NCBI GenBank assembly: GCA_015231605.1
Contig: JADGBG010000004.1
Coordinates: 1 to 44,957, forward strand
Direction of reading: 5' to 3'
DNA length: 44,957 nt
DNA from: Alphaproteobacteria bacterium
GTDB lineage: Bacteria; Pseudomonadota; Alphaproteobacteria; Rhodospirillales; Magnetovibrionaceae
The notes under the pieces are model-generated. The model saw nothing but the letters and a program-made list of their open reading frames with translations. It was not told the origin of the DNA and made no database searches. Positions within the stretch are counted from its first letter, which is position 1; each line of letters opens with the position of its first letter. Shown here piece by piece: positions 1-44,957 of the stretch. A program made the position numbers and the translations under genes.

Positions 1-52
1 CCGCCTTCTGCGGGCCGGTGAGGTTGCGGTAGTCGTCCTTTACGCGGGCCAT
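1..52 (-). CDS. fliG: Flagellar motor switch protein FliG, N-terminal fragment (cut by window edge)
   Basis: Only the first 17 codons are in the window. Read from the ATG at 52 on the minus strand they give MARVKDDYRNLTGPQKA, which matches the usual N-terminus of alphaproteobacterial FliG. FliG is the cytoplasmic rotor protein that binds the FliF C-terminus and contacts the stator. The gene starts 19 bases after the fliF stop, with a GGAG ribosome site in between, so fliF-fliG form one transcription unit. The order agrees with the usual fliF-fliG pair. The rest of the gene lies outside the window. Confidence 0.85.
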   Translation of the reverse strand, partial: MARVKDDYRNLTGPQKA

Positions 53-71
53 GGCGTGTCAACCAACTCCG

Positions 72-1730
72 TCAGCTTTCCTGGTAAAGCCAGTTGCGCA
101 CGATGGACAAGGCTTCGTCCGGATGTTTCTCGACGATTTCGCCGACCTTCTTCACGCTGGAGGCCTTCACGCGGCCTTCCACGCGGTCGATGTCGATGAG
201 TTCCTCGAACATTTCCTCTTCCTGCATGCCTCTGTCGGGCGTCGGCGGCGCGACCAGCGCGCCGGCGGCCAGTTGCGCCTGGTCGGCGATCATGCGTCCG
301 CTTTCCGCCATGGCGCCCATGGCGCCGGGCAAGGCTTCGAACGCGCGGCTGATCAGCGGACGGACCACCAACAGGATCACCAGAACGGCGAGGATCAGGA
401 TCACCATCATTTCGGCGACCTGCAGCAGGTCCTGCTTTTGGAATCCGAAGAACAGATCGATGGGTTCTTCCGGCGGCAGTTCGACGTCGGCGAACTGCAT
501 GTTGATGACTTCCACCACGTCGCCGCGGTTCTGGTCATAGCCGATCGCGCCTTTCACCAGGGACGCGAGCATTTCCATGTCTTCTTTGGTGCGGTCTTCG
601 TAGACCCGGTCATCGTTATCGTTGAGGACGTACTTGCCGTCCACCAGCACCGCCACGGACAGACGGTTGATGACTCCGGTGTCGCGGATCTGGTTCACGA
701 CGCGCTTGGAGATTTCGAAGTTCACCGCTTCCTCGGTGCGGTTCTCCGCCGAATTGCGCGCGGCCTCGTTGCCCGCGGCGCCTTCGCCGTCCGGCAGGTT
801 GGCGTTGACCGAGACGGGCAGGGGCTCTTGCTCGTTTTGCTGAACGCTTTGTTCGATGGTGTTGGTCGAGCGCACCACCTGGCCGTCGGGATCGTAGATT
901 TCCTCGTTGGTGGTGACCCGGTCGAAATCCATGTCGGCGGTCACCTCGGCGCGGACCTTGCCGAAGCCGACGGATTTCTCCAACAGCTTCTCGATGGTCA
1001 TGCGCATTTCGTTTTCATAGGCCCGGCGGCGCTCGTCGGCCTGTTGCGCGATCAGGCCGGGCGTGGTCGACGGATCGCCTTCCTCGCCGCGCGCCAGCAG
1101 TTCGCCCTTGTCGTCGACGATGGAGATCTGGCGCGGCAAAAGCCCCGGAACGGCGGCCGCGACCAAGTGTTGGACCGCCATCACCTGTTGGGTGTCGAGC
1201 CGCATGGAGCCGCGCATCTTGAGGAAGATGGAGGCGCTGGGCTTGTTCTTTTCGCGCTGGAACAATTCGCGTTGCGGCAACACCAGATGCACGCGCGCGG
1301 TACGGACGTTGTCGATGGTTTGAATGGTGCGGGCCAGTTCGCCTTCCAGGGCGCGGACCAGATTGACGTTTTGCTGGAAGTTGGTCGCCCCCAGCGCACC
1401 TTGCTTGTCGAACAGCTCATAGCCCATGGAGCCGCCCGACGGCAGGCCCTTGTTCGCCATGGTGAGACGCAGCTGGCCGACCTGGTCCGAGGGCACCAGA
1501 ACCTGACTGCCGCCGGCCTTCAGTTCGAAGGGGATGTTCTGGCTTTGCAATTGCGCCACGATGGCCGAGGAATCCTGGGGTTCCAATTCGCCATACAGCA
1601 GGGCCATCGGCGTCGTGGTGAAGCGCGTCGCCAGATAGATGAAAAAGCCGATCATGCCGAACAGCACGGCCACCATGATCAGCAGCCGTCCCGGTCCGAG
1701 ATTGCGCAGGGTCTGAAGGAACGTGTCCAC
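72..1730 (-). CDS. fliF: Flagellar MS-ring protein FliF
   Basis: FliF forms the MS ring of the flagellar basal body in the inner membrane. The protein has a first membrane helix near residues 15-38 (LLIMVAVLFGMIGFF), a periplasmic ring-building region, a second helix in the C-terminal third (VILILAVLVILLVVRPL) and a C-terminal cytoplasmic FliG-binding tail containing VGEIVEKHPDEALSIVRNWL. The open frame reaches back to 1820, but a GTG at 1730 preceded by a GGGGG ribosome site gives 552 residues, close to the family's usual length, with the normal short N-terminus before helix 1. The extra 30 codons of the longer form look non-coding. It is followed directly by fliG. A CtrA-like box lies about 130 bases upstream. 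Identity is secure; only the start is uncertain. Confidence 0.95.
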   Translation of the reverse strand: MDTFLQTLRNLGPGRLLIMVAVLFGMIGFFIYLATRFTTTPMALLYGELEPQDSSAIVAQLQSQNIPFELKAGGSQVLVPSDQVGQLRLTMANKGLPSGGSMGYELFDKQGALGATNFQQNVNLVRALEGELARTIQTIDNVRTARVHLVLPQRELFQREKNKPSASIFLKMRGSMRLDTQQVMAVQHLVAAAVPGLLPRQISIVDDKGELLARGEEGDPSTTPGLIAQQADERRRAYENEMRMTIEKLLEKSVGFGKVRAEVTADMDFDRVTTNEEIYDPDGQVVRSTNTIEQSVQQNEQEPLPVSVNANLPDGEGAAGNEAARNSAENRTEEAVNFEISKRVVNQIRDTGVINRLSVAVLVDGKYVLNDNDDRVYEDRTKEDMEMLASLVKGAIGYDQNRGDVVEVINMQFADVELPPEEPIDLFFGFQKQDLLQVAEMMVILILAVLVILLVVRPLISRAFEALPGAMGAMAESGRMIADQAQLAAGALVAPPTPDRGMQEEEMFEELIDIDRVEGRVKASSVKKVGEIVEKHPDEALSIVRNWLYQES

Positions 1731-1859
1731 AGGGACCCCCTTTGTCCAGTTGCGGTCAAAGCCCCCGGAACGCTTCGAATGACGAAGCGCCCAAGGGGCG
1801 CGGCGGGGCGTCCGCGCCACGCCGCCTTCTATCCTGATGTTAAAGTACTGAAGTGTTGG

Positions 1860-1874
1860 TAAATATGACGTTAA
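1860..1874 (-). promoter_or_regulatory. Candidate CtrA-binding box upstream of fliF
   Basis: On the minus strand the bases read TTAA-CGTCATA-TTTA followed by CC, one mismatch from the TTAA-N7-TTAACC consensus of the alphaproteobacterial master regulator CtrA. It lies about 130 bases before the proposed fliF start. In Caulobacter, early flagellar operons including fliF are CtrA-activated. The match was found by eye and its statistical weight alone is small. Confidence 0.4.
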
Positions 1875-1981
1875 TGGGGCGGCAACATTTGCCTACTCTC
1901 GACGAAGCGTGCGCCAGCCCGATTTCGCGCATCTTCCGGGGGAGTGATCGGCGTCAGGGAATCTTTTGGGTTGCCATTTGA

Positions 1982-1996
1982 TTGAAAAAAGGTTAA
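1982..1996 (+). promoter_or_regulatory. Candidate CtrA-binding box upstream of the FlaG-like gene
   Basis: The sequence TTGA-AAAAAGG-TTAA matches the CtrA half-site spacing with one mismatch. It sits 65-79 bases before the ATG at 2061. If it is real, a translation start at 2061 or 2073 is more likely than the GTG at 2001, which would lie too close to the site. Confidence 0.3.
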
Positions 1997-2060
1997 GTTT
2001 GTGGACAGTGGGATAGGAAAATCCCGTAGAAGTATGCGCAGCAATGTGCAGCAGAAAGCA

Positions 2061-2549
2061 ATGGTGAACGCTATGAGTGACTTATCAGCTGTCACGGTTT
2101 CCGATCTCGTGAGCCGTGTTTCATCGAAGTCCGTCACGCCTCCTGAAGCAAATGTGTCGCAGGCGGTCGCAGAGGTTCAGGCGAAGGCCCATCCCTCCGC
2201 GCCGGACATGACGCAGGTCATGACTTCGCCCAAGGGCGTCGTGGATCCGCAAAGCGGGATGTACATCCTGCAGTACCGCGACCAGAGCTCGGGCGAGGTG
2301 ACGCGCCAGTATCCGTCCCAGAAAGTCGTGGCCGCCTATCGCAAGGGCGATAACGAAGTCCAGCAGGCCAAGCCCCAACAGGCGCTGGCCGAGGGCTCCG
2401 CCGTTCCGGTTCCGACCGGTGTCGCGGCGGAAACCGCGGGCGTGGCCGTGCAAGCCGCGGCTCCGGCGACCACTTCGGCTCCGTCCACGGGCACCGCGGC
2501 GTCGACCGCCGGCTCGTCCGGCAAGGGAGCCCCGAGCGGCGAGGCTTAA
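2061..2549 (+). CDS. FlaG-like flagellar protein
   Basis: This is a protein of about 160 residues whose middle carries the FlaG-type core: YILQYRDQSSGEVTRQYPSQ, followed by KVVAAY. It resembles the D-x-x-TGEV-RQ-P pattern of the FlaG family. FlaG proteins influence filament length or assembly in several bacteria; the exact role is not settled. The N-terminal third is polar. The C-terminal third is a low-complexity Ala/Pro/Thr/Ser tail, probably disordered. The frame is open back to a GTG at 2001; ATGs at 2061 and 2073 are alternatives and none has a strong ribosome site. It is divergent from fliF, and a 10-bp hairpin lies downstream. The FlaG assignment rests on one short motif. Confidence 0.65.
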   Translation: MVNAMSDLSAVTVSDLVSRVSSKSVTPPEANVSQAVAEVQAKAHPSAPDMTQVMTSPKGVVDPQSGMYILQYRDQSSGEVTRQYPSQKVVAAYRKGDNEVQQAKPQQALAEGSAVPVPTGVAAETAGVAVQAAAPATTSAPSTGTAASTAGSSGKGAPSGEA

Positions 2550-2599
2550 GCGGGTTTTCCCGTCCCTGACGGGAGGACGTGCGTTTCCGAATTCATGGC

Positions 2600-2627
2600 G
2601 GGTGCAGGCGCGATCGTGCCTGCACCC
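2600..2627 (+). terminator. 10-bp perfect hairpin after the FlaG-like gene
   Basis: GGGTGCAGGC and GCCTGCACCC pair perfectly around an 8-base loop that itself contains CGATCG. It lies 51 bases after the FlaG-like stop and 130 bases before the next gene. There is no T-tract after the stem, so it could be a factor-assisted terminator, an mRNA-stabilising structure or an attenuator. Confidence 0.4.
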
Positions 2628-2758
2628 ATTGCCGTGCGCGCATGCGTCGGCGTGCAATGCCAGGACGGCGGCGGAAAAGCCCCTATCCCCGCGCGGTTCG
2701 AGTGGCTACCATGGCCCGGGATCGCCATCCGCGGGAAGACAGACTGGGGGCCGTCAAA

Positions 2759-4513
2759 ATGGAAAAATACGGGCATATGGCCGAAGCGCGGCGCCTGGCG
2801 GGAGCCGGACGGAACGGCGAAGCGCTGGCGGCCTGCGACCGGGCCTTGACCGACAGACCCGACGACCCGGACCTGTTGAATTTGGCGGCGGCCGCCGCCT
2901 GGGGCATGGGCGACGCCGGACGGGCGCTGCCGTACCTGGACCGCGCGATGGCCGCCCATCCCGGACACGCGGACGCCTACGTGACGCTGGGCGTGATCCT
3001 GGAGACCTATGGTCGTCTGGACGAGGCGGCGAACGCCTATCGCGCCGCCCTGGAAGCGGACGGCGAACGGGTGACGGCTTATCTGAACCTGGGCAACGTG
3101 TTGATGCGCCAGGGGGCGGCGGGACAGGCCATTCCGGTCTACGATCAGGCCTTGGCGCGCGAACCGCTGAACGTGGACGCGCTGAACAACAAGGGCTTGG
3201 CGTTGAAGGAAACGGGCAGGCTGGACGAGGCGGAGCGGCTGCTGCGCCAAGCGGTCGGGGCGCAACCCGGTTACGCCCCCGCGTGGACCAACCTCGGCCT
3301 TGTGCTGCGTCTGGCGAAACGCCCCGACGAGGCGTTGGCGGCGTATGAACGGGCCCTGGCGCTCGACCCCTCGTCCATCAAGGCGTTGAACAATCTGGCG
3401 GTGCTCAAGCGCTGGCGGGGAGAGTTGGAGGAGGCCGAGGCCCTGTGCCGCGGCATTCTCGAAACCCATCCGGACGTGGTGGAGACGCTCAACAATCTGG
3501 GCGACATCCTCCAGGCCCAGGGGCGCGTCGACGAGGCCGAGGCGCTGTTCCGGCGCGTGTTGGAACTGGCCCCGGACCATGCCGAGGGGCATCACAATCT
3601 GGCGGTCCTTTTGCTTTTGAAGGGAGATTTGAAGGCCGGTTGGGCGCATTACGAATGGCGCTGGCTGGCCAAGGATTTTCCCTCGGAGCGGCGCAACTTT
3701 CCCAAACCGCTCTGGCGCGGCGAGGATTTGGCAGGGCGCACCATCCTGTTGTACGTGGAGCAGGGGCTGGGCGACGCGGTGCAGTTCGTGCGCTATGCTC
3801 CCCGTGTCGCGGCGCGGGGCGGGCGGGTGATCGTCGAATGTCCGCCGGTCCTCAAGCGCCTGTTCGAAACGCTCGACGGCGTCGCCCAGGTGATCGCGCG
3901 GGGCGATGCACTGCCCGCGTTCGACGTGCAGTGTCCGTTTTTGTCGTTGCCCGGCATTCTCAGCCCGGATCTGGCCAGCATTCCGGCGGCCACGCCCTAT
4001 GTCCATCCCGACCCGTCGGACGGGAAAACCTGGCGTGAGCGCCTGTCTGGCGTTTCCGGTAAAAAGGTGGGTCTGGCATGGGCGGGCAGTCCACATCACA
4101 CCAACGACCGCGAACGGTCCGTGCCACTGTCGCGACTGGAGCCGCTTAGCCGTGTTCCCGGTTGCACGCTGTTCAGCCTGCAAATCGGCGAGTCCGCCCG
4201 CCAGTTGGCCGACATCGATTTTCCGGTGGCGGATCTCACCGGCGACATCGGCGATTACGCCGACACGGCCGCGTTCATCGACCAATTGGATCTTGTCGTC
4301 ACGGTCGACACGTCCGTCGCCCACGTGGCGGGGGCGTTGGGCCGTCCGACGTGGGTGATGCTGCCCCACGCGCCGGACTGGCGCTGGATGTTGGATCGGG
4401 ACGATACCCCCTGGTACCCAAACATGCGGCTCTATCGCCAGGAATCCCGACGGGACTGGGATGGCGTGCTTGCGCGCCTGACGGCGGATCTTGAACGGTT
4501 TTGTAACGATTGA
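2759..4513 (+). CDS. TPR protein with GT9/heptosyltransferase-like C-terminal domain
   Basis: The protein has 584 residues. Residues from about 1 to 310 are consecutive 34-residue tetratricopeptide repeats, recognisable by recurring ALNNLG and DEAEALFRRVLEL-type segments. From about residue 328 a Rossmann-like glycosyltransferase-type domain begins with ILLYVEQGLGDAVQFVRY and ends with VDTSVAHVAGALGRP and PDWRWMLDRDDTPWYPNMRL, as in TPR proteins annotated with a GT9 (ADP-heptose transferase-like) domain. Such proteins often lie in flagellar loci, where a role in flagellin O-glycosylation is plausible but not shown here. The ATG at 2759 has a GGGGG site; the frame is open further upstream, with an ATG at 2711 as an alternative. 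It is followed by a paralogue 50 bases downstream. Confidence 0.8.
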   Translation: MEKYGHMAEARRLAGAGRNGEALAACDRALTDRPDDPDLLNLAAAAAWGMGDAGRALPYLDRAMAAHPGHADAYVTLGVILETYGRLDEAANAYRAALEADGERVTAYLNLGNVLMRQGAAGQAIPVYDQALAREPLNVDALNNKGLALKETGRLDEAERLLRQAVGAQPGYAPAWTNLGLVLRLAKRPDEALAAYERALALDPSSIKALNNLAVLKRWRGELEEAEALCRGILETHPDVVETLNNLGDILQAQGRVDEAEALFRRVLELAPDHAEGHHNLAVLLLLKGDLKAGWAHYEWRWLAKDFPSERRNFPKPLWRGEDLAGRTILLYVEQGLGDAVQFVRYAPRVAARGGRVIVECPPVLKRLFETLDGVAQVIARGDALPAFDVQCPFLSLPGILSPDLASIPAATPYVHPDPSDGKTWRERLSGVSGKKVGLAWAGSPHHTNDRERSVPLSRLEPLSRVPGCTLFSLQIGESARQLADIDFPVADLTGDIGDYADTAAFIDQLDLVVTVDTSVAHVAGALGRPTWVMLPHAPDWRWMLDRDDTPWYPNMRLYRQESRRDWDGVLARLTADLERFCND

Positions 4514-4563
4514 CGGCTAACATGCGTCCGGGTTCGAGAACCGGACGGGAAGGACATGCACGG

Positions 4564-6606
4564 ATGAACAGGGCGGAACGCAGGCGACAGCAAAAACTGG
4601 CGGAACAGGCGGCACGGTCGGGGCAGGACGTCGCCACCGATCTGGATGCGGCGGTGATGCAGGTTCTGACGGGGGCGCTTCAGCATCATACGGCCGGCTC
4701 CCTGGCGGACGCGGAGACGCTTTACGCCGAAGTGCTCAAGGCCGTTCCCAATCAACCCGACGCGCTTCATCTGATGGGCGTGCTGAAACACCAGACCGGC
4801 CACGACCAAGAGGCCCTTGAACTTATCGGCAGGGCGCTGAAAATCCATCCGGATTTTCCCGAGGCGCTCAACAATCTCGGCAACGTTCTGCTTGCCCTGG
4901 ACCGCGTCGCGGACGCCGCCGAGCACTTCCTCCGGGCCTTGGCGCTCAATCCCGAATACGCCGACGCGCACAACAACCTTGGCGGCGTCTTGCTGCGTCA
5001 GGGAAAATTCACCGAGGCCCTGGACCATTGCCGAAAGGCCGCGGAGCTGAACCCCGCGCATATCGACGCCCATTTCAACCAGGGCCGCGCGCTCAGGGAA
5101 TTGGGGCGCGCCGAAGAGGCTGTCGCCGCATTTCAAAAGGTCGTCGATTTGAACCCCGCTCATGGGGACGCCATGACCGACCTTGGACAGGCCCTGAATG
5201 ATCTGGGCCGGTGCGACGAGGCGGCGGACGCGTTGCAAAAGGCCGTCGCTCTCGACCCCGACCATGCGCTGCGGTGGAACATCCTGGGCGTGGTGCTGCT
5301 CGCCAAGGGGGAACATGCGCGGGCCGCGGAACAGTTTCGCAAGGCCGCCGCGATCGCCCCCGATTTCCTGGATGCGCACAACAATCTGGGCAACATGCTC
5401 CTGATGCTCGGGCGCTACGATGAGGCCGTCACATGCTTCGAGCGGGCGATCGCCCTGCGCCCGGACATCATGGGGCTATACATGAACATCAGCTTGGCGC
5501 TGCGTGACGCGGGCCGGCTTGACGAGGCGGAAACCTATCTGCGCATGGTGGTGGGCCGAGAACCCCGCAACGCCGTGGCCTTCAAGGAACTGGGGACGGT
5601 TCTCACGTACCGGGACCGCCTGGACGAGGCCTCGACCTTTTTCCAACAGGCCATCACCCTGGAGCCGGATTACGGCGAGGCGCGTTTCGAGCTGGGCCTG
5701 TCGCAACTGCTGCACGGGGACTTCGCCCACGGGTGGGAAAATTACGCCTGGCGGCGACGCATGTCGGCCCATCCCCTGATGAAACGCCAGTACGACAAAC
5801 CGCTTTGGGACGGCGGCGACCTGACCGGGAAAACCATTTATCTGTATCCCGAGCAGGGCATGGGCGACACCATTCAGTTCGTCCGCTTCGCCAAGGACGT
5901 GGCGGACCGCGGGGGGCGGGTCATCCTGGAAACGCCCAAGGCGCTCGAACCGCTTCTTCGCACCGTCGAAGGCCCGAACGACGTGATTGTCGATTCCGCC
6001 GCCGCTCCCGCGTTCGATTGCCATGCCTCGTTGATGGATCTTGGCGGGATTTTGCGCGTGACCCCGGAAAATGCGAGCGGGCGCGCGCCCTATCTACGGG
6101 CTCCGGATTCGGCCATGGAGGCGTGGAGCGGCCGCATCGCAAACGATGAAACGCTTCGTGTCGGCATGGTATGGGGGGGCAATCCCAACCACAAGCAGGA
6201 CGCCATCCGCTCCATTCCCGCGGACATGTTCTCTTCTTTCGCCGACATTCCGGGCGTAAGCCTTTACAGTCTGCAGGTGGGCCGTGACGGCGAAGCCGAA
6301 CAGGCGTTCGCCGGGAAAATCATCGATCTTGCGCCGTTTCTGACGGATTTCGGTCAGACGGCGGCGGCCATGATGCAGCTGGATCTGGTGATCGCGGTGG
6401 ATACCTCCGCCGCGCACCTGGCGGGCGCGCTGGGCCGTCCGGTGTGGACGTTGGTGCAGAAGGTGCCCGACTGGCGCTGGCTGCGGGAAGGAAGCGAAAG
6501 CTATTGGTATCCGACCATGCGCCTGTTCCGCCAGCACAAGCTGGGCAGTTGGGTCGAGGCCGTGGAGGACGTGCGGGCCGCCCTGACGCGCTTCGCCGAA
6601 AGCTGA
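4564..6606 (+). CDS. TPR protein with GT9/heptosyltransferase-like C-terminal domain (paralogue of the preceding gene)
   Basis: The protein has 680 residues. A basic N-terminus (MNRAERRRQQKLAEQ) leads into about ten TPR units up to residue 400. The C-terminal domain starts near residue 424 with IYLYPEQGMGDTIQFVRF and carries VDTSAAHLAGALGRP near residue 612, then VPDWRWLREGSESYWYP. These blocks match the preceding gene almost position for position, so the two are tandem paralogues with different TPR numbers. The ATG at 4564 is preceded by GGAAGGA at a good distance. The gene ends 6 bases from the convergent sciP gene with no visible terminator between. The probable role is protein, likely flagellin, glycosylation; no donor or acceptor can be read from the sequence. 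Confidence 0.8.
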   Translation: MNRAERRRQQKLAEQAARSGQDVATDLDAAVMQVLTGALQHHTAGSLADAETLYAEVLKAVPNQPDALHLMGVLKHQTGHDQEALELIGRALKIHPDFPEALNNLGNVLLALDRVADAAEHFLRALALNPEYADAHNNLGGVLLRQGKFTEALDHCRKAAELNPAHIDAHFNQGRALRELGRAEEAVAAFQKVVDLNPAHGDAMTDLGQALNDLGRCDEAADALQKAVALDPDHALRWNILGVVLLAKGEHARAAEQFRKAAAIAPDFLDAHNNLGNMLLMLGRYDEAVTCFERAIALRPDIMGLYMNISLALRDAGRLDEAETYLRMVVGREPRNAVAFKELGTVLTYRDRLDEASTFFQQAITLEPDYGEARFELGLSQLLHGDFAHGWENYAWRRRMSAHPLMKRQYDKPLWDGGDLTGKTIYLYPEQGMGDTIQFVRFAKDVADRGGRVILETPKALEPLLRTVEGPNDVIVDSAAAPAFDCHASLMDLGGILRVTPENASGRAPYLRAPDSAMEAWSGRIANDETLRVGMVWGGNPNHKQDAIRSIPADMFSSFADIPGVSLYSLQVGRDGEAEQAFAGKIIDLAPFLTDFGQTAAAMMQLDLVIAVDTSAAHLAGALGRPVWTLVQKVPDWRWLREGSESYWYPTMRLFRQHKLGSWVEAVEDVRAALTRFAES

Positions 6607-6612
6607 AACCGA

Positions 6613-6894
6613 TCAACGGGATCTGCGGAACTGATTGAGCCGGGTGACGCGCAGCGCCGCCACGCCGTGCTGGTCGAGCAGGGTCTGCCAGCTGACGAAT
6701 TCCTCGATCGACAGGGAATACCGGCGGCACGCTTCTTCCAGGGAAATCAACCCCGAACGCACGGCGTTGACCACCATGGCCTTGCGGTTGGTGACCCAGC
6801 GCTTGGTGTCGGGCGGCGGCAGGTCGTCCAGCGTCAAGTTGTCGTTGCTCCCGCCAAGCGGCGGGATCGGGGCGAAGGGGGTGTGTCGCTTCAT
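6613..6894 (-). CDS. sciP: CtrA inhibitor SciP (DUF1153 family)
   Basis: This 93-residue protein contains the DUF1153 signature: LDDLPPPDTKRWVTNRKA, then the helix-turn-helix-like SLEEACRRYSLSIEEFVSWQ. In Caulobacter, SciP binds CtrA and DNA and represses CtrA-activated genes, many of them flagellar, in G1 cells. The length agrees with the family. The gene lies downstream of the hook gene flgE on the same strand, but an intrinsic terminator and a CtrA-like box between them suggest its own promoter. Its 3' end faces the TPR gene. Finding sciP beside structural flagellar genes supports an alphaproteobacterial source. The ATG start is preceded by a modest GAAGAAG purine stretch. Confidence 0.9.
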   Translation of the reverse strand: MKRHTPFAPIPPLGGSNDNLTLDDLPPPDTKRWVTNRKAMVVNAVRSGLISLEEACRRYSLSIEEFVSWQTLLDQHGVAALRVTRLNQFRRSR

Positions 6895-6943
6895 GGCTTC
6901 TTCAGCTGTCCGTCGAACTTTCCCTTTGTATAGCCGAGCGGTC

Positions 6944-6958
6944 TTAAGGAATGCCTAA
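6944..6958 (-). promoter_or_regulatory. Candidate CtrA-binding box upstream of sciP
   Basis: On the minus strand the bases read TTAG-GCATTCC-TTAA, one mismatch from TTAA-N7-TTAA, placed 50-64 bases before the sciP ATG. In Caulobacter sciP is itself activated by CtrA, so this position fits a conserved feedback loop. It was found by eye, without a weight-matrix score. Confidence 0.45.
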
Positions 6959-6989
6959 TCGGGCGGTCGGCCATATGGACCCGGTCACG

Positions 6990-7010
6990 AAAAAAGGCCC
7001 CACAGGGCCC
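6990..7010 (-). terminator. Intrinsic terminator of the fliK-flgD-flgE operon
   Basis: On the minus strand GGCCC-TGTG-GGGCC is followed directly by six T residues, about 75 bases after the flgE stop. A stem with a U-tract in the right orientation ends the hook transcript before sciP. Confidence 0.7.
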
Positions 7011-7043
7011 GGTTCCGGAAAGTCTTTTTGGCGGTTCACGAGA

Positions 7044-7073
7044 GGGACGCGGGGCTTTCTGCCCCCGTCTCCC
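7044..7073 (-). other. Second hairpin just after flgE
   Basis: GGGAGACGGGGGC and GCCCCGCGTCCC (minus-strand reading) pair imperfectly around an AGAAA loop, 11 bases beyond the flgE stop. It has no T-tract. It may stabilise the 3' end of the hook mRNA ahead of the true terminator at 6990-7010. Confidence 0.4.
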
Positions 7074-7084
7074 GTCAGCGTGAA

Positions 7085-9541
7085 TTACTTCGTGCGCATG
7101 AGTTCTTCAAGCATCTGGTCGGCGGTGGTGATGATCTTGGTGGACGCGGAGTAGGCCCGCTGCACCACGATCATGGAGGTGAATTCCGCGCCGATGTCGA
7201 CCGTGGACGCTTCCAGCGCGCCCTGCACCACCTGGCCGGCGGGACCGGTGTCGGCGACGCGCAGCGTGTAGTCGCCCGACCGCTGGGTTGCCGACCACAC
7301 GTTGCCGGACTTGCTTTCCAGCTGGTTGGGGTTGACGAAGGTGGCGACGGGGATCTTGAAGATCTTGCGCGTTTCACCGTTGTCGAACAGCGCCGTCACG
7401 AGGCCGTCCGCGCCGATGGTGACGCCGGCGAAGGTGCCGAACTTGGAGCCGTTCTGCGTGATGAAGGTCGGAGTGAATTCGGCGCCGAACTGGGTCAGGC
7501 CGTTGGCCTGGCCGGTGTCGCCGAAGTCCAGCGTGACGCGCAGGCCGGACGTCGCGGTGCCGGCCGGCTTTTCCTTCATGTCGCTGGCGCCGTTGGTGTA
7601 GCCGAGGATTTCGACGGCGGCGGCGCTGAAATTGGAGGGAATGCCGTCCGAGTCGAACGCGACCGCGCCGGTGGAGTTGTAGGTGGTGGTCGAAACCGTG
7701 ACGGTTTCGGTCGCCGCACCGCTGCCGTCGGTGGTCGTCGACGTGGTGGTGAAACCCATGCCGGCATAGTTCGAGGTGATGGTCATGTAGGTGCCGCCGA
7801 CGTTCGCAGCCGTCACGTAGTTCTGCAGCGGCGAATTGTTGATCGCGCTCACCATGTTCGCGGTGACGGTCGCCACCGTGTCGGCCGCTCCGGCGGTGTA
7901 GGTGATGGTGTGGCCGTGCATGGACAGGGTGAAGACGTCGTTGTTGCCGACGTTGGCGAATGTCACCTTGTCGACCTGCGCCGTTTCGCCGTAAACGTCG
8001 GTGCCGTACACGGTGAAGGACTTGTTCTGCAACGAGCCCTGCTTGGTGATCGGCGTGCCGCTGTTGGTCAGGCCGGTCACGTCGACCGAGATGTCGCCGC
8101 GCGAGTTGGGGCCGCCGGTCAACAACAGCGTGGTGGAACTGGCCTTGGAGGTGCCGACCTTGTGGAATTCGTTGCCCGTGAGACCGAAGGCGTTGGTCGC
8201 GGCGACGGTGGAGAATTCCGTGTCGATGGTGCGGATCTTGTTGACCAGGGACGTGACATCCTCGGCCAGAGTGGAGTTGCCGGACGTGTCGATGGTGACG
8301 TTGCCGGTGGCCGCCGTGGTGGTGGCGACGGAGATGGTGCCCAGCGTGGTGCCGTCGCCGTTGCCGGCGAAGCCGTCGACGGAGACGTTGAAGGCCTGGC
8401 CGGCGAAGTCGCCCGTGACGGTGAAGGTCGTCGCCGTCGCCGCCGCCGCCGTGACCTTGGTGGACAGGGTGGAATGGGCGTTGATGGCGTTGAGCAAACC
8501 GTCGCGCACTTCGGTTTCCGTCGGCGTCGCGTCGCAGGTGTAGGACACGCTGTAACCGCCGATCATCACGGTGTAGGTGTGGCCTTCCTGCAGGGCGGCG
8601 GTGGCGGGCACCGTGACGGTGCTGACCTGCGCCGCAGAGGCGATGGTCGTGCCGTTGCCGGATTTGTCGAATTCATACGTGATGCCGTTGATCTTCACGT
8701 AGGTTCCGTCGTCCGGACGGGACCCGGTGAATTCCAGCTGACCAGACGACATGTAGACGTCGGTGCCGGCGTCGGCGCTGGCGCTGTTGTAGATGGTCGC
8801 CACCGTGGTGCCCGCGGGCGGTTCGATGCGGACGTCCCACTGGTTGCCGACATTGGTGCGCAGATATTCGAAGCTCATGTTGTTGGCGTTGCCGAGCGAG
8901 TCGAAGAACTGCACGTCGGTCTTCTGGTAGCCGTCCTGGGTGGTGATGTCGGACAGCGTGCCGTCGAAGCTCGTTGCGTTGGCCGGCAGGTTGGCGCCAA
9001 TGGCGACGGTCGACGTCGCCTGGGCGGTGCCGCCCACGCGGTTGAGGTTGATGCTTTCCATGTAGTCGCTGGAAATGATGTTCTGGTTGACCACGCCGGT
9101 CTTGTCCGCAGGCAGCACCACGTCGCCGTTGCCGTCGGTGGGCCAACCTTGCAGGTAATAGCCCTGGGCGTTCTTGAGATAGCCCTGGTCGTCCTGGATG
9201 AACGAGCCCGCGCGGGTGTAGTAGTACGGATCCGACACCCCCGGGGTGTTGGCTTCGTTCACCACGAAGAAGCCTGCGCCGGACAGGGAGATGTCCGTCT
9301 GCGAGGTGGAGGACTGCAACAGACCCTGAACGTCCGTCTGCTGGCGCGGCTTGGATTGCACGCCGCCGGCGGAATAGAACGTGGACGAGGTCTGTTTCGT
9401 CACCAACGTCTGGAAGTTGGTGGTGGTGCCCTTGTACCCGACCGTGCTCACGTTCGTGATGTTGTCGGAGATGGCGCCCATGGCGCTCGATTGAGCCGTG
9501 AGCCCGGAGACACCCGAAAATAATGCACCATACAAGCTCAT
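7085..9541 (-). CDS. flgE: Flagellar hook protein FlgE
   Basis: FlgE polymerises into the flagellar hook outside the cell. The N-terminus (SLYGALFSGVSGLTAQSSAM, then DNITNVSTVGYKG) is the rod/hook/filament family signature. The C-terminus (AEFTSMIVVQRAYSASTKII, then TADQMLEELMRTK) is the matching D0 helix. At 818 residues it is about twice the enterobacterial protein; the extra length is a Thr/Ser/Gly/Val-rich variable outer region between roughly residues 170 and 650. The ATG at 9541 follows an AAGGAG site. The leader between flgD and flgE contains a small CCGGC/GCCGG hairpin. A good terminator lies downstream. Confidence 0.95.
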   Translation of the reverse strand: MSLYGALFSGVSGLTAQSSAMGAISDNITNVSTVGYKGTTTNFQTLVTKQTSSTFYSAGGVQSKPRQQTDVQGLLQSSTSQTDISLSGAGFFVVNEANTPGVSDPYYYTRAGSFIQDDQGYLKNAQGYYLQGWPTDGNGDVVLPADKTGVVNQNIISSDYMESINLNRVGGTAQATSTVAIGANLPANATSFDGTLSDITTQDGYQKTDVQFFDSLGNANNMSFEYLRTNVGNQWDVRIEPPAGTTVATIYNSASADAGTDVYMSSGQLEFTGSRPDDGTYVKINGITYEFDKSGNGTTIASAAQVSTVTVPATAALQEGHTYTVMIGGYSVSYTCDATPTETEVRDGLLNAINAHSTLSTKVTAAAATATTFTVTGDFAGQAFNVSVDGFAGNGDGTTLGTISVATTTAATGNVTIDTSGNSTLAEDVTSLVNKIRTIDTEFSTVAATNAFGLTGNEFHKVGTSKASSTTLLLTGGPNSRGDISVDVTGLTNSGTPITKQGSLQNKSFTVYGTDVYGETAQVDKVTFANVGNNDVFTLSMHGHTITYTAGAADTVATVTANMVSAINNSPLQNYVTAANVGGTYMTITSNYAGMGFTTTSTTTDGSGAATETVTVSTTTYNSTGAVAFDSDGIPSNFSAAAVEILGYTNGASDMKEKPAGTATSGLRVTLDFGDTGQANGLTQFGAEFTPTFITQNGSKFGTFAGVTIGADGLVTALFDNGETRKIFKIPVATFVNPNQLESKSGNVWSATQRSGDYTLRVADTGPAGQVVQGALEASTVDIGAEFTSMIVVQRAYSASTKIITTADQMLEELMRTK

Positions 9542-9561
9542 TGTCTTTCTCCTTCATGTGC

Positions 9562-9576
9562 CCGGCTTTTCGCCGG
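9562..9576 (-). other. Small hairpin in the flgD-flgE spacer
   Basis: CCGGC-GAAAA-GCCGG on the minus strand lies about 20 bases before the flgE start, upstream of its AAGGAG ribosome site. It could act in mRNA processing or in setting flgE expression relative to flgD. There is no T-tract, so termination is unlikely. Confidence 0.3.
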
Positions 9577-9603
9577 ACTTAACCCGTTTTATCTCAATGT
9601 TCG

Positions 9604-10284
9604 TTACTGGACCGAAGGCGCTTCCTGGACCGCCAGGATGTCGTCCATATCCACTTCGATGTCGCCCATGTTGAGGGTGACGTTCCCGCCTTCCGCGCCC
9701 GCGCCGGTGACCCGGCCGAATACGGTGTGCTTGACGTCCATCAGATCGCCGAAATTGTCCTGGGCCGACACGATCACCTGATAGGCGCCGTCCGGAGCCT
9801 GTTGGCCGTTGTTCATGACGCCGTCCCAGACGAAGGTGTGCTGGCCCGCTTCGGTTTCGGCGCTGCCGTTCCACACCGTCAGGCCGCTGGCGTTGCGGAT
9901 GGTGATGGTGCCTTCGCGCGCCGAGGCGTCCAGGGTGTAGGTGAACTTCCCGGTTCCGTTCTCGACGGCGAAGTCCTGACCCAGGGATTCGATCACGGTG
10001 CCGAGGTAGTTGACCATGGAACCCACTTGGCTGGTCTGCTGTAGGTTCAGCATCTTTTCCAGGTGCGCGTTCTGCTGAATCTGCTGTTCGACGCTGGCGA
10101 ATTGCACCAACTGCGAGGTGAATTCGTTGGCGTCCAACGGTTCCAGCGGGTCCTGGTTTTGCAGCTGCGCCACCAGGAGGTTGAGGAACTGGTTGAGATC
10201 GTCCTGCAATTTCTGCTGCGACTGTCCCGCCTTGGTCGAAGTGTCGATCGAAGCGACGTCGCTCAGTCCACCGAAGAGTGCCAT
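9604..10284 (-). CDS. flgD: Flagellar hook capping/assembly protein FlgD
   Basis: FlgD caps the growing hook and guides FlgE subunit insertion. The 226-residue protein has the conserved N-terminal export/capping segment (FLNLLVAQLQNQDPLEPLDA, then NEFTSQLVQFASVEQQ). The C-terminal FlgD Ig-like part has GQDFAVENGTGKFTYTLDA and VWDGVMNNGQQAPDGAYQVI. Length and order (fliK-flgD-flgE) are typical for alphaproteobacteria. It starts 12 bases after the fliK stop, so the two are co-transcribed. Confidence 0.95.
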   Translation of the reverse strand: MALFGGLSDVASIDTSTKAGQSQQKLQDDLNQFLNLLVAQLQNQDPLEPLDANEFTSQLVQFASVEQQIQQNAHLEKMLNLQQTSQVGSMVNYLGTVIESLGQDFAVENGTGKFTYTLDASAREGTITIRNASGLTVWNGSAETEAGQHTFVWDGVMNNGQQAPDGAYQVIVSAQDNFGDLMDVKHTVFGRVTGAGAEGGNVTLNMGDIEVDMDDILAVQEAPSVQ

Positions 10285-10296
10285 GGTCCTGGTCCT

Positions 10297-12093
10297 TTAC
10301 GCCCTGATGTCCACACGGTCATCGGAGATGATGTCCCGGTGCTGGCTGTTGGCTTGCAGAAGTTCGTCCAGTGTGGGCTCCTTGGTGAGCCCGCCGGCGA
10401 GACGGCCGCCGTTGCCTTGATCGTCCTGGCCATTGCCGTCACCGGCGCCGTTGCCGCGCAGGTTGAAGCTGAGGTCCCCGGAGTTCAGTTGCAGACCGGC
10501 TTCGCGCATGGCGCGTTCCAGTTCGCGGGAGTCCTGCTTCAGCAGATCCAGCGTATCCTTGTTGTCGGCCGTGACCACCGCGGTGACGCGGCCGTCGGAC
10601 GCCATTTCCAACTGCACTTCGACGCGGCCCAGGTGGGCGGGGCGAAGCTGGATGCGGATCTTGTCCATGCCGTCCTGGATGGCCTTGGTGATCTGCACGT
10701 TGACCTGTTCCGTCACTTGGGCGCGGGTCTGGGCGTGCGGATCGGCGGCGGGTTTGTGGGCGTTGGCGGCGTGCTGAGCCGTGTTGGTTTGCGTGGCGTT
10801 CTGCCCGGGCTGGGTCGTGGCCACGCCTTCGGCGCCGCCGACCTTGACCACTTGCGCCGCAGTCTGGGCGGCCTGTCCGCCGTCGGCGGTCTGGGCGGCC
10901 TTGGCCGCGCCGTTGGCCGCGCCCTTGGCGGCTTCGTTCTGCGCCATCTGCAACTGCTGCTGCGCCTGGCCCTGCGCGTCCTGGCCGTTCTGGCCCTGCG
11001 GGTTGCCCGAACCATGGGTATTCACGACCTGCGCGGTCTGCGCCGACGGTTTCGCGGCGGTGGCGTTGGCTGCGTTGGTCTGGGCCGCCAGGTCCCCGTC
11101 CTCGGCCACGGCGACCTGCACGGCGGCGGCGTTGGTGGGTTGGGACGTGAGCTGTTCGGCCTGCTTGGTCACGTTGACGGTGACCTCGACCTTCTGGTTC
11201 TGGCCCACGGCCTTGGCGAGGTCGGCGGCCTGTTGCTGTTTGAGGTTGGCCGACGGGTCCTGGCCATGGGCGACTTCGACCTGGGGCTTGGCCTGGGTCT
11301 GCGCCTGCTGTTGACCGGAGCTATCGGCTTTCTGTTGCTTCGCGCCCTGGTTGGCCAGGTTGAGGTCAAGCCCATCGTCGCCTTCCGTGGCGACCGGCTT
11401 GACGATCTGTTCGCCGGCAACGGCGGCCTGGGCCTTCTCCAGGCCTTGGCCGGCGTTTTGCTTGCCGGCGTCGCTGGCGTTGGCGTTGGCCTGAACCGTG
11501 TCGACGACGGCGGCCAGGACCTGCTGGGCCTGGGCCGCGGCGTTGCTTTCGACGCTCACGGTTTCGCCGGTGGCGGTTTGCTGGCCGTCACCCGCGGACT
11601 TGGCGGCATTGTCGGTCGGTTGCGTCTTGTCCTGTTGCGAGGCGTTGGCGTCGCCCGACGAGGCTTGCGGCGCGTCGGTGTCGCGGGCGTCGTTGCGGGC
11701 GTTGACGTCGCGGGCGGCGTGATCGTCCTGCCCGGCGTTCTGACGCGGCGCGTCGTCCTTGGCCACGGCGGCGCGGGGGGCCTCGACCTCGGCGGTTTCC
11801 GGGGTTTCGGCGCGATCGCGCGGCTGATGGTCGTCGCGTGGCGCGGCGTCCATGCGTTTCGGTTCGACGTCTTTTTTAACCTGGTTTTGGGTATCCGCGC
11901 GCACGTTGGTGAGATGCTGGCTCAGGCCGTTTTGGCCACGGTCCACAAATCCGGGACCCGACATCATCATGCGTTCGGCGACGGCGGCGGAAAAATTGCT
12001 CATCGCCTGATCGGTTCCGCCCTTCTGCGCCTTCAATGCGGCGGCGGCGGCCGAGTCTGCGATGTTTTTTCCCTTAACAGCTGAAACGTCCAT
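10297..12093 (-). CDS. fliK: Flagellar hook-length control protein FliK
   Basis: FliK measures hook length and switches the export apparatus to filament substrates. The 598-residue protein is recognised by its C-terminal Flg_hook domain, IRIQLRPAHLGRVEVQLEMA, then DTLDLLKQDSRELERAMREA. The long central part is low-complexity and rich in Ala, Gln, Asn and Asp, as expected for the flexible ruler segment. The frame is open to 12294, but the ATG at 12093 (MDVSAVKGKNIADS) with an AGGGGC site is the better start; the upstream 67 codons look non-coding. It is the first gene of the minus-strand hook operon. Such low-complexity regions are hard to align, so identity rests on the C-terminus and the operon. 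Confidence 0.9.
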   Translation of the reverse strand: MDVSAVKGKNIADSAAAAALKAQKGGTDQAMSNFSAAVAERMMMSGPGFVDRGQNGLSQHLTNVRADTQNQVKKDVEPKRMDAAPRDDHQPRDRAETPETAEVEAPRAAVAKDDAPRQNAGQDDHAARDVNARNDARDTDAPQASSGDANASQQDKTQPTDNAAKSAGDGQQTATGETVSVESNAAAQAQQVLAAVVDTVQANANASDAGKQNAGQGLEKAQAAVAGEQIVKPVATEGDDGLDLNLANQGAKQQKADSSGQQQAQTQAKPQVEVAHGQDPSANLKQQQAADLAKAVGQNQKVEVTVNVTKQAEQLTSQPTNAAAVQVAVAEDGDLAAQTNAANATAAKPSAQTAQVVNTHGSGNPQGQNGQDAQGQAQQQLQMAQNEAAKGAANGAAKAAQTADGGQAAQTAAQVVKVGGAEGVATTQPGQNATQTNTAQHAANAHKPAADPHAQTRAQVTEQVNVQITKAIQDGMDKIRIQLRPAHLGRVEVQLEMASDGRVTAVVTADNKDTLDLLKQDSRELERAMREAGLQLNSGDLSFNLRGNGAGDGNGQDDQGNGGRLAGGLTKEPTLDELLQANSQHRDIISDDRVDIRA

Positions 12094-12363
12094 TGGACTA
12101 AGCCCCTGTTCTGGTTGGTCTCGCCCAATGTTTTGCAAGGGATGTGCCAGAAGCCGCGTGGCGTCTAATGCTCTGAAAAATAACGAAATATATTGGCGTG
12201 TCTCGGCAATGGTGGCGCAATGCCTTCCCAGCAGGTTGATTTTTTCCGAACCCACGGGGAAGAAGTTGCCTAGTGCGTACGCGGGTGGAAACACTTGACG
12301 CTATGCGCTTAGGGATGATGATGTGGCGACGACGACCGGATTGTTCACATGGCGAGAGGGCGC
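12094..12363. other. Divergent intergenic region between fliK and the GT41-like TPR gene
   Basis: About 270 bases hold the start regions of the minus-strand hook operon and the plus-strand TPR-glycosyltransferase gene. The stretch around 12175-12200 is AT-richer (ataacgaaatatatt). No full CtrA box and no sigma-54 element with the required GG-N10-GC spacing was found. No RNA gene was seen. Confidence 0.4.
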
Positions 12364-14307
12364 ATGGAAAGAGACGAAACATCGCAGTTCGAATCCGCTC
12401 TGTCGGAGCTTCTGGATTTGTTTGCGACCAATCCCTCCGGCACCCTTTTGAACGAAACCCACGCTTTTCTTCAAAGGTATCCCGGCAACAGCGAGGGGTA
12501 CTTTCTTTTGGGGCTGGTCAGCTACCACGCCGGACGCCTCGGCGATGCCGAAGAGATGTTCCGCAAGGCCCATGACATCGACCCGGAGATCGTGGAATAT
12601 TCGACGGCGCTGTCATGCCTTCACAGCCAAGCCGGCCGGCTGAACGACGCCCTGTATTTCGCCAAGCTTGGCGCCGTGGGGGCGTCCCGGGAAGATCTCC
12701 GCGATCAGTTGCCGCTGGCGTTGCGCAATTTCATCGACGCGGTCCAGAAAGCCGGGTTCCACCACCATTATGTGAACGCCTCCATCGTCTTTCATCATCG
12801 CCAGTACGCCAGAGCGTTGGGCGAGTGCGAGTTGGAGCTGAAGATCCACCCCGATTACCTACCCGCCAAGGTCCTGATGGGGCGCATTCTTCTGAAGTTG
12901 GGGGATTACGGGCGTGCGCTGACGTATCTTCTGTCCGCCCGGGATCAGGACGGCGGGACCGGCGAGGATGTTTCCCTGTTGTTGGCGGAAGCGGCGTGGC
13001 GTTTGGGGTATTTCGAACAAGCGGACCAATTCTTGACGCTAGCCTTGGAGCGGGACAAGCCCTCGTTGGACGGGCATGCGCGCGCAGTGCTGATGCGTGC
13101 GGCGATGGAGGGAGACGCGGCGCGAACCAACGAGGGCGTGAGGGCATTCGAGGATCGATTTCTGGGCGGCTTCGAACCGTATTTTCCGGTTTCGCCGTCG
13201 CGGGACCGCAAGATCCGTGTCGGCTTCCTCTCCGACAAATGCTATTCCAACCTGGACGGCCGCGCGCTGCTCGCGCTGGTGTCGAGAATGGACCAGAAGA
13301 TTTTCGAATCTTACGTCTACATGCAGAACGCCAACAAGGATTCGACGACACAGAAACTGATCAACGCGGCGCAGTGGTGCCAACCGGTTTACGACGTCGA
13401 TGACAAAACCCTGTCGAAGATCATGAACCGCGACGGCATCGACGTCTTGTTCGACATGTGCGGCTTCGATGAAGGCGGACGGCTGGCCTTGGTGGCCCAC
13501 CGTCCCGCGAGCCTGAATTTCAGTTGGCCGGCACCACCGCTGGGCGGTCTTCAACCGGCCATCGATTGGGTCGTCACGGATGGCGCCACCCATGCGGAGC
13601 AGGCGCGCGTCGTGCCCGCGGGGCGCGGGCTTTTCCGTCTCAAGGCGCCGCTTTTCGCCATCCAACCCATCGGCGGATTCGGCGATCCCGCGCCGGCGCC
13701 CAGCCTGGAAAAAGGCCATTTGACCTTGGGGATGCGCTTGGATTTGCGGGATCTCACGCCCGCTTATCTCGAAACGCTGCGAGAACTCATGGACAAGCTC
13801 CCCGGCGCCCGATTGCGGTTGCACATCGGCCAGTACGTGTCGGACGTTCTGTTGGCCCGGTTGAACGAGGTGTTCGAACCGTTGGGGGTGCTGGAGCGGA
13901 TCGATCTGCATTCCCCCGATGAAAAGGAGCGCATGGGGGGCTTTCTGGACCAGGTGGATCTGTACTTGGCCTCCAGAATGGAGGCCCCCGATACGGTTCT
14001 CGAAGCCCTGTGGATGGGCGCACCGTGCCTTTTGTTCGACGATGGCCGGTCTTCCATCGTGAGCAAAAGCCGGGTGGTGTTGGAGAGCGCCGGTCTGGGC
14101 CGGTGGATCTGCCGGAGCGGGGGGGACCTCGTCAATCAGGCTCTGGAAGAGGTGAAGGAGCCCGCCCGACTCGAAGCCCACCGTAAGAATTTGCGGGCTC
14201 TGGTCATGGCGTCTCCCTTGATGAACGTCGATGCGTTCGTAATGGACTTTCAGGTCCAGTTGGCGAACATGTTTTTCCGCACGTTCGAACCCGGCAAGGA
14301 GGAATGA
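12364..14307 (+). CDS. TPR protein with O-GlcNAc-transferase-like (GT41/SPINDLY-type) C-terminal domain
   Basis: The protein has about 647 residues. TPR-like repeats fill residues 1-250 (for example GYFLLGLVSYHAGRLGDAEE). From about residue 282 a GT-B-type domain begins with KIRVGFLSDKCYSN and includes DGIDVLFDMCGFDEGG and VAHRPASLNFSWPAPPLGG, then AIDWVVTDGATHAEQ. This order matches the bacterial GT41-like TPR proteins. Near the end, LEALWMGAPCLLF is the usual GT-B donor-site region. The likely role is a protein O-glycosyltransferase. The start is either 12349 or 12364; the second has a GAGAGGG site close upstream. It overlaps the start of the Maf gene, so the two are translated together. 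Flagellin lies two genes downstream and is the obvious candidate acceptor. Confidence 0.75.
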   Translation: MERDETSQFESALSELLDLFATNPSGTLLNETHAFLQRYPGNSEGYFLLGLVSYHAGRLGDAEEMFRKAHDIDPEIVEYSTALSCLHSQAGRLNDALYFAKLGAVGASREDLRDQLPLALRNFIDAVQKAGFHHHYVNASIVFHHRQYARALGECELELKIHPDYLPAKVLMGRILLKLGDYGRALTYLLSARDQDGGTGEDVSLLLAEAAWRLGYFEQADQFLTLALERDKPSLDGHARAVLMRAAMEGDAARTNEGVRAFEDRFLGGFEPYFPVSPSRDRKIRVGFLSDKCYSNLDGRALLALVSRMDQKIFESYVYMQNANKDSTTQKLINAAQWCQPVYDVDDKTLSKIMNRDGIDVLFDMCGFDEGGRLALVAHRPASLNFSWPAPPLGGLQPAIDWVVTDGATHAEQARVVPAGRGLFRLKAPLFAIQPIGGFGDPAPAPSLEKGHLTLGMRLDLRDLTPAYLETLRELMDKLPGARLRLHIGQYVSDVLLARLNEVFEPLGVLERIDLHSPDEKERMGGFLDQVDLYLASRMEAPDTVLEALWMGAPCLLFDDGRSSIVSKSRVVLESAGLGRWICRSGGDLVNQALEEVKEPARLEAHRKNLRALVMASPLMNVDAFVMDFQVQLANMFFRTFEPGKEE

Positions 14308-16253
14308 CGGTGGATACGGACGCGTTGTTTGAAAAGAACCTCGAGTTTTTCAAGGACCTCAACCCCTCCCTGCATGCGCGGTTGCGCGATTACCGGCCTT
14401 TGGGGGATCTGCTCTTCGACGAAGACGGCGATCCCGACATGCGGTTCGAAGGCATGGCCTTCTACGGCGGCGGGGCCAGAAAGCACGCCGAACGGCAGAT
14501 CAAGGATTATTGGGAAAATCCGCAATTCGTGTCTCTGAAGGCGATGACGGACAAGGATCTCGATTTGGAATCGGGTGCTTTGTACCGCGGCCTGATGGCG
14601 TCCGCCGACAAGCATGGCGTGACGTTCGCCAAGTCGAAGACGACCCGCGCGGCATATCACCTGGTCGTGTTGGGCATCGGGCTGGGCATGCACCTGCCGG
14701 GCTTGCTGGACGAAGTGAAGCCCCGCAACCTGATCTTGATCGAACCGAATTTCGAATTCGTCTATCAATCCATGCGCGTGCTGGATTGGGGGGAAACGTA
14801 CCGGGACTTCATCGATGACAAGGGCAAGCTCCACCTGCTGCTCGATGACGACGCGGAAAGACTGATCGAAGACATGCGCACGGTCTATTCGCTCCACGGT
14901 CAGGCGCTGTTCGACGGCCTCACGGTTTACGAACACTATGCGAACCCGATTTACAGCGCGGTGATGAAGTTTTTGGCCACGGAAGGTGACATGATGTTCA
15001 CCGGCATGGGCTTTTTCGAAGACGAACTGAACATGATGGCCAACACCTACGCCATCCTTGAGTCCGGGACCGAGAAACTCTTCTACGCCGATTTGGAGCA
15101 AAAGGCGATCCCGGCCTTCGTGATCGGATCGGGGCCGTCCTTGGACGAATCCCTGCCCGTGATCAGGGCCAATCAGGACAAGGCCGTGATCATTTCCTGC
15201 GGAACGGGCCTGATGCCGGTGCTGCGCGCGGGGATCGTGCCGGACTTTCACATGGAGTTGGAGCGCGGGCAGTATCAGGTCGATATTCCGACGAGACTGG
15301 CCGAGGAATTCGACCTGTCGCGGATTTGCCTGATCGGATCGACCACCCTGATTCCCCCCGTCAGGGAGGTCTTTGCGCGGCGCGTCTTCTTCTTCCGCCA
15401 CCTTTTGAGCCCGTTCCCCCTCTTTTCCGGGGTGAAGCGCAACTGTTTGCGTTATCCGTCACCCACGGTCGGCAATACGGGATTGAGTTTCGCGCAGGAC
15501 ATGGGATTTCGCCGGATTTATTTCTTCGGCATCGACATGGGCTTCGCGGACCCGACCAAGCATCATTCGTCCAATTCGCCCTACATCGGCGACGAAGCGC
15601 AATACCGCTACGAAGAAAGCATGTGGGACCGCGAGACCCGGGGCAATTTCGGCGGCAAGGTCAAATCCATGCACGTGTTGCATTGGGCCCGCGATACGAT
15701 GGAGGCGGCGATCCGCAACTCGTCCGAAGGCTATACCTATTACAATTGCAGCGATGGCGCCTATATCGAAGGCACGGTGCCGTTGTTGCCCGAGTGCCTT
15801 GATCTACCGGATTTAACCGCACCCAAAACGGAAATCGTCGACGCCATCGTCAATGCCTATCCCACGTACACCAAGGCCGACTTCGACAGCCATTGGGCGG
15901 GCGGCAAGGTGATCGACGACGTTCATCAACTGGGGCGCGACCTCATTCAATGCGTCCGCGACAACCCGGATTTGACGACCAAGAAATACGCCAGCGAAAT
16001 GATGCGGATTCTGCGTCCCCTCAGTTTCGACGACGCCGCGATCCAGATGGTGCGCGGAACGCTGTTCATGTTTATGATCGTCTCCGAATTTTACCTGGAT
16101 CGGGTCGAGCAAGAGGAGAAAAAGGCCGGCCTGGTGACGGATTTGTGCGATGTTCTTTGCGATACGATCACCCAGATGTGCGTCGAGACGGAGACCGAAT
16201 TGCGCCATGTCGAGCAGGACGGACGCCTGCTGAAACGGCAGACGGAATGGTGA
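14304..16253 (+). CDS. Motility accessory factor Maf / DUF115 flagellin glycosyltransferase
   Basis: The 649-residue protein has the MAF_flag10 (DUF115) core: AIPAFVIGSGPSLDESLPVI near residue 270, then ISCGTGLMPVLRAGIVPDFH and GNTGLSFAQDMGFRRIYFFG. Maf proteins transfer nonulosonic or other sugars to flagellin and are needed for filament formation in Campylobacter, Helicobacter and Aeromonas. The ATG overlaps the preceding stop (ATGA). However, AAGGAGG at 14296-14302 stands at optimal distance from the in-frame GTG at 14310, so the true N-terminus may be two codons shorter. The gene immediately precedes flagellin, which strongly suggests flagellin is the substrate. No NeuB/PseI sugar synthase is in the window. 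Confidence 0.88.
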   Translation: MTVDTDALFEKNLEFFKDLNPSLHARLRDYRPLGDLLFDEDGDPDMRFEGMAFYGGGARKHAERQIKDYWENPQFVSLKAMTDKDLDLESGALYRGLMASADKHGVTFAKSKTTRAAYHLVVLGIGLGMHLPGLLDEVKPRNLILIEPNFEFVYQSMRVLDWGETYRDFIDDKGKLHLLLDDDAERLIEDMRTVYSLHGQALFDGLTVYEHYANPIYSAVMKFLATEGDMMFTGMGFFEDELNMMANTYAILESGTEKLFYADLEQKAIPAFVIGSGPSLDESLPVIRANQDKAVIISCGTGLMPVLRAGIVPDFHMELERGQYQVDIPTRLAEEFDLSRICLIGSTTLIPPVREVFARRVFFFRHLLSPFPLFSGVKRNCLRYPSPTVGNTGLSFAQDMGFRRIYFFGIDMGFADPTKHHSSNSPYIGDEAQYRYEESMWDRETRGNFGGKVKSMHVLHWARDTMEAAIRNSSEGYTYYNCSDGAYIEGTVPLLPECLDLPDLTAPKTEIVDAIVNAYPTYTKADFDSHWAGGKVIDDVHQLGRDLIQCVRDNPDLTTKKYASEMMRILRPLSFDDAAIQMVRGTLFMFMIVSEFYLDRVEQEEKKAGLVTDLCDVLCDTITQMCVETETELRHVEQDGRLLKRQTEW

Positions 16254-16348
16254 TCGAAAAAAATATCTGAAAAAATATCTTGCAAATGTCGTCCGCGTGT
16301 GGCTAAAATGAACACAGCATGGAGTAATCAGAAAGATTCTTCCTGTGG

Positions 16349-16368
16349 CAAGGCCAAGAAAAGCCTTG
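16349..16368 (+). promoter_or_regulatory. Stem-loop in the flagellin mRNA leader
   Basis: CAAGGC and GCCTTG pair around an 8-base A-rich loop, 34 bases before the flagellin start codon. In Caulobacter the flagellin mRNA leader is bound by the regulator FlbT; a leader hairpin here could serve the same purpose. Neither FlbT nor FlaF is encoded in the window, so this is a suggestion only. Confidence 0.3.
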
Positions 16369-16401
16369 TATTCAATGACTCTAGAAAAGAGGAACCTAGT
16401 C

Positions 16402-17577
16402 ATGGCTGACATCTCCCTTTCCGCTGCGGTACGCCAGAGCCTTCTGTCCCTGCAGTCCACCACCGACGTTATCGAACGCACGCAGAACCGTCTGTCGACC
16501 GGTTTGAAGGTCGCGTCTGCTACCGACGACCCCGTCGCGTTCTTCCAAGCCAAAACCCTGTCTGACCGCGCCTTCGACTTCACCGAAAAGAAGGACGGCA
16601 TCGACCAGGGCATCAGCACGGTTACCGCCGCGATTGATGGTCTGGACGCGGTCGAAAGCCTGGTTCGCCAGCTCAAGGGTATTGCCAACTCGATGAAGTC
16701 GTCGACCGGCACCCAGTTCACCGACCTGATCACCCAGTACAACGACCTGCGTTCGCAGATCGACCTGATGACGGCGGACTCGACCTATCAGGGCGTGAAC
16801 CTGATCAACGGCACCGGTCAGACCCTTTCGACGGAATTCTCCGACCTCAGCACCTCCAAGTTGACGGTTTCCTCCGTCGACGTGACCGCCAATGGTCTCG
16901 ACGTCGGCACCGTTTCCGCCATCAACACGTCTTCCAGCCGGCTGAACTTCAGCTATGGCGATTTCCTCGCCACGACCTGGACGGTGGGTTCGACGACTGG
17001 CGTGTCGATCACCTACGTTGGTGATACGGTCACGCTGACCTCCGCCTCCGGCACCAAGACGTTCTCCTACGGCACGGTGTCGGTGACCATGTCCGTGAGC
17101 GCGGGTGCGCCTTCTTCGCAGAATATCACCCTGACCAACGGCACCACCTATACCCTGAACTTGGTCTCGGGAACGACCGCCCGCTCCAACGTGTCGGCCT
17201 CTGGCACGACCCTGACGGTTGAATTCACGGGCAAGTCCGCCGCCATGGCGCTCTCCGCCACCTCCGGCAAGAGCTTCGTCCAGGCTGCGAACTCCACCAG
17301 TATCGACGCGATCATCACGGACCTCAGCACCGCCTTGACCACCCTGCGTTCCAAGGCCTCCAGCCTCGGTTCCAACGTGGCCCTGCTGAACACGCGTCTG
17401 GACTTCACGCAGAAGTACGTGAATACCCTGGACTCTGGTTCTTCCAAGCTGACCTTGGCCGACATCAACGAAGAAGGTGCGAACCTTCTGGCCTTGCAGA
17501 CCCGCCAGCAACTGGGTATCCAGGCGCTGTCCTTCGCGGGTCAGGCAGAACAGTCCGTCTTGGGCCTGTTCCGTTAA
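16402..17577 (+). CDS. Flagellin (filament subunit)
   Basis: The 391-residue protein has the flagellin N-terminal domain (SLLSLQSTTDVIERTQNRLS, then TGLKVASATDDPVAFFQAK) and C-terminal domain (TRLDFTQKYVNTLDSGSSKL, then ALQTRQQLGIQALSFAG). Between them lies a short Thr/Ser-rich variable domain (about residues 160-300), with many possible O-glycosylation sites. The frame is open to 16345, but the ATG at 16402 with an AGAGGA site fits the family N-terminus. Its leader carries a small hairpin. A strong terminator follows. Placement directly after maf and before a GH57/radical-SAM cluster makes it the likely acceptor of the glycan made here. Confidence 0.95.
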   Translation: MADISLSAAVRQSLLSLQSTTDVIERTQNRLSTGLKVASATDDPVAFFQAKTLSDRAFDFTEKKDGIDQGISTVTAAIDGLDAVESLVRQLKGIANSMKSSTGTQFTDLITQYNDLRSQIDLMTADSTYQGVNLINGTGQTLSTEFSDLSTSKLTVSSVDVTANGLDVGTVSAINTSSSRLNFSYGDFLATTWTVGSTTGVSITYVGDTVTLTSASGTKTFSYGTVSVTMSVSAGAPSSQNITLTNGTTYTLNLVSGTTARSNVSASGTTLTVEFTGKSAAMALSATSGKSFVQAANSTSIDAIITDLSTALTTLRSKASSLGSNVALLNTRLDFTQKYVNTLDSGSSKLTLADINEEGANLLALQTRQQLGIQALSFAGQAEQSVLGLFR

Positions 17578-17622
17578 TCGGCTTGACCGGATTGAGGGCT
17601 CTGTCCTCGTCATCCGCATACA

Positions 17623-17657
17623 AAAAGCCCCCCGCGGTCATACCGCGGGGGGCTTTT
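17623..17657 (+). terminator. Strong intrinsic terminator after flagellin
   Basis: AAAAGCCCCCCGCGG pairs perfectly with CCGCGGGGGGCTTTT around a 5-base loop (TCATA), 45 bases after the flagellin stop. With the T run at the 3' side and the A run at the 5' side it can work in both directions. It separates the flagellin transcript from the GH57 gene. Confidence 0.9.
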
Positions 17658-17746
17658 CATTGAAGCCCGGGCGTCGGGCCGTGCGCCGTGCCCGGTGCGC
17701 CGCGGGGTAGGGCCGGATCGCCAAGGGGATATAAGCCGGGTAGGAC

Positions 17747-19783
17747 ATGCAAAACCACGTCAAGGTTTATTCCGTTTTTCATTTGAACATGTGGTTTTCC
17801 TCCATCGAGGAAAATCAGCGCCGGGCCGTATTGGAAACGTGCTATTGGCCGCTGATCGACTTGATTCAAAAGGGCTATCCTCTGGCCATCGAGGCAAGCG
17901 GCCTGAGCCTTGAAGCGCTGAATTCCCTGGATCCCTCTTGGGTTTCGGCGTTGCGGGGCTTGGTCGCTTCGCGGGCCTGTGAATTTGTCGGCAGCGGGTA
18001 TGCTCAAATCATCGGACCGTTGGTTCCTCATGAAGTCAACGTTCACAATCTCGCCCTGGGCCATGACGTGTATGAGACCCTGTTGGGGCACCGCCCCAAG
18101 CTGGCGCTGATCAACGAGCAGGCCTATTCGCCCAGCCTCGTGGACATCTATCTGGAAGCCGGATACGAGGCCATATTGATGGACTGGGGCAATCCCTACA
18201 GCCACCATTCCAAAACGTGGTCGTCCGAGTGGCGGTACTATCCGCAACGCGCCCAGGGCAATGGCGGATCCACGATTGACTTGATTTGGTTGGATACAAT
18301 CCCTTTCCAGCGGTTTCAGCGTTACGTCCATGACGAACTCGACATCCAGGACATTCTCGACAGCATACACAAAATCAAGGGGGACGAGCCGATTGCGTTT
18401 CCTCTGTATGGCAACGATGCGGAAATCTTCAATTACCGTCCCGGTCGGTTCGATGCGGAACCGGAGCTTGGTCTCGGCGACGAATGGGAACGGATCGAGA
18501 CATTATACGAAGCGCTGATGCGGGACGACGGCTTGCGTCTCTCCCACCCCAGCGACGTCCGGGAACTGATGTCCAGTAGGAACGCGGGAAACGCGCTGAC
18601 GCTGGAAAGCCCGGACGATCCCATACCGGTCAAAAAACAACCGAAATACAATGCGTTGAGATGGGCCGCGACGGGCCGCGACGACATGCGGCTGAACACC
18701 GCGTGCTGGCGCCAGTATCATCGATTGACACAACGACCGAACGCCACAAGCCAGGACTGGCGCCGGCTGTGCCGGTTGTGGAGCAGCGACTACCGGACTC
18801 ATATCACGGAAAGCCGGTGGTCCGCGGTCATGGAAGAAATTCTCTCACTGGATGTTCGCCCCCCCTCCGTGTTCACGCGCCGACCGCACAAGGACGGGCG
18901 GCTCGATTGGCGAAACGACCATGTCGGCCCGTTCCATTGGCGATGGGAAAAACGGTTTCTGACCATCGAGGGGCCGTCGGGACGCTTGTGTCTCAGAGTG
19001 CGCAAAGGGCTCGCCATCGAAGGTCTGTGGCGTGCGAACGACGATCAAAGCTATGTCCGCACGATTCCCCACGGCTATTTCGACGACATCAACTGGGGAG
19101 CCGATTTCTTTACGGGACATATGATCATCCAGGCCGTCGGCCGACCCCAGATCACGGATTTGGAACCCGTGGCGCCGTCCATATATGTTTCTCCGGATGA
19201 AGACTTTCTGGACGTGGAGGCGAAGATCACCACTCTTGGCGGATCGGTTTTCAAACGGGTGCGGTTCTTCGCCACCGCGGCGCGGGTCGAAGTGAGCTAT
19301 CGGATCGATTGGCTGGACACGTTGCAGGGGTCGGTGCGACTTGCCAATCTTACCCTCAACCCCGCCGGATACGACCGCGCCAGCCTGTATTATGAAACCC
19401 ACAATGGTGGAAAGCGGATGGATCGGCACAGCTTGTCCGGAGGGGACGTCAACTTTAAACGTCTGCCCTCGTTTCTCGTTTCCGCTCGCGCCGGCACGGG
19501 CATGACGGAAGGCGTGTTCGTGATCGGCGACAAGAACCGTAAGGTCGTCCTGGAATGTCCGCGAGACGTCGCCGCCTTGCCGGCGCTGGTGGAATGCCAG
19601 TCCATCGGCGCGTCCTTTTTCTGCCGGGTGTCCCTGTCGGCACGGGAAAGCGACGACACCGCAAAGCCGGGACCTCATCTCGCGATTTCCGGACGACATG
19701 AATTCATGTATGCGATGACCGCCTTGGACGCGGGCGATCCGGTGGTCCTTCCCGCAATCTCCGGTGAAGTGGGTTCGACATGA
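17747..19783 (+). CDS. GH57-like glycoside hydrolase
   Basis: The 678-residue protein resembles family GH57 in its first 300 residues. CEFVGSGYAQIIGPLVPHE is followed by LALINEQAYSPSLVDIYLEA, where Glu124 is in the place of the catalytic nucleophile, and IAFPLYGNDAEIFNYRPGRF, where Asp224 or Glu226 fits the acid/base region. The usual N-terminal HQP motif is replaced by HLN, so the substrate may differ from alpha-glucans. The C-terminal half is beta-rich, as in many GH57 and GH38-type enzymes. No signal peptide is visible, so the enzyme is probably cytoplasmic. The ATG at 17747 has a GGGTAGGA site. It stands at the head of the radical-SAM cluster, immediately after flagellin, and may trim or transfer sugars during glycan synthesis. 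Confidence 0.7.
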   Translation: MQNHVKVYSVFHLNMWFSSIEENQRRAVLETCYWPLIDLIQKGYPLAIEASGLSLEALNSLDPSWVSALRGLVASRACEFVGSGYAQIIGPLVPHEVNVHNLALGHDVYETLLGHRPKLALINEQAYSPSLVDIYLEAGYEAILMDWGNPYSHHSKTWSSEWRYYPQRAQGNGGSTIDLIWLDTIPFQRFQRYVHDELDIQDILDSIHKIKGDEPIAFPLYGNDAEIFNYRPGRFDAEPELGLGDEWERIETLYEALMRDDGLRLSHPSDVRELMSSRNAGNALTLESPDDPIPVKKQPKYNALRWAATGRDDMRLNTACWRQYHRLTQRPNATSQDWRRLCRLWSSDYRTHITESRWSAVMEEILSLDVRPPSVFTRRPHKDGRLDWRNDHVGPFHWRWEKRFLTIEGPSGRLCLRVRKGLAIEGLWRANDDQSYVRTIPHGYFDDINWGADFFTGHMIIQAVGRPQITDLEPVAPSIYVSPDEDFLDVEAKITTLGGSVFKRVRFFATAARVEVSYRIDWLDTLQGSVRLANLTLNPAGYDRASLYYETHNGGKRMDRHSLSGGDVNFKRLPSFLVSARAGTGMTEGVFVIGDKNRKVVLECPRDVAALPALVECQSIGASFFCRVSLSARESDDTAKPGPHLAISGRHEFMYAMTALDAGDPVVLPAISGEVGST

Positions 19784-20046
19784 TCATGCTCGCGGCCAAC
19801 CTGTTCCGTCTGTCCAGCGAACCGCCCATGGCGGACCGCGTCCCGGCCGCGGTCGGGATCGATCTTTCGATAGGGTGCGCCATGGCCGGAAGAACGGGCT
19901 TCTGGTCGGGCAGGGTGCCGTCGCGTTTGGCGATCCTTCGGCCGATGGGGTATAAAATCCGGACCTCCACGCCGTGGCGCTGGGGGGCGGTCACGGGGAA
20001 CGAAGCCGTGCACGGTTTGAAATTCACGCATGGAGTGACGTCATGA
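19780..20046 (+). CDS. Possible small protein bridging the GH57 and radical SAM genes
   Basis: An 88-codon frame fills the gap between two neighbours. Its ATG overlaps the GH57 stop as ATGA and its own TGA overlaps the next ATG in the same way. This pattern is usual for translationally coupled genes. The product (MIMLAANLFRLSSEPPMADR at its start) is basic, Arg/Gly-rich in its second half, and matches no family I recognise. There is no clear ribosome site before it. It could also be non-coding leader with an open frame by chance, since the radical SAM gene has its own GGAG site inside it. Confidence 0.3.
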   Translation: MIMLAANLFRLSSEPPMADRVPAAVGIDLSIGCAMAGRTGFWSGRVPSRLAILRPMGYKIRTSTPWRWGAVTGNEAVHGLKFTHGVTS

Positions 20047-21137
20047 ACGAAACGTCGAAAACGGCCGCCACCGCTCCCGCCAAGTTGTTCATGGACGGCA
20101 CCAAACTCAACCGCCATCTCGAGACGGTGGTGAAATGGCAGAAAGGCGAATGGTTCGCCCCCATTCACATGGAGGTCAGCCTGACCAACGTCTGCAACCA
20201 GAAATGCACCTTCTGCTACACGGCCTGGGCACACGGCAAGGTCATGATGGATGAAGAGACAGTCGTTCGGATGATGCGTTCCGCGAAGGACGCCGGCGTG
20301 AAGAGCACCCTGATCGCCGGCGAGGGCGAGCCCACGGCCAACCCGGCCTACGTCAGGGCCATCGAAACCTGCGGCGAGGTGGGACTCGATTGCGCCCTCA
20401 ACACCAACGCGGTGAACCTCACGGATGACGCCCTGTATCGCATCCTGCCCCATCTGCAATGGGTCCGCTTCTCGGTGCAAGGCAGCACCAAGGAAAGATA
20501 CGCCGCGATCCATAAGGTGCCGGACCATCATTTCGACAAGGCGATGAGAAACATTCGCCGCGCCGCCGAGATCAAAAAGGAACTCGGCCTGGGCGTGACG
20601 CTCGGCGTACAGCAGGTGCTCATCGAGGAAAACGGCGCGGATGCACTCAACGTCGCCAAATTGGCGAAAGACCTGGGCGTCGACTACTATGTCATCAAGC
20701 CCTGCCATCCCCACGAAAAAACCACGTTCAAGTCGATTTCCCTTCTGGTCGAGAAATATCGCGACACCTTGGAGGCGGCGGCGGCGCTTTCGGACGACAA
20801 TTTCCGCGCCATCGTCCGTTGGAACTTTTTGGCCGAGGCGGAAGCGCGCCGTTCGTATGACCGCTGCATGGGGCTTCCGTTCATCATTCAGATCTTGTCG
20901 GACGGCGTCGTGTCGACCTGCTATCCCATGGCCGACAAGAAGGCGTTCCACTACGGCAACCTGCACGACATGGAACTGATCGACATTTTGAAATCCGACC
21001 AGTTCGCCAAGACCTGCAAGTGGGTCGAGGAAAACGTCGACGTGCACCAATGCATGCCGACCTGCCGGCAACATAACGTCAACAAGTACTTGTGGTGGCT
21101 GGAAGAAGAAAAGCCCGACCACTTCAACTTCATCTAG
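20043..21137 (+). CDS. Radical SAM/SPASM-like protein, paralogue A
   Basis: The 364-residue protein has the radical SAM cluster motif C51-x3-C55-x2-C58 (VCNQKCTFCY), the GEGEP element and LNTN, and a C-terminal SPASM-like Cys set including RCMGLP, STCYP and CMPTCRQH. The extreme C-terminus NKYLWWLEEEKPDHFNFI and the N-terminal LFMDGTKLNRHLE are shared with three other genes here (26163, 28070 and 32002). Enzymes of this superfamily cleave S-adenosylmethionine to a 5'-deoxyadenosyl radical; the substrate is unknown. The start at 20043 has GGAG eight bases upstream; the longer frame to 19974 lacks family similarity. A sigma-70-like promoter follows the gene. Confidence 0.85.
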   Translation: MNETSKTAATAPAKLFMDGTKLNRHLETVVKWQKGEWFAPIHMEVSLTNVCNQKCTFCYTAWAHGKVMMDEETVVRMMRSAKDAGVKSTLIAGEGEPTANPAYVRAIETCGEVGLDCALNTNAVNLTDDALYRILPHLQWVRFSVQGSTKERYAAIHKVPDHHFDKAMRNIRRAAEIKKELGLGVTLGVQQVLIEENGADALNVAKLAKDLGVDYYVIKPCHPHEKTTFKSISLLVEKYRDTLEAAAALSDDNFRAIVRWNFLAEAEARRSYDRCMGLPFIIQILSDGVVSTCYPMADKKAFHYGNLHDMELIDILKSDQFAKTCKWVEENVDVHQCMPTCRQHNVNKYLWWLEEEKPDHFNFI

Positions 21138-21155
21138 TCGCATTTCGCGTCAACA

Positions 21156-21185
21156 TTGACATTTTGATGCAAAATATCATATAGT
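21156..21185 (+). promoter_or_regulatory. Sigma-70-type promoter before the radical SAM gene at 21294
   Basis: TTGACA (21156-21161) and TATAGT (21180-21185) are separated by 18 bases within an AT-rich gap between two radical SAM genes. The -35 matches consensus fully and the -10 in five of six positions. It would start a leader of about 100 bases. Confidence 0.55.
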
Positions 21186-21293
21186 TATGGCGATAATGAA
21201 TTCAGGCGTCCACGGCTGGAGAAAGCAAGCCCCCCTGAACGATGCGTTATCATCCCATATCAACCACAAGAATGTGATTGGAAAGGGCAAGAA

Positions 21294-22277
21294 GTGCAAA
21301 AAGACACTTACCTTCTGGATTCCGTCCCGGAAATCCAATTTTATCTGGTTGAAATCACCACCGCCTGCCAGCTCCGCTGCCCCGGTTGCAAGCGCACGAC
21401 CGAACGCGGCAAGAAAAACTGGAGCAGCAACTTCATGCCGCTTGAGAAGGTCAAGCGCGTCATCGACAACATGCCCCCGAGCAATCACGTCATCTTTTCC
21501 GGCTTTGGCGAGGTGACCCTTCACCCCAATCTGCCCGACATTCTGTCGTACGCCAACAAAAGCGGAAAATTCCGCATCATTCAGATCAACACCAATGGTT
21601 TGATCAACGACATCGATTATTTCCGCATGTTGATCGATTGCGGCCTCAACTATTTGATGATTTCCGTCGATTCCCTGGATCAGAAAATTCTCGACGCCAG
21701 CCGAACCGGAACCAAGGCCAAACACCTTGAGACCGTGCTGCGAGGCATGGCCGATTTCCGCATTCCCGTCATCGCGTCCATCACCGTCAGCAAAACCAAC
21801 CTCGACGACCTGCCCAACACCTTGCGCCGGCTGAATGAGATCGGGAAATTCACGGTTGGGATCCGCGAAGCCGGCGACTTGGGCCTGCCCGACGTGATGT
21901 TGGACGCCGACGACCGGGTGCGTCTGGCCAAGCATCTGGTCAGCGTGATGCCGTTGGACAACTTGCGGGTGGACCCGCCGAAATCCATGATGGTGCAAAG
22001 AGAGGTGTGCGTCGATCCCTGGAACCGTCCAGGCATCAACATCAAAGGCGAATTGACGCCATGTTGTTGGACGAACGACGGATCGATCCTGGGGCATTTG
22101 GACATCACGTCCATGACCTACGAGGACGCTTGGTTCGAGCAGGGTCACCAGAACTGGCTCAACGGGTTCAGGGAGGCGTATCCCGAAAACCCCTGTTCGG
22201 GCTGTCCCCGCAATCCGAACCTGTGGTCGTCGTTCTGGACCGGCAAGGACTTCGTCCTGTACAGGACGTTGAAATAA
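21294..22277 (+). CDS. Radical SAM/SPASM-like protein (not of the four-paralogue group)
   Basis: The 327-residue protein has C25-x3-C29-x2-C32 (ACQLRCPGCK), the glycine-rich FSGFGEVTLHPNL and INTNG, and a C-terminal SPASM-type region with VCVDPW, TPCCWTNDGSILG and CSGCPRNPNLW. The pattern is that of radical SAM/SPASM enzymes that bind extra Fe-S clusters. The start is a GTG at 21294, preceded by AAAGGG at six bases. An AT-rich leader with a good promoter lies upstream, so this gene may begin a transcription unit. It is followed 13 bases later by a glycosyltransferase-like gene. It lacks the DGTK head and the HVNFI tail of the paralogue group, so it has a separate origin. Confidence 0.82.
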   Translation: MQKDTYLLDSVPEIQFYLVEITTACQLRCPGCKRTTERGKKNWSSNFMPLEKVKRVIDNMPPSNHVIFSGFGEVTLHPNLPDILSYANKSGKFRIIQINTNGLINDIDYFRMLIDCGLNYLMISVDSLDQKILDASRTGTKAKHLETVLRGMADFRIPVIASITVSKTNLDDLPNTLRRLNEIGKFTVGIREAGDLGLPDVMLDADDRVRLAKHLVSVMPLDNLRVDPPKSMMVQREVCVDPWNRPGINIKGELTPCCWTNDGSILGHLDITSMTYEDAWFEQGHQNWLNGFREAYPENPCSGCPRNPNLWSSFWTGKDFVLYRTLK

Positions 22278-22290
22278 GGGGGGCGAAGAG

Positions 22291-23991
22291 ATGGCGGACA
22301 TGACGATAAATTCGAGCGGCGCCGGCCTTGCGAGGTTCGAGGATCCCAACGACCAGGCATTGTTCGACAGCTTCGTTGCGCATCAGGCGGCATATCGGGA
22401 AAATCCCGCCGCTTTCATCGGAGGCATCGCCAAACACTTGAAGGAGGCCTTCGCGGCCCCGCGCGACGTGGAAACGGCCTATGCGGTCATGGCCTCCGTT
22501 CTGGCGGGATGCGACAACGCGCTGATCCACGGCGGCGGCAGTCACACCATCGGCTTCATCAAGACCCTGGATGATGAAACCACAAGCCGTATCAAGGGCA
22601 TCATCGACCTGCGCCCGTCCATGGTGCGCGGTTTGGACGCGTTTCCCATATTGACCCCCGAACAGGCGGCGGCCCAGGGCCGTGACCTCATCATCGTCGC
22701 CCATCCGGCGCGGGAGAGGGACATGGTGTCGGCCCTGACCGATGCGGGTGCCGATCCTTCGCGCATCGTACAAATCTACAGCCATCCCGACACCCTGGAA
22801 CGGGGGCGCAAAAAGCTTGACGCCATCCGCGACGAAGTGCTTGCGGCGCCCCCCAGGTTCGTGGTTGTCGACACCATCGGCATGTCCTGGAAGCTCGTCG
22901 ACGACAAGGCGCTGTCCACCGTTTTTCCCGCAAACGAAACCCTGGTGCTGTACCTGGGGCGGGCGGAACACCATCCGCCGCCGGGGCCGTTCCGGCTGAT
23001 CGACCTTTCGCAGTCGGCGGCGTTGTTGGCCGATCTCCTCGCCGCACTCAAGCCGGCGGCCGTGTATCTCCGCACGACCGCGCAGCTGGACACGGAATCC
23101 TATGCGGCCCTGATCAAGGAAGCGGCCCCGGGGACCCCCCTTATCCACGAATTGTACGATTCCGCCATCACGTTTTCCGACGACTATTTGCAATTCGGAT
23201 GGGGGATTTCCCCACCGGCGGCGACGCAGGCCAAACAAGCCGCCGCGTATTCCTTCAATGCGTCCGACATCTTGATACACAAGAACGGCAGCGCGTTGTG
23301 GGATCCGTTTCTCGAGCACGCCAAGGGCAAAACGTTCAAGTATTACCCCCAGGTCAGCGCGGGGCGCGCCTTGCCGGACGACGCGCCCACATCCACCGAT
23401 GGTCCGTTGCGGATCATCTATGCGGGTTCCATCCATTCCACCAGTTCTTTCAGCGCGGGCAGTGCATTCGCCTGGGCCAATGTCACGCCCCTGTTCGACC
23501 GCATCGTCCGGGACGGGAACGTGGAAGTGACCATGTATAACAGCCTGCATCAAGGCGTGGGCGGCGACGACAAATACGCCGACTTCCTTGATCGCTACGG
23601 CGCCGGCCCGATTCGATACAACCGCGGGGTTCCGCTGGACGCCCTGCTTGAGGATTGCGCCCGTCACCATTACGGGTGGACCGCTTTCTACCGCCCGAGC
23701 GGCAGTGAGCTGCCCCTGGTGGACAAAGTGGTGCTCCACAACAAGTTCACCAGCTACCTTCTGGCGGGTATTCCGGTGATCGTGACGGACTATTTCCTGC
23801 ACGTGGCGGGACTGGTCAGGGAATACAATGCGGGCGTGGTGGTCGCGAGTGAAGAGATCGAGACGCTGGGCCAGCGGCTGAATGCCACGGATTACCGGGA
23901 ACACAAGGCGGGGTGTCTGCGTTTGCGCCAGCACATGTTCGATCACAATGCCCGGGTTCTCGACGCCGTGAGAGGGGCGGGCCTATGGTGA
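22291..23991 (+). CDS. Glycosyltransferase-like protein with N-terminal Rossmann-type domain
   Basis: The 566-residue protein is two-part. Residues about 80-180 look like a nucleotide-binding regulatory fold (DNALIHGGGSHTIGFIK, then DLIIVAHPARERDMVSAL). The C-terminal half has GT-B features: LRIIYAGSIHSTSSF begins the donor-side domain, and FTSYLLAGIPVIVTDYFLH is the typical late motif. The acceptor and the sugar are unknown. It overlaps the next radical SAM gene by seven bases, indicating coupled expression. The family is inferred from short patterns, so glycosyltransferase is probable and no more specific function can be given. Confidence 0.6.
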   Translation: MADMTINSSGAGLARFEDPNDQALFDSFVAHQAAYRENPAAFIGGIAKHLKEAFAAPRDVETAYAVMASVLAGCDNALIHGGGSHTIGFIKTLDDETTSRIKGIIDLRPSMVRGLDAFPILTPEQAAAQGRDLIIVAHPARERDMVSALTDAGADPSRIVQIYSHPDTLERGRKKLDAIRDEVLAAPPRFVVVDTIGMSWKLVDDKALSTVFPANETLVLYLGRAEHHPPPGPFRLIDLSQSAALLADLLAALKPAAVYLRTTAQLDTESYAALIKEAAPGTPLIHELYDSAITFSDDYLQFGWGISPPAATQAKQAAAYSFNASDILIHKNGSALWDPFLEHAKGKTFKYYPQVSAGRALPDDAPTSTDGPLRIIYAGSIHSTSSFSAGSAFAWANVTPLFDRIVRDGNVEVTMYNSLHQGVGGDDKYADFLDRYGAGPIRYNRGVPLDALLEDCARHHYGWTAFYRPSGSELPLVDKVVLHNKFTSYLLAGIPVIVTDYFLHVAGLVREYNAGVVVASEEIETLGQRLNATDYREHKAGCLRLRQHMFDHNARVLDAVRGAGLW

Positions 23992-25142
23992 TGCCGATGA
24001 CGTCGAACGGTTTACGCGCCCTGGAAATTCCCGACAGTCTAAATTACGTCGGGGTTTTCCTGTACATGGGCTGCAACCTCAATTGCTCTTACTGCATCAA
24101 CGATCCCGACCAGGCGAGCCGGCGTGGCGACCTGTTTCCCAACCACGGCTCCTATCTGTCCCCCGAGGAATTCGCCGCCGGTCTGAACCGGATTCCGCCG
24201 CGCTCCGACCTGCCCATCACCCTGCAGGGTGGGGAACCAAGCCTTTATCACGGATCGAAAGGGTTGGGGACGTTGCTGGGCCTGTTGCACCACAAGGTCG
24301 ATTTGTTGGTGAACATGGTGTCGAAGCCCGACAAGCTGGTCGAATCGATCGCCCCGCATAAAGATCGCCTGACGCGGGACGCGCCCTATCCGTCGGTTCG
24401 GGTCAGTTATCATCCGGACGAGATGAAGCGCATTTGGGGCGAGGACGCGCCGAACGAATTGGTGCGGCGCTGTCAGCGCCTGGCCGACGCCGGTCTCAGC
24501 GTCCGTCCGGAAAAGCGCGACAGCGACGTCGGAATCTACCTCGTCGATTACCCGGGGCATCCCGAAGCCGAGGCCGAGATGGCGCGCGCCGCCAAGGGGA
24601 AGGTTCCGTTCGAAAAGAAGGAATTTCTCGGCGTTTACGACGGCCGGCTTTACGGATCGTACCTCTATCCGTTCTCCACGGACCTGTATTCCCGGATCGG
24701 TTACGAAGGCAGCATCTCGTGCGAATGCCGCACCACGGAATTGCTGATCGATCCCTTCGGGTTCGTCTGGCGTTGCCATTACTTCCTGTATCAAGCCATG
24801 AGCTCGAACCGGATGATCGAGCCGTATCGGCGTTTGCGCGAAATGGATTTCAGGTTTTCCGAACACCGCGCCGCCTTATGCGGCGCGTTGGAACAGGCGC
24901 CTTCCGGCCACATTCTGGATCCGGATTTCACCGTCGATCAGGTTTTTGCGTTCCAGCCGTGCGACAGTTATGGTCATTGCATCGGCTGCGACACCAAGAT
25001 CAAGAACAATCGCCATCAGAGCCTTTACGATCTCAACATTCCACACACATCGGTGATCATTCGCAATCTCCAGTTGCCCGATTTCCTCATGCGGCGGGCC
25101 GAGGCCGGTCACCCGGACGGGGAGGGAAAAATCCATGACTGA
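23985..25142 (+). CDS. Radical SAM protein with unusual C-terminal Cys cluster
   Basis: The 385-residue protein has C30-x3-C34-x2-C37 (MGCNLNCSYCI), the TLQGGEPSLY glycine-rich element and a C-terminal region with SCECRTTELLIDPFGFVWRC, and later CDSYGHCIGCDTKIKNN. The spacing of the second Cys group suggests one auxiliary Fe-S cluster, but it does not follow the standard SPASM pattern. The ATG at 23985 overlaps the preceding gene's stop; GAGAGGGGCGG is upstream. The gene overlaps the next glycosyltransferase by eight bases. It is not one of the four paralogues. The substrate is unknown; the neighbours on both sides are glycosyltransferase-like. Confidence 0.8.
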   Translation: MVMPMTSNGLRALEIPDSLNYVGVFLYMGCNLNCSYCINDPDQASRRGDLFPNHGSYLSPEEFAAGLNRIPPRSDLPITLQGGEPSLYHGSKGLGTLLGLLHHKVDLLVNMVSKPDKLVESIAPHKDRLTRDAPYPSVRVSYHPDEMKRIWGEDAPNELVRRCQRLADAGLSVRPEKRDSDVGIYLVDYPGHPEAEAEMARAAKGKVPFEKKEFLGVYDGRLYGSYLYPFSTDLYSRIGYEGSISCECRTTELLIDPFGFVWRCHYFLYQAMSSNRMIEPYRRLREMDFRFSEHRAALCGALEQAPSGHILDPDFTVDQVFAFQPCDSYGHCIGCDTKIKNNRHQSLYDLNIPHTSVIIRNLQLPDFLMRRAEAGHPDGEGKIHD

Positions 25143-26157
25143 ACTGTTCCTCACCCCGCTGAGAAAAAACGGCGTGGTCGTATCCGATCTGTCCAATGCC
25201 ATCGGCTCGGTCGTCTCGCGCGTGCGCGTGCTGATCATCAAGGCCGGCTACAGCGAAACCTTCGACCCGGACACCAGCGGCATCGTCAGTCTGGGCGACA
25301 TCGTGCGCTCGACCATCATCCTGAGCCTGTTGCCCCCGGTTCGTTATCACGTTTCCTGGGTGGTCGATGAATCCGGCGCCGCCCTGCTCGATCAGGTTTC
25401 TGAAATCGACCAGCTCATCCGGGTGACCTCGGCCACCTTGGATCAGATCACCCGGGGGACGTACGACATTGTCATCAACCTGGAAAAGTCGCCGAAGATC
25501 TGCCGGTTGGCCGAGAAGATCCAGGCCCGGGTTCACATCGGATTTCGCTATTGCGACATCAACGACCGCATCGACACGTTCCATGACGCGGACCATGTCC
25601 TGTCCATGACGACGGACCGGGAATTCAAGCGCCAGCAGAAAAAGTCTTGGTCGGAATTGTTGTTCGAAATGTTGGGGGCCGTCTATACCGATGCGCCCTA
25701 TTTGATGACGCCGCCCAGCGGCGAAGCCGATCTCTACGACTTCGGGCTGAACTGGCAGGTCGGAAAGAAGTTCCCCCTGAAAGGATGGCCCAAGGAGTTG
25801 TGGGACCAGCTGGATGTGTCGCTATCGAAAGATCATCGCGTATGCTGGCAGCAATCGACCAACGACCTGCACGGCTACATCAACTGGATCAATGCCTGCC
25901 GGGTGCTGATCACCAACGATTCCCTTGGTTTGCATCTTGCGCTGGGATTGGGGAAGAAGGTCGTGTCCATGTTCGGTCCCACCAGCATGGTGGAAATCCA
26001 CGACCACCCCAACATCATCAAGCTTCAGCCCGATGTGGACTGGTCATGCATTCCCTGTCTTGAAAGCCGCTGCTCTCGGGACGACATATGTATGGCGCAC
26101 ATTTCTCTCGAGCGGGTGCGCGACGCCGCTCTCGCCCTGTTGAACGGTTCTGCATAG
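25135..26157 (+). CDS. GT9-family (heptosyltransferase-like) glycosyltransferase
   Basis: The 340-residue protein has the GT9 plan. An N-terminal beta-alpha segment (RVRVLIIKAGYSETF, then LGDIVRSTIILSLLPP) is followed by the DIVINLEKSPKICRLAEKI region. The C-terminal donor domain has NDSLGLHLALGLGKK, VVSMFGPTSMVEIHDHP and the closing C-x2-C Cys group CIPCLESRC, with ICMAHIS, typical of heptosyltransferase-like proteins. Family members usually transfer heptose from ADP-heptose to lipopolysaccharide, but many act in other glycans. The start at 25135 overlaps the previous gene. It is followed by paralogue B of the radical SAM group after 5 bases. Confidence 0.8.
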   Translation: MTELFLTPLRKNGVVVSDLSNAIGSVVSRVRVLIIKAGYSETFDPDTSGIVSLGDIVRSTIILSLLPPVRYHVSWVVDESGAALLDQVSEIDQLIRVTSATLDQITRGTYDIVINLEKSPKICRLAEKIQARVHIGFRYCDINDRIDTFHDADHVLSMTTDREFKRQQKKSWSELLFEMLGAVYTDAPYLMTPPSGEADLYDFGLNWQVGKKFPLKGWPKELWDQLDVSLSKDHRVCWQQSTNDLHGYINWINACRVLITNDSLGLHLALGLGKKVVSMFGPTSMVEIHDHPNIIKLQPDVDWSCIPCLESRCSRDDICMAHISLERVRDAALALLNGSA

Positions 26158-26162
26158 GAAAA

Positions 26163-27230
26163 ATGGTCATGGACCAAAACCGACTTCTCATGGATGGAAC
26201 GAAAATCCAATACCATCTGGAAGCTCTGGCGAAATGGAAACGCGGCGAAACCGTCTATCCGATCTTGGTTGAAATCAGTCCGACCAACGGCTGCAACCAC
26301 GGCTGCACCTTCTGCGCCTACGATTACATCAACCGGGACAACACGTTCCTGGATGCCGACCGCCTGATGGCCGTTCTGGATGAGCTGCGCGAACTGGGGA
26401 CGAAGTCCCTTTTCTATTCCGGGGAGGGCGAACCGCTCCTGCACAAGCAGCTGACGGAAATCATTGGCCATGCCGCCGGGCTCGGGTTCAGCCAGGGGTT
26501 GAACACCAACGGAACGGCGCTGCTCGGCGAGACCATGACGTCCATCGTGCCCCACATGTCCTTTATCCGCTGTTCCATCAACGGCGCCACGGCAGAAGAG
26601 TACGCAGAGACGCATAGAACCAAACCAAAGCAATTCGACGACGTTCTCCGAAATCTTGAGGCCGCGGTAGCCTTCCGTGAACGGGAAGGGCTGGAGACCA
26701 CCATCGGCGTTCAGATGGTATATCTGGGGCAAAAGGTCGAGGACATCGTCGCCATGGGGCGGCGCATCAAATCCCTGGGGCTGAATTACTTTTCGGTCAA
26801 GCAGTTCAACGAACACCCCCGCAATCCCTTCAAAACGGATTTCGACAGACTCACCGACGACAATATCGGCCCGATCACGGCCCTTTCGGATGACGGGTTT
26901 CTGGCGACCGTGCGCACCGGCCTCCAAAGCGGACTGGAGAAAAGAACGTACAAACGATGTCTGGCGTTGCCGTTCTTTGCCGAAATCGTCGCCAACGGCG
27001 AGGTCTATGCCTGCGGCCCGCATCTGGGCGAGCCTGACTACTGCTATGGCAGCATCCACGACATGACCTTTACGCAAATGTGGGATCCGGCCAACCGCGC
27101 CAAGGTCACCAATTACATCGACGGCGTCGACGACCTGGATTGCGAATGCATGCCCAATTGCCGGCTGGACGCCTTGAACCGGTTCCTGTGGGAACTCGAA
27201 AATCCCCCGGCACACGTGAATTTCATCTGA
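26163..27230 (+). CDS. Radical SAM/SPASM-like protein, paralogue B
   Basis: The 355-residue protein is built like the gene at 20043. The N-terminal LLMDGTKIQYHLE precedes C44-x3-C48-x2-C51 (GCNHGCTFCAYDY). SGEGEPLLHK and LNTNG follow; the C-terminal part has RCLALP, YACGP and CMPNCRLDALNRFLWELE, ending in NPPAHVNFI. The start is 26163 or 26169; TAGGAAAA stands just before. It is co-directional with the GT9 gene upstream and a methyltransferase 10 bases downstream. The four paralogues probably act on related substrates, or in sequence, but nothing in the sequence names the substrate. Confidence 0.85.
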   Translation: MVMDQNRLLMDGTKIQYHLEALAKWKRGETVYPILVEISPTNGCNHGCTFCAYDYINRDNTFLDADRLMAVLDELRELGTKSLFYSGEGEPLLHKQLTEIIGHAAGLGFSQGLNTNGTALLGETMTSIVPHMSFIRCSINGATAEEYAETHRTKPKQFDDVLRNLEAAVAFREREGLETTIGVQMVYLGQKVEDIVAMGRRIKSLGLNYFSVKQFNEHPRNPFKTDFDRLTDDNIGPITALSDDGFLATVRTGLQSGLEKRTYKRCLALPFFAEIVANGEVYACGPHLGEPDYCYGSIHDMTFTQMWDPANRAKVTNYIDGVDDLDCECMPNCRLDALNRFLWELENPPAHVNFI

Positions 27231-27240
27231 GCGGCCGCCC

Positions 27241-28077
27241 ATGCAGATCACTTGCCCCACATGCGGTCCCGCCGCGCCCCGTAACGATTTCGGACGGAGG
27301 TCCGGTTTCGCCTTGGCGCGCTGCGGCGACTGCGGTCTGGTCTTTCTCGACCACGTCGACGAAACGGTCAACGACGCGTTCTTCCAGGACACCGCCAAGG
27401 ACAACGCCGTTCCGGCCCAGGAAAACGCCATCGAATATTGGAGCTTTCCAAACCTATACGAAAAGCACAGGCACGTTTTCGACGGCTTCTTCGATGAACG
27501 CCTGCGCCGCCTGCGCGCCCTGAAGCCGGAGATCCGGAACCTGTTGGACGTGGGGTGCGGTTACGGGCTTTTCCTAAACCACGTGAGTGGCGTGATCCCG
27601 GACGTGCAGGGGATTGAATTGGATCCGAACGTGGCCGACTACGCCCGCAAGGCGTATGGCCTGGAGATCGGCACCGCGCCGATCGAACGGTTTACGACCG
27701 ACCGGCATTTCGATGTCATCACCATGTGCGACGTCCTCGAACACCTGGCCGATCCCCTGCCGGTTCTGGAGAAATGCCGATCCCTGTTGACCGATGACGG
27801 CGTGCTGATGATCCAGGTCCCGAACATGCTGGGATTCAAGGTTCCCTACGGCCATAGCTGGGGCTTGCCTCACCACATCTGGCAGTTTTCGACGCCGAGC
27901 CTAAAGCGCATGTTGGAGAAAACGGGATTCCGCGTGGTCGCGCGGCATACCGGCGTGATGGGAGTCGTCGGCGTCTACGAACACGGTGGCCCCACCCTGG
28001 GCGATCGCCTGGCATGGTGGGCGGGCCGCCACTTGGGCATTGGCAACCGTCTGATGATGTTCGCTTGTCCTAGATGA
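27241..28077 (+). CDS. Class I SAM-dependent methyltransferase with N-terminal zinc ribbon
   Basis: The 278-residue protein begins with a Cys4 zinc-ribbon-type element (CPTC at residues 5-8, then CGDC about 20 residues later). The methyltransferase domain shows motif I LLDVGCGYGLFLNHV, the acidic loop QGIELDPNVA, and FDVITMCDVLEHLADPLPVL. This resembles Methyltransf_23-type sugar or small-molecule methyltransferases. It is the last gene of the plus-strand run. Its stop overlaps the tail of the convergent minus-strand radical SAM gene by eight bases, so the two operons meet here without a terminator. Confidence 0.82.
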   Translation: MQITCPTCGPAAPRNDFGRRSGFALARCGDCGLVFLDHVDETVNDAFFQDTAKDNAVPAQENAIEYWSFPNLYEKHRHVFDGFFDERLRRLRALKPEIRNLLDVGCGYGLFLNHVSGVIPDVQGIELDPNVADYARKAYGLEIGTAPIERFTTDRHFDVITMCDVLEHLADPLPVLEKCRSLLTDDGVLMIQVPNMLGFKVPYGHSWGLPHHIWQFSTPSLKRMLEKTGFRVVARHTGVMGVVGVYEHGGPTLGDRLAWWAGRHLGIGNRLMMFACPR

Positions 28078-29164
28078 AATCGACGTGCCGCGGCGGGTTC
28101 TTCAGGGACCAGAGCAGTTTGTTGATGTTGTGATGGCGACAGTGCTTCATGCACGAATGAACATCGAGGCTGGTTTCAATCCGTTCGATCACGTCGTTTT
28201 TCAGTTTACCCGTCCAGATTTCTGCAAACGAGTTTTCGTACAGACTGCCGTAACTGAAATCGGGTTCCCCATAAAATCCGCAACAGGTATAAATGCGCCC
28301 GTCCGCCAAAACGTAGGCAAGAAAAGGCAGGCCGAGACAGCGGTCATACGAACGGCTTCCGTCATCGTCGAAATTGTTGCGCCGGATGATCACCTGGAAA
28401 TCGTCGGTGGCGAGGGATTCGGCTTTCCGGAACTGCTCCTCGCACTCCAAATGAATCTGGGGGCGGATGGAGAAGTCATTCATATTCTGCTCGGCGAACC
28501 GTTTCACCGTGAAATAGCTGGCGCCGGCATCCTTCGCTTTTTGCGCCAGCGCCACGATTTCGTGTTTGTTCTCTTCCAAGAGGATCTGCTGGATGCCGAT
28601 GGTGCAGGCCAGACCGTGGCGTCTCTTGAACGCGGAGGCGTCGGCGATGTTTTGGAATACGGTGTCGAAGTCCCTCGGCTTGGTCTTGTGGATGGCGCTG
28701 TAGGTTTCCGCCGTGCCGGCGGCGACGCTGACGCGCATCCATTCCAGGTGCGGCAGAACACGAGTCATGGTTTCGCGTTTTAAATGCACGCCGTTTGTAT
28801 TCAACGCCATGCTCATCCCGGCTTGCGCACCGGCTTCGATGGCGTCGGGCAGCCGCCGGTTCAGCAAAGGTTCGCCATCGCCCGCGAACAGAATGCTTTT
28901 CACCCCACATGCGGCGGCGTCGCGCAGCAGCTTGATCATCACGTCGCCGTCGAGAAAGCCTTTTCGCTCCGGCTTGTAGTCGACGATGCAGAACGTGCAG
29001 CGGTGGTTGCAGGCACCGGCGGGGGAGATGTCCAGATGAATCGGAAAAATGGCTTCGCCCCGCGCCCAGGCCGCGAGGCGCTCGGTATGGTGCATGAGCT
29101 TGGTGCCGTCGATAAACAGCGGGGAGGCCTGGGAGACTGGTTTGTTCATGGGTCCGCTCGACAT
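28070..29164 (-). CDS. Radical SAM/SPASM-like protein, paralogue C
   Basis: The 364-residue protein shows all marks of the local paralogue group. LFIDGTKLMHHTERL is followed by C52-x3-C56-x2-C59 (ACNHRCTFCIVDYKPERK), then FAGDGEPLLN and LNTNG. The C-terminal Cys set has RCLGLP, YTCCGFYG and CMKHCRHHNINKLLWSLK, ending NPPRHVDFI. Compared with paralogue A, the GEGEP element reads GDGEP. The start at 29164 or the second ATG at 29149 are both possible. It is the last gene of the minus-strand operon that begins at 33608, and it faces the plus-strand methyltransferase. Confidence 0.85.
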   Translation of the reverse strand: MSSGPMNKPVSQASPLFIDGTKLMHHTERLAAWARGEAIFPIHLDISPAGACNHRCTFCIVDYKPERKGFLDGDVMIKLLRDAAACGVKSILFAGDGEPLLNRRLPDAIEAGAQAGMSMALNTNGVHLKRETMTRVLPHLEWMRVSVAAGTAETYSAIHKTKPRDFDTVFQNIADASAFKRRHGLACTIGIQQILLEENKHEIVALAQKAKDAGASYFTVKRFAEQNMNDFSIRPQIHLECEEQFRKAESLATDDFQVIIRRNNFDDDGSRSYDRCLGLPFLAYVLADGRIYTCCGFYGEPDFSYGSLYENSFAEIWTGKLKNDVIERIETSLDVHSCMKHCRHHNINKLLWSLKNPPRHVDFI

Positions 29165-29229
29165 GGTTCACCCGGTCCGTTTGGGGAACCGAACGGTGAA
29201 TGTTCCGACCGCGATTTTCCCGTCTACCG

Positions 29230-30963
29230 TCATGCCACATCCTGGGTGGCGTGCACGAACCCGCGGGTCAATTCACGGTACTCGTTGAAGTACATGCGCT
29301 GTCCACCCTGGCCCGACACCAGCCTGTCGGCGATCATTTCGGGAAACTCGTATCCCGCATGATAGGTTTTCCGGCAGGTCACGATGACGGCGTCGTAGGT
29401 GTTCTGGCGCAACCGGTCGTACTGTTCCGTGGTCAGGCTGTTGACGTGAAAGAATTTGTCTTCGACCGTGAACACCTCGCCGTTGGTCGTGGCCGGCGTG
29501 AATGGGTTGTTCTTGCGGTCGGGCACGAGGATATCCAGTTGGGTGTCCGGATAAACGGCCCGGAAGTCGTTGATCGCATCCTGGAACTGGTCGTTTCTCA
29601 CGCTCCGCAGCAGCAGAATGCGCTTGGGCGTCACCCCAAGCCTTTCCATCTGCGTTCCAATATCGTCGCGTTCCAGGACATTGCGCACCTTTTGCGATTC
29701 CGCCAGTGCCCGCTTCATCAACTCGTAGTCCACGCCTTTGATTTTCTCGCTGTCGGGATAGCGGCTGTATTCTTCCCAGGGACGGTCGATCAAAAGGCCC
29801 TTGCGTTCGCAGTAGGTGTACAGACCGGTCCCCGGCGTCGGGGTGAAGAACGAGCACAGATACACATACGGACGGATCTGCTGCATCATCGACACGGTCT
29901 GCCAGGCTTCTTCCTCGGTTTCGGTGGGGATGCCGAACATGTAGTTGGCGATGATGTTGATGCCGTAGCGGTGACAGATTTCGGCGGCGGTCAGGTTCTG
30001 CTCGCGCGTGGTGTGCTTGCCCAAGAACTTCAAAACCCGGTCGCTGCCGCTTTCGAATCCGATGGACAACGCGATGCAGCCGCTCTTGCTCATGCGCTCG
30101 ATCATGTCCTCGTTTTGGCAGATGATGTCGGACCGCGCTTGGCAGGACCATTTCAGATCGATCCCGTTGGCGTCCAGCTGATCGCAGAAAGCGAAGATCC
30201 AGTCCCGCTCCTGGGTTAGGCAGTCGTCTTGGAACATGGTGCTTTTCAGGCCGAAGCGGTCAACGAGGATCTTGATTTCCTCGATCACGTTTTCCGGTGA
30301 GCGGTTGCGCACGCCGCCGAACATCAGCCGTTCGGCGGGCTGGCAGAAGGTGCAGTGGTACAGGCATCCGCGTCCCGCGACCAGCGTCATGAAGGGTTTC
30401 GGCAAAAGATTGATGACGGGTTGCTCCTCGAAGGCGAACAGGTCGCGGTCGAAGAAAGGCAGGTCGTCAAGATTCGCCGCCGGCTCGCCCCGGATCACGC
30501 CCTTGGGCGGCGGGGTGTCGCCGTCCAGGTCGCGCACCAGCTTGAGAATGGAGATTTCGCCTTCCGCCGTGATGATGTAGTCGAACAGCTCTTCCTTCAC
30601 GACTTCGTCGGTCATCAGCGTCACGTGCGGCCCGCCGCCGACGATGGGGCTGTCGGGCGTCAGGGCGCGCAAACGCTCGATGCACTGCTTGACCACGCCG
30701 TAGTTGACGGTCAAGACGCTCAGTCCGAACAGGACGGTTTCGCCGCCGACAAGGGCGGCGCGAACCCGTTCGTCGAAATCTTCCCAGCCGGACAGGCGGC
30801 GCAGGTCGATCAGACCCACCTCGACGCCGTTCTTCTTGAGGTTGGCGCTCATCAGGGCCATGCCCGGATGAGGCCAGGTTTCCGTCGTTACGCCCGCTGA
30901 CTCCTGGTTCTTGAAGCCGACGCCGCACGAAATACCCGGATAGATGAAAACGACTTTGACCAT
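29230..30963 (-). CDS. Cobalamin-binding-type radical SAM protein with extra C-terminal domain
   Basis: The 577-residue protein is a class B type radical SAM enzyme. The N-terminal 140 residues form a B12-binding-type fold (VKVVFIYPGISCGVG, then PIVGGGPHVTLMTDE). The radical SAM core has C200-x3-C204-x2-C207 (GRGCLYHCTFCQ), then STMFQDDCLTQERDW and LSIGFESGSDRVLKFLGK. Relatives include BchE-like cyclases and radical methylases. The last 150 residues (KRILLLRSVRNDQFQDAI, then TQLDILVPDRKNNPF) are not part of the normal core and look like the first half of a GT9-type glycosyltransferase fold. The ATG at 30963 has GAGGAAGGA in front. The enzyme may methylate or rearrange an intermediate of the same pathway. 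Confidence 0.82.
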   Translation of the reverse strand: MVKVVFIYPGISCGVGFKNQESAGVTTETWPHPGMALMSANLKKNGVEVGLIDLRRLSGWEDFDERVRAALVGGETVLFGLSVLTVNYGVVKQCIERLRALTPDSPIVGGGPHVTLMTDEVVKEELFDYIITAEGEISILKLVRDLDGDTPPPKGVIRGEPAANLDDLPFFDRDLFAFEEQPVINLLPKPFMTLVAGRGCLYHCTFCQPAERLMFGGVRNRSPENVIEEIKILVDRFGLKSTMFQDDCLTQERDWIFAFCDQLDANGIDLKWSCQARSDIICQNEDMIERMSKSGCIALSIGFESGSDRVLKFLGKHTTREQNLTAAEICHRYGINIIANYMFGIPTETEEEAWQTVSMMQQIRPYVYLCSFFTPTPGTGLYTYCERKGLLIDRPWEEYSRYPDSEKIKGVDYELMKRALAESQKVRNVLERDDIGTQMERLGVTPKRILLLRSVRNDQFQDAINDFRAVYPDTQLDILVPDRKNNPFTPATTNGEVFTVEDKFFHVNSLTTEQYDRLRQNTYDAVIVTCRKTYHAGYEFPEMIADRLVSGQGGQRMYFNEYRELTRGFVHATQDVA

Positions 30964-31014
30964 GGTTCCATTCCTTCCTCGTTCTGAGGGCGATCTGGTT
31001 TCATATGGGAACGC

Positions 31015-31980
31015 TCAGGTTCCGGCTTCGCTGGCGGCCTGCAACGCCGTCAACACGGTGTCCGAGACGGCCGGGCCGTTGGCGAACGCCAAGTTGGCCG
31101 CGACGTGTTCCGCCGTTCGCATGCCCGGTATGACGCACGAAACGCCGTCCAGCGCCAAGGAGAACGACAGGGCGGCGTCGCCAACCTTGACGCCGTTCCT
31201 CGCGCAAATGTCCTCGACACGCGCGCGCCGGTCGAGATCCGCCTTGTGACGAGGAGAATCCGCCGACCAGTCCCGCCGCACGTCGTCGTCCCCATAACGC
31301 CGCGTGGCGTCGAAGGCGTTGGACAAAATCCCCCGCCCAAATGGCGAAGCGACCAGAACCCCGAGGTTCCGTTCGCGGACTTGGGCATGGATCGTGTCCG
31401 CAAAACGGTTAAAGAAGAGATTGTAGTACACTTCCACGACTTCAATCGTGGGGTCGTCCAGATACGGAGCGGCGTTGTCGAAGCTTGCCGCGACGGACAG
31501 GCCCGTGTGCCGGGCCAGACCTTCCCGTTTCATGACGGAGAGCGCCTCGCTCGCGCCCTGCCAGGCCTCGGCCGAGGTCGGCACGACATGAACCAGAAAG
31601 ATGTCCACGGCTTCGCGCTTGAGGCGTTTCAGGCTGCGCTTGAGGGCGGCGATCAGGTGCTCGCGCGACACGTCCACGCACGTTCCGTCGCGCCCATCCG
31701 GTATGTATCCCGCCTTGGTGACGATCTGGGCCTCGGGCGTGGTGGCCAGGGCCGCACCCAGATAATGTTCCGCGCGACCTAGGCCATAGAAATCCGCCGT
31801 ATCGAACAGCGTGACGCCGCCGTCCAGGGCCTGCTTGATGGTGGCGAGGGCTTGGTCCTCGGAAACCTCGCCATAACCAAAGGGGCGTCCCGCGATGTTC
31901 AGCGCGCCGGCCAGCGGCCAGGTGCCCATGCCCACTTCCGAAACGGTCAATCCGGTTTTTCCCAGGGCGCGATGGCGCAT
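31015..31980 (-). CDS. Aldo/keto reductase
   Basis: The 321-residue protein has the full aldo/keto reductase plan with catalytic tetrad Asp60, Tyr65 (LFDTADFYGLGRAEHYLG), Lys89 (IVTKAGYIPDG) and His131 (VDIFLVHVVPTS). VLVASPFGRGILSN and GVSCVIPGMRTAEHVAANL form the NADP-binding end. The length is normal. In sugar pathways such enzymes reduce keto-sugars or aldehydes, which would suit the radical SAM products, but the substrate is unknown. GGAG stands eight bases before the ATG. It lies between a radical SAM gene (22 bases upstream) and the cobalamin-type gene (51 bases downstream). Confidence 0.9.
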   Translation of the reverse strand: MRHRALGKTGLTVSEVGMGTWPLAGALNIAGRPFGYGEVSEDQALATIKQALDGGVTLFDTADFYGLGRAEHYLGAALATTPEAQIVTKAGYIPDGRDGTCVDVSREHLIAALKRSLKRLKREAVDIFLVHVVPTSAEAWQGASEALSVMKREGLARHTGLSVAASFDNAAPYLDDPTIEVVEVYYNLFFNRFADTIHAQVRERNLGVLVASPFGRGILSNAFDATRRYGDDDVRRDWSADSPRHKADLDRRARVEDICARNGVKVGDAALSFSLALDGVSCVIPGMRTAEHVAANLAFANGPAVSDTVLTALQAASEAGT

Positions 31981-32001
31981 AAGCGAAACTCCTGCCCCGG
32001 T

Positions 32002-33057
32002 TCAAATGAAGTTGACGTGATCGGGCGGGTTGCGAAGCGACCACAGAAAGCGGTTGATCGAATTGTGCCGACAGATGGGTTCGCAGGTCGTGAAGTCCTG
32101 ATGGTGCTCCACACGCTTTTGAATGGCGGCCTTGATCTCGCTGTTCCAGATTGCCGGAAAGTCCTGATCGCGCAGGTTGCCGTAGCAGTAATCCTTGTTG
32201 CCCCAGAAGCCGTTGCAGGTATAGACGCCACCGTCTTCGCCGACCATGGCGATGAACGGCAAGCCCAGGCATTGTCCGTAATCGCGTTTGTGCACTTGTT
32301 CGAACTGATCCATGCGAATTTCGACATGAAAACCGTCGGTGCTGAGTTCGCGCAGGGCGTCGAGGACGTCGCGGCACTGTTCAAACAGGCGCACGTCGGC
32401 GCGAAAGTCGTTGCGCACGTTCTGGCTGGGCGGCTTGACCACCATGTAATCGAAGCCGCTGTCCTTGAGGATTTTCGCCAGATTGACGGCGACGCCGGCG
32501 TTGTCCCGCATCAGGCAGAACACCGCGCCCAAGGTGACCTTGAGAGTCCTTTGCGCCTTGATCCGCCCCGCCATGGCGAGATTGGCGGTCAACGCGTCCC
32601 AGTCGCTTTCCTTGGTGCGATGAAGTTTGGCGTAGGTTTCCCGGGAGCCGCCGAGAATGCTGAACCGCATCCAGGTCAACGCGGGCAGGGCGACGTGCAG
32701 ACTTTGTTCGTCGAGCAGGACGCCGTTGGTCGATACCGCCATGTCGGTTCCGTTCTCGGACGCTATGGCGATGGCTTCCGGGGTCGCCTCGTTGAGAAAC
32801 GGTTCACCCGTGCCGGCGACGAATGCGCTCTTGACGCCGCATCGCCCAATGTCCCGGGCGAGTTTGCGGAACAGGTCGCCGTCAAGCTTGGGACCCTTGT
32901 GGCCAAGGTAATCGACGTAGCAGTGAACGCAACGGTGGTTGCACCGGCCGATGGGGCTGATGTCCAGGTGAATGGGAAAGAACGGCTCCCCGCTTTGCCA
33001 CTTCACCAATTCATCGAGGTGGTGGTGCAGCTTGTGACCCGACAGCTGGAGCGACAT
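32002..33057 (-). CDS. Radical SAM/SPASM-like protein, paralogue D
   Basis: The 351-residue protein starts LQLSGHKLHHHLDELVKW, the group's N-terminal signature with DGTK changed to SGHK. C39-x3-C43-x2-C46 follows (RCNHRCVHCYVDYLG), then VAGTGEPFLNE and VSTNGV. The C-terminal set has QCLGLP, YTCNGFWG and CEPICRHNSINRFLWSLR, ending NPPDHVNFI. It is the most diverged of the four at its N-terminus. Its ATG overlaps the TGA of the TIGR04076-like gene (TGATG), with GAGGACG six bases upstream, so the two proteins are made together. The longer frame to 33111 lies within the neighbour gene and is not supported. Confidence 0.85.
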   Translation of the reverse strand: MSLQLSGHKLHHHLDELVKWQSGEPFFPIHLDISPIGRCNHRCVHCYVDYLGHKGPKLDGDLFRKLARDIGRCGVKSAFVAGTGEPFLNEATPEAIAIASENGTDMAVSTNGVLLDEQSLHVALPALTWMRFSILGGSRETYAKLHRTKESDWDALTANLAMAGRIKAQRTLKVTLGAVFCLMRDNAGVAVNLAKILKDSGFDYMVVKPPSQNVRNDFRADVRLFEQCRDVLDALRELSTDGFHVEIRMDQFEQVHKRDYGQCLGLPFIAMVGEDGGVYTCNGFWGNKDYCYGNLRDQDFPAIWNSEIKAAIQKRVEHHQDFTTCEPICRHNSINRFLWSLRNPPDHVNFI

Positions 33058-33608
33058 CACACGTCCTCTTTCGCGATTTTGAAAGTCACGTTGTTGTTGT
33101 TGTCGGGGCATACGCCGATGAATTCATGCCCTTGGGGCAGAAATTGGCTTTGTCCACCGTTGAGGAAGCTGCTCAGGTACGGGAAGAGCTGGTTGAACGC
33201 CGCGGGGCAGAAGCCATTGCCGTCACCTTGGTTGACCTCGAACGTCTCGCCCCCGCCATGGGGACAGTCGCAGCGGATCGCGCCGGGTATGTCGACCGCG
33301 TCGTTGATGCCGTCGACGCTCACGCGGACGTGAAAACGTCCCTCGGCATCGATTTCCCGATGAATGTCGAGAATGCGCGGGGACGACAGCGCCGGGCATT
33401 GCGCGTACACGTGGTCTGGGTTGTCCTTCATCCAGTCGAACTCCACCTTGTGCAACATGCCCAGGATGTAGGGGTACGCGGTGAAGTAGGCATGAAGGCA
33501 CAGGCCTTCGGGCGCGAGGTCCTGAAGGCGGAAACGTTCGCCGACGGTGCGGTGATACTTACAGCCCCCACTGATGTGGGTGAGCGTCACATTTGGCGTG
33601 GATACCAT
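33057..33608 (-). CDS. Duplicated TIGR04076-like small protein
   Basis: The 183-residue protein contains two copies of a TIGR04076-like pattern. Copy 1 has CKYHRTVGERFRLQDLAPEG, then LCLHAYFTAYPYILGMLHKV and AQCPALSSPRILDIHRE. Copy 2 has CDCPHGGGETFEVNQGDG, then GFCPAAFNQLFPYLSSFLNG and GVCPDNNNNVTFKI. In each copy the order Cys...GE-F...G-C-x2-A-F...YP/FPYL...CP...N is kept. The biochemical function of the family is not known to me. The protein is first in the minus-strand operon and is translationally coupled to radical SAM paralogue D, so it may be its partner, substrate or carrier. A sigma-70-like promoter lies about 75-100 bases upstream. Confidence 0.65.
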   Translation of the reverse strand: MVSTPNVTLTHISGGCKYHRTVGERFRLQDLAPEGLCLHAYFTAYPYILGMLHKVEFDWMKDNPDHVYAQCPALSSPRILDIHREIDAEGRFHVRVSVDGINDAVDIPGAIRCDCPHGGGETFEVNQGDGNGFCPAAFNQLFPYLSSFLNGGQSQFLPQGHEFIGVCPDNNNNVTFKIAKEDV

Positions 33609-33682
33609 TTTCTCTGATCTCCCAGGCTATGCCGTAAGGGACGGGGCATTGCGCTTCTGCGGTTCCTTCGTCCCCCTGCCAT

Positions 33683-33710
33683 ACTCTAACATTTGAACGT
33701 GGTGTGTCAA
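33683..33710 (-). promoter_or_regulatory. Candidate promoter of the minus-strand radical SAM operon
   Basis: On the minus strand TTGACA (33705-33710) and TAGAGT (33683-33688) are 16 bases apart. The leader would be about 70 bases to the start at 33608. The -35 overlaps the alternative GTG at 33704 of the divergent adenylation gene, which argues for that gene starting at 33737 instead. Confidence 0.4.
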
Positions 33711-33736
33711 AATCTAACTTTCCAGGATTTTCTTCG

Positions 33737-35329
33737 ATGGATAACGGTTTTCCCGAGCGCCCGGGACGGGTATCATCGCACTGTCGGCCCGTTGGTGCCG
33801 GAACTGGACATGGGGCGCCCAGAACAGGCGCGGGATACGGAGGAGAACTGCCGTTGGATGTCTTGAACAGAATGTTGGCGGTCGCGCACGACCATCCGAG
33901 CGCCCCGGCGGTATGGGGGGAAGACCAAGCCGTCAGCTATGCCGAACTGGCGACCCGCGTTCGGCGGATCGCCGCCGCCCTGGACGTCTGCTCCCATCCC
34001 AAGGTTCTCGTCTATCTGCCCCAGGGGGCGGAGGCTTACGCCGCCATGTTCGCCACCCTCATGGCCGGTGGATACTACGCCCCGGTGAACTTGTCGGCGC
34101 CGCCCGCTCGGCAACGCAGCGTCATTGACCAGTTCGCGCCCGATGTCGTGGTCACCAACGCCGCCGCCCTGGACAAAGGCGGATTGGATGCGCGGTCGTT
34201 CGCCGGCGCGGCCATGGTGGACACGCGGCGTTTGCCGCCGGGTGGCATGGACGAGGCCAAGGCATCGCACGATCTGGCCTATGTCATCTTCACGTCCGGC
34301 TCCACCGGCGAGCCCAAGGGCGTCATGGTCGGGCGCGATGGATTGTCCCGCTACACGGACTGGGCCATCGCGGCCATGGGCGTGACGCGCGGGGACAAGT
34401 GGTCCCAATACCCGCCGATATCTTTCGATCTCAGTGTTCTGGACATATACGGCGCCTTGTGCGCGGGCGCCGCGCTCTATCCGTTCACCAGCGAAACGGA
34501 CCGCATGATGCCGGCCCGCGCGATCCGCAGGCACGGCCTCACCATCTGGAATTCCGTTCCCAGCGTTGTCGGCATGATGATGCAGGCGCGCCAGGTGACG
34601 CCGGAGAACCTGGCCTCGTTGCGGTTGGCGACGTTCTGCGGTGAGCCGTTGTCGCCACAGCACCTGGACGCCCTGTTCGCGGCCAAGCCGGATCTTGTCG
34701 TCCACAACACCTACGGTCCCACCGAAGCGACGGTATCGTTCACGCTGATCAAGCTGGACGCGGAGGATTATCGCGATCATTGCCGCGCCACCGTGGCCCT
34801 GGGAGATGCAATCCCTGGAATGGGGCTGCATCTGATCGGCGGCGCAACCGGAGACGAGGGGGAAATCGCCATCACCGGCCCCCAGCTGGCGCGCGGATAT
34901 TGGCGAAAACCGCAGTTGACCAGCCAGGCGTTTCGTCCGTTGGCGATCGACGGGGGCGAAACCCCTGCCTATTTCACGGGCGACTGGGCCGAACGGCGGG
35001 GGGATGACGTCTACTTTGTTTCCCGCATGGACAACCAAGTGAAGGTTCACGGCTACAGGGTGGAACTGGAAGACGTCAACGCCGCCGTCCGCGCCGCCAC
35101 GGGGCGCGCCGTCTGTTCCGTCGTCGCCAAGGGCGACATTCATTGTTTTCTGGAAGCCGCCGCCACGGATATAATCGACGAGGCCGAATTGGTCGCGCGT
35201 TTGCGCGGGGCTCTGGAAACGTACGCGATCCCGAAATTTTTCCATCAAATGGATAGCTTGCCCCGCAACGCCAATGATAAGATCGACATGAAGGCCTTGC
35301 TCGAACGTGTCCAGAAGGACGCGCCATAG
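33737..35329 (+). CDS. Amino-acid-type adenylation domain protein (stand-alone NRPS/DltA-like)
   Basis: The 530-residue protein is a single AMP-forming adenylation domain with its usual motifs in order: AYVIFTSGSTGEPKGVMV (A3), SFDLSVLDIYGALCAG (A4, with the Asp that contacts the alpha-amino group in amino-acid-activating domains), NTYGPTEATVSF (A5), YFTGDWAERRGDDVYFVSR (A7), QVKVHGYRVELED (A8) and PRNANDKIDMKAL (A10, catalytic Lys). There is no condensation or carrier domain in the chain; the carrier protein is the next gene. It therefore probably loads an amino acid onto that carrier, as DltA loads D-alanine on DltC. The ATG at 33737 has AGGA in front. The substrate cannot be read reliably. 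Confidence 0.88.
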   Translation: MDNGFPERPGRVSSHCRPVGAGTGHGAPRTGAGYGGELPLDVLNRMLAVAHDHPSAPAVWGEDQAVSYAELATRVRRIAAALDVCSHPKVLVYLPQGAEAYAAMFATLMAGGYYAPVNLSAPPARQRSVIDQFAPDVVVTNAAALDKGGLDARSFAGAAMVDTRRLPPGGMDEAKASHDLAYVIFTSGSTGEPKGVMVGRDGLSRYTDWAIAAMGVTRGDKWSQYPPISFDLSVLDIYGALCAGAALYPFTSETDRMMPARAIRRHGLTIWNSVPSVVGMMMQARQVTPENLASLRLATFCGEPLSPQHLDALFAAKPDLVVHNTYGPTEATVSFTLIKLDAEDYRDHCRATVALGDAIPGMGLHLIGGATGDEGEIAITGPQLARGYWRKPQLTSQAFRPLAIDGGETPAYFTGDWAERRGDDVYFVSRMDNQVKVHGYRVELEDVNAAVRAATGRAVCSVVAKGDIHCFLEAAATDIIDEAELVARLRGALETYAIPKFFHQMDSLPRNANDKIDMKALLERVQKDAP

Positions 35330-35347
35330 AACCAGAAGGAGGTTCAC

Positions 35348-35587
35348 ATGCTCAAATCCCCATATGAGTTGGTCGCAGAGGCATTGGGATGCCGTCCCGA
35401 AACCCTTCGCCCTGACAGTGGCTTGAACAACCATCCCATGTGGGACAGCTTCGGCCAGCTCAATGTCATGATGGCGCTTGAGGAAAATTACGGCGTCCCG
35501 GTCGATGACGACAGCATCCGCGCGCACCAGGGCATGGCCGGTATTCTCAAGACGTATGAAACCCTGACCTCCGACGCGGGACGATAG
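35348..35587 (+). CDS. Acyl/peptidyl carrier protein
   Basis: The 79-residue protein has the carrier-protein helical pattern, with the attachment site MWDSFGQLNVMMALEENYGV; Ser34 is the likely phosphopantetheine attachment residue. The usual Gly-x-DSL motif reads W-DSF here. The gene has an excellent AGAAGGAGG site, lies 18 bases after the adenylation gene and 4 bases before the DUF4910 gene. It is expected to carry the amino acid activated by the upstream enzyme. Confidence 0.85.
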   Translation: MLKSPYELVAEALGCRPETLRPDSGLNNHPMWDSFGQLNVMMALEENYGVPVDDDSIRAHQGMAGILKTYETLTSDAGR

Positions 35588-35591
35588 TTCG

Positions 35592-36872
35592 ATGCCCGGG
35601 CGTCTTGGCGAGGAAATGTACGGTTGGGCGGTGGACCTGTTCCCGCTGAACCGGAGCATCACGGGTCCGGGCCTGCGCGAAACGCTGCGTTATCTGCAAC
35701 GCATCGTCCCCGAACTGATGCTCCATGAGGTGCCGTCGGGAACCCGGGTGTTCGATTGGACGGTGCCCGACGAATGGCGTGTCAATCACGCGCGTTTGAT
35801 CGGTCCGGACGGTGAAGTCGTCGTGGACTTCGCCGACAACAACCTGCATCTGTGGGGCTATTCCGTGCCGACGCAATGCCGGGTGTCCCTGGACGAATTG
35901 CAGCCCCATCTCCATTCCCTGGATTACAACTCCGACGCGGTTCCCTATCGGACTTCGTATTTCGCGCCCAAGTGGGGGTTTTGCCTGTCGCACGACCACA
36001 GGCTCTCCCTGAAGCCCGGCGAGTACACCGTGGATATCGACACCGTTTTGGAGCCGGGCTCCATGACTTATGGCGAACTGATCTTGCCGGGGGACAGCGA
36101 GCAGGAAATTTTGCTGTCGAGCTATTGCTGCCATCCCTCCATGGCCAACAATGAATTGTCCGGCCCCATCGTCACCGTCGCCCTGGCTAGGTGGCTACAG
36201 AGCCTGGACAGGCGCCGCTACACCTATCGCATCGTTTTGGCGCCGGAAACCATCGGCTCGCTCGCTTATCTGTCGCGCAACCTGGACGCCATGAAGCGAA
36301 ACACGGTCGGCGGCTATGTTCTCAGCTGTATCGGGGACGACCGGTCGTACTCCTATCTGCCGACGCGATGGGGCAATACGCCGGTGGATCGCGTCGCCCG
36401 GCATATCCTCGACACCACCGTCGGGACCTACAACGTTCGCCCGTTCCGCAACAGGGGCAGCGACGAACGTCAATACAACAGCCCGGGCGTGAACATCCCC
36501 GTCGCCGTTCTGAGCCGCAGCATCTTCGGGATGTATCCCGAATACCACACATCCAAGGACAACCTCGACCTGATCAGCCCCGCCGGGCTTCAGGGCGGGT
36601 ACGACCTCGTGCGCAACGTCGTTCTCGCCTGGGAAAACAACGCCATGTATCGGCGCGACATGCCGGGAGAACCCTTTCTGTCCAAGTACGGCCTGTATGA
36701 AGAGGTTTCCTACCTGAGGAACGACATGTTCTTCTTCATTCGGGACGTGGCGGCGTTCGCCGACGGCGAACACGACCTCATCGCGCTTGCCGAAATGAAC
36801 AACCTCAGCATCGTCGAGTGCATCGACGTCATCGACAAAATGCTGGCGTGCAAATTGATTGCGAGGGTCTGA
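35592..36872 (+). CDS. DUF4910 aminopeptidase-like protein
   Basis: The 426-residue protein matches the DUF4910/DUF2172 family, an M28-peptidase-like fold found in polysaccharide and flagellin-modification clusters. SLKPGEYTVDIDTVLEPGSM is followed by the metal-site-type segment SSYCCHPSMANNELSGP, LAPETIGSLAYLSRN and GSDERQYNSPGVNIPVAV. IFGMYPEYHTSKDNLDLI carries the conserved His and Asp, and a winged-helix-like tail follows. The length is typical. The activity of the family is not settled; removal of an acyl or aminoacyl group from a sugar or from the carrier-linked product is possible. Its stop overlaps the next ATG (TGATG). Confidence 0.85.
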   Translation: MPGRLGEEMYGWAVDLFPLNRSITGPGLRETLRYLQRIVPELMLHEVPSGTRVFDWTVPDEWRVNHARLIGPDGEVVVDFADNNLHLWGYSVPTQCRVSLDELQPHLHSLDYNSDAVPYRTSYFAPKWGFCLSHDHRLSLKPGEYTVDIDTVLEPGSMTYGELILPGDSEQEILLSSYCCHPSMANNELSGPIVTVALARWLQSLDRRRYTYRIVLAPETIGSLAYLSRNLDAMKRNTVGGYVLSCIGDDRSYSYLPTRWGNTPVDRVARHILDTTVGTYNVRPFRNRGSDERQYNSPGVNIPVAVLSRSIFGMYPEYHTSKDNLDLISPAGLQGGYDLVRNVVLAWENNAMYRRDMPGEPFLSKYGLYEEVSYLRNDMFFFIRDVAAFADGEHDLIALAEMNNLSIVECIDVIDKMLACKLIARV

Positions 36873-37672
36873 TGCCCATACCCAAGACCAGCGACGCGGA
36901 GCTCATCGACTACCTGCGCAGCCTCGGGCTGTGCGAAGGCCATCACGTTCTCGTCCATAGTCGCTTGCTTTCCCTGGGGGTGTTGGAGCGCGGCGTGGCA
37001 AGTGTGTTTGACGCGCTGGTGGCCGCCGTTGGGGATACGGGCACCGTGTGCGTTCCGGCATTCAACCTCTATATGCCGGAAGGGTTCGTGTTCGATCCCG
37101 CGTCCACCCCGCCCCAGGGCATGGGCAGCCTGACCAATTTCGTATGGGACAGGGGGGGCTGGACGCGCAGCGCCTGTCCCATCAACAGCCATTTGTGCAT
37201 CGGCGCCAAGGCGCACCTGATGAACGACGTTTCCGGAACCGTCTCACTGGGCGAAGGGTGCGATTTTCAGCAATTCCTGGACCACGGCTTTCATCTCTTG
37301 ATGCTGGGCCTCACTTACAACGAAGGCGCCAGTTACATGCATTACGTGGAATATTGCGCCCGGTCGCCGTACCGGACGACATTGCAATTGCCCCGTAAAC
37401 GCCGTGATGCCGACGGCGTCGTGCGCGATATTTGGGTGGACTATTACGGACGCCCTTCGGCGGACATGGACGACAACAACCGCCGCCGCGCGTACCTCGA
37501 AAACTATAACGCGGTGGAAAAAGTCCTGACGGATCGGAAGCTGTTGACGCGGCGGGACTGCGCCTTCGGCTACAGCACGTACGCCGCCATCCGCACGGTC
37601 CATGACACCGCGATGGAAATGCTGCGCGAAGACCCCTACGCCATGGTCCTGGAAAACCGGGAGGAGCCATGA
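36872..37672 (+). CDS. AAC(3)-family acyltransferase
   Basis: The 266-residue protein has the aminoglycoside N(3)-acetyltransferase fold signature: HHVLVHSRLLSLGVLERG, TVCVPAFNLYMPEG, then WTRSACPINSHLCIGAKAH and LLMLGLTYNEGASYMHYVEY, whose His and Glu lie where the catalytic pair is expected. Relatives in glycan clusters acylate amino sugars and are not drug-resistance enzymes; the operon context favours that here. Given the carrier protein upstream, the acyl donor could be an aminoacyl-carrier instead of acetyl-CoA. Start and stop overlap both neighbours. Confidence 0.85.
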   Translation: MPIPKTSDAELIDYLRSLGLCEGHHVLVHSRLLSLGVLERGVASVFDALVAAVGDTGTVCVPAFNLYMPEGFVFDPASTPPQGMGSLTNFVWDRGGWTRSACPINSHLCIGAKAHLMNDVSGTVSLGEGCDFQQFLDHGFHLLMLGLTYNEGASYMHYVEYCARSPYRTTLQLPRKRRDADGVVRDIWVDYYGRPSADMDDNNRRRAYLENYNAVEKVLTDRKLLTRRDCAFGYSTYAAIRTVHDTAMEMLREDPYAMVLENREEP

Positions 37673-38928
37673 CCCCGACCGCACCCGACGCCCGCGCCGA
37701 CGGCGACCTCTATGAAACGCCGCCGTGTCCGTTTTGCGGCGCGGAACGCCGGACCAGTCTCTACCGCTCCGTCAAGCGGGTGGGCGAGCCTTTGGGCGAG
37801 GTCCGGGTGAGCGTCTCCCAATGCGACGATTGCGGTTTCGTTTACAACGCGCCGCGCGTGCGCGAAGACGTCCTGGAAAGCTATTACGCCACCAGTCCGC
37901 TGGCTTCGGGGCAGGTGTTCCGTGACGAAAGCGCACAAGGCTACTATCCCCAACTGAACGCCCGGCGGGCCCGGCATCTCGCAGGGGTGTTGCGTTCGCA
38001 CCCGCGCGGACGGCTGCTTGATGTCGGATGCGGCGTCGGCGGATTTCTCGACGCGATGAAGGCCGAATTGCCCGGCGGCTGGGAGCTGTACGGCCTGGAG
38101 CCTTCGCGCAACGCCCATCGTCAATCCACGGACAAGGGATACGCGGTCGCGAACGCCCTGCTGGGCTCGGACGGGATGCCCGCCGGTTCGTTCGACGCGA
38201 TTTCCATGATCAGCGTCCTGGAGCACACGACCGATCCCATGGCGGCGCTGGAGCGGATCCGGGAACTGCTCGCCCCCCATGGCGTCGTGTTCGTCGAGGT
38301 CCCCAATGTGTTGTGGCCGGAATTGTCCCTGTCGGGCTTCTTTTCGTTGGAGCACATCCAGCATTTCTCGCCCCATGCCCTGACCAGGGCGTTCCGTTCT
38401 TGCGGTTGGGACCAGGTCCTCAACGATCCCGGCGATCACGGCCATGCCTTGCGCCTGCTGGGCAGCGCCGACTTGACCGGGTGGGGCTGTCGGGAGCGTT
38501 CCGAGTTCGGCGAGGACAGGGACCGCGCCGCCGCCGCCGTCTTGGCGTACGCGCGCCAGGAAAACGCGTTCGTCGACATGTTGAACCGACGGGTCCGCGA
38601 TGTGTTGTCGGACTGGAGCGAACGGGGACTGCGGGCGGCGGTGTACGGCGCGGGCTTTCACACCCTGGCCTTGTCGTCGCACGTCGACATTCAAGGCGCG
38701 TGCTCTTGGATACTCGATGGGGATCCCAAGAAACAGGGAACGGTGTTCATGGGTCTTCCCGTGCATGCGCCCGAAGAGATCCCCGGACTGGGCATACAAG
38801 GTGTCCTGGTTTCTTCGCAGCGTTTCCAGGAAGAGATCGTTCGCCGGATCCGTTCCATCGCCGGATCGGACGTCGAAATCGCGGTGTGCTACGATGACCC
38901 GCGGAACACGTTTCTCGCCGGCCCTTGA
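37669..38928 (+). CDS. Sugar C-methyltransferase-like protein (zinc-binding, class I)
   Basis: The 419-residue protein is three-part. An N-terminal Zn-binding Cys4 segment (CPFCGAERR, then QCDDCGFVYNAP) comes first. A class I methyltransferase core with RLLDVGCGVGGFLDAMK, FDAISMISVLEHTTDPMAAL and GVVFVEVPNVLWPEL follows. A C-terminal Rossmann-like domain has AAVYGAGFHTLALSS and IQGACSWILDGDPKKQG. This order is that of NDP-hexose C-methyltransferases such as the TylC3/NovU group. It may therefore methylate a keto-sugar carbon, but no substrate is visible. The gene overlaps the AAC(3) gene (ATGA), with GGGAGGAG in front, and precedes the ATP-grasp genes. Confidence 0.85.
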   Translation: MTPTAPDARADGDLYETPPCPFCGAERRTSLYRSVKRVGEPLGEVRVSVSQCDDCGFVYNAPRVREDVLESYYATSPLASGQVFRDESAQGYYPQLNARRARHLAGVLRSHPRGRLLDVGCGVGGFLDAMKAELPGGWELYGLEPSRNAHRQSTDKGYAVANALLGSDGMPAGSFDAISMISVLEHTTDPMAALERIRELLAPHGVVFVEVPNVLWPELSLSGFFSLEHIQHFSPHALTRAFRSCGWDQVLNDPGDHGHALRLLGSADLTGWGCRERSEFGEDRDRAAAAVLAYARQENAFVDMLNRRVRDVLSDWSERGLRAAVYGAGFHTLALSSHVDIQGACSWILDGDPKKQGTVFMGLPVHAPEEIPGLGIQGVLVSSQRFQEEIVRRIRSIAGSDVEIAVCYDDPRNTFLAGP

Positions 38929-38954
38929 TGCGGAATGTTCAACGAGGCTTGAAA

Positions 38955-40187
38955 ATGAAAATATCGAAACCGGTCGTGGTGATCCTCGGGGCAAGCCTTG
39001 ATCAGGCTTACATGCTGCGGACGGCGCGCTCCATGGGCTTTCACGTGCTGGCCATGGACATGAATCCGAAGGCGGCCTGCCGGGATCTCGCCGACGACTT
39101 CGCGCCGATCAGCACCAAGGACATCGCGGCCATAACGGCCCATTTGGACGCGTTGATCGCGGATGGCGTCCGGATCGCGGGCGTCACCACCATGGGCAGC
39201 GACATTCCCGACGTGGTCGCCTCCGTGTCCGCCCATCTGGGCACGCCGTCCATTTCCCCGACCAGCGCGGCCATCGCCACCGACAAGGTGCGCATGAAGG
39301 CGTGTTTCGCGGAACATGGCATACCCATACCGTGGTATCGGGAAATCGGATCCCTCGACGAGCTTCGGGACATCATCGCCGAACGCGGGCCGGATCTGGT
39401 CATCAAGCCCAATGACCGGTCGGGGTCGCGCGGGGTGTTTTTGCTGAACGCGTCCTGCGATTTCGCGGACCTGTTCGCCAAATCTCTGGAGTTCTCGTTC
39501 AGCAAAAGAATCCTGGTCGAAGAATTCCTGCCCGGCCCGCAAATCAGCACGGAAACCGTGATGGTCGGTGGCGTGGGGCACACCCCCGGTTTCGCCGACC
39601 GCAACTACGACGGCATGGAACGGTTCCATCCGCAAATCATGGAGAATGGCGGTTGGGCTCCGTCCGTTCTGGGAGACGAAGACCGGCGCGCCATCGAGGA
39701 TCTGGTGGTGCGCAGTTCGTTGGCCATGGGCGTCACGGACGGGATCACCAAGGGCGATGTGGTGCTGACCCCGGACGGGCCCAAAATGATCGAAATGGCG
39801 GCGCGCCTTTCCGGCGGCGATTTTTGCGCCGCCCTGGTGCCCTTGGGCAGTGGCGTCAACTATGTGCGGACAGCCATCGAACTGGCGACGGGCCGCGCGC
39901 CGGACCTGTCGGCGTTGCACCCCAAATGGAACCAGGCCGTCGCCAACCGCTATTTCTTCCCGCCGCCGGGGCGGCTCGTCCGGATCGACGGCGTGGACGA
40001 GGTTCGATCTTGGGACTGGGTGGACAAACTGGAATTCTGGTACGGCGTGGGGGACGTCATTCCCCCCGCGCTGAGTCACGCCCACCGCTTCGGAGTCTTT
40101 GTCGCCACCGCCCCGGACCGCGCGCAACTGGAAGAGCGCGTCGCCAGGGTCTACGAAACCATTTCCATCGTCATTGATCAGGACTAG
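38955..40187 (+). CDS. ATP-grasp ligase 1
   Basis: The 410-residue protein has a pre-ATP-grasp Rossmann segment (VVVILGASLDQAYMLRTARS), then the ATP-binding DLVIKPNDRSGSRGVFLLN, ILVEEFLPGPQISTETVMV and the metal-site segment KMIEMAARLSGGDF. This is the carboxylate-amine ligase plan, in which an acyl phosphate is attacked by an amine. GAGG stands seven bases before the ATG at 38955. The gene is first of three consecutive ATP-grasp genes with different sequences. The likely role is to form an amide or peptide bond to a sugar or amino-acid intermediate. Confidence 0.85.
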   Translation: MKISKPVVVILGASLDQAYMLRTARSMGFHVLAMDMNPKAACRDLADDFAPISTKDIAAITAHLDALIADGVRIAGVTTMGSDIPDVVASVSAHLGTPSISPTSAAIATDKVRMKACFAEHGIPIPWYREIGSLDELRDIIAERGPDLVIKPNDRSGSRGVFLLNASCDFADLFAKSLEFSFSKRILVEEFLPGPQISTETVMVGGVGHTPGFADRNYDGMERFHPQIMENGGWAPSVLGDEDRRAIEDLVVRSSLAMGVTDGITKGDVVLTPDGPKMIEMAARLSGGDFCAALVPLGSGVNYVRTAIELATGRAPDLSALHPKWNQAVANRYFFPPPGRLVRIDGVDEVRSWDWVDKLEFWYGVGDVIPPALSHAHRFGVFVATAPDRAQLEERVARVYETISIVIDQD

Positions 40188-40194
40188 GCAGGGC

Positions 40195-41301
40195 ATGACG
40201 GGGCAGACGGTCATTTCCATCGGTGCCGGAGCGGGACAAGCCCCCTTGATCCGGGCGGCCAGGAACGCCGGGTTCCAGGTGGTCGGCATCGATCGGGACG
40301 ACGCGCCCGCAGCCAGGGCATGGCTCGCCCGGCACATCCGGCACAGCACCCATGACGCGGACGGCGCCGTTCTGGCGGCGCAGGTGGCGTGTGGGGACGG
40401 CATTTCCGTGCGCGCGGTTTTGGCGCGCGCCTCGGGACCGGCGGTGGTGACGGCGGCGCGCGTCGCGGAGGTCATGGGTGTCCACGGCGTTTCCATGGCG
40501 TTCGCCCGGGCGTCGCTGTCCAAGTCGGTCCTGCGCGAACAGGCGGCGGCCCTGGGGATCGCCGTTCCGGTCGGCGTCGTCGTGGCCAGGCCGACGCCGC
40601 CGAACCTGCCGCGACCCTGGGTGGTGAAGCCGGACCAACCCGTGGTGGGCAAGAAAAACGTCCGTCTGGTGCGGGATGCGGACGCCTTCCCCCCGGCCTT
40701 CGAGGCGGCGCGCGGGGAATCGGTGAACGGTCTGGTCGAAGTGGAAACCTATATCGATGGCGTTGATGTGGGGTATGGCGCGTTGATGCGGGATGGGTGC
40801 GTGGTCCGAGATCTGCTCTATGACGAATATACGCTGTTTCACGACGGCCGGGCGGCCGGGTTGGGTGTTGGCGCGCCTTCCCGCTTGGCGGGTGGGGAAC
40901 TGGAAAACCGGGCGCGCGCCGCCGCGCAAACCCTGTTCGGAGCCTGGGGGATGGCAAACGGTTTTGCCTTTCTGACCTTTCGCGTGGATCGGACGGGCGG
41001 GCTGCATGTATACGAGGCCAACCCCGGCCTTTGCGGGGATCAAATCGCGGACCGGCTTTTGCCCTGCGTTTGGCCCGGCTTCGACCCCTTCGCGGCCGAG
41101 GTGGCGGCGTTGACGGGACGAGAGCTGGCGCCATCACCCGTTTCGGTTCCAGCTTTCTGCGCGGTCCTGACGGGACGGGACCAACCCGTTCGCGATGTGG
41201 CGGAGCTTGGCCGCGCGCTCGCGTCCATGGACGGCGGCGCGGCATGGCTGGCGACCATGGAGGAGGTGTGCGGGGGCGTAGGCGAGGGACCCGCCCCATG
41301 A
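40195..41301 (+). CDS. ATP-grasp ligase 2, divergent
   Basis: The 368-residue protein starts with a GAGAGQAPLIRAARNAGFQV nucleotide-fold element. It keeps the ATP-grasp order (PWVVKPDQPVVGKKNVRLV, then LVEVETYIDGVDVGYGALM and LHVYEANPGLCGDQIA, the last with the Glu and Asn of the metal site). The glycine-rich loop is unusual: VVGKKN in place of SGSRG. This is the most diverged of the three and may have a different nucleotide or acceptor. It lies 7 bases after ligase 1, and its stop overlaps the start of ligase 3. Confidence 0.75.
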   Translation: MTGQTVISIGAGAGQAPLIRAARNAGFQVVGIDRDDAPAARAWLARHIRHSTHDADGAVLAAQVACGDGISVRAVLARASGPAVVTAARVAEVMGVHGVSMAFARASLSKSVLREQAAALGIAVPVGVVVARPTPPNLPRPWVVKPDQPVVGKKNVRLVRDADAFPPAFEAARGESVNGLVEVETYIDGVDVGYGALMRDGCVVRDLLYDEYTLFHDGRAAGLGVGAPSRLAGGELENRARAAAQTLFGAWGMANGFAFLTFRVDRTGGLHVYEANPGLCGDQIADRLLPCVWPGFDPFAAEVAALTGRELAPSPVSVPAFCAVLTGRDQPVRDVAELGRALASMDGGAAWLATMEEVCGGVGEGPAP

Positions 41302-42500
41302 CCCGCACGCTCATCTATATCGGGGCCGGCGCCCTGCAACTTCCGGCGATTTCCTGGGCCAAGGAACAAGGCCTGAAGGTGATCGTGACGGACGTCAATC
41401 CCCACGCCCCGGGCATCGCCATAGCCGACGGCCATGAGGCCGTGGCCGGGGACGACGTGAACGCCATCACCGCTTTGGCGTGCGCCATCGCCGGAACCGG
41501 TGAATTGGCCGGATGCTATTGCGGCAGCGATTTCGGCCTGCCGTCCGTCGCCGCCGTTGGTCGGGTGTGCGGCGTGCCGGGGCCGTCGCCGGAAAGCGTG
41601 GCGCTGGCGTTGGACAAGAACGCGGCGCGGCGCGTTTTGGGCGCGCACGGGCTGCCCATCCCCCCGGGCGCTTCGGTCGACACACCCGCCGAACTGGACG
41701 CGTGGGCGCGGGCCGAGGGCTATCCAGTCATTGTCAAACCGGTCGACAGCAGCGGCAGCCGGGGCGTGCGAACCTTGGCCGGCCCCGCCGACGGGAACGC
41801 GGCCTTTGCCGAGGCCCGCCGCCATTCGTCCGGCGTGCTGGTGGAAAAGGTGGTGGTTGGCGAGCACATTGACGTCAATGGCCTGTTCGCGGATGGGGCG
41901 TTTCATCCGTGCGGCCAGTTGGTCCGGTATTTTTCCCCGCCGCCCCATAACTATCCCGTCTGGGGATGCGAGCCGAGCGGCCTGGACACCGAGACCGAGG
42001 CCCGCGTCTATGCCGTCGTGGAACGGGGCGCGCGGGCGCTCGGCATTGATGCCGGGCCGGTGAAGGCCGATGTCGTGGTCACGGCGGAGGGGCCGGTGAT
42101 CCTGGAAATCTCGCCGCGTTTTCACGGCGACGTCAGCACGTCGTTCGTGACGCCGCTGGCGACGGGGCGTGCGGCGCCCGCGGCGTGGTTCGCGCATCTA
42201 GCCGGAAAGCCTTTCGAGGATCTTTTGCCCAGCGACCGTCACGCGGCGTTCGCCGGATGGATGGGGGTGTTTCCGGATCGTCCCGGCGCGTTCGAAGACC
42301 TGGAAGGGATGGACGAGGCCCTGGCCGTTCCGGGAATCCGGAAAATTTCCGGCCTCAAAAAAAAGGGGTATCGGATCGACGCCGTATCCGACAATCTAGC
42401 CCTGCTCGGGTTTCTCTGGGGTGTAGGGGAAACGCGCGAAGACTTGCGGGAAACGCTTCAAAAAGCCCGCCGGACACTGCGGACGCGCATGGGGGCATGA
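41298..42500 (+). CDS. ATP-grasp ligase 3
   Basis: The 400-residue protein has LIYIGAGALQLPAISWAKEQ at the N-terminus, then YPVIVKPVDSSGSRGVRTL, VLVEKVVVGEHIDVNGLFA and VILEISPRFHGDVS, whose Glu fits the metal site; the usual Asn is Ser. It belongs with carbamoyl-phosphate-synthase-type ligases of small molecules. The first gene and this one share the SGSRGV loop and probably a recent ancestor; the second is further away. The next gene starts 12 bases after the stop. Confidence 0.85.
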   Translation: MTRTLIYIGAGALQLPAISWAKEQGLKVIVTDVNPHAPGIAIADGHEAVAGDDVNAITALACAIAGTGELAGCYCGSDFGLPSVAAVGRVCGVPGPSPESVALALDKNAARRVLGAHGLPIPPGASVDTPAELDAWARAEGYPVIVKPVDSSGSRGVRTLAGPADGNAAFAEARRHSSGVLVEKVVVGEHIDVNGLFADGAFHPCGQLVRYFSPPPHNYPVWGCEPSGLDTETEARVYAVVERGARALGIDAGPVKADVVVTAEGPVILEISPRFHGDVSTSFVTPLATGRAAPAAWFAHLAGKPFEDLLPSDRHAAFAGWMGVFPDRPGAFEDLEGMDEALAVPGIRKISGLKKKGYRIDAVSDNLALLGFLWGVGETREDLRETLQKARRTLRTRMGA

Positions 42501-42511
42501 AGGGATAAGAC

Positions 42512-44281
42512 ATGGACACGACGACGAAGCGGTTGGAAGATTTCAAGTCACCCCGTCAACTCGATGGTCTGGACGCACGGGCGCTCACGGATCTCGCCGG
42601 TGAAATCCGGACGTTCTTGCTGGACAACATTTCCCGGACGGGTGGGCATATCGGAGCGAACCTCGGCACGGTGGAATTGGCCATCGCGCTGCATGCCGTA
42701 TACCATTCCCCCGAAGAACCCATCATTTGGGACACCGGGCACCAGGGCTATGCCCACAAGCTCCTCACGGGGCGCGCGCACCTGTTCCCCACCCTCAACA
42801 CCTACGGCGGGATGAACCGTTTCGTGACCCCCCGGGAAAGCGAGCACGACATTCTCGAAGCGTCCCATGCCGGGACATCCATTTCCATCGCGTTGGGGTT
42901 GGCGTTGGCTCGGCGCATGCGCGGCGAGGGCCGGCCCGTCGTCGCGGTGATCGGCGATTCCGCGCTTGCCGAAGGCATGGCGTTGGAAGCCTTCAACCAT
43001 GCCGTGGTCGAAGACGTGCCCCTGACCATCGTCGTCAACGACAACGGTTACGCCATCAGTCCCGGTTTCGGCGGGTTGCACGAGGCGCTCCAGGATCCGG
43101 GCGGGCGTGGCGGGAAACTGTTTCGCGCGTGGGGCGCCGAGGTTATCGGTCCCGTGGACGGCCACGATATCGAAGCCCTGATGGAGGCGTTCCAGAGTGC
43201 GCGCCAAAGCGGCGGCGTCAAGGTGGTGCACGTCAAGACGGTCAAGGGCAAGGGGTGGGCCCCAGCGGACGCGCATCCCTTGCGCATGCATTTCTCGTTC
43301 CCGTTCGACAAGGAAACGGGCAAGAGCACGCTGCCGCCCCCGCCGCAGACCTATCAGGACGTGGTGGCCGAGGTGGTGATGGCGGAAATGGAAACGGATC
43401 CCTCCATCGCCTGCATCACGCCCTCGACGCTCTACGCGACGGGACTGACGCCGATCTTCCAAAAATACCCGGACCGATGCTTCGATCCAGGCATGGAAGA
43501 ACAGCACGCCCTGACCATGGCGGTGGGCATGGCTCTTGCGGGCGCAAAGCCCGTGGTCGCGTATCAGTCGACCTTTTTGCAGCGCGCTTTCGATCAGATG
43601 TTCCACGACGTCTGCTTCATGGCGCGGCCGATGCTGATTCTTGGATATCGCAGCGGGTTCGCGGGCTATGACAACCCCACCCATCACGGGGTCTACGATT
43701 TTTCGTATCTGCGCGGGTTGCCGAATCTGCGCATTCTCTATCCCAAGGACAGGCATGAGGCGCGGCGCATGGCGCGGGATGCCCTGCGCGCCCTGGACGG
43801 CCCGGTCTTGATCCTGATGCCGTACGGCCCGGTGGACGATTTCGATCCGTCGGTCATGGAGGAAACTCCCGAACGCTTTGCCGAGCCCCAAATGGTCCAG
43901 ACCGGACGGGAAGTGATGATCGTCGCCGTCGGCCATAAGTTCGCCGCCGCGCGGGATGCCGTGGCCCGGTTGCGCGAAGCGGACATCGACGCCGGACTGG
44001 TGAACCTGCGCTACCTCAAGCCGCTCAACGTGGTGTTCCTCGAACGGTTGTTGAGCAATGCGCGCCGCGTGGTGACGGTCGAGGAATTCGTTCGCGATGG
44101 CGGCGTCGGCGGCGCTCTCATGGAATTGGCCGGCGATCGCGGGCTGGGCTGTCAGATCCTGCGGCTGGCGTTGCCGACGGCCTTCATCGAACCGGGGTCG
44201 AATGCCGAGTTGGAACGCGCCTACGGCCTCGACGCCGAAGGAATCGTGCGCGCCGTCCGCGAGCGGTGGGACGAGCTGTGA
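42512..44281 (+). CDS. Divergent DXS-like thiamine-diphosphate enzyme
   Basis: The 589-residue protein follows the 1-deoxy-D-xylulose-5-phosphate synthase plan: GGHIGANLGTVELAIALH (His46), IIWDTGHQGYAHKLLTGR, SHAGTSISIALGLAL, the ThDP site VAVIGDSALAEGMALEAFNH (Asp149) with NDNGY, and GMEEQHALTMAVGMALAG (catalytic-type Glu330). It is shorter than true DXS (about 620-640). The metal motif reads GDS where DXS has GDG, and YRSGFAGYDNPTHHGVYDFS replaces DRAGLVG-DG-PTH. It may thus join a two-carbon unit to a sugar or other acceptor instead of making isoprenoid precursor. Its stop overlaps the next gene's start (TGATG). The housekeeping dxs is expected elsewhere. Confidence 0.85.
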   Translation: MDTTTKRLEDFKSPRQLDGLDARALTDLAGEIRTFLLDNISRTGGHIGANLGTVELAIALHAVYHSPEEPIIWDTGHQGYAHKLLTGRAHLFPTLNTYGGMNRFVTPRESEHDILEASHAGTSISIALGLALARRMRGEGRPVVAVIGDSALAEGMALEAFNHAVVEDVPLTIVVNDNGYAISPGFGGLHEALQDPGGRGGKLFRAWGAEVIGPVDGHDIEALMEAFQSARQSGGVKVVHVKTVKGKGWAPADAHPLRMHFSFPFDKETGKSTLPPPPQTYQDVVAEVVMAEMETDPSIACITPSTLYATGLTPIFQKYPDRCFDPGMEEQHALTMAVGMALAGAKPVVAYQSTFLQRAFDQMFHDVCFMARPMLILGYRSGFAGYDNPTHHGVYDFSYLRGLPNLRILYPKDRHEARRMARDALRALDGPVLILMPYGPVDDFDPSVMEETPERFAEPQMVQTGREVMIVAVGHKFAAARDAVARLREADIDAGLVNLRYLKPLNVVFLERLLSNARRVVTVEEFVRDGGVGGALMELAGDRGLGCQILRLALPTAFIEPGSNAELERAYGLDAEGIVRAVRERWDEL

Positions 44282-44957
44282 TGGAAATCTCCCTTAAAAA
44301 CAAATCGGCGCTGGTGACGGGTGCATCGCGCGGCATCGGCGCGGCGATCGCCGAGGCCCTGTCGGCATGCGGCGCGAACGTGATGGTGGCCTATAAAAGC
44401 CGCGCCGAAGACGCCGAACGGGTGGCCGCGTCCTGCCGGGGCGGCGACAGCGCCACCGTGGCGATGGAGGTGTCGTCCAGGGATGACGTCGAGCGGGCGG
44501 TCGATGCCGTGACGAAGCGGTGGGGTCGGTTCGATATTCTCGTCAACAACGCGGGCTACCTGAAACAAACTCCGTTCGCGGACATCAGCGATGCGGAATG
44601 GGCGGTGACCATGGATGCGAACCTGCGGGGCGTGTTCTTGTGCAGCCAGGTCGCGGGGGCGGTCTTCGCCAGCCAGAACGCCGCGGAAGGCGGGGGCGGG
44701 TGCATCGTCAACATCACTTCGGTCGGCGGCCAAATGGGGGGCACCAAGGCCCCGCATTACGCCGCGGCCAAGGCGGGGGTGATTTCGCTCACCAAGTCCA
44801 CGGCCAAACTGCTTGCGCCCCATGGCGTGCGGGTGAACGCCATCGCGCCCGGGTTCATCAAAACCGACATGTACGAGCACATCATCGCGAACACCGACGT
44901 GTCCGAAATTTTGGCGTCCATTCCTCTGGGGCGGGTCGGGTTGCCGGGTGACGTGGC
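44281..44957 (+). CDS. Short-chain dehydrogenase/reductase, 3' end outside window
   Basis: The visible 225 residues have the SDR pattern: SALVTGASRGIGAAIAEALS (nucleotide-binding TGxxxGxG), ILVNNAGYLKQ, the catalytic Ser of CIVNITSVGGQ, YAAAKAGVISLTKS (Tyr-x3-Lys) and VRVNAIAPGFIKTD. It is FabG-like. The start is coupled to the DXS-like gene. It could reduce the keto product of that enzyme. The open frame runs to the window end, so the gene is incomplete here. Confidence 0.88.
   Translation, partial: MEISLKNKSALVTGASRGIGAAIAEALSACGANVMVAYKSRAEDAERVAASCRGGDSATVAMEVSSRDDVERAVDAVTKRWGRFDILVNNAGYLKQTPFADISDAEWAVTMDANLRGVFLCSQVAGAVFASQNAAEGGGGCIVNITSVGGQMGGTKAPHYAAAKAGVISLTKSTAKLLAPHGVRVNAIAPGFIKTDMYEHIIANTDVSEILASIPLGRVGLPGDV

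Follow-up and report, generated by a model that had tools for sequence, protein, structure and literature searches.

Why should seven radical SAM (rSAM) genes lie together beside a flagellin gene, and what might they make? They stand in a stretch of 44,957 nt (hereafter the window) from an uncultured alphaproteobacterium, whose genome comprises 3.18 Mb in 213 contigs and whose contig C210 extends past the window to 68,959 bases. The first-pass annotation had placed seven rSAM genes here, and the profile search bore this out: starting at 20043, 21294, 23985 and 26163 on the forward strand, and with low ends at 28070, 29230 and 32002 on the reverse strand, all seven lie within 13 kb, score 31 to 83 bits against Pfam PF04055 (curated cut-off 29.5 bits) and contain CxxxCxxC. 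With 36 PF04055 matches in the genome, 34 of them above the cut-off, 0.15 would be expected in 13 kb (binomial p = 1.4e-10); 36 genes scattered at random 20,000 times gave at most six per 13-kb window, in a control that leaves aside a possible general clustering of rSAM genes.

Flagellin and two candidate transferases lie at one end of the locus and genes for nonulosonates, sialic-acid-like sugars, at the other, and the rSAM-rich DNA between them is exchanged. Judging from sequence, we consider it rather probable that the island serves as variable cargo in a locus for flagellin O-glycosylation, with a nonulosonate frame and with rSAM enzymes that would oxidise or deoxygenate sugars.

The flagellar frame

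The flagellin end lies on the forward strand. Its first gene encodes a TPR and GT41-like transferase (12349..14307; Pfam TPR, Glyco_transf_41 2.1e-8) that appears FlmG-like by architecture, FlmG being known here from its described architecture (PMC7591256), and that is retained in the relatives G015 (43%) and G009 (33%). It is followed by a Maf flagellin glycosyltransferase (14304..16253; PF20157 1.5e-51, PF01973 2.3e-30), by the flagellin itself (16345..17577; Flagellin_N/C Pfam matches), whose centre (residues 161-330) is 39% Ser and Thr, and by a GH57-like protein (17747..19783; PF03065 1.8e-14). Two more Flagellin_N matches lie on other contigs of the genome. The GH57-like gene is found in 12 other genomes, with NeuB and/or a PseFG fusion in each fetched stretch.

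At the other end, the first-pass annotation had seen no NeuB/PseI-type synthase, which is correct for the window, because its edge falls before NeuB, but not for the contig. Between 0.1 and 3.8 kb beyond the window, on the reverse strand and adjoining flagellar genes, lie a CTP_transf/PseG-like fusion (C210:45058-46902; PF02348 1.9e-28), the PseG-like half of which is recognised by a weak EryCIII-like_C match (0.004) and by nothing else, NeuB (C210:46856-47746; PF03102 6.2e-57; closest solved sequence SpsE, 1.5e-30) and PseB (C210:47739-48743; PF02719 2.5e-102); FlbT (C210:48780-49244, reverse strand) is the next gene listed. With this pathway just outside the window, the glycan is therefore not a NeuB-less one. 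As in the Maf loci of Campylobacter, Aeromonas and Magnetospirillum and with FlmG in Caulobacter, a Maf/FlmG-type transferase beside flagellin is combined with PseB, NeuB and cytidylyltransferase/PseG, the PseG half being weak here. This locus differs from known nonulosonate loci in having Maf and an FlmG-like protein together, a NeuB of 296 aa with the catalytic domain only, a GH57-like gene in the frame and an rSAM-rich cargo; a literature search returned no paper on such cargo at a flagellin glycosylation locus. It also differs in that C210 has no DegT/PseC match, all nine DegT matches of the genome lying elsewhere, and the PseC aminotransferase of the pseudaminic acid pathway proper was thus not found at the locus.

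Flagellar genes flank the block on both sides, and the frame order, FlgD-FliK-TPR transferase-Maf-FliC-GH57-like ... cytidylyltransferase/PseG-NeuB-PseB-FlbT, is found again in G015 and G009 and, in part, in G013. The cargo inside is largely exchanged between these relatives, each of which has 3-5 rSAM genes there. PF04055 matches in the cargo and in the whole genome number 7/36 in our genome, 5/26 in G015, 5/15 in G009 and 3/28 in G013, for which binomial p is 1.4e-8, 2.1e-6, 3e-6 and 0.0026, values that are post hoc and based on rounded genome sizes for the relatives. The rSAM genes of the three other islands are at most 28% identical to those of the window; no rSAM is conserved between islands, and therefore no single rSAM step is part of the frame. 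Of nine loci that share the core but are more distantly related, from outside the host's family, none matches the window's rSAM proteins, in a comparison made against those proteins themselves and with several contigs short; for this reason the rSAM genes look unnecessary for the core pathway. The earlier reading of a flagellin-glycan island is partly supported: it gains from the flanking flagellar genes and the recurring frame with its several rSAM genes, and loses by the lack of any singly conserved rSAM, by the nine loci without a match, by the position of the NeuB pathway and by the GH57-like match being absent from 14 of the 18 genomes of the host's taxonomic family. We infer that all seven rSAM enzymes may serve one glycan.

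The cargo genes

The cargo is densely packed, with two runs on opposed strands. The forward run comprises R1 (20043..21137; PF04055 3.8e-20), which ends in HFNFI and belongs by alignment to the DesII-like family discussed below; R2, an rSAM/SPASM protein (21294..22277; PF04055 2.2e-19; SPASM 22.8 bits, cut-off 21.5); X1, a putative glycosyltransferase (22291..23991) without a Pfam match, recognised by the sugar transferase model NF007322 at 2.9e-4 and far under its cut-off; R3, an atypical rSAM without a SPASM match in Pfam (23985..25142; PF04055 3e-7); GT9, heptosyltransferase-like (25135..26157; PF01075 4.2e-9); R4, again of the DesII-like family by alignment (26163..27230; PF04055 8.6e-17; HVNFI); and the methyltransferase MT1 (27241..28077; Methyltransf_23 1.4e-24). 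From X1 to MT1, the junctions X1/R3, R3/GT9, GT9/R4 and R4/MT1 are 7-8 base overlaps or 5-10 base gaps. On the reverse strand lie R5 (28070..29164; PF04055 5.5e-15; HVDFI) and R7 (32002..33057, its ORF opening at 33111; PF04055 2.2e-14, SPASM 5.1e-7; HVNFI), both of the same family, and between them R6, with a B12-binding domain (29230..30963; PF04055 2.5e-22, PF02310 8.2e-14), and an aldo/keto reductase (31015..31980; PF00248 3.5e-47), upstream of R6 in reading direction; a TIGR04076-family protein (33057..33608; 86 bits, cut-off 33) is on this strand too. As to neighbours, the first-pass annotation was right about flagellin, Maf, the GH57-like protein, the methyltransferase and the aldo/keto reductase, while its glycosyltransferases reduce to one clear case, GT9, and a weak one, X1.

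Further forward genes are an AMP-ligase of amino-acid adenylation type (33704..35329; PF00501 1.9e-65), with a 63% identical counterpart in the G009 island; a DUF4910/DUF2172 protein (35592..36872; PF16254 1.9e-99) common to the G015 (53%) and G009 (51%) islands; an AAC(3)-like N-acetyltransferase (36818..37672; PF02522 1.9e-25), the substrate of which is presumably the sugar; a C-methyltransferase-like protein (37669..38928; PF13489, PF08484); two ATP-grasp ligases (38925..40187, PF18603 9e-17; 41031..42500, PF18603 5.3e-12, PF13535 7.8e-10), the second probably starting downstream of 41031; a DXS/transketolase-like TPP enzyme (42512..44281; PF13292 3.7e-79, PF02779, PF02780); and an SDR (44266..44957, continuing to C210:45054).

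The R1/R4/R5/R7 family

The seven rSAM proteins are of four types, and all stay below the cut-offs of the curated rSAM families in NCBIfam. By sequence, R1, R4, R5 and R7 are one uncharacterised and widely spread family. Its best solved match is DesII, the TDP-4-amino-4,6-dideoxy-D-glucose ammonia-lyase, which came first in all three solved-structure comparisons, yet at 16-19% identity. A 7-row profile found DesII at 1.5e-13 and BlsE at 1.3e-11, and a 44-row profile found DesII at 2.2e-17, then SuiB (3.5e-16) and BlsE (8.8e-15); with the R5 model (pLDDT 92.7), Foldseek's top six chains were all DesII (2.8e-17), and VIA-align gave DesII Z 27.2 over 338 of 364 residues, followed by SkfB (25.7), BlsE (24.2), SuiB (24.0) and, at 19.1, BtrN. 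Membership of the DesII family proper (TIGR04426) can be set aside, R5 scoring 51.7 bits against a curated cut-off of 450 and ranking tungsten-cofactor maturase (72.9), MoaA (58.6) and viperin (58.1) higher, all far below cut-off; 43 of the 44 members of alignment A4 match TIGR04426 at E 1e-5 or better, and likewise several other rSAM families. DesII has a single cluster and, at its N terminus, an additional helical domain (PMC11434129). The family differs in the domain, and nearly all its members have four further cysteines, which would take them past the single [4Fe-4S] cluster of DesII.

These cysteines (C276, C294, C338, C342) are invariant across the 44 rows, with G289 conserved in at least 90%, and both pairs are present in 61 of 62 strong family matches from 38 loci; two members that miss all four, L121:14552-15691 and G017:2111030-2112169, were excluded from A4. 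The SPASM/twitch auxiliary-cluster motif is CX9-15GX4C ... CX2-3C, and it occurs in R1, R4, R5 and R7; against PF13186, R1, R5 and R7 score above the cut-off and R4 below. Compared with BtrN, a twitch-type rSAM dehydrogenase, these proteins are longer and have a different rSAM core, and it is the C-terminal regions that match: profile positions 236-333 align to BtrN 137-235, which we take to house its auxiliary cluster, in an alignment where no single stretch alone passes 1e-8. We infer that the family may carry an extra, BtrN-like auxiliary cluster.

In many phyla, relatives adjoin TPP enzymes and heptose-type or other sugar activation genes. A bolder proposal, tentative and in our judgement unlikely, is that the four form a new sugar-oxidising class with a DesII-like core, a BtrN-like cluster and a C-terminal H-x-N-F-I, which in many phyla, as a pair with a TPP enzyme, SIS isomerase, fused nucleotidyltransferase/kinase and epimerase, would make a heptose-like sugar as yet undescribed, which may be branched or deoxy, and that the host's family repeatedly recruited such chemistry into flagellin glycan islands. 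The fused CTP_transf_like-PfkB gene of the SIS/HldE-like/TPP cassette of other phyla has no match in our genome at E 1e-20 and is present in G009, G013, G015 and G017.

Products of the island

The same relatives feed the strongest alternative, that the product of the cargo is a sugar of lipopolysaccharide or capsule and that its place among flagellar genes is incidental. GT9 belongs to a heptosyltransferase-type family, and Omnitrophota, Desulfuromonadaceae and Helicobacteraceae (L110, L112, L139) carry relatives of the R1/R4/R5/R7 family, of R3 and of GT9 together; the R3 relatives, one of them also in L144, are 36-45% identical. Flagellin was not detected in the fetched flanks of the cross-phylum relatives, nor Flagellin_N in 10 of 35 genomes carrying the family, many of them partial, and in G017, a genome in one contig, about 0.8 Mb separates the rSAM cassette from the Flagellin_N matches. 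Counting against the flagellin reading as well, the A-type clade leaves out the window's copies. The first-pass annotation had named the same genes, conserved far from flagellar loci and with an unrelated role, as evidence against its reading, and for four of the rSAMs this is partly what we see. Against a lipopolysaccharide or capsule product stand the enclosure of the cargo by Maf, flagellin, NeuB and PseB, in an order that G015 and G009 share, and weaker members of the family in G211, G304 and G060, at 5-16 kb from flagellin-like ORFs; we regard such a product as improbable.

Still less likely is a history in which the rSAM genes were acquired as separate modules that serve different products (flagellin, lipid, lipopolysaccharide), and share the locus only because it is an exchange hot spot. 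Such a history would suit a cargo that varies between close relatives and has four rSAM types, with R4 grouping with a copy in G213 (55% identical) apart from R1, R5 and R7. It fits poorly with the dense packing in opposed runs, with the recurrence in G213 of the trio of R4, an R5-like gene and MT1 (52% identical, beside the rSAM pair), and with R3, GT9 and a family rSAM together in three phyla. That some or all rSAMs, like RiPP maturases, in which SPASM domains are common, modify flagellin itself or a small precursor peptide seems very unlikely, SPASM matches and the structural closeness of the peptide-modifying SkfB and SuiB being outweighed by DesII's consistent first place, by relatives' sugar-gene neighbours and by a cargo with no PqqD-type peptide-recognition domain in Pfam scans at E 0.01.

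We return to a flagellin glycan: the block's probable products are unusual flagellar sugars, because four of its rSAMs belong to a family apparently built for sugar modification. The frame would make a nonulosonate and attach it, and the cargo would supply further sugars and substituents to decorate or extend that nonulosonate. In R1, R4, R5 and R7, a 5'-deoxyadenosyl radical would abstract hydrogen from an activated sugar at a carbinol carbon, after which a second electron could pass to the extra cluster (BtrN-like dehydrogenation) or a leaving group be lost (DesII-like). R6 might methylate as a B12-rSAM enzyme or dehydrate its substrate in the manner of AprD4; in the second case the aldo/keto reductase next to it would reduce the resulting keto product. 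GT9 and X1 would add the products, and MT1 would methylate them. If true, radical enzymes would widen flagellin glycan chemistry past the pseudaminic and legionaminic routes, a many-phyla family would gain a testable substrate class, activated sugars, and the conserved frame with its swappable cargo would offer a natural series of glycan variants.

AprD4, the rSAM diol dehydratase of apramycin, is the closest solved sequence to R6 (6fd2, apramycin biosynthetic oxidoreductase 4; 1.3e-13), and a reductase gene adjoins R6 likewise, with the difference that here it encodes an aldo/keto reductase. R6 falls outside the AprD4 family (NF033070) itself, at 63.5 bits against a cut-off of 500, with HpnJ and others outscoring AprD4 in NCBIfam. 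Campylobacter surface-structure loci have rSAM genes noted in them as well, a likeness by gene listing: for C. jejuni HS:19 one is listed under methylation/capsule, together with genes for a methyltransferase and a glycosyltransferase (PMC8743553), and the phase-variable genes of C. fetus include two (PMC6321876).

Clustered rSAM genes and a probable nonulosonate locus

The island is best read as rSAM-rich (radical SAM) variable cargo in a putative nonulosonate flagellin-glycosylation locus, carrying an uncharacterised family of predicted sugar-type rSAM proteins. The clustering itself is real and not a product of chance: the seven rSAM genes of the first-pass annotation (here R1-R7) all reach the PF04055 cut-off, each where it had placed them, and represent 7 of the 36 PF04055 matches of the genome (34 over cut-off; 3.18 Mb in 213 contigs, of which this contig, C210, has 68,959 bases, the window being its bases 1-44957). 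Only 0.15 rSAM genes are expected in 13 kb, and seven were found in none of 20,000 random placements.

The genes form two opposed runs, in which several intergenic distances are overlaps or 5-10 bases. On the + strand lie R1, R2, a weak glycosyltransferase candidate (X1), R3, a heptosyltransferase-like gene (GT9), R4 and a methyltransferase (MT1); the - strand reads T4076 (a TIGR04076-family gene), R7, an aldo/keto reductase, R6 and R5. A further + run fills the remainder of the window (33704-44957) with an AMP-ligase, DUF4910, an AAC(3)-like gene, a C-methyltransferase, two ATP-grasp ligases separated by one gene that matches no family, then a DXS-like TPP enzyme and an SDR. Farther off, a tandem of two long TPR proteins (2579-6606) lies upstream of flagellar hook genes, with no catalytic domain in the 25 best Pfam matches of each.

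A NeuB synthase, not visible in the window, does exist on the same contig past its end. Three genes lie there on the - strand and adjoin FlbT, with FlgK farther along: a CTP_transf_3 protein (45058-46902), NeuB (46856-47746) and PseB (47739-48743). The second half of the first protein matches EryCIII-like_C weakly (0.004), and we take it to be PseG-like by position and by fold. The NeuB match (46955-47644) is one of five in the genome; the protein has 296 residues, consists of the NeuB domain alone and has SpsE as its closest solved relative (1.5e-30). It and its orthologues from 10 loci measure 284-335 aa, while three of the four other NeuB frames of the genome measure 363-384 aa. A PseC-type DegT is absent from C210, all nine DegT matches of the genome being on other contigs. 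Because NeuB and PseB are present and PseC is absent on C210, the locus likely makes a nonulosonate, but not through the textbook pseudaminic set. The end of the glycosylation locus also has a Fic/DOC protein close to FlbT (C210:50408-51130; L014 6208-6930, +).

The genome has a second nonulosonate island on contig C9 (L016-L018, about 5-32 kb), with two NeuB genes (34% identical to that of C210), DUF4910, a DegT aminotransferase and several rSAM genes. On C12 (L019, 1535-4835) a fourth NeuB, of 380 aa, lies about 1 kb from an outlying member of the R1/R4/R5/R7 group.

Conserved frame and exchanged cargo

The GH57-like gene of the locus is present in 4 of 18 genomes of the bacterial family and in 10 of 385 of the class, own genome counted in both, which leaves 12 other genomes. 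Among the relatives, G015 keeps the order seen here: flgD, fliK, TPR transferase, Maf, flagellin, GH57-like gene, cargo, PseFG (the cytidylyltransferase/PseG-like fusion), NeuB, PseB and FlbT, at 38-74% identity. G009 has the same frame order, in reverse, on a single contig. In G013 we found the GH57-like gene, NeuB, PseB and FlbT, and neither Maf nor flagellin within the stretch fetched.

Part of the cargo is shared. G009 matches the window's right-hand run in its AMP-ligase (63%) and AAC(3)-like gene (60%), DUF4910 recurs in G015 (53%) and G009 (51%), and a set of ATP-grasp, SDR and TPP genes is common to all three cargoes (27-43%). These cargoes also hold rSAM genes of their own (5 of the 26 PF04055 matches of G015, 5 of 15 in G009 and 3 of 28 in G013), none of which comes close to those of the window: identity stays at or below 28%, and the best of them, in G013, belongs only distantly to the R1/R4/R5/R7 group. 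At nine more distant GH57-like loci, NeuB, PseFG and SDR each occur in 8/9, ATP-grasp plus TPP enzyme in 7/9 and PseB in 6/9, and no BLAST match to the window's rSAMs exceeds 45 bits, some of these loci being on short contigs. G011, from the same bacterial family, lacks the GH57-like gene; three rSAM genes lie within 5 kb there, with NeuB about 7 kb farther. On these comparisons, the rSAM genes belong to the cargo and not to the frame. The G011 stretch (C3:16361-36544) combines its three rSAMs with methyltransferase, NeuB-like and AMP-ligase-like genes.

Among the open-access titles, abstract openings and passages searched, nothing was on point for rSAM genes in flagellin glycosylation. Campylobacter surface loci contain rSAM genes (PMC6321876, PMC8743553), and the architecture of FlmG is described (PMC7591256).

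The R1/R4/R5/R7 family and the other rSAM proteins

R5 shares 38-42% identity with R1, R4 and R7, and all four end in H-(V/F)-(N/D)-F-I. A contig scan over 84,980 species returned at least 47 loci, at least 38 of them with strong matches. Those listed span Planctomycetota, Omnitrophota, Desulfobacterota, Nitrospirota, Campylobacterota, Lachnospiraceae, Chlorobiota, Methylococcaceae, Magnetococcales, Rhodospirillaceae, Pacearchaeota and others. In an alignment of 44 chosen members the invariant residues are H360, F363 and seven cysteines, three in the rSAM motif and four in the C-terminal third. Both extra cysteine pairs occur in 61 of the 62 strong matches listed, the exception being L121:14552-15691; a second (B-type) copy in G017, outside the alignment, also lacks the four.

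The closest solved sequences are DesII and then BlsE with a 7-row profile, and DesII, SuiB and BlsE with the 44-row one. An AlphaFold2 model of R5 (pLDDT 92.7, pTM 0.90) gave DesII as the top Foldseek match (2.8e-17), and in VIA-align DesII again came first (Z 27.2, rmsd 3.7 over 338 residues), followed by SkfB (25.7) and BlsE (24.2). Against this likeness, TIGR04317, MoaA and viperin outscore DesII on R5 in NCBIfam, all under cut-off. PMC11434129 describes DesII as a single-cluster enzyme of TDP-sugars. The matching region of BtrN aligns with the C-terminal part of our family. Judging from fold and cysteines, the core would point to sugar substrates and the extra cysteines to an oxidation.

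A Cys-donor epimerase mechanism, as in NeoN or EpeE, is disfavoured for the family as a whole, as no cysteine outside the two cluster-ligand sets is invariant in the 44 rows; C187 of R5, a cysteine common to many members, leaves room for it. The best NCBIfam match would make these proteins tungsten-cofactor maturases (TIGR04317), an assignment rejected on its 65-84 bits against a cut-off of 380. Recent tandem duplication of the four paralogues is unsupported, the branches being long. In the tree R4 pairs with a copy from G213 (100/100), and R1, R5, R7 and the second (B-type) clade meet at one unsettled fork, outside the large A-type clade.

As for the other three proteins, R6 carries a B12-binding domain, has AprD4 as closest solved sequence (1.3e-13) and HpnJ as top NCBIfam match, far under cut-off, and the aldo/keto reductase gene lies directly upstream of it. 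R2 and R3 gave general matches only.

Gene context of the family in other phyla

Elsewhere many members of the family lie in a cassette with TPP, SIS and HldE-like genes, of which we found no account in the open-access literature. With nine weak loci dropped beforehand (L145, L146, L149-L155), 44 were kept, 41 of them with a clustered family rSAM. Of these 41 listed loci, in raw counts taken with no background set, 25 have at least two family rSAMs; TPP enzymes occur in 27, NAD epimerases in 22, SIS proteins in 20 and fused CTP_transf_like-PfkB proteins in 18. Genes were named from one representative per cluster, the E1-beta label resting on position and on likeness to the TPP enzyme of the window. 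Three loci (L110, L112, L139) have R3-like and GT9-like genes alongside the family rSAM.

In L127 the relative of the fusion has its nucleotidyltransferase domain first, the reverse of the HldE domain order. The HldE-like gene has no match in the window's own genome, and lies inside the islands of G009 and G013. Because of this absence and of the tree position of the window's copies, the cassette shows the type of work that the family does, and not the product made in this organism. Carrying a heptose-like product over from other phyla is weakened on the same two grounds, the positions of R1/R5/R7 and of R4 and the missing HldE-like gene.

A search of L109-L154 with a profile of ten alphaproteobacterial flagellins, which may not fit other phyla, found none; 16 of the 47 listed loci reach 20 kb. 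Flagellin_N is absent in 10 of 35 listed family-bearing genomes, many of them partial. Among the alphaproteobacterial genomes reached, weaker relatives of the family have flagellins about 5 kb away in G211 and G304, and in G060 a flagellin-like ORF at 16 kb.

A compact cassette is found in a named isolate genome, that of Methylomonas sp. WSC-7 (L126, 9845-17684), comprising an rSAM, an epimerase, a SIS protein, the CTP_transf-PfkB fusion, TPP E1 alpha and beta and a second rSAM. The full rSAM/TPP/SIS/HldE-like cassette, with two B12-rSAM genes, is present in G017 (C1:2105133-2118921), a genome in one contig, where it lies far from the Flagellin_N matches at 1.30-1.32 Mb.
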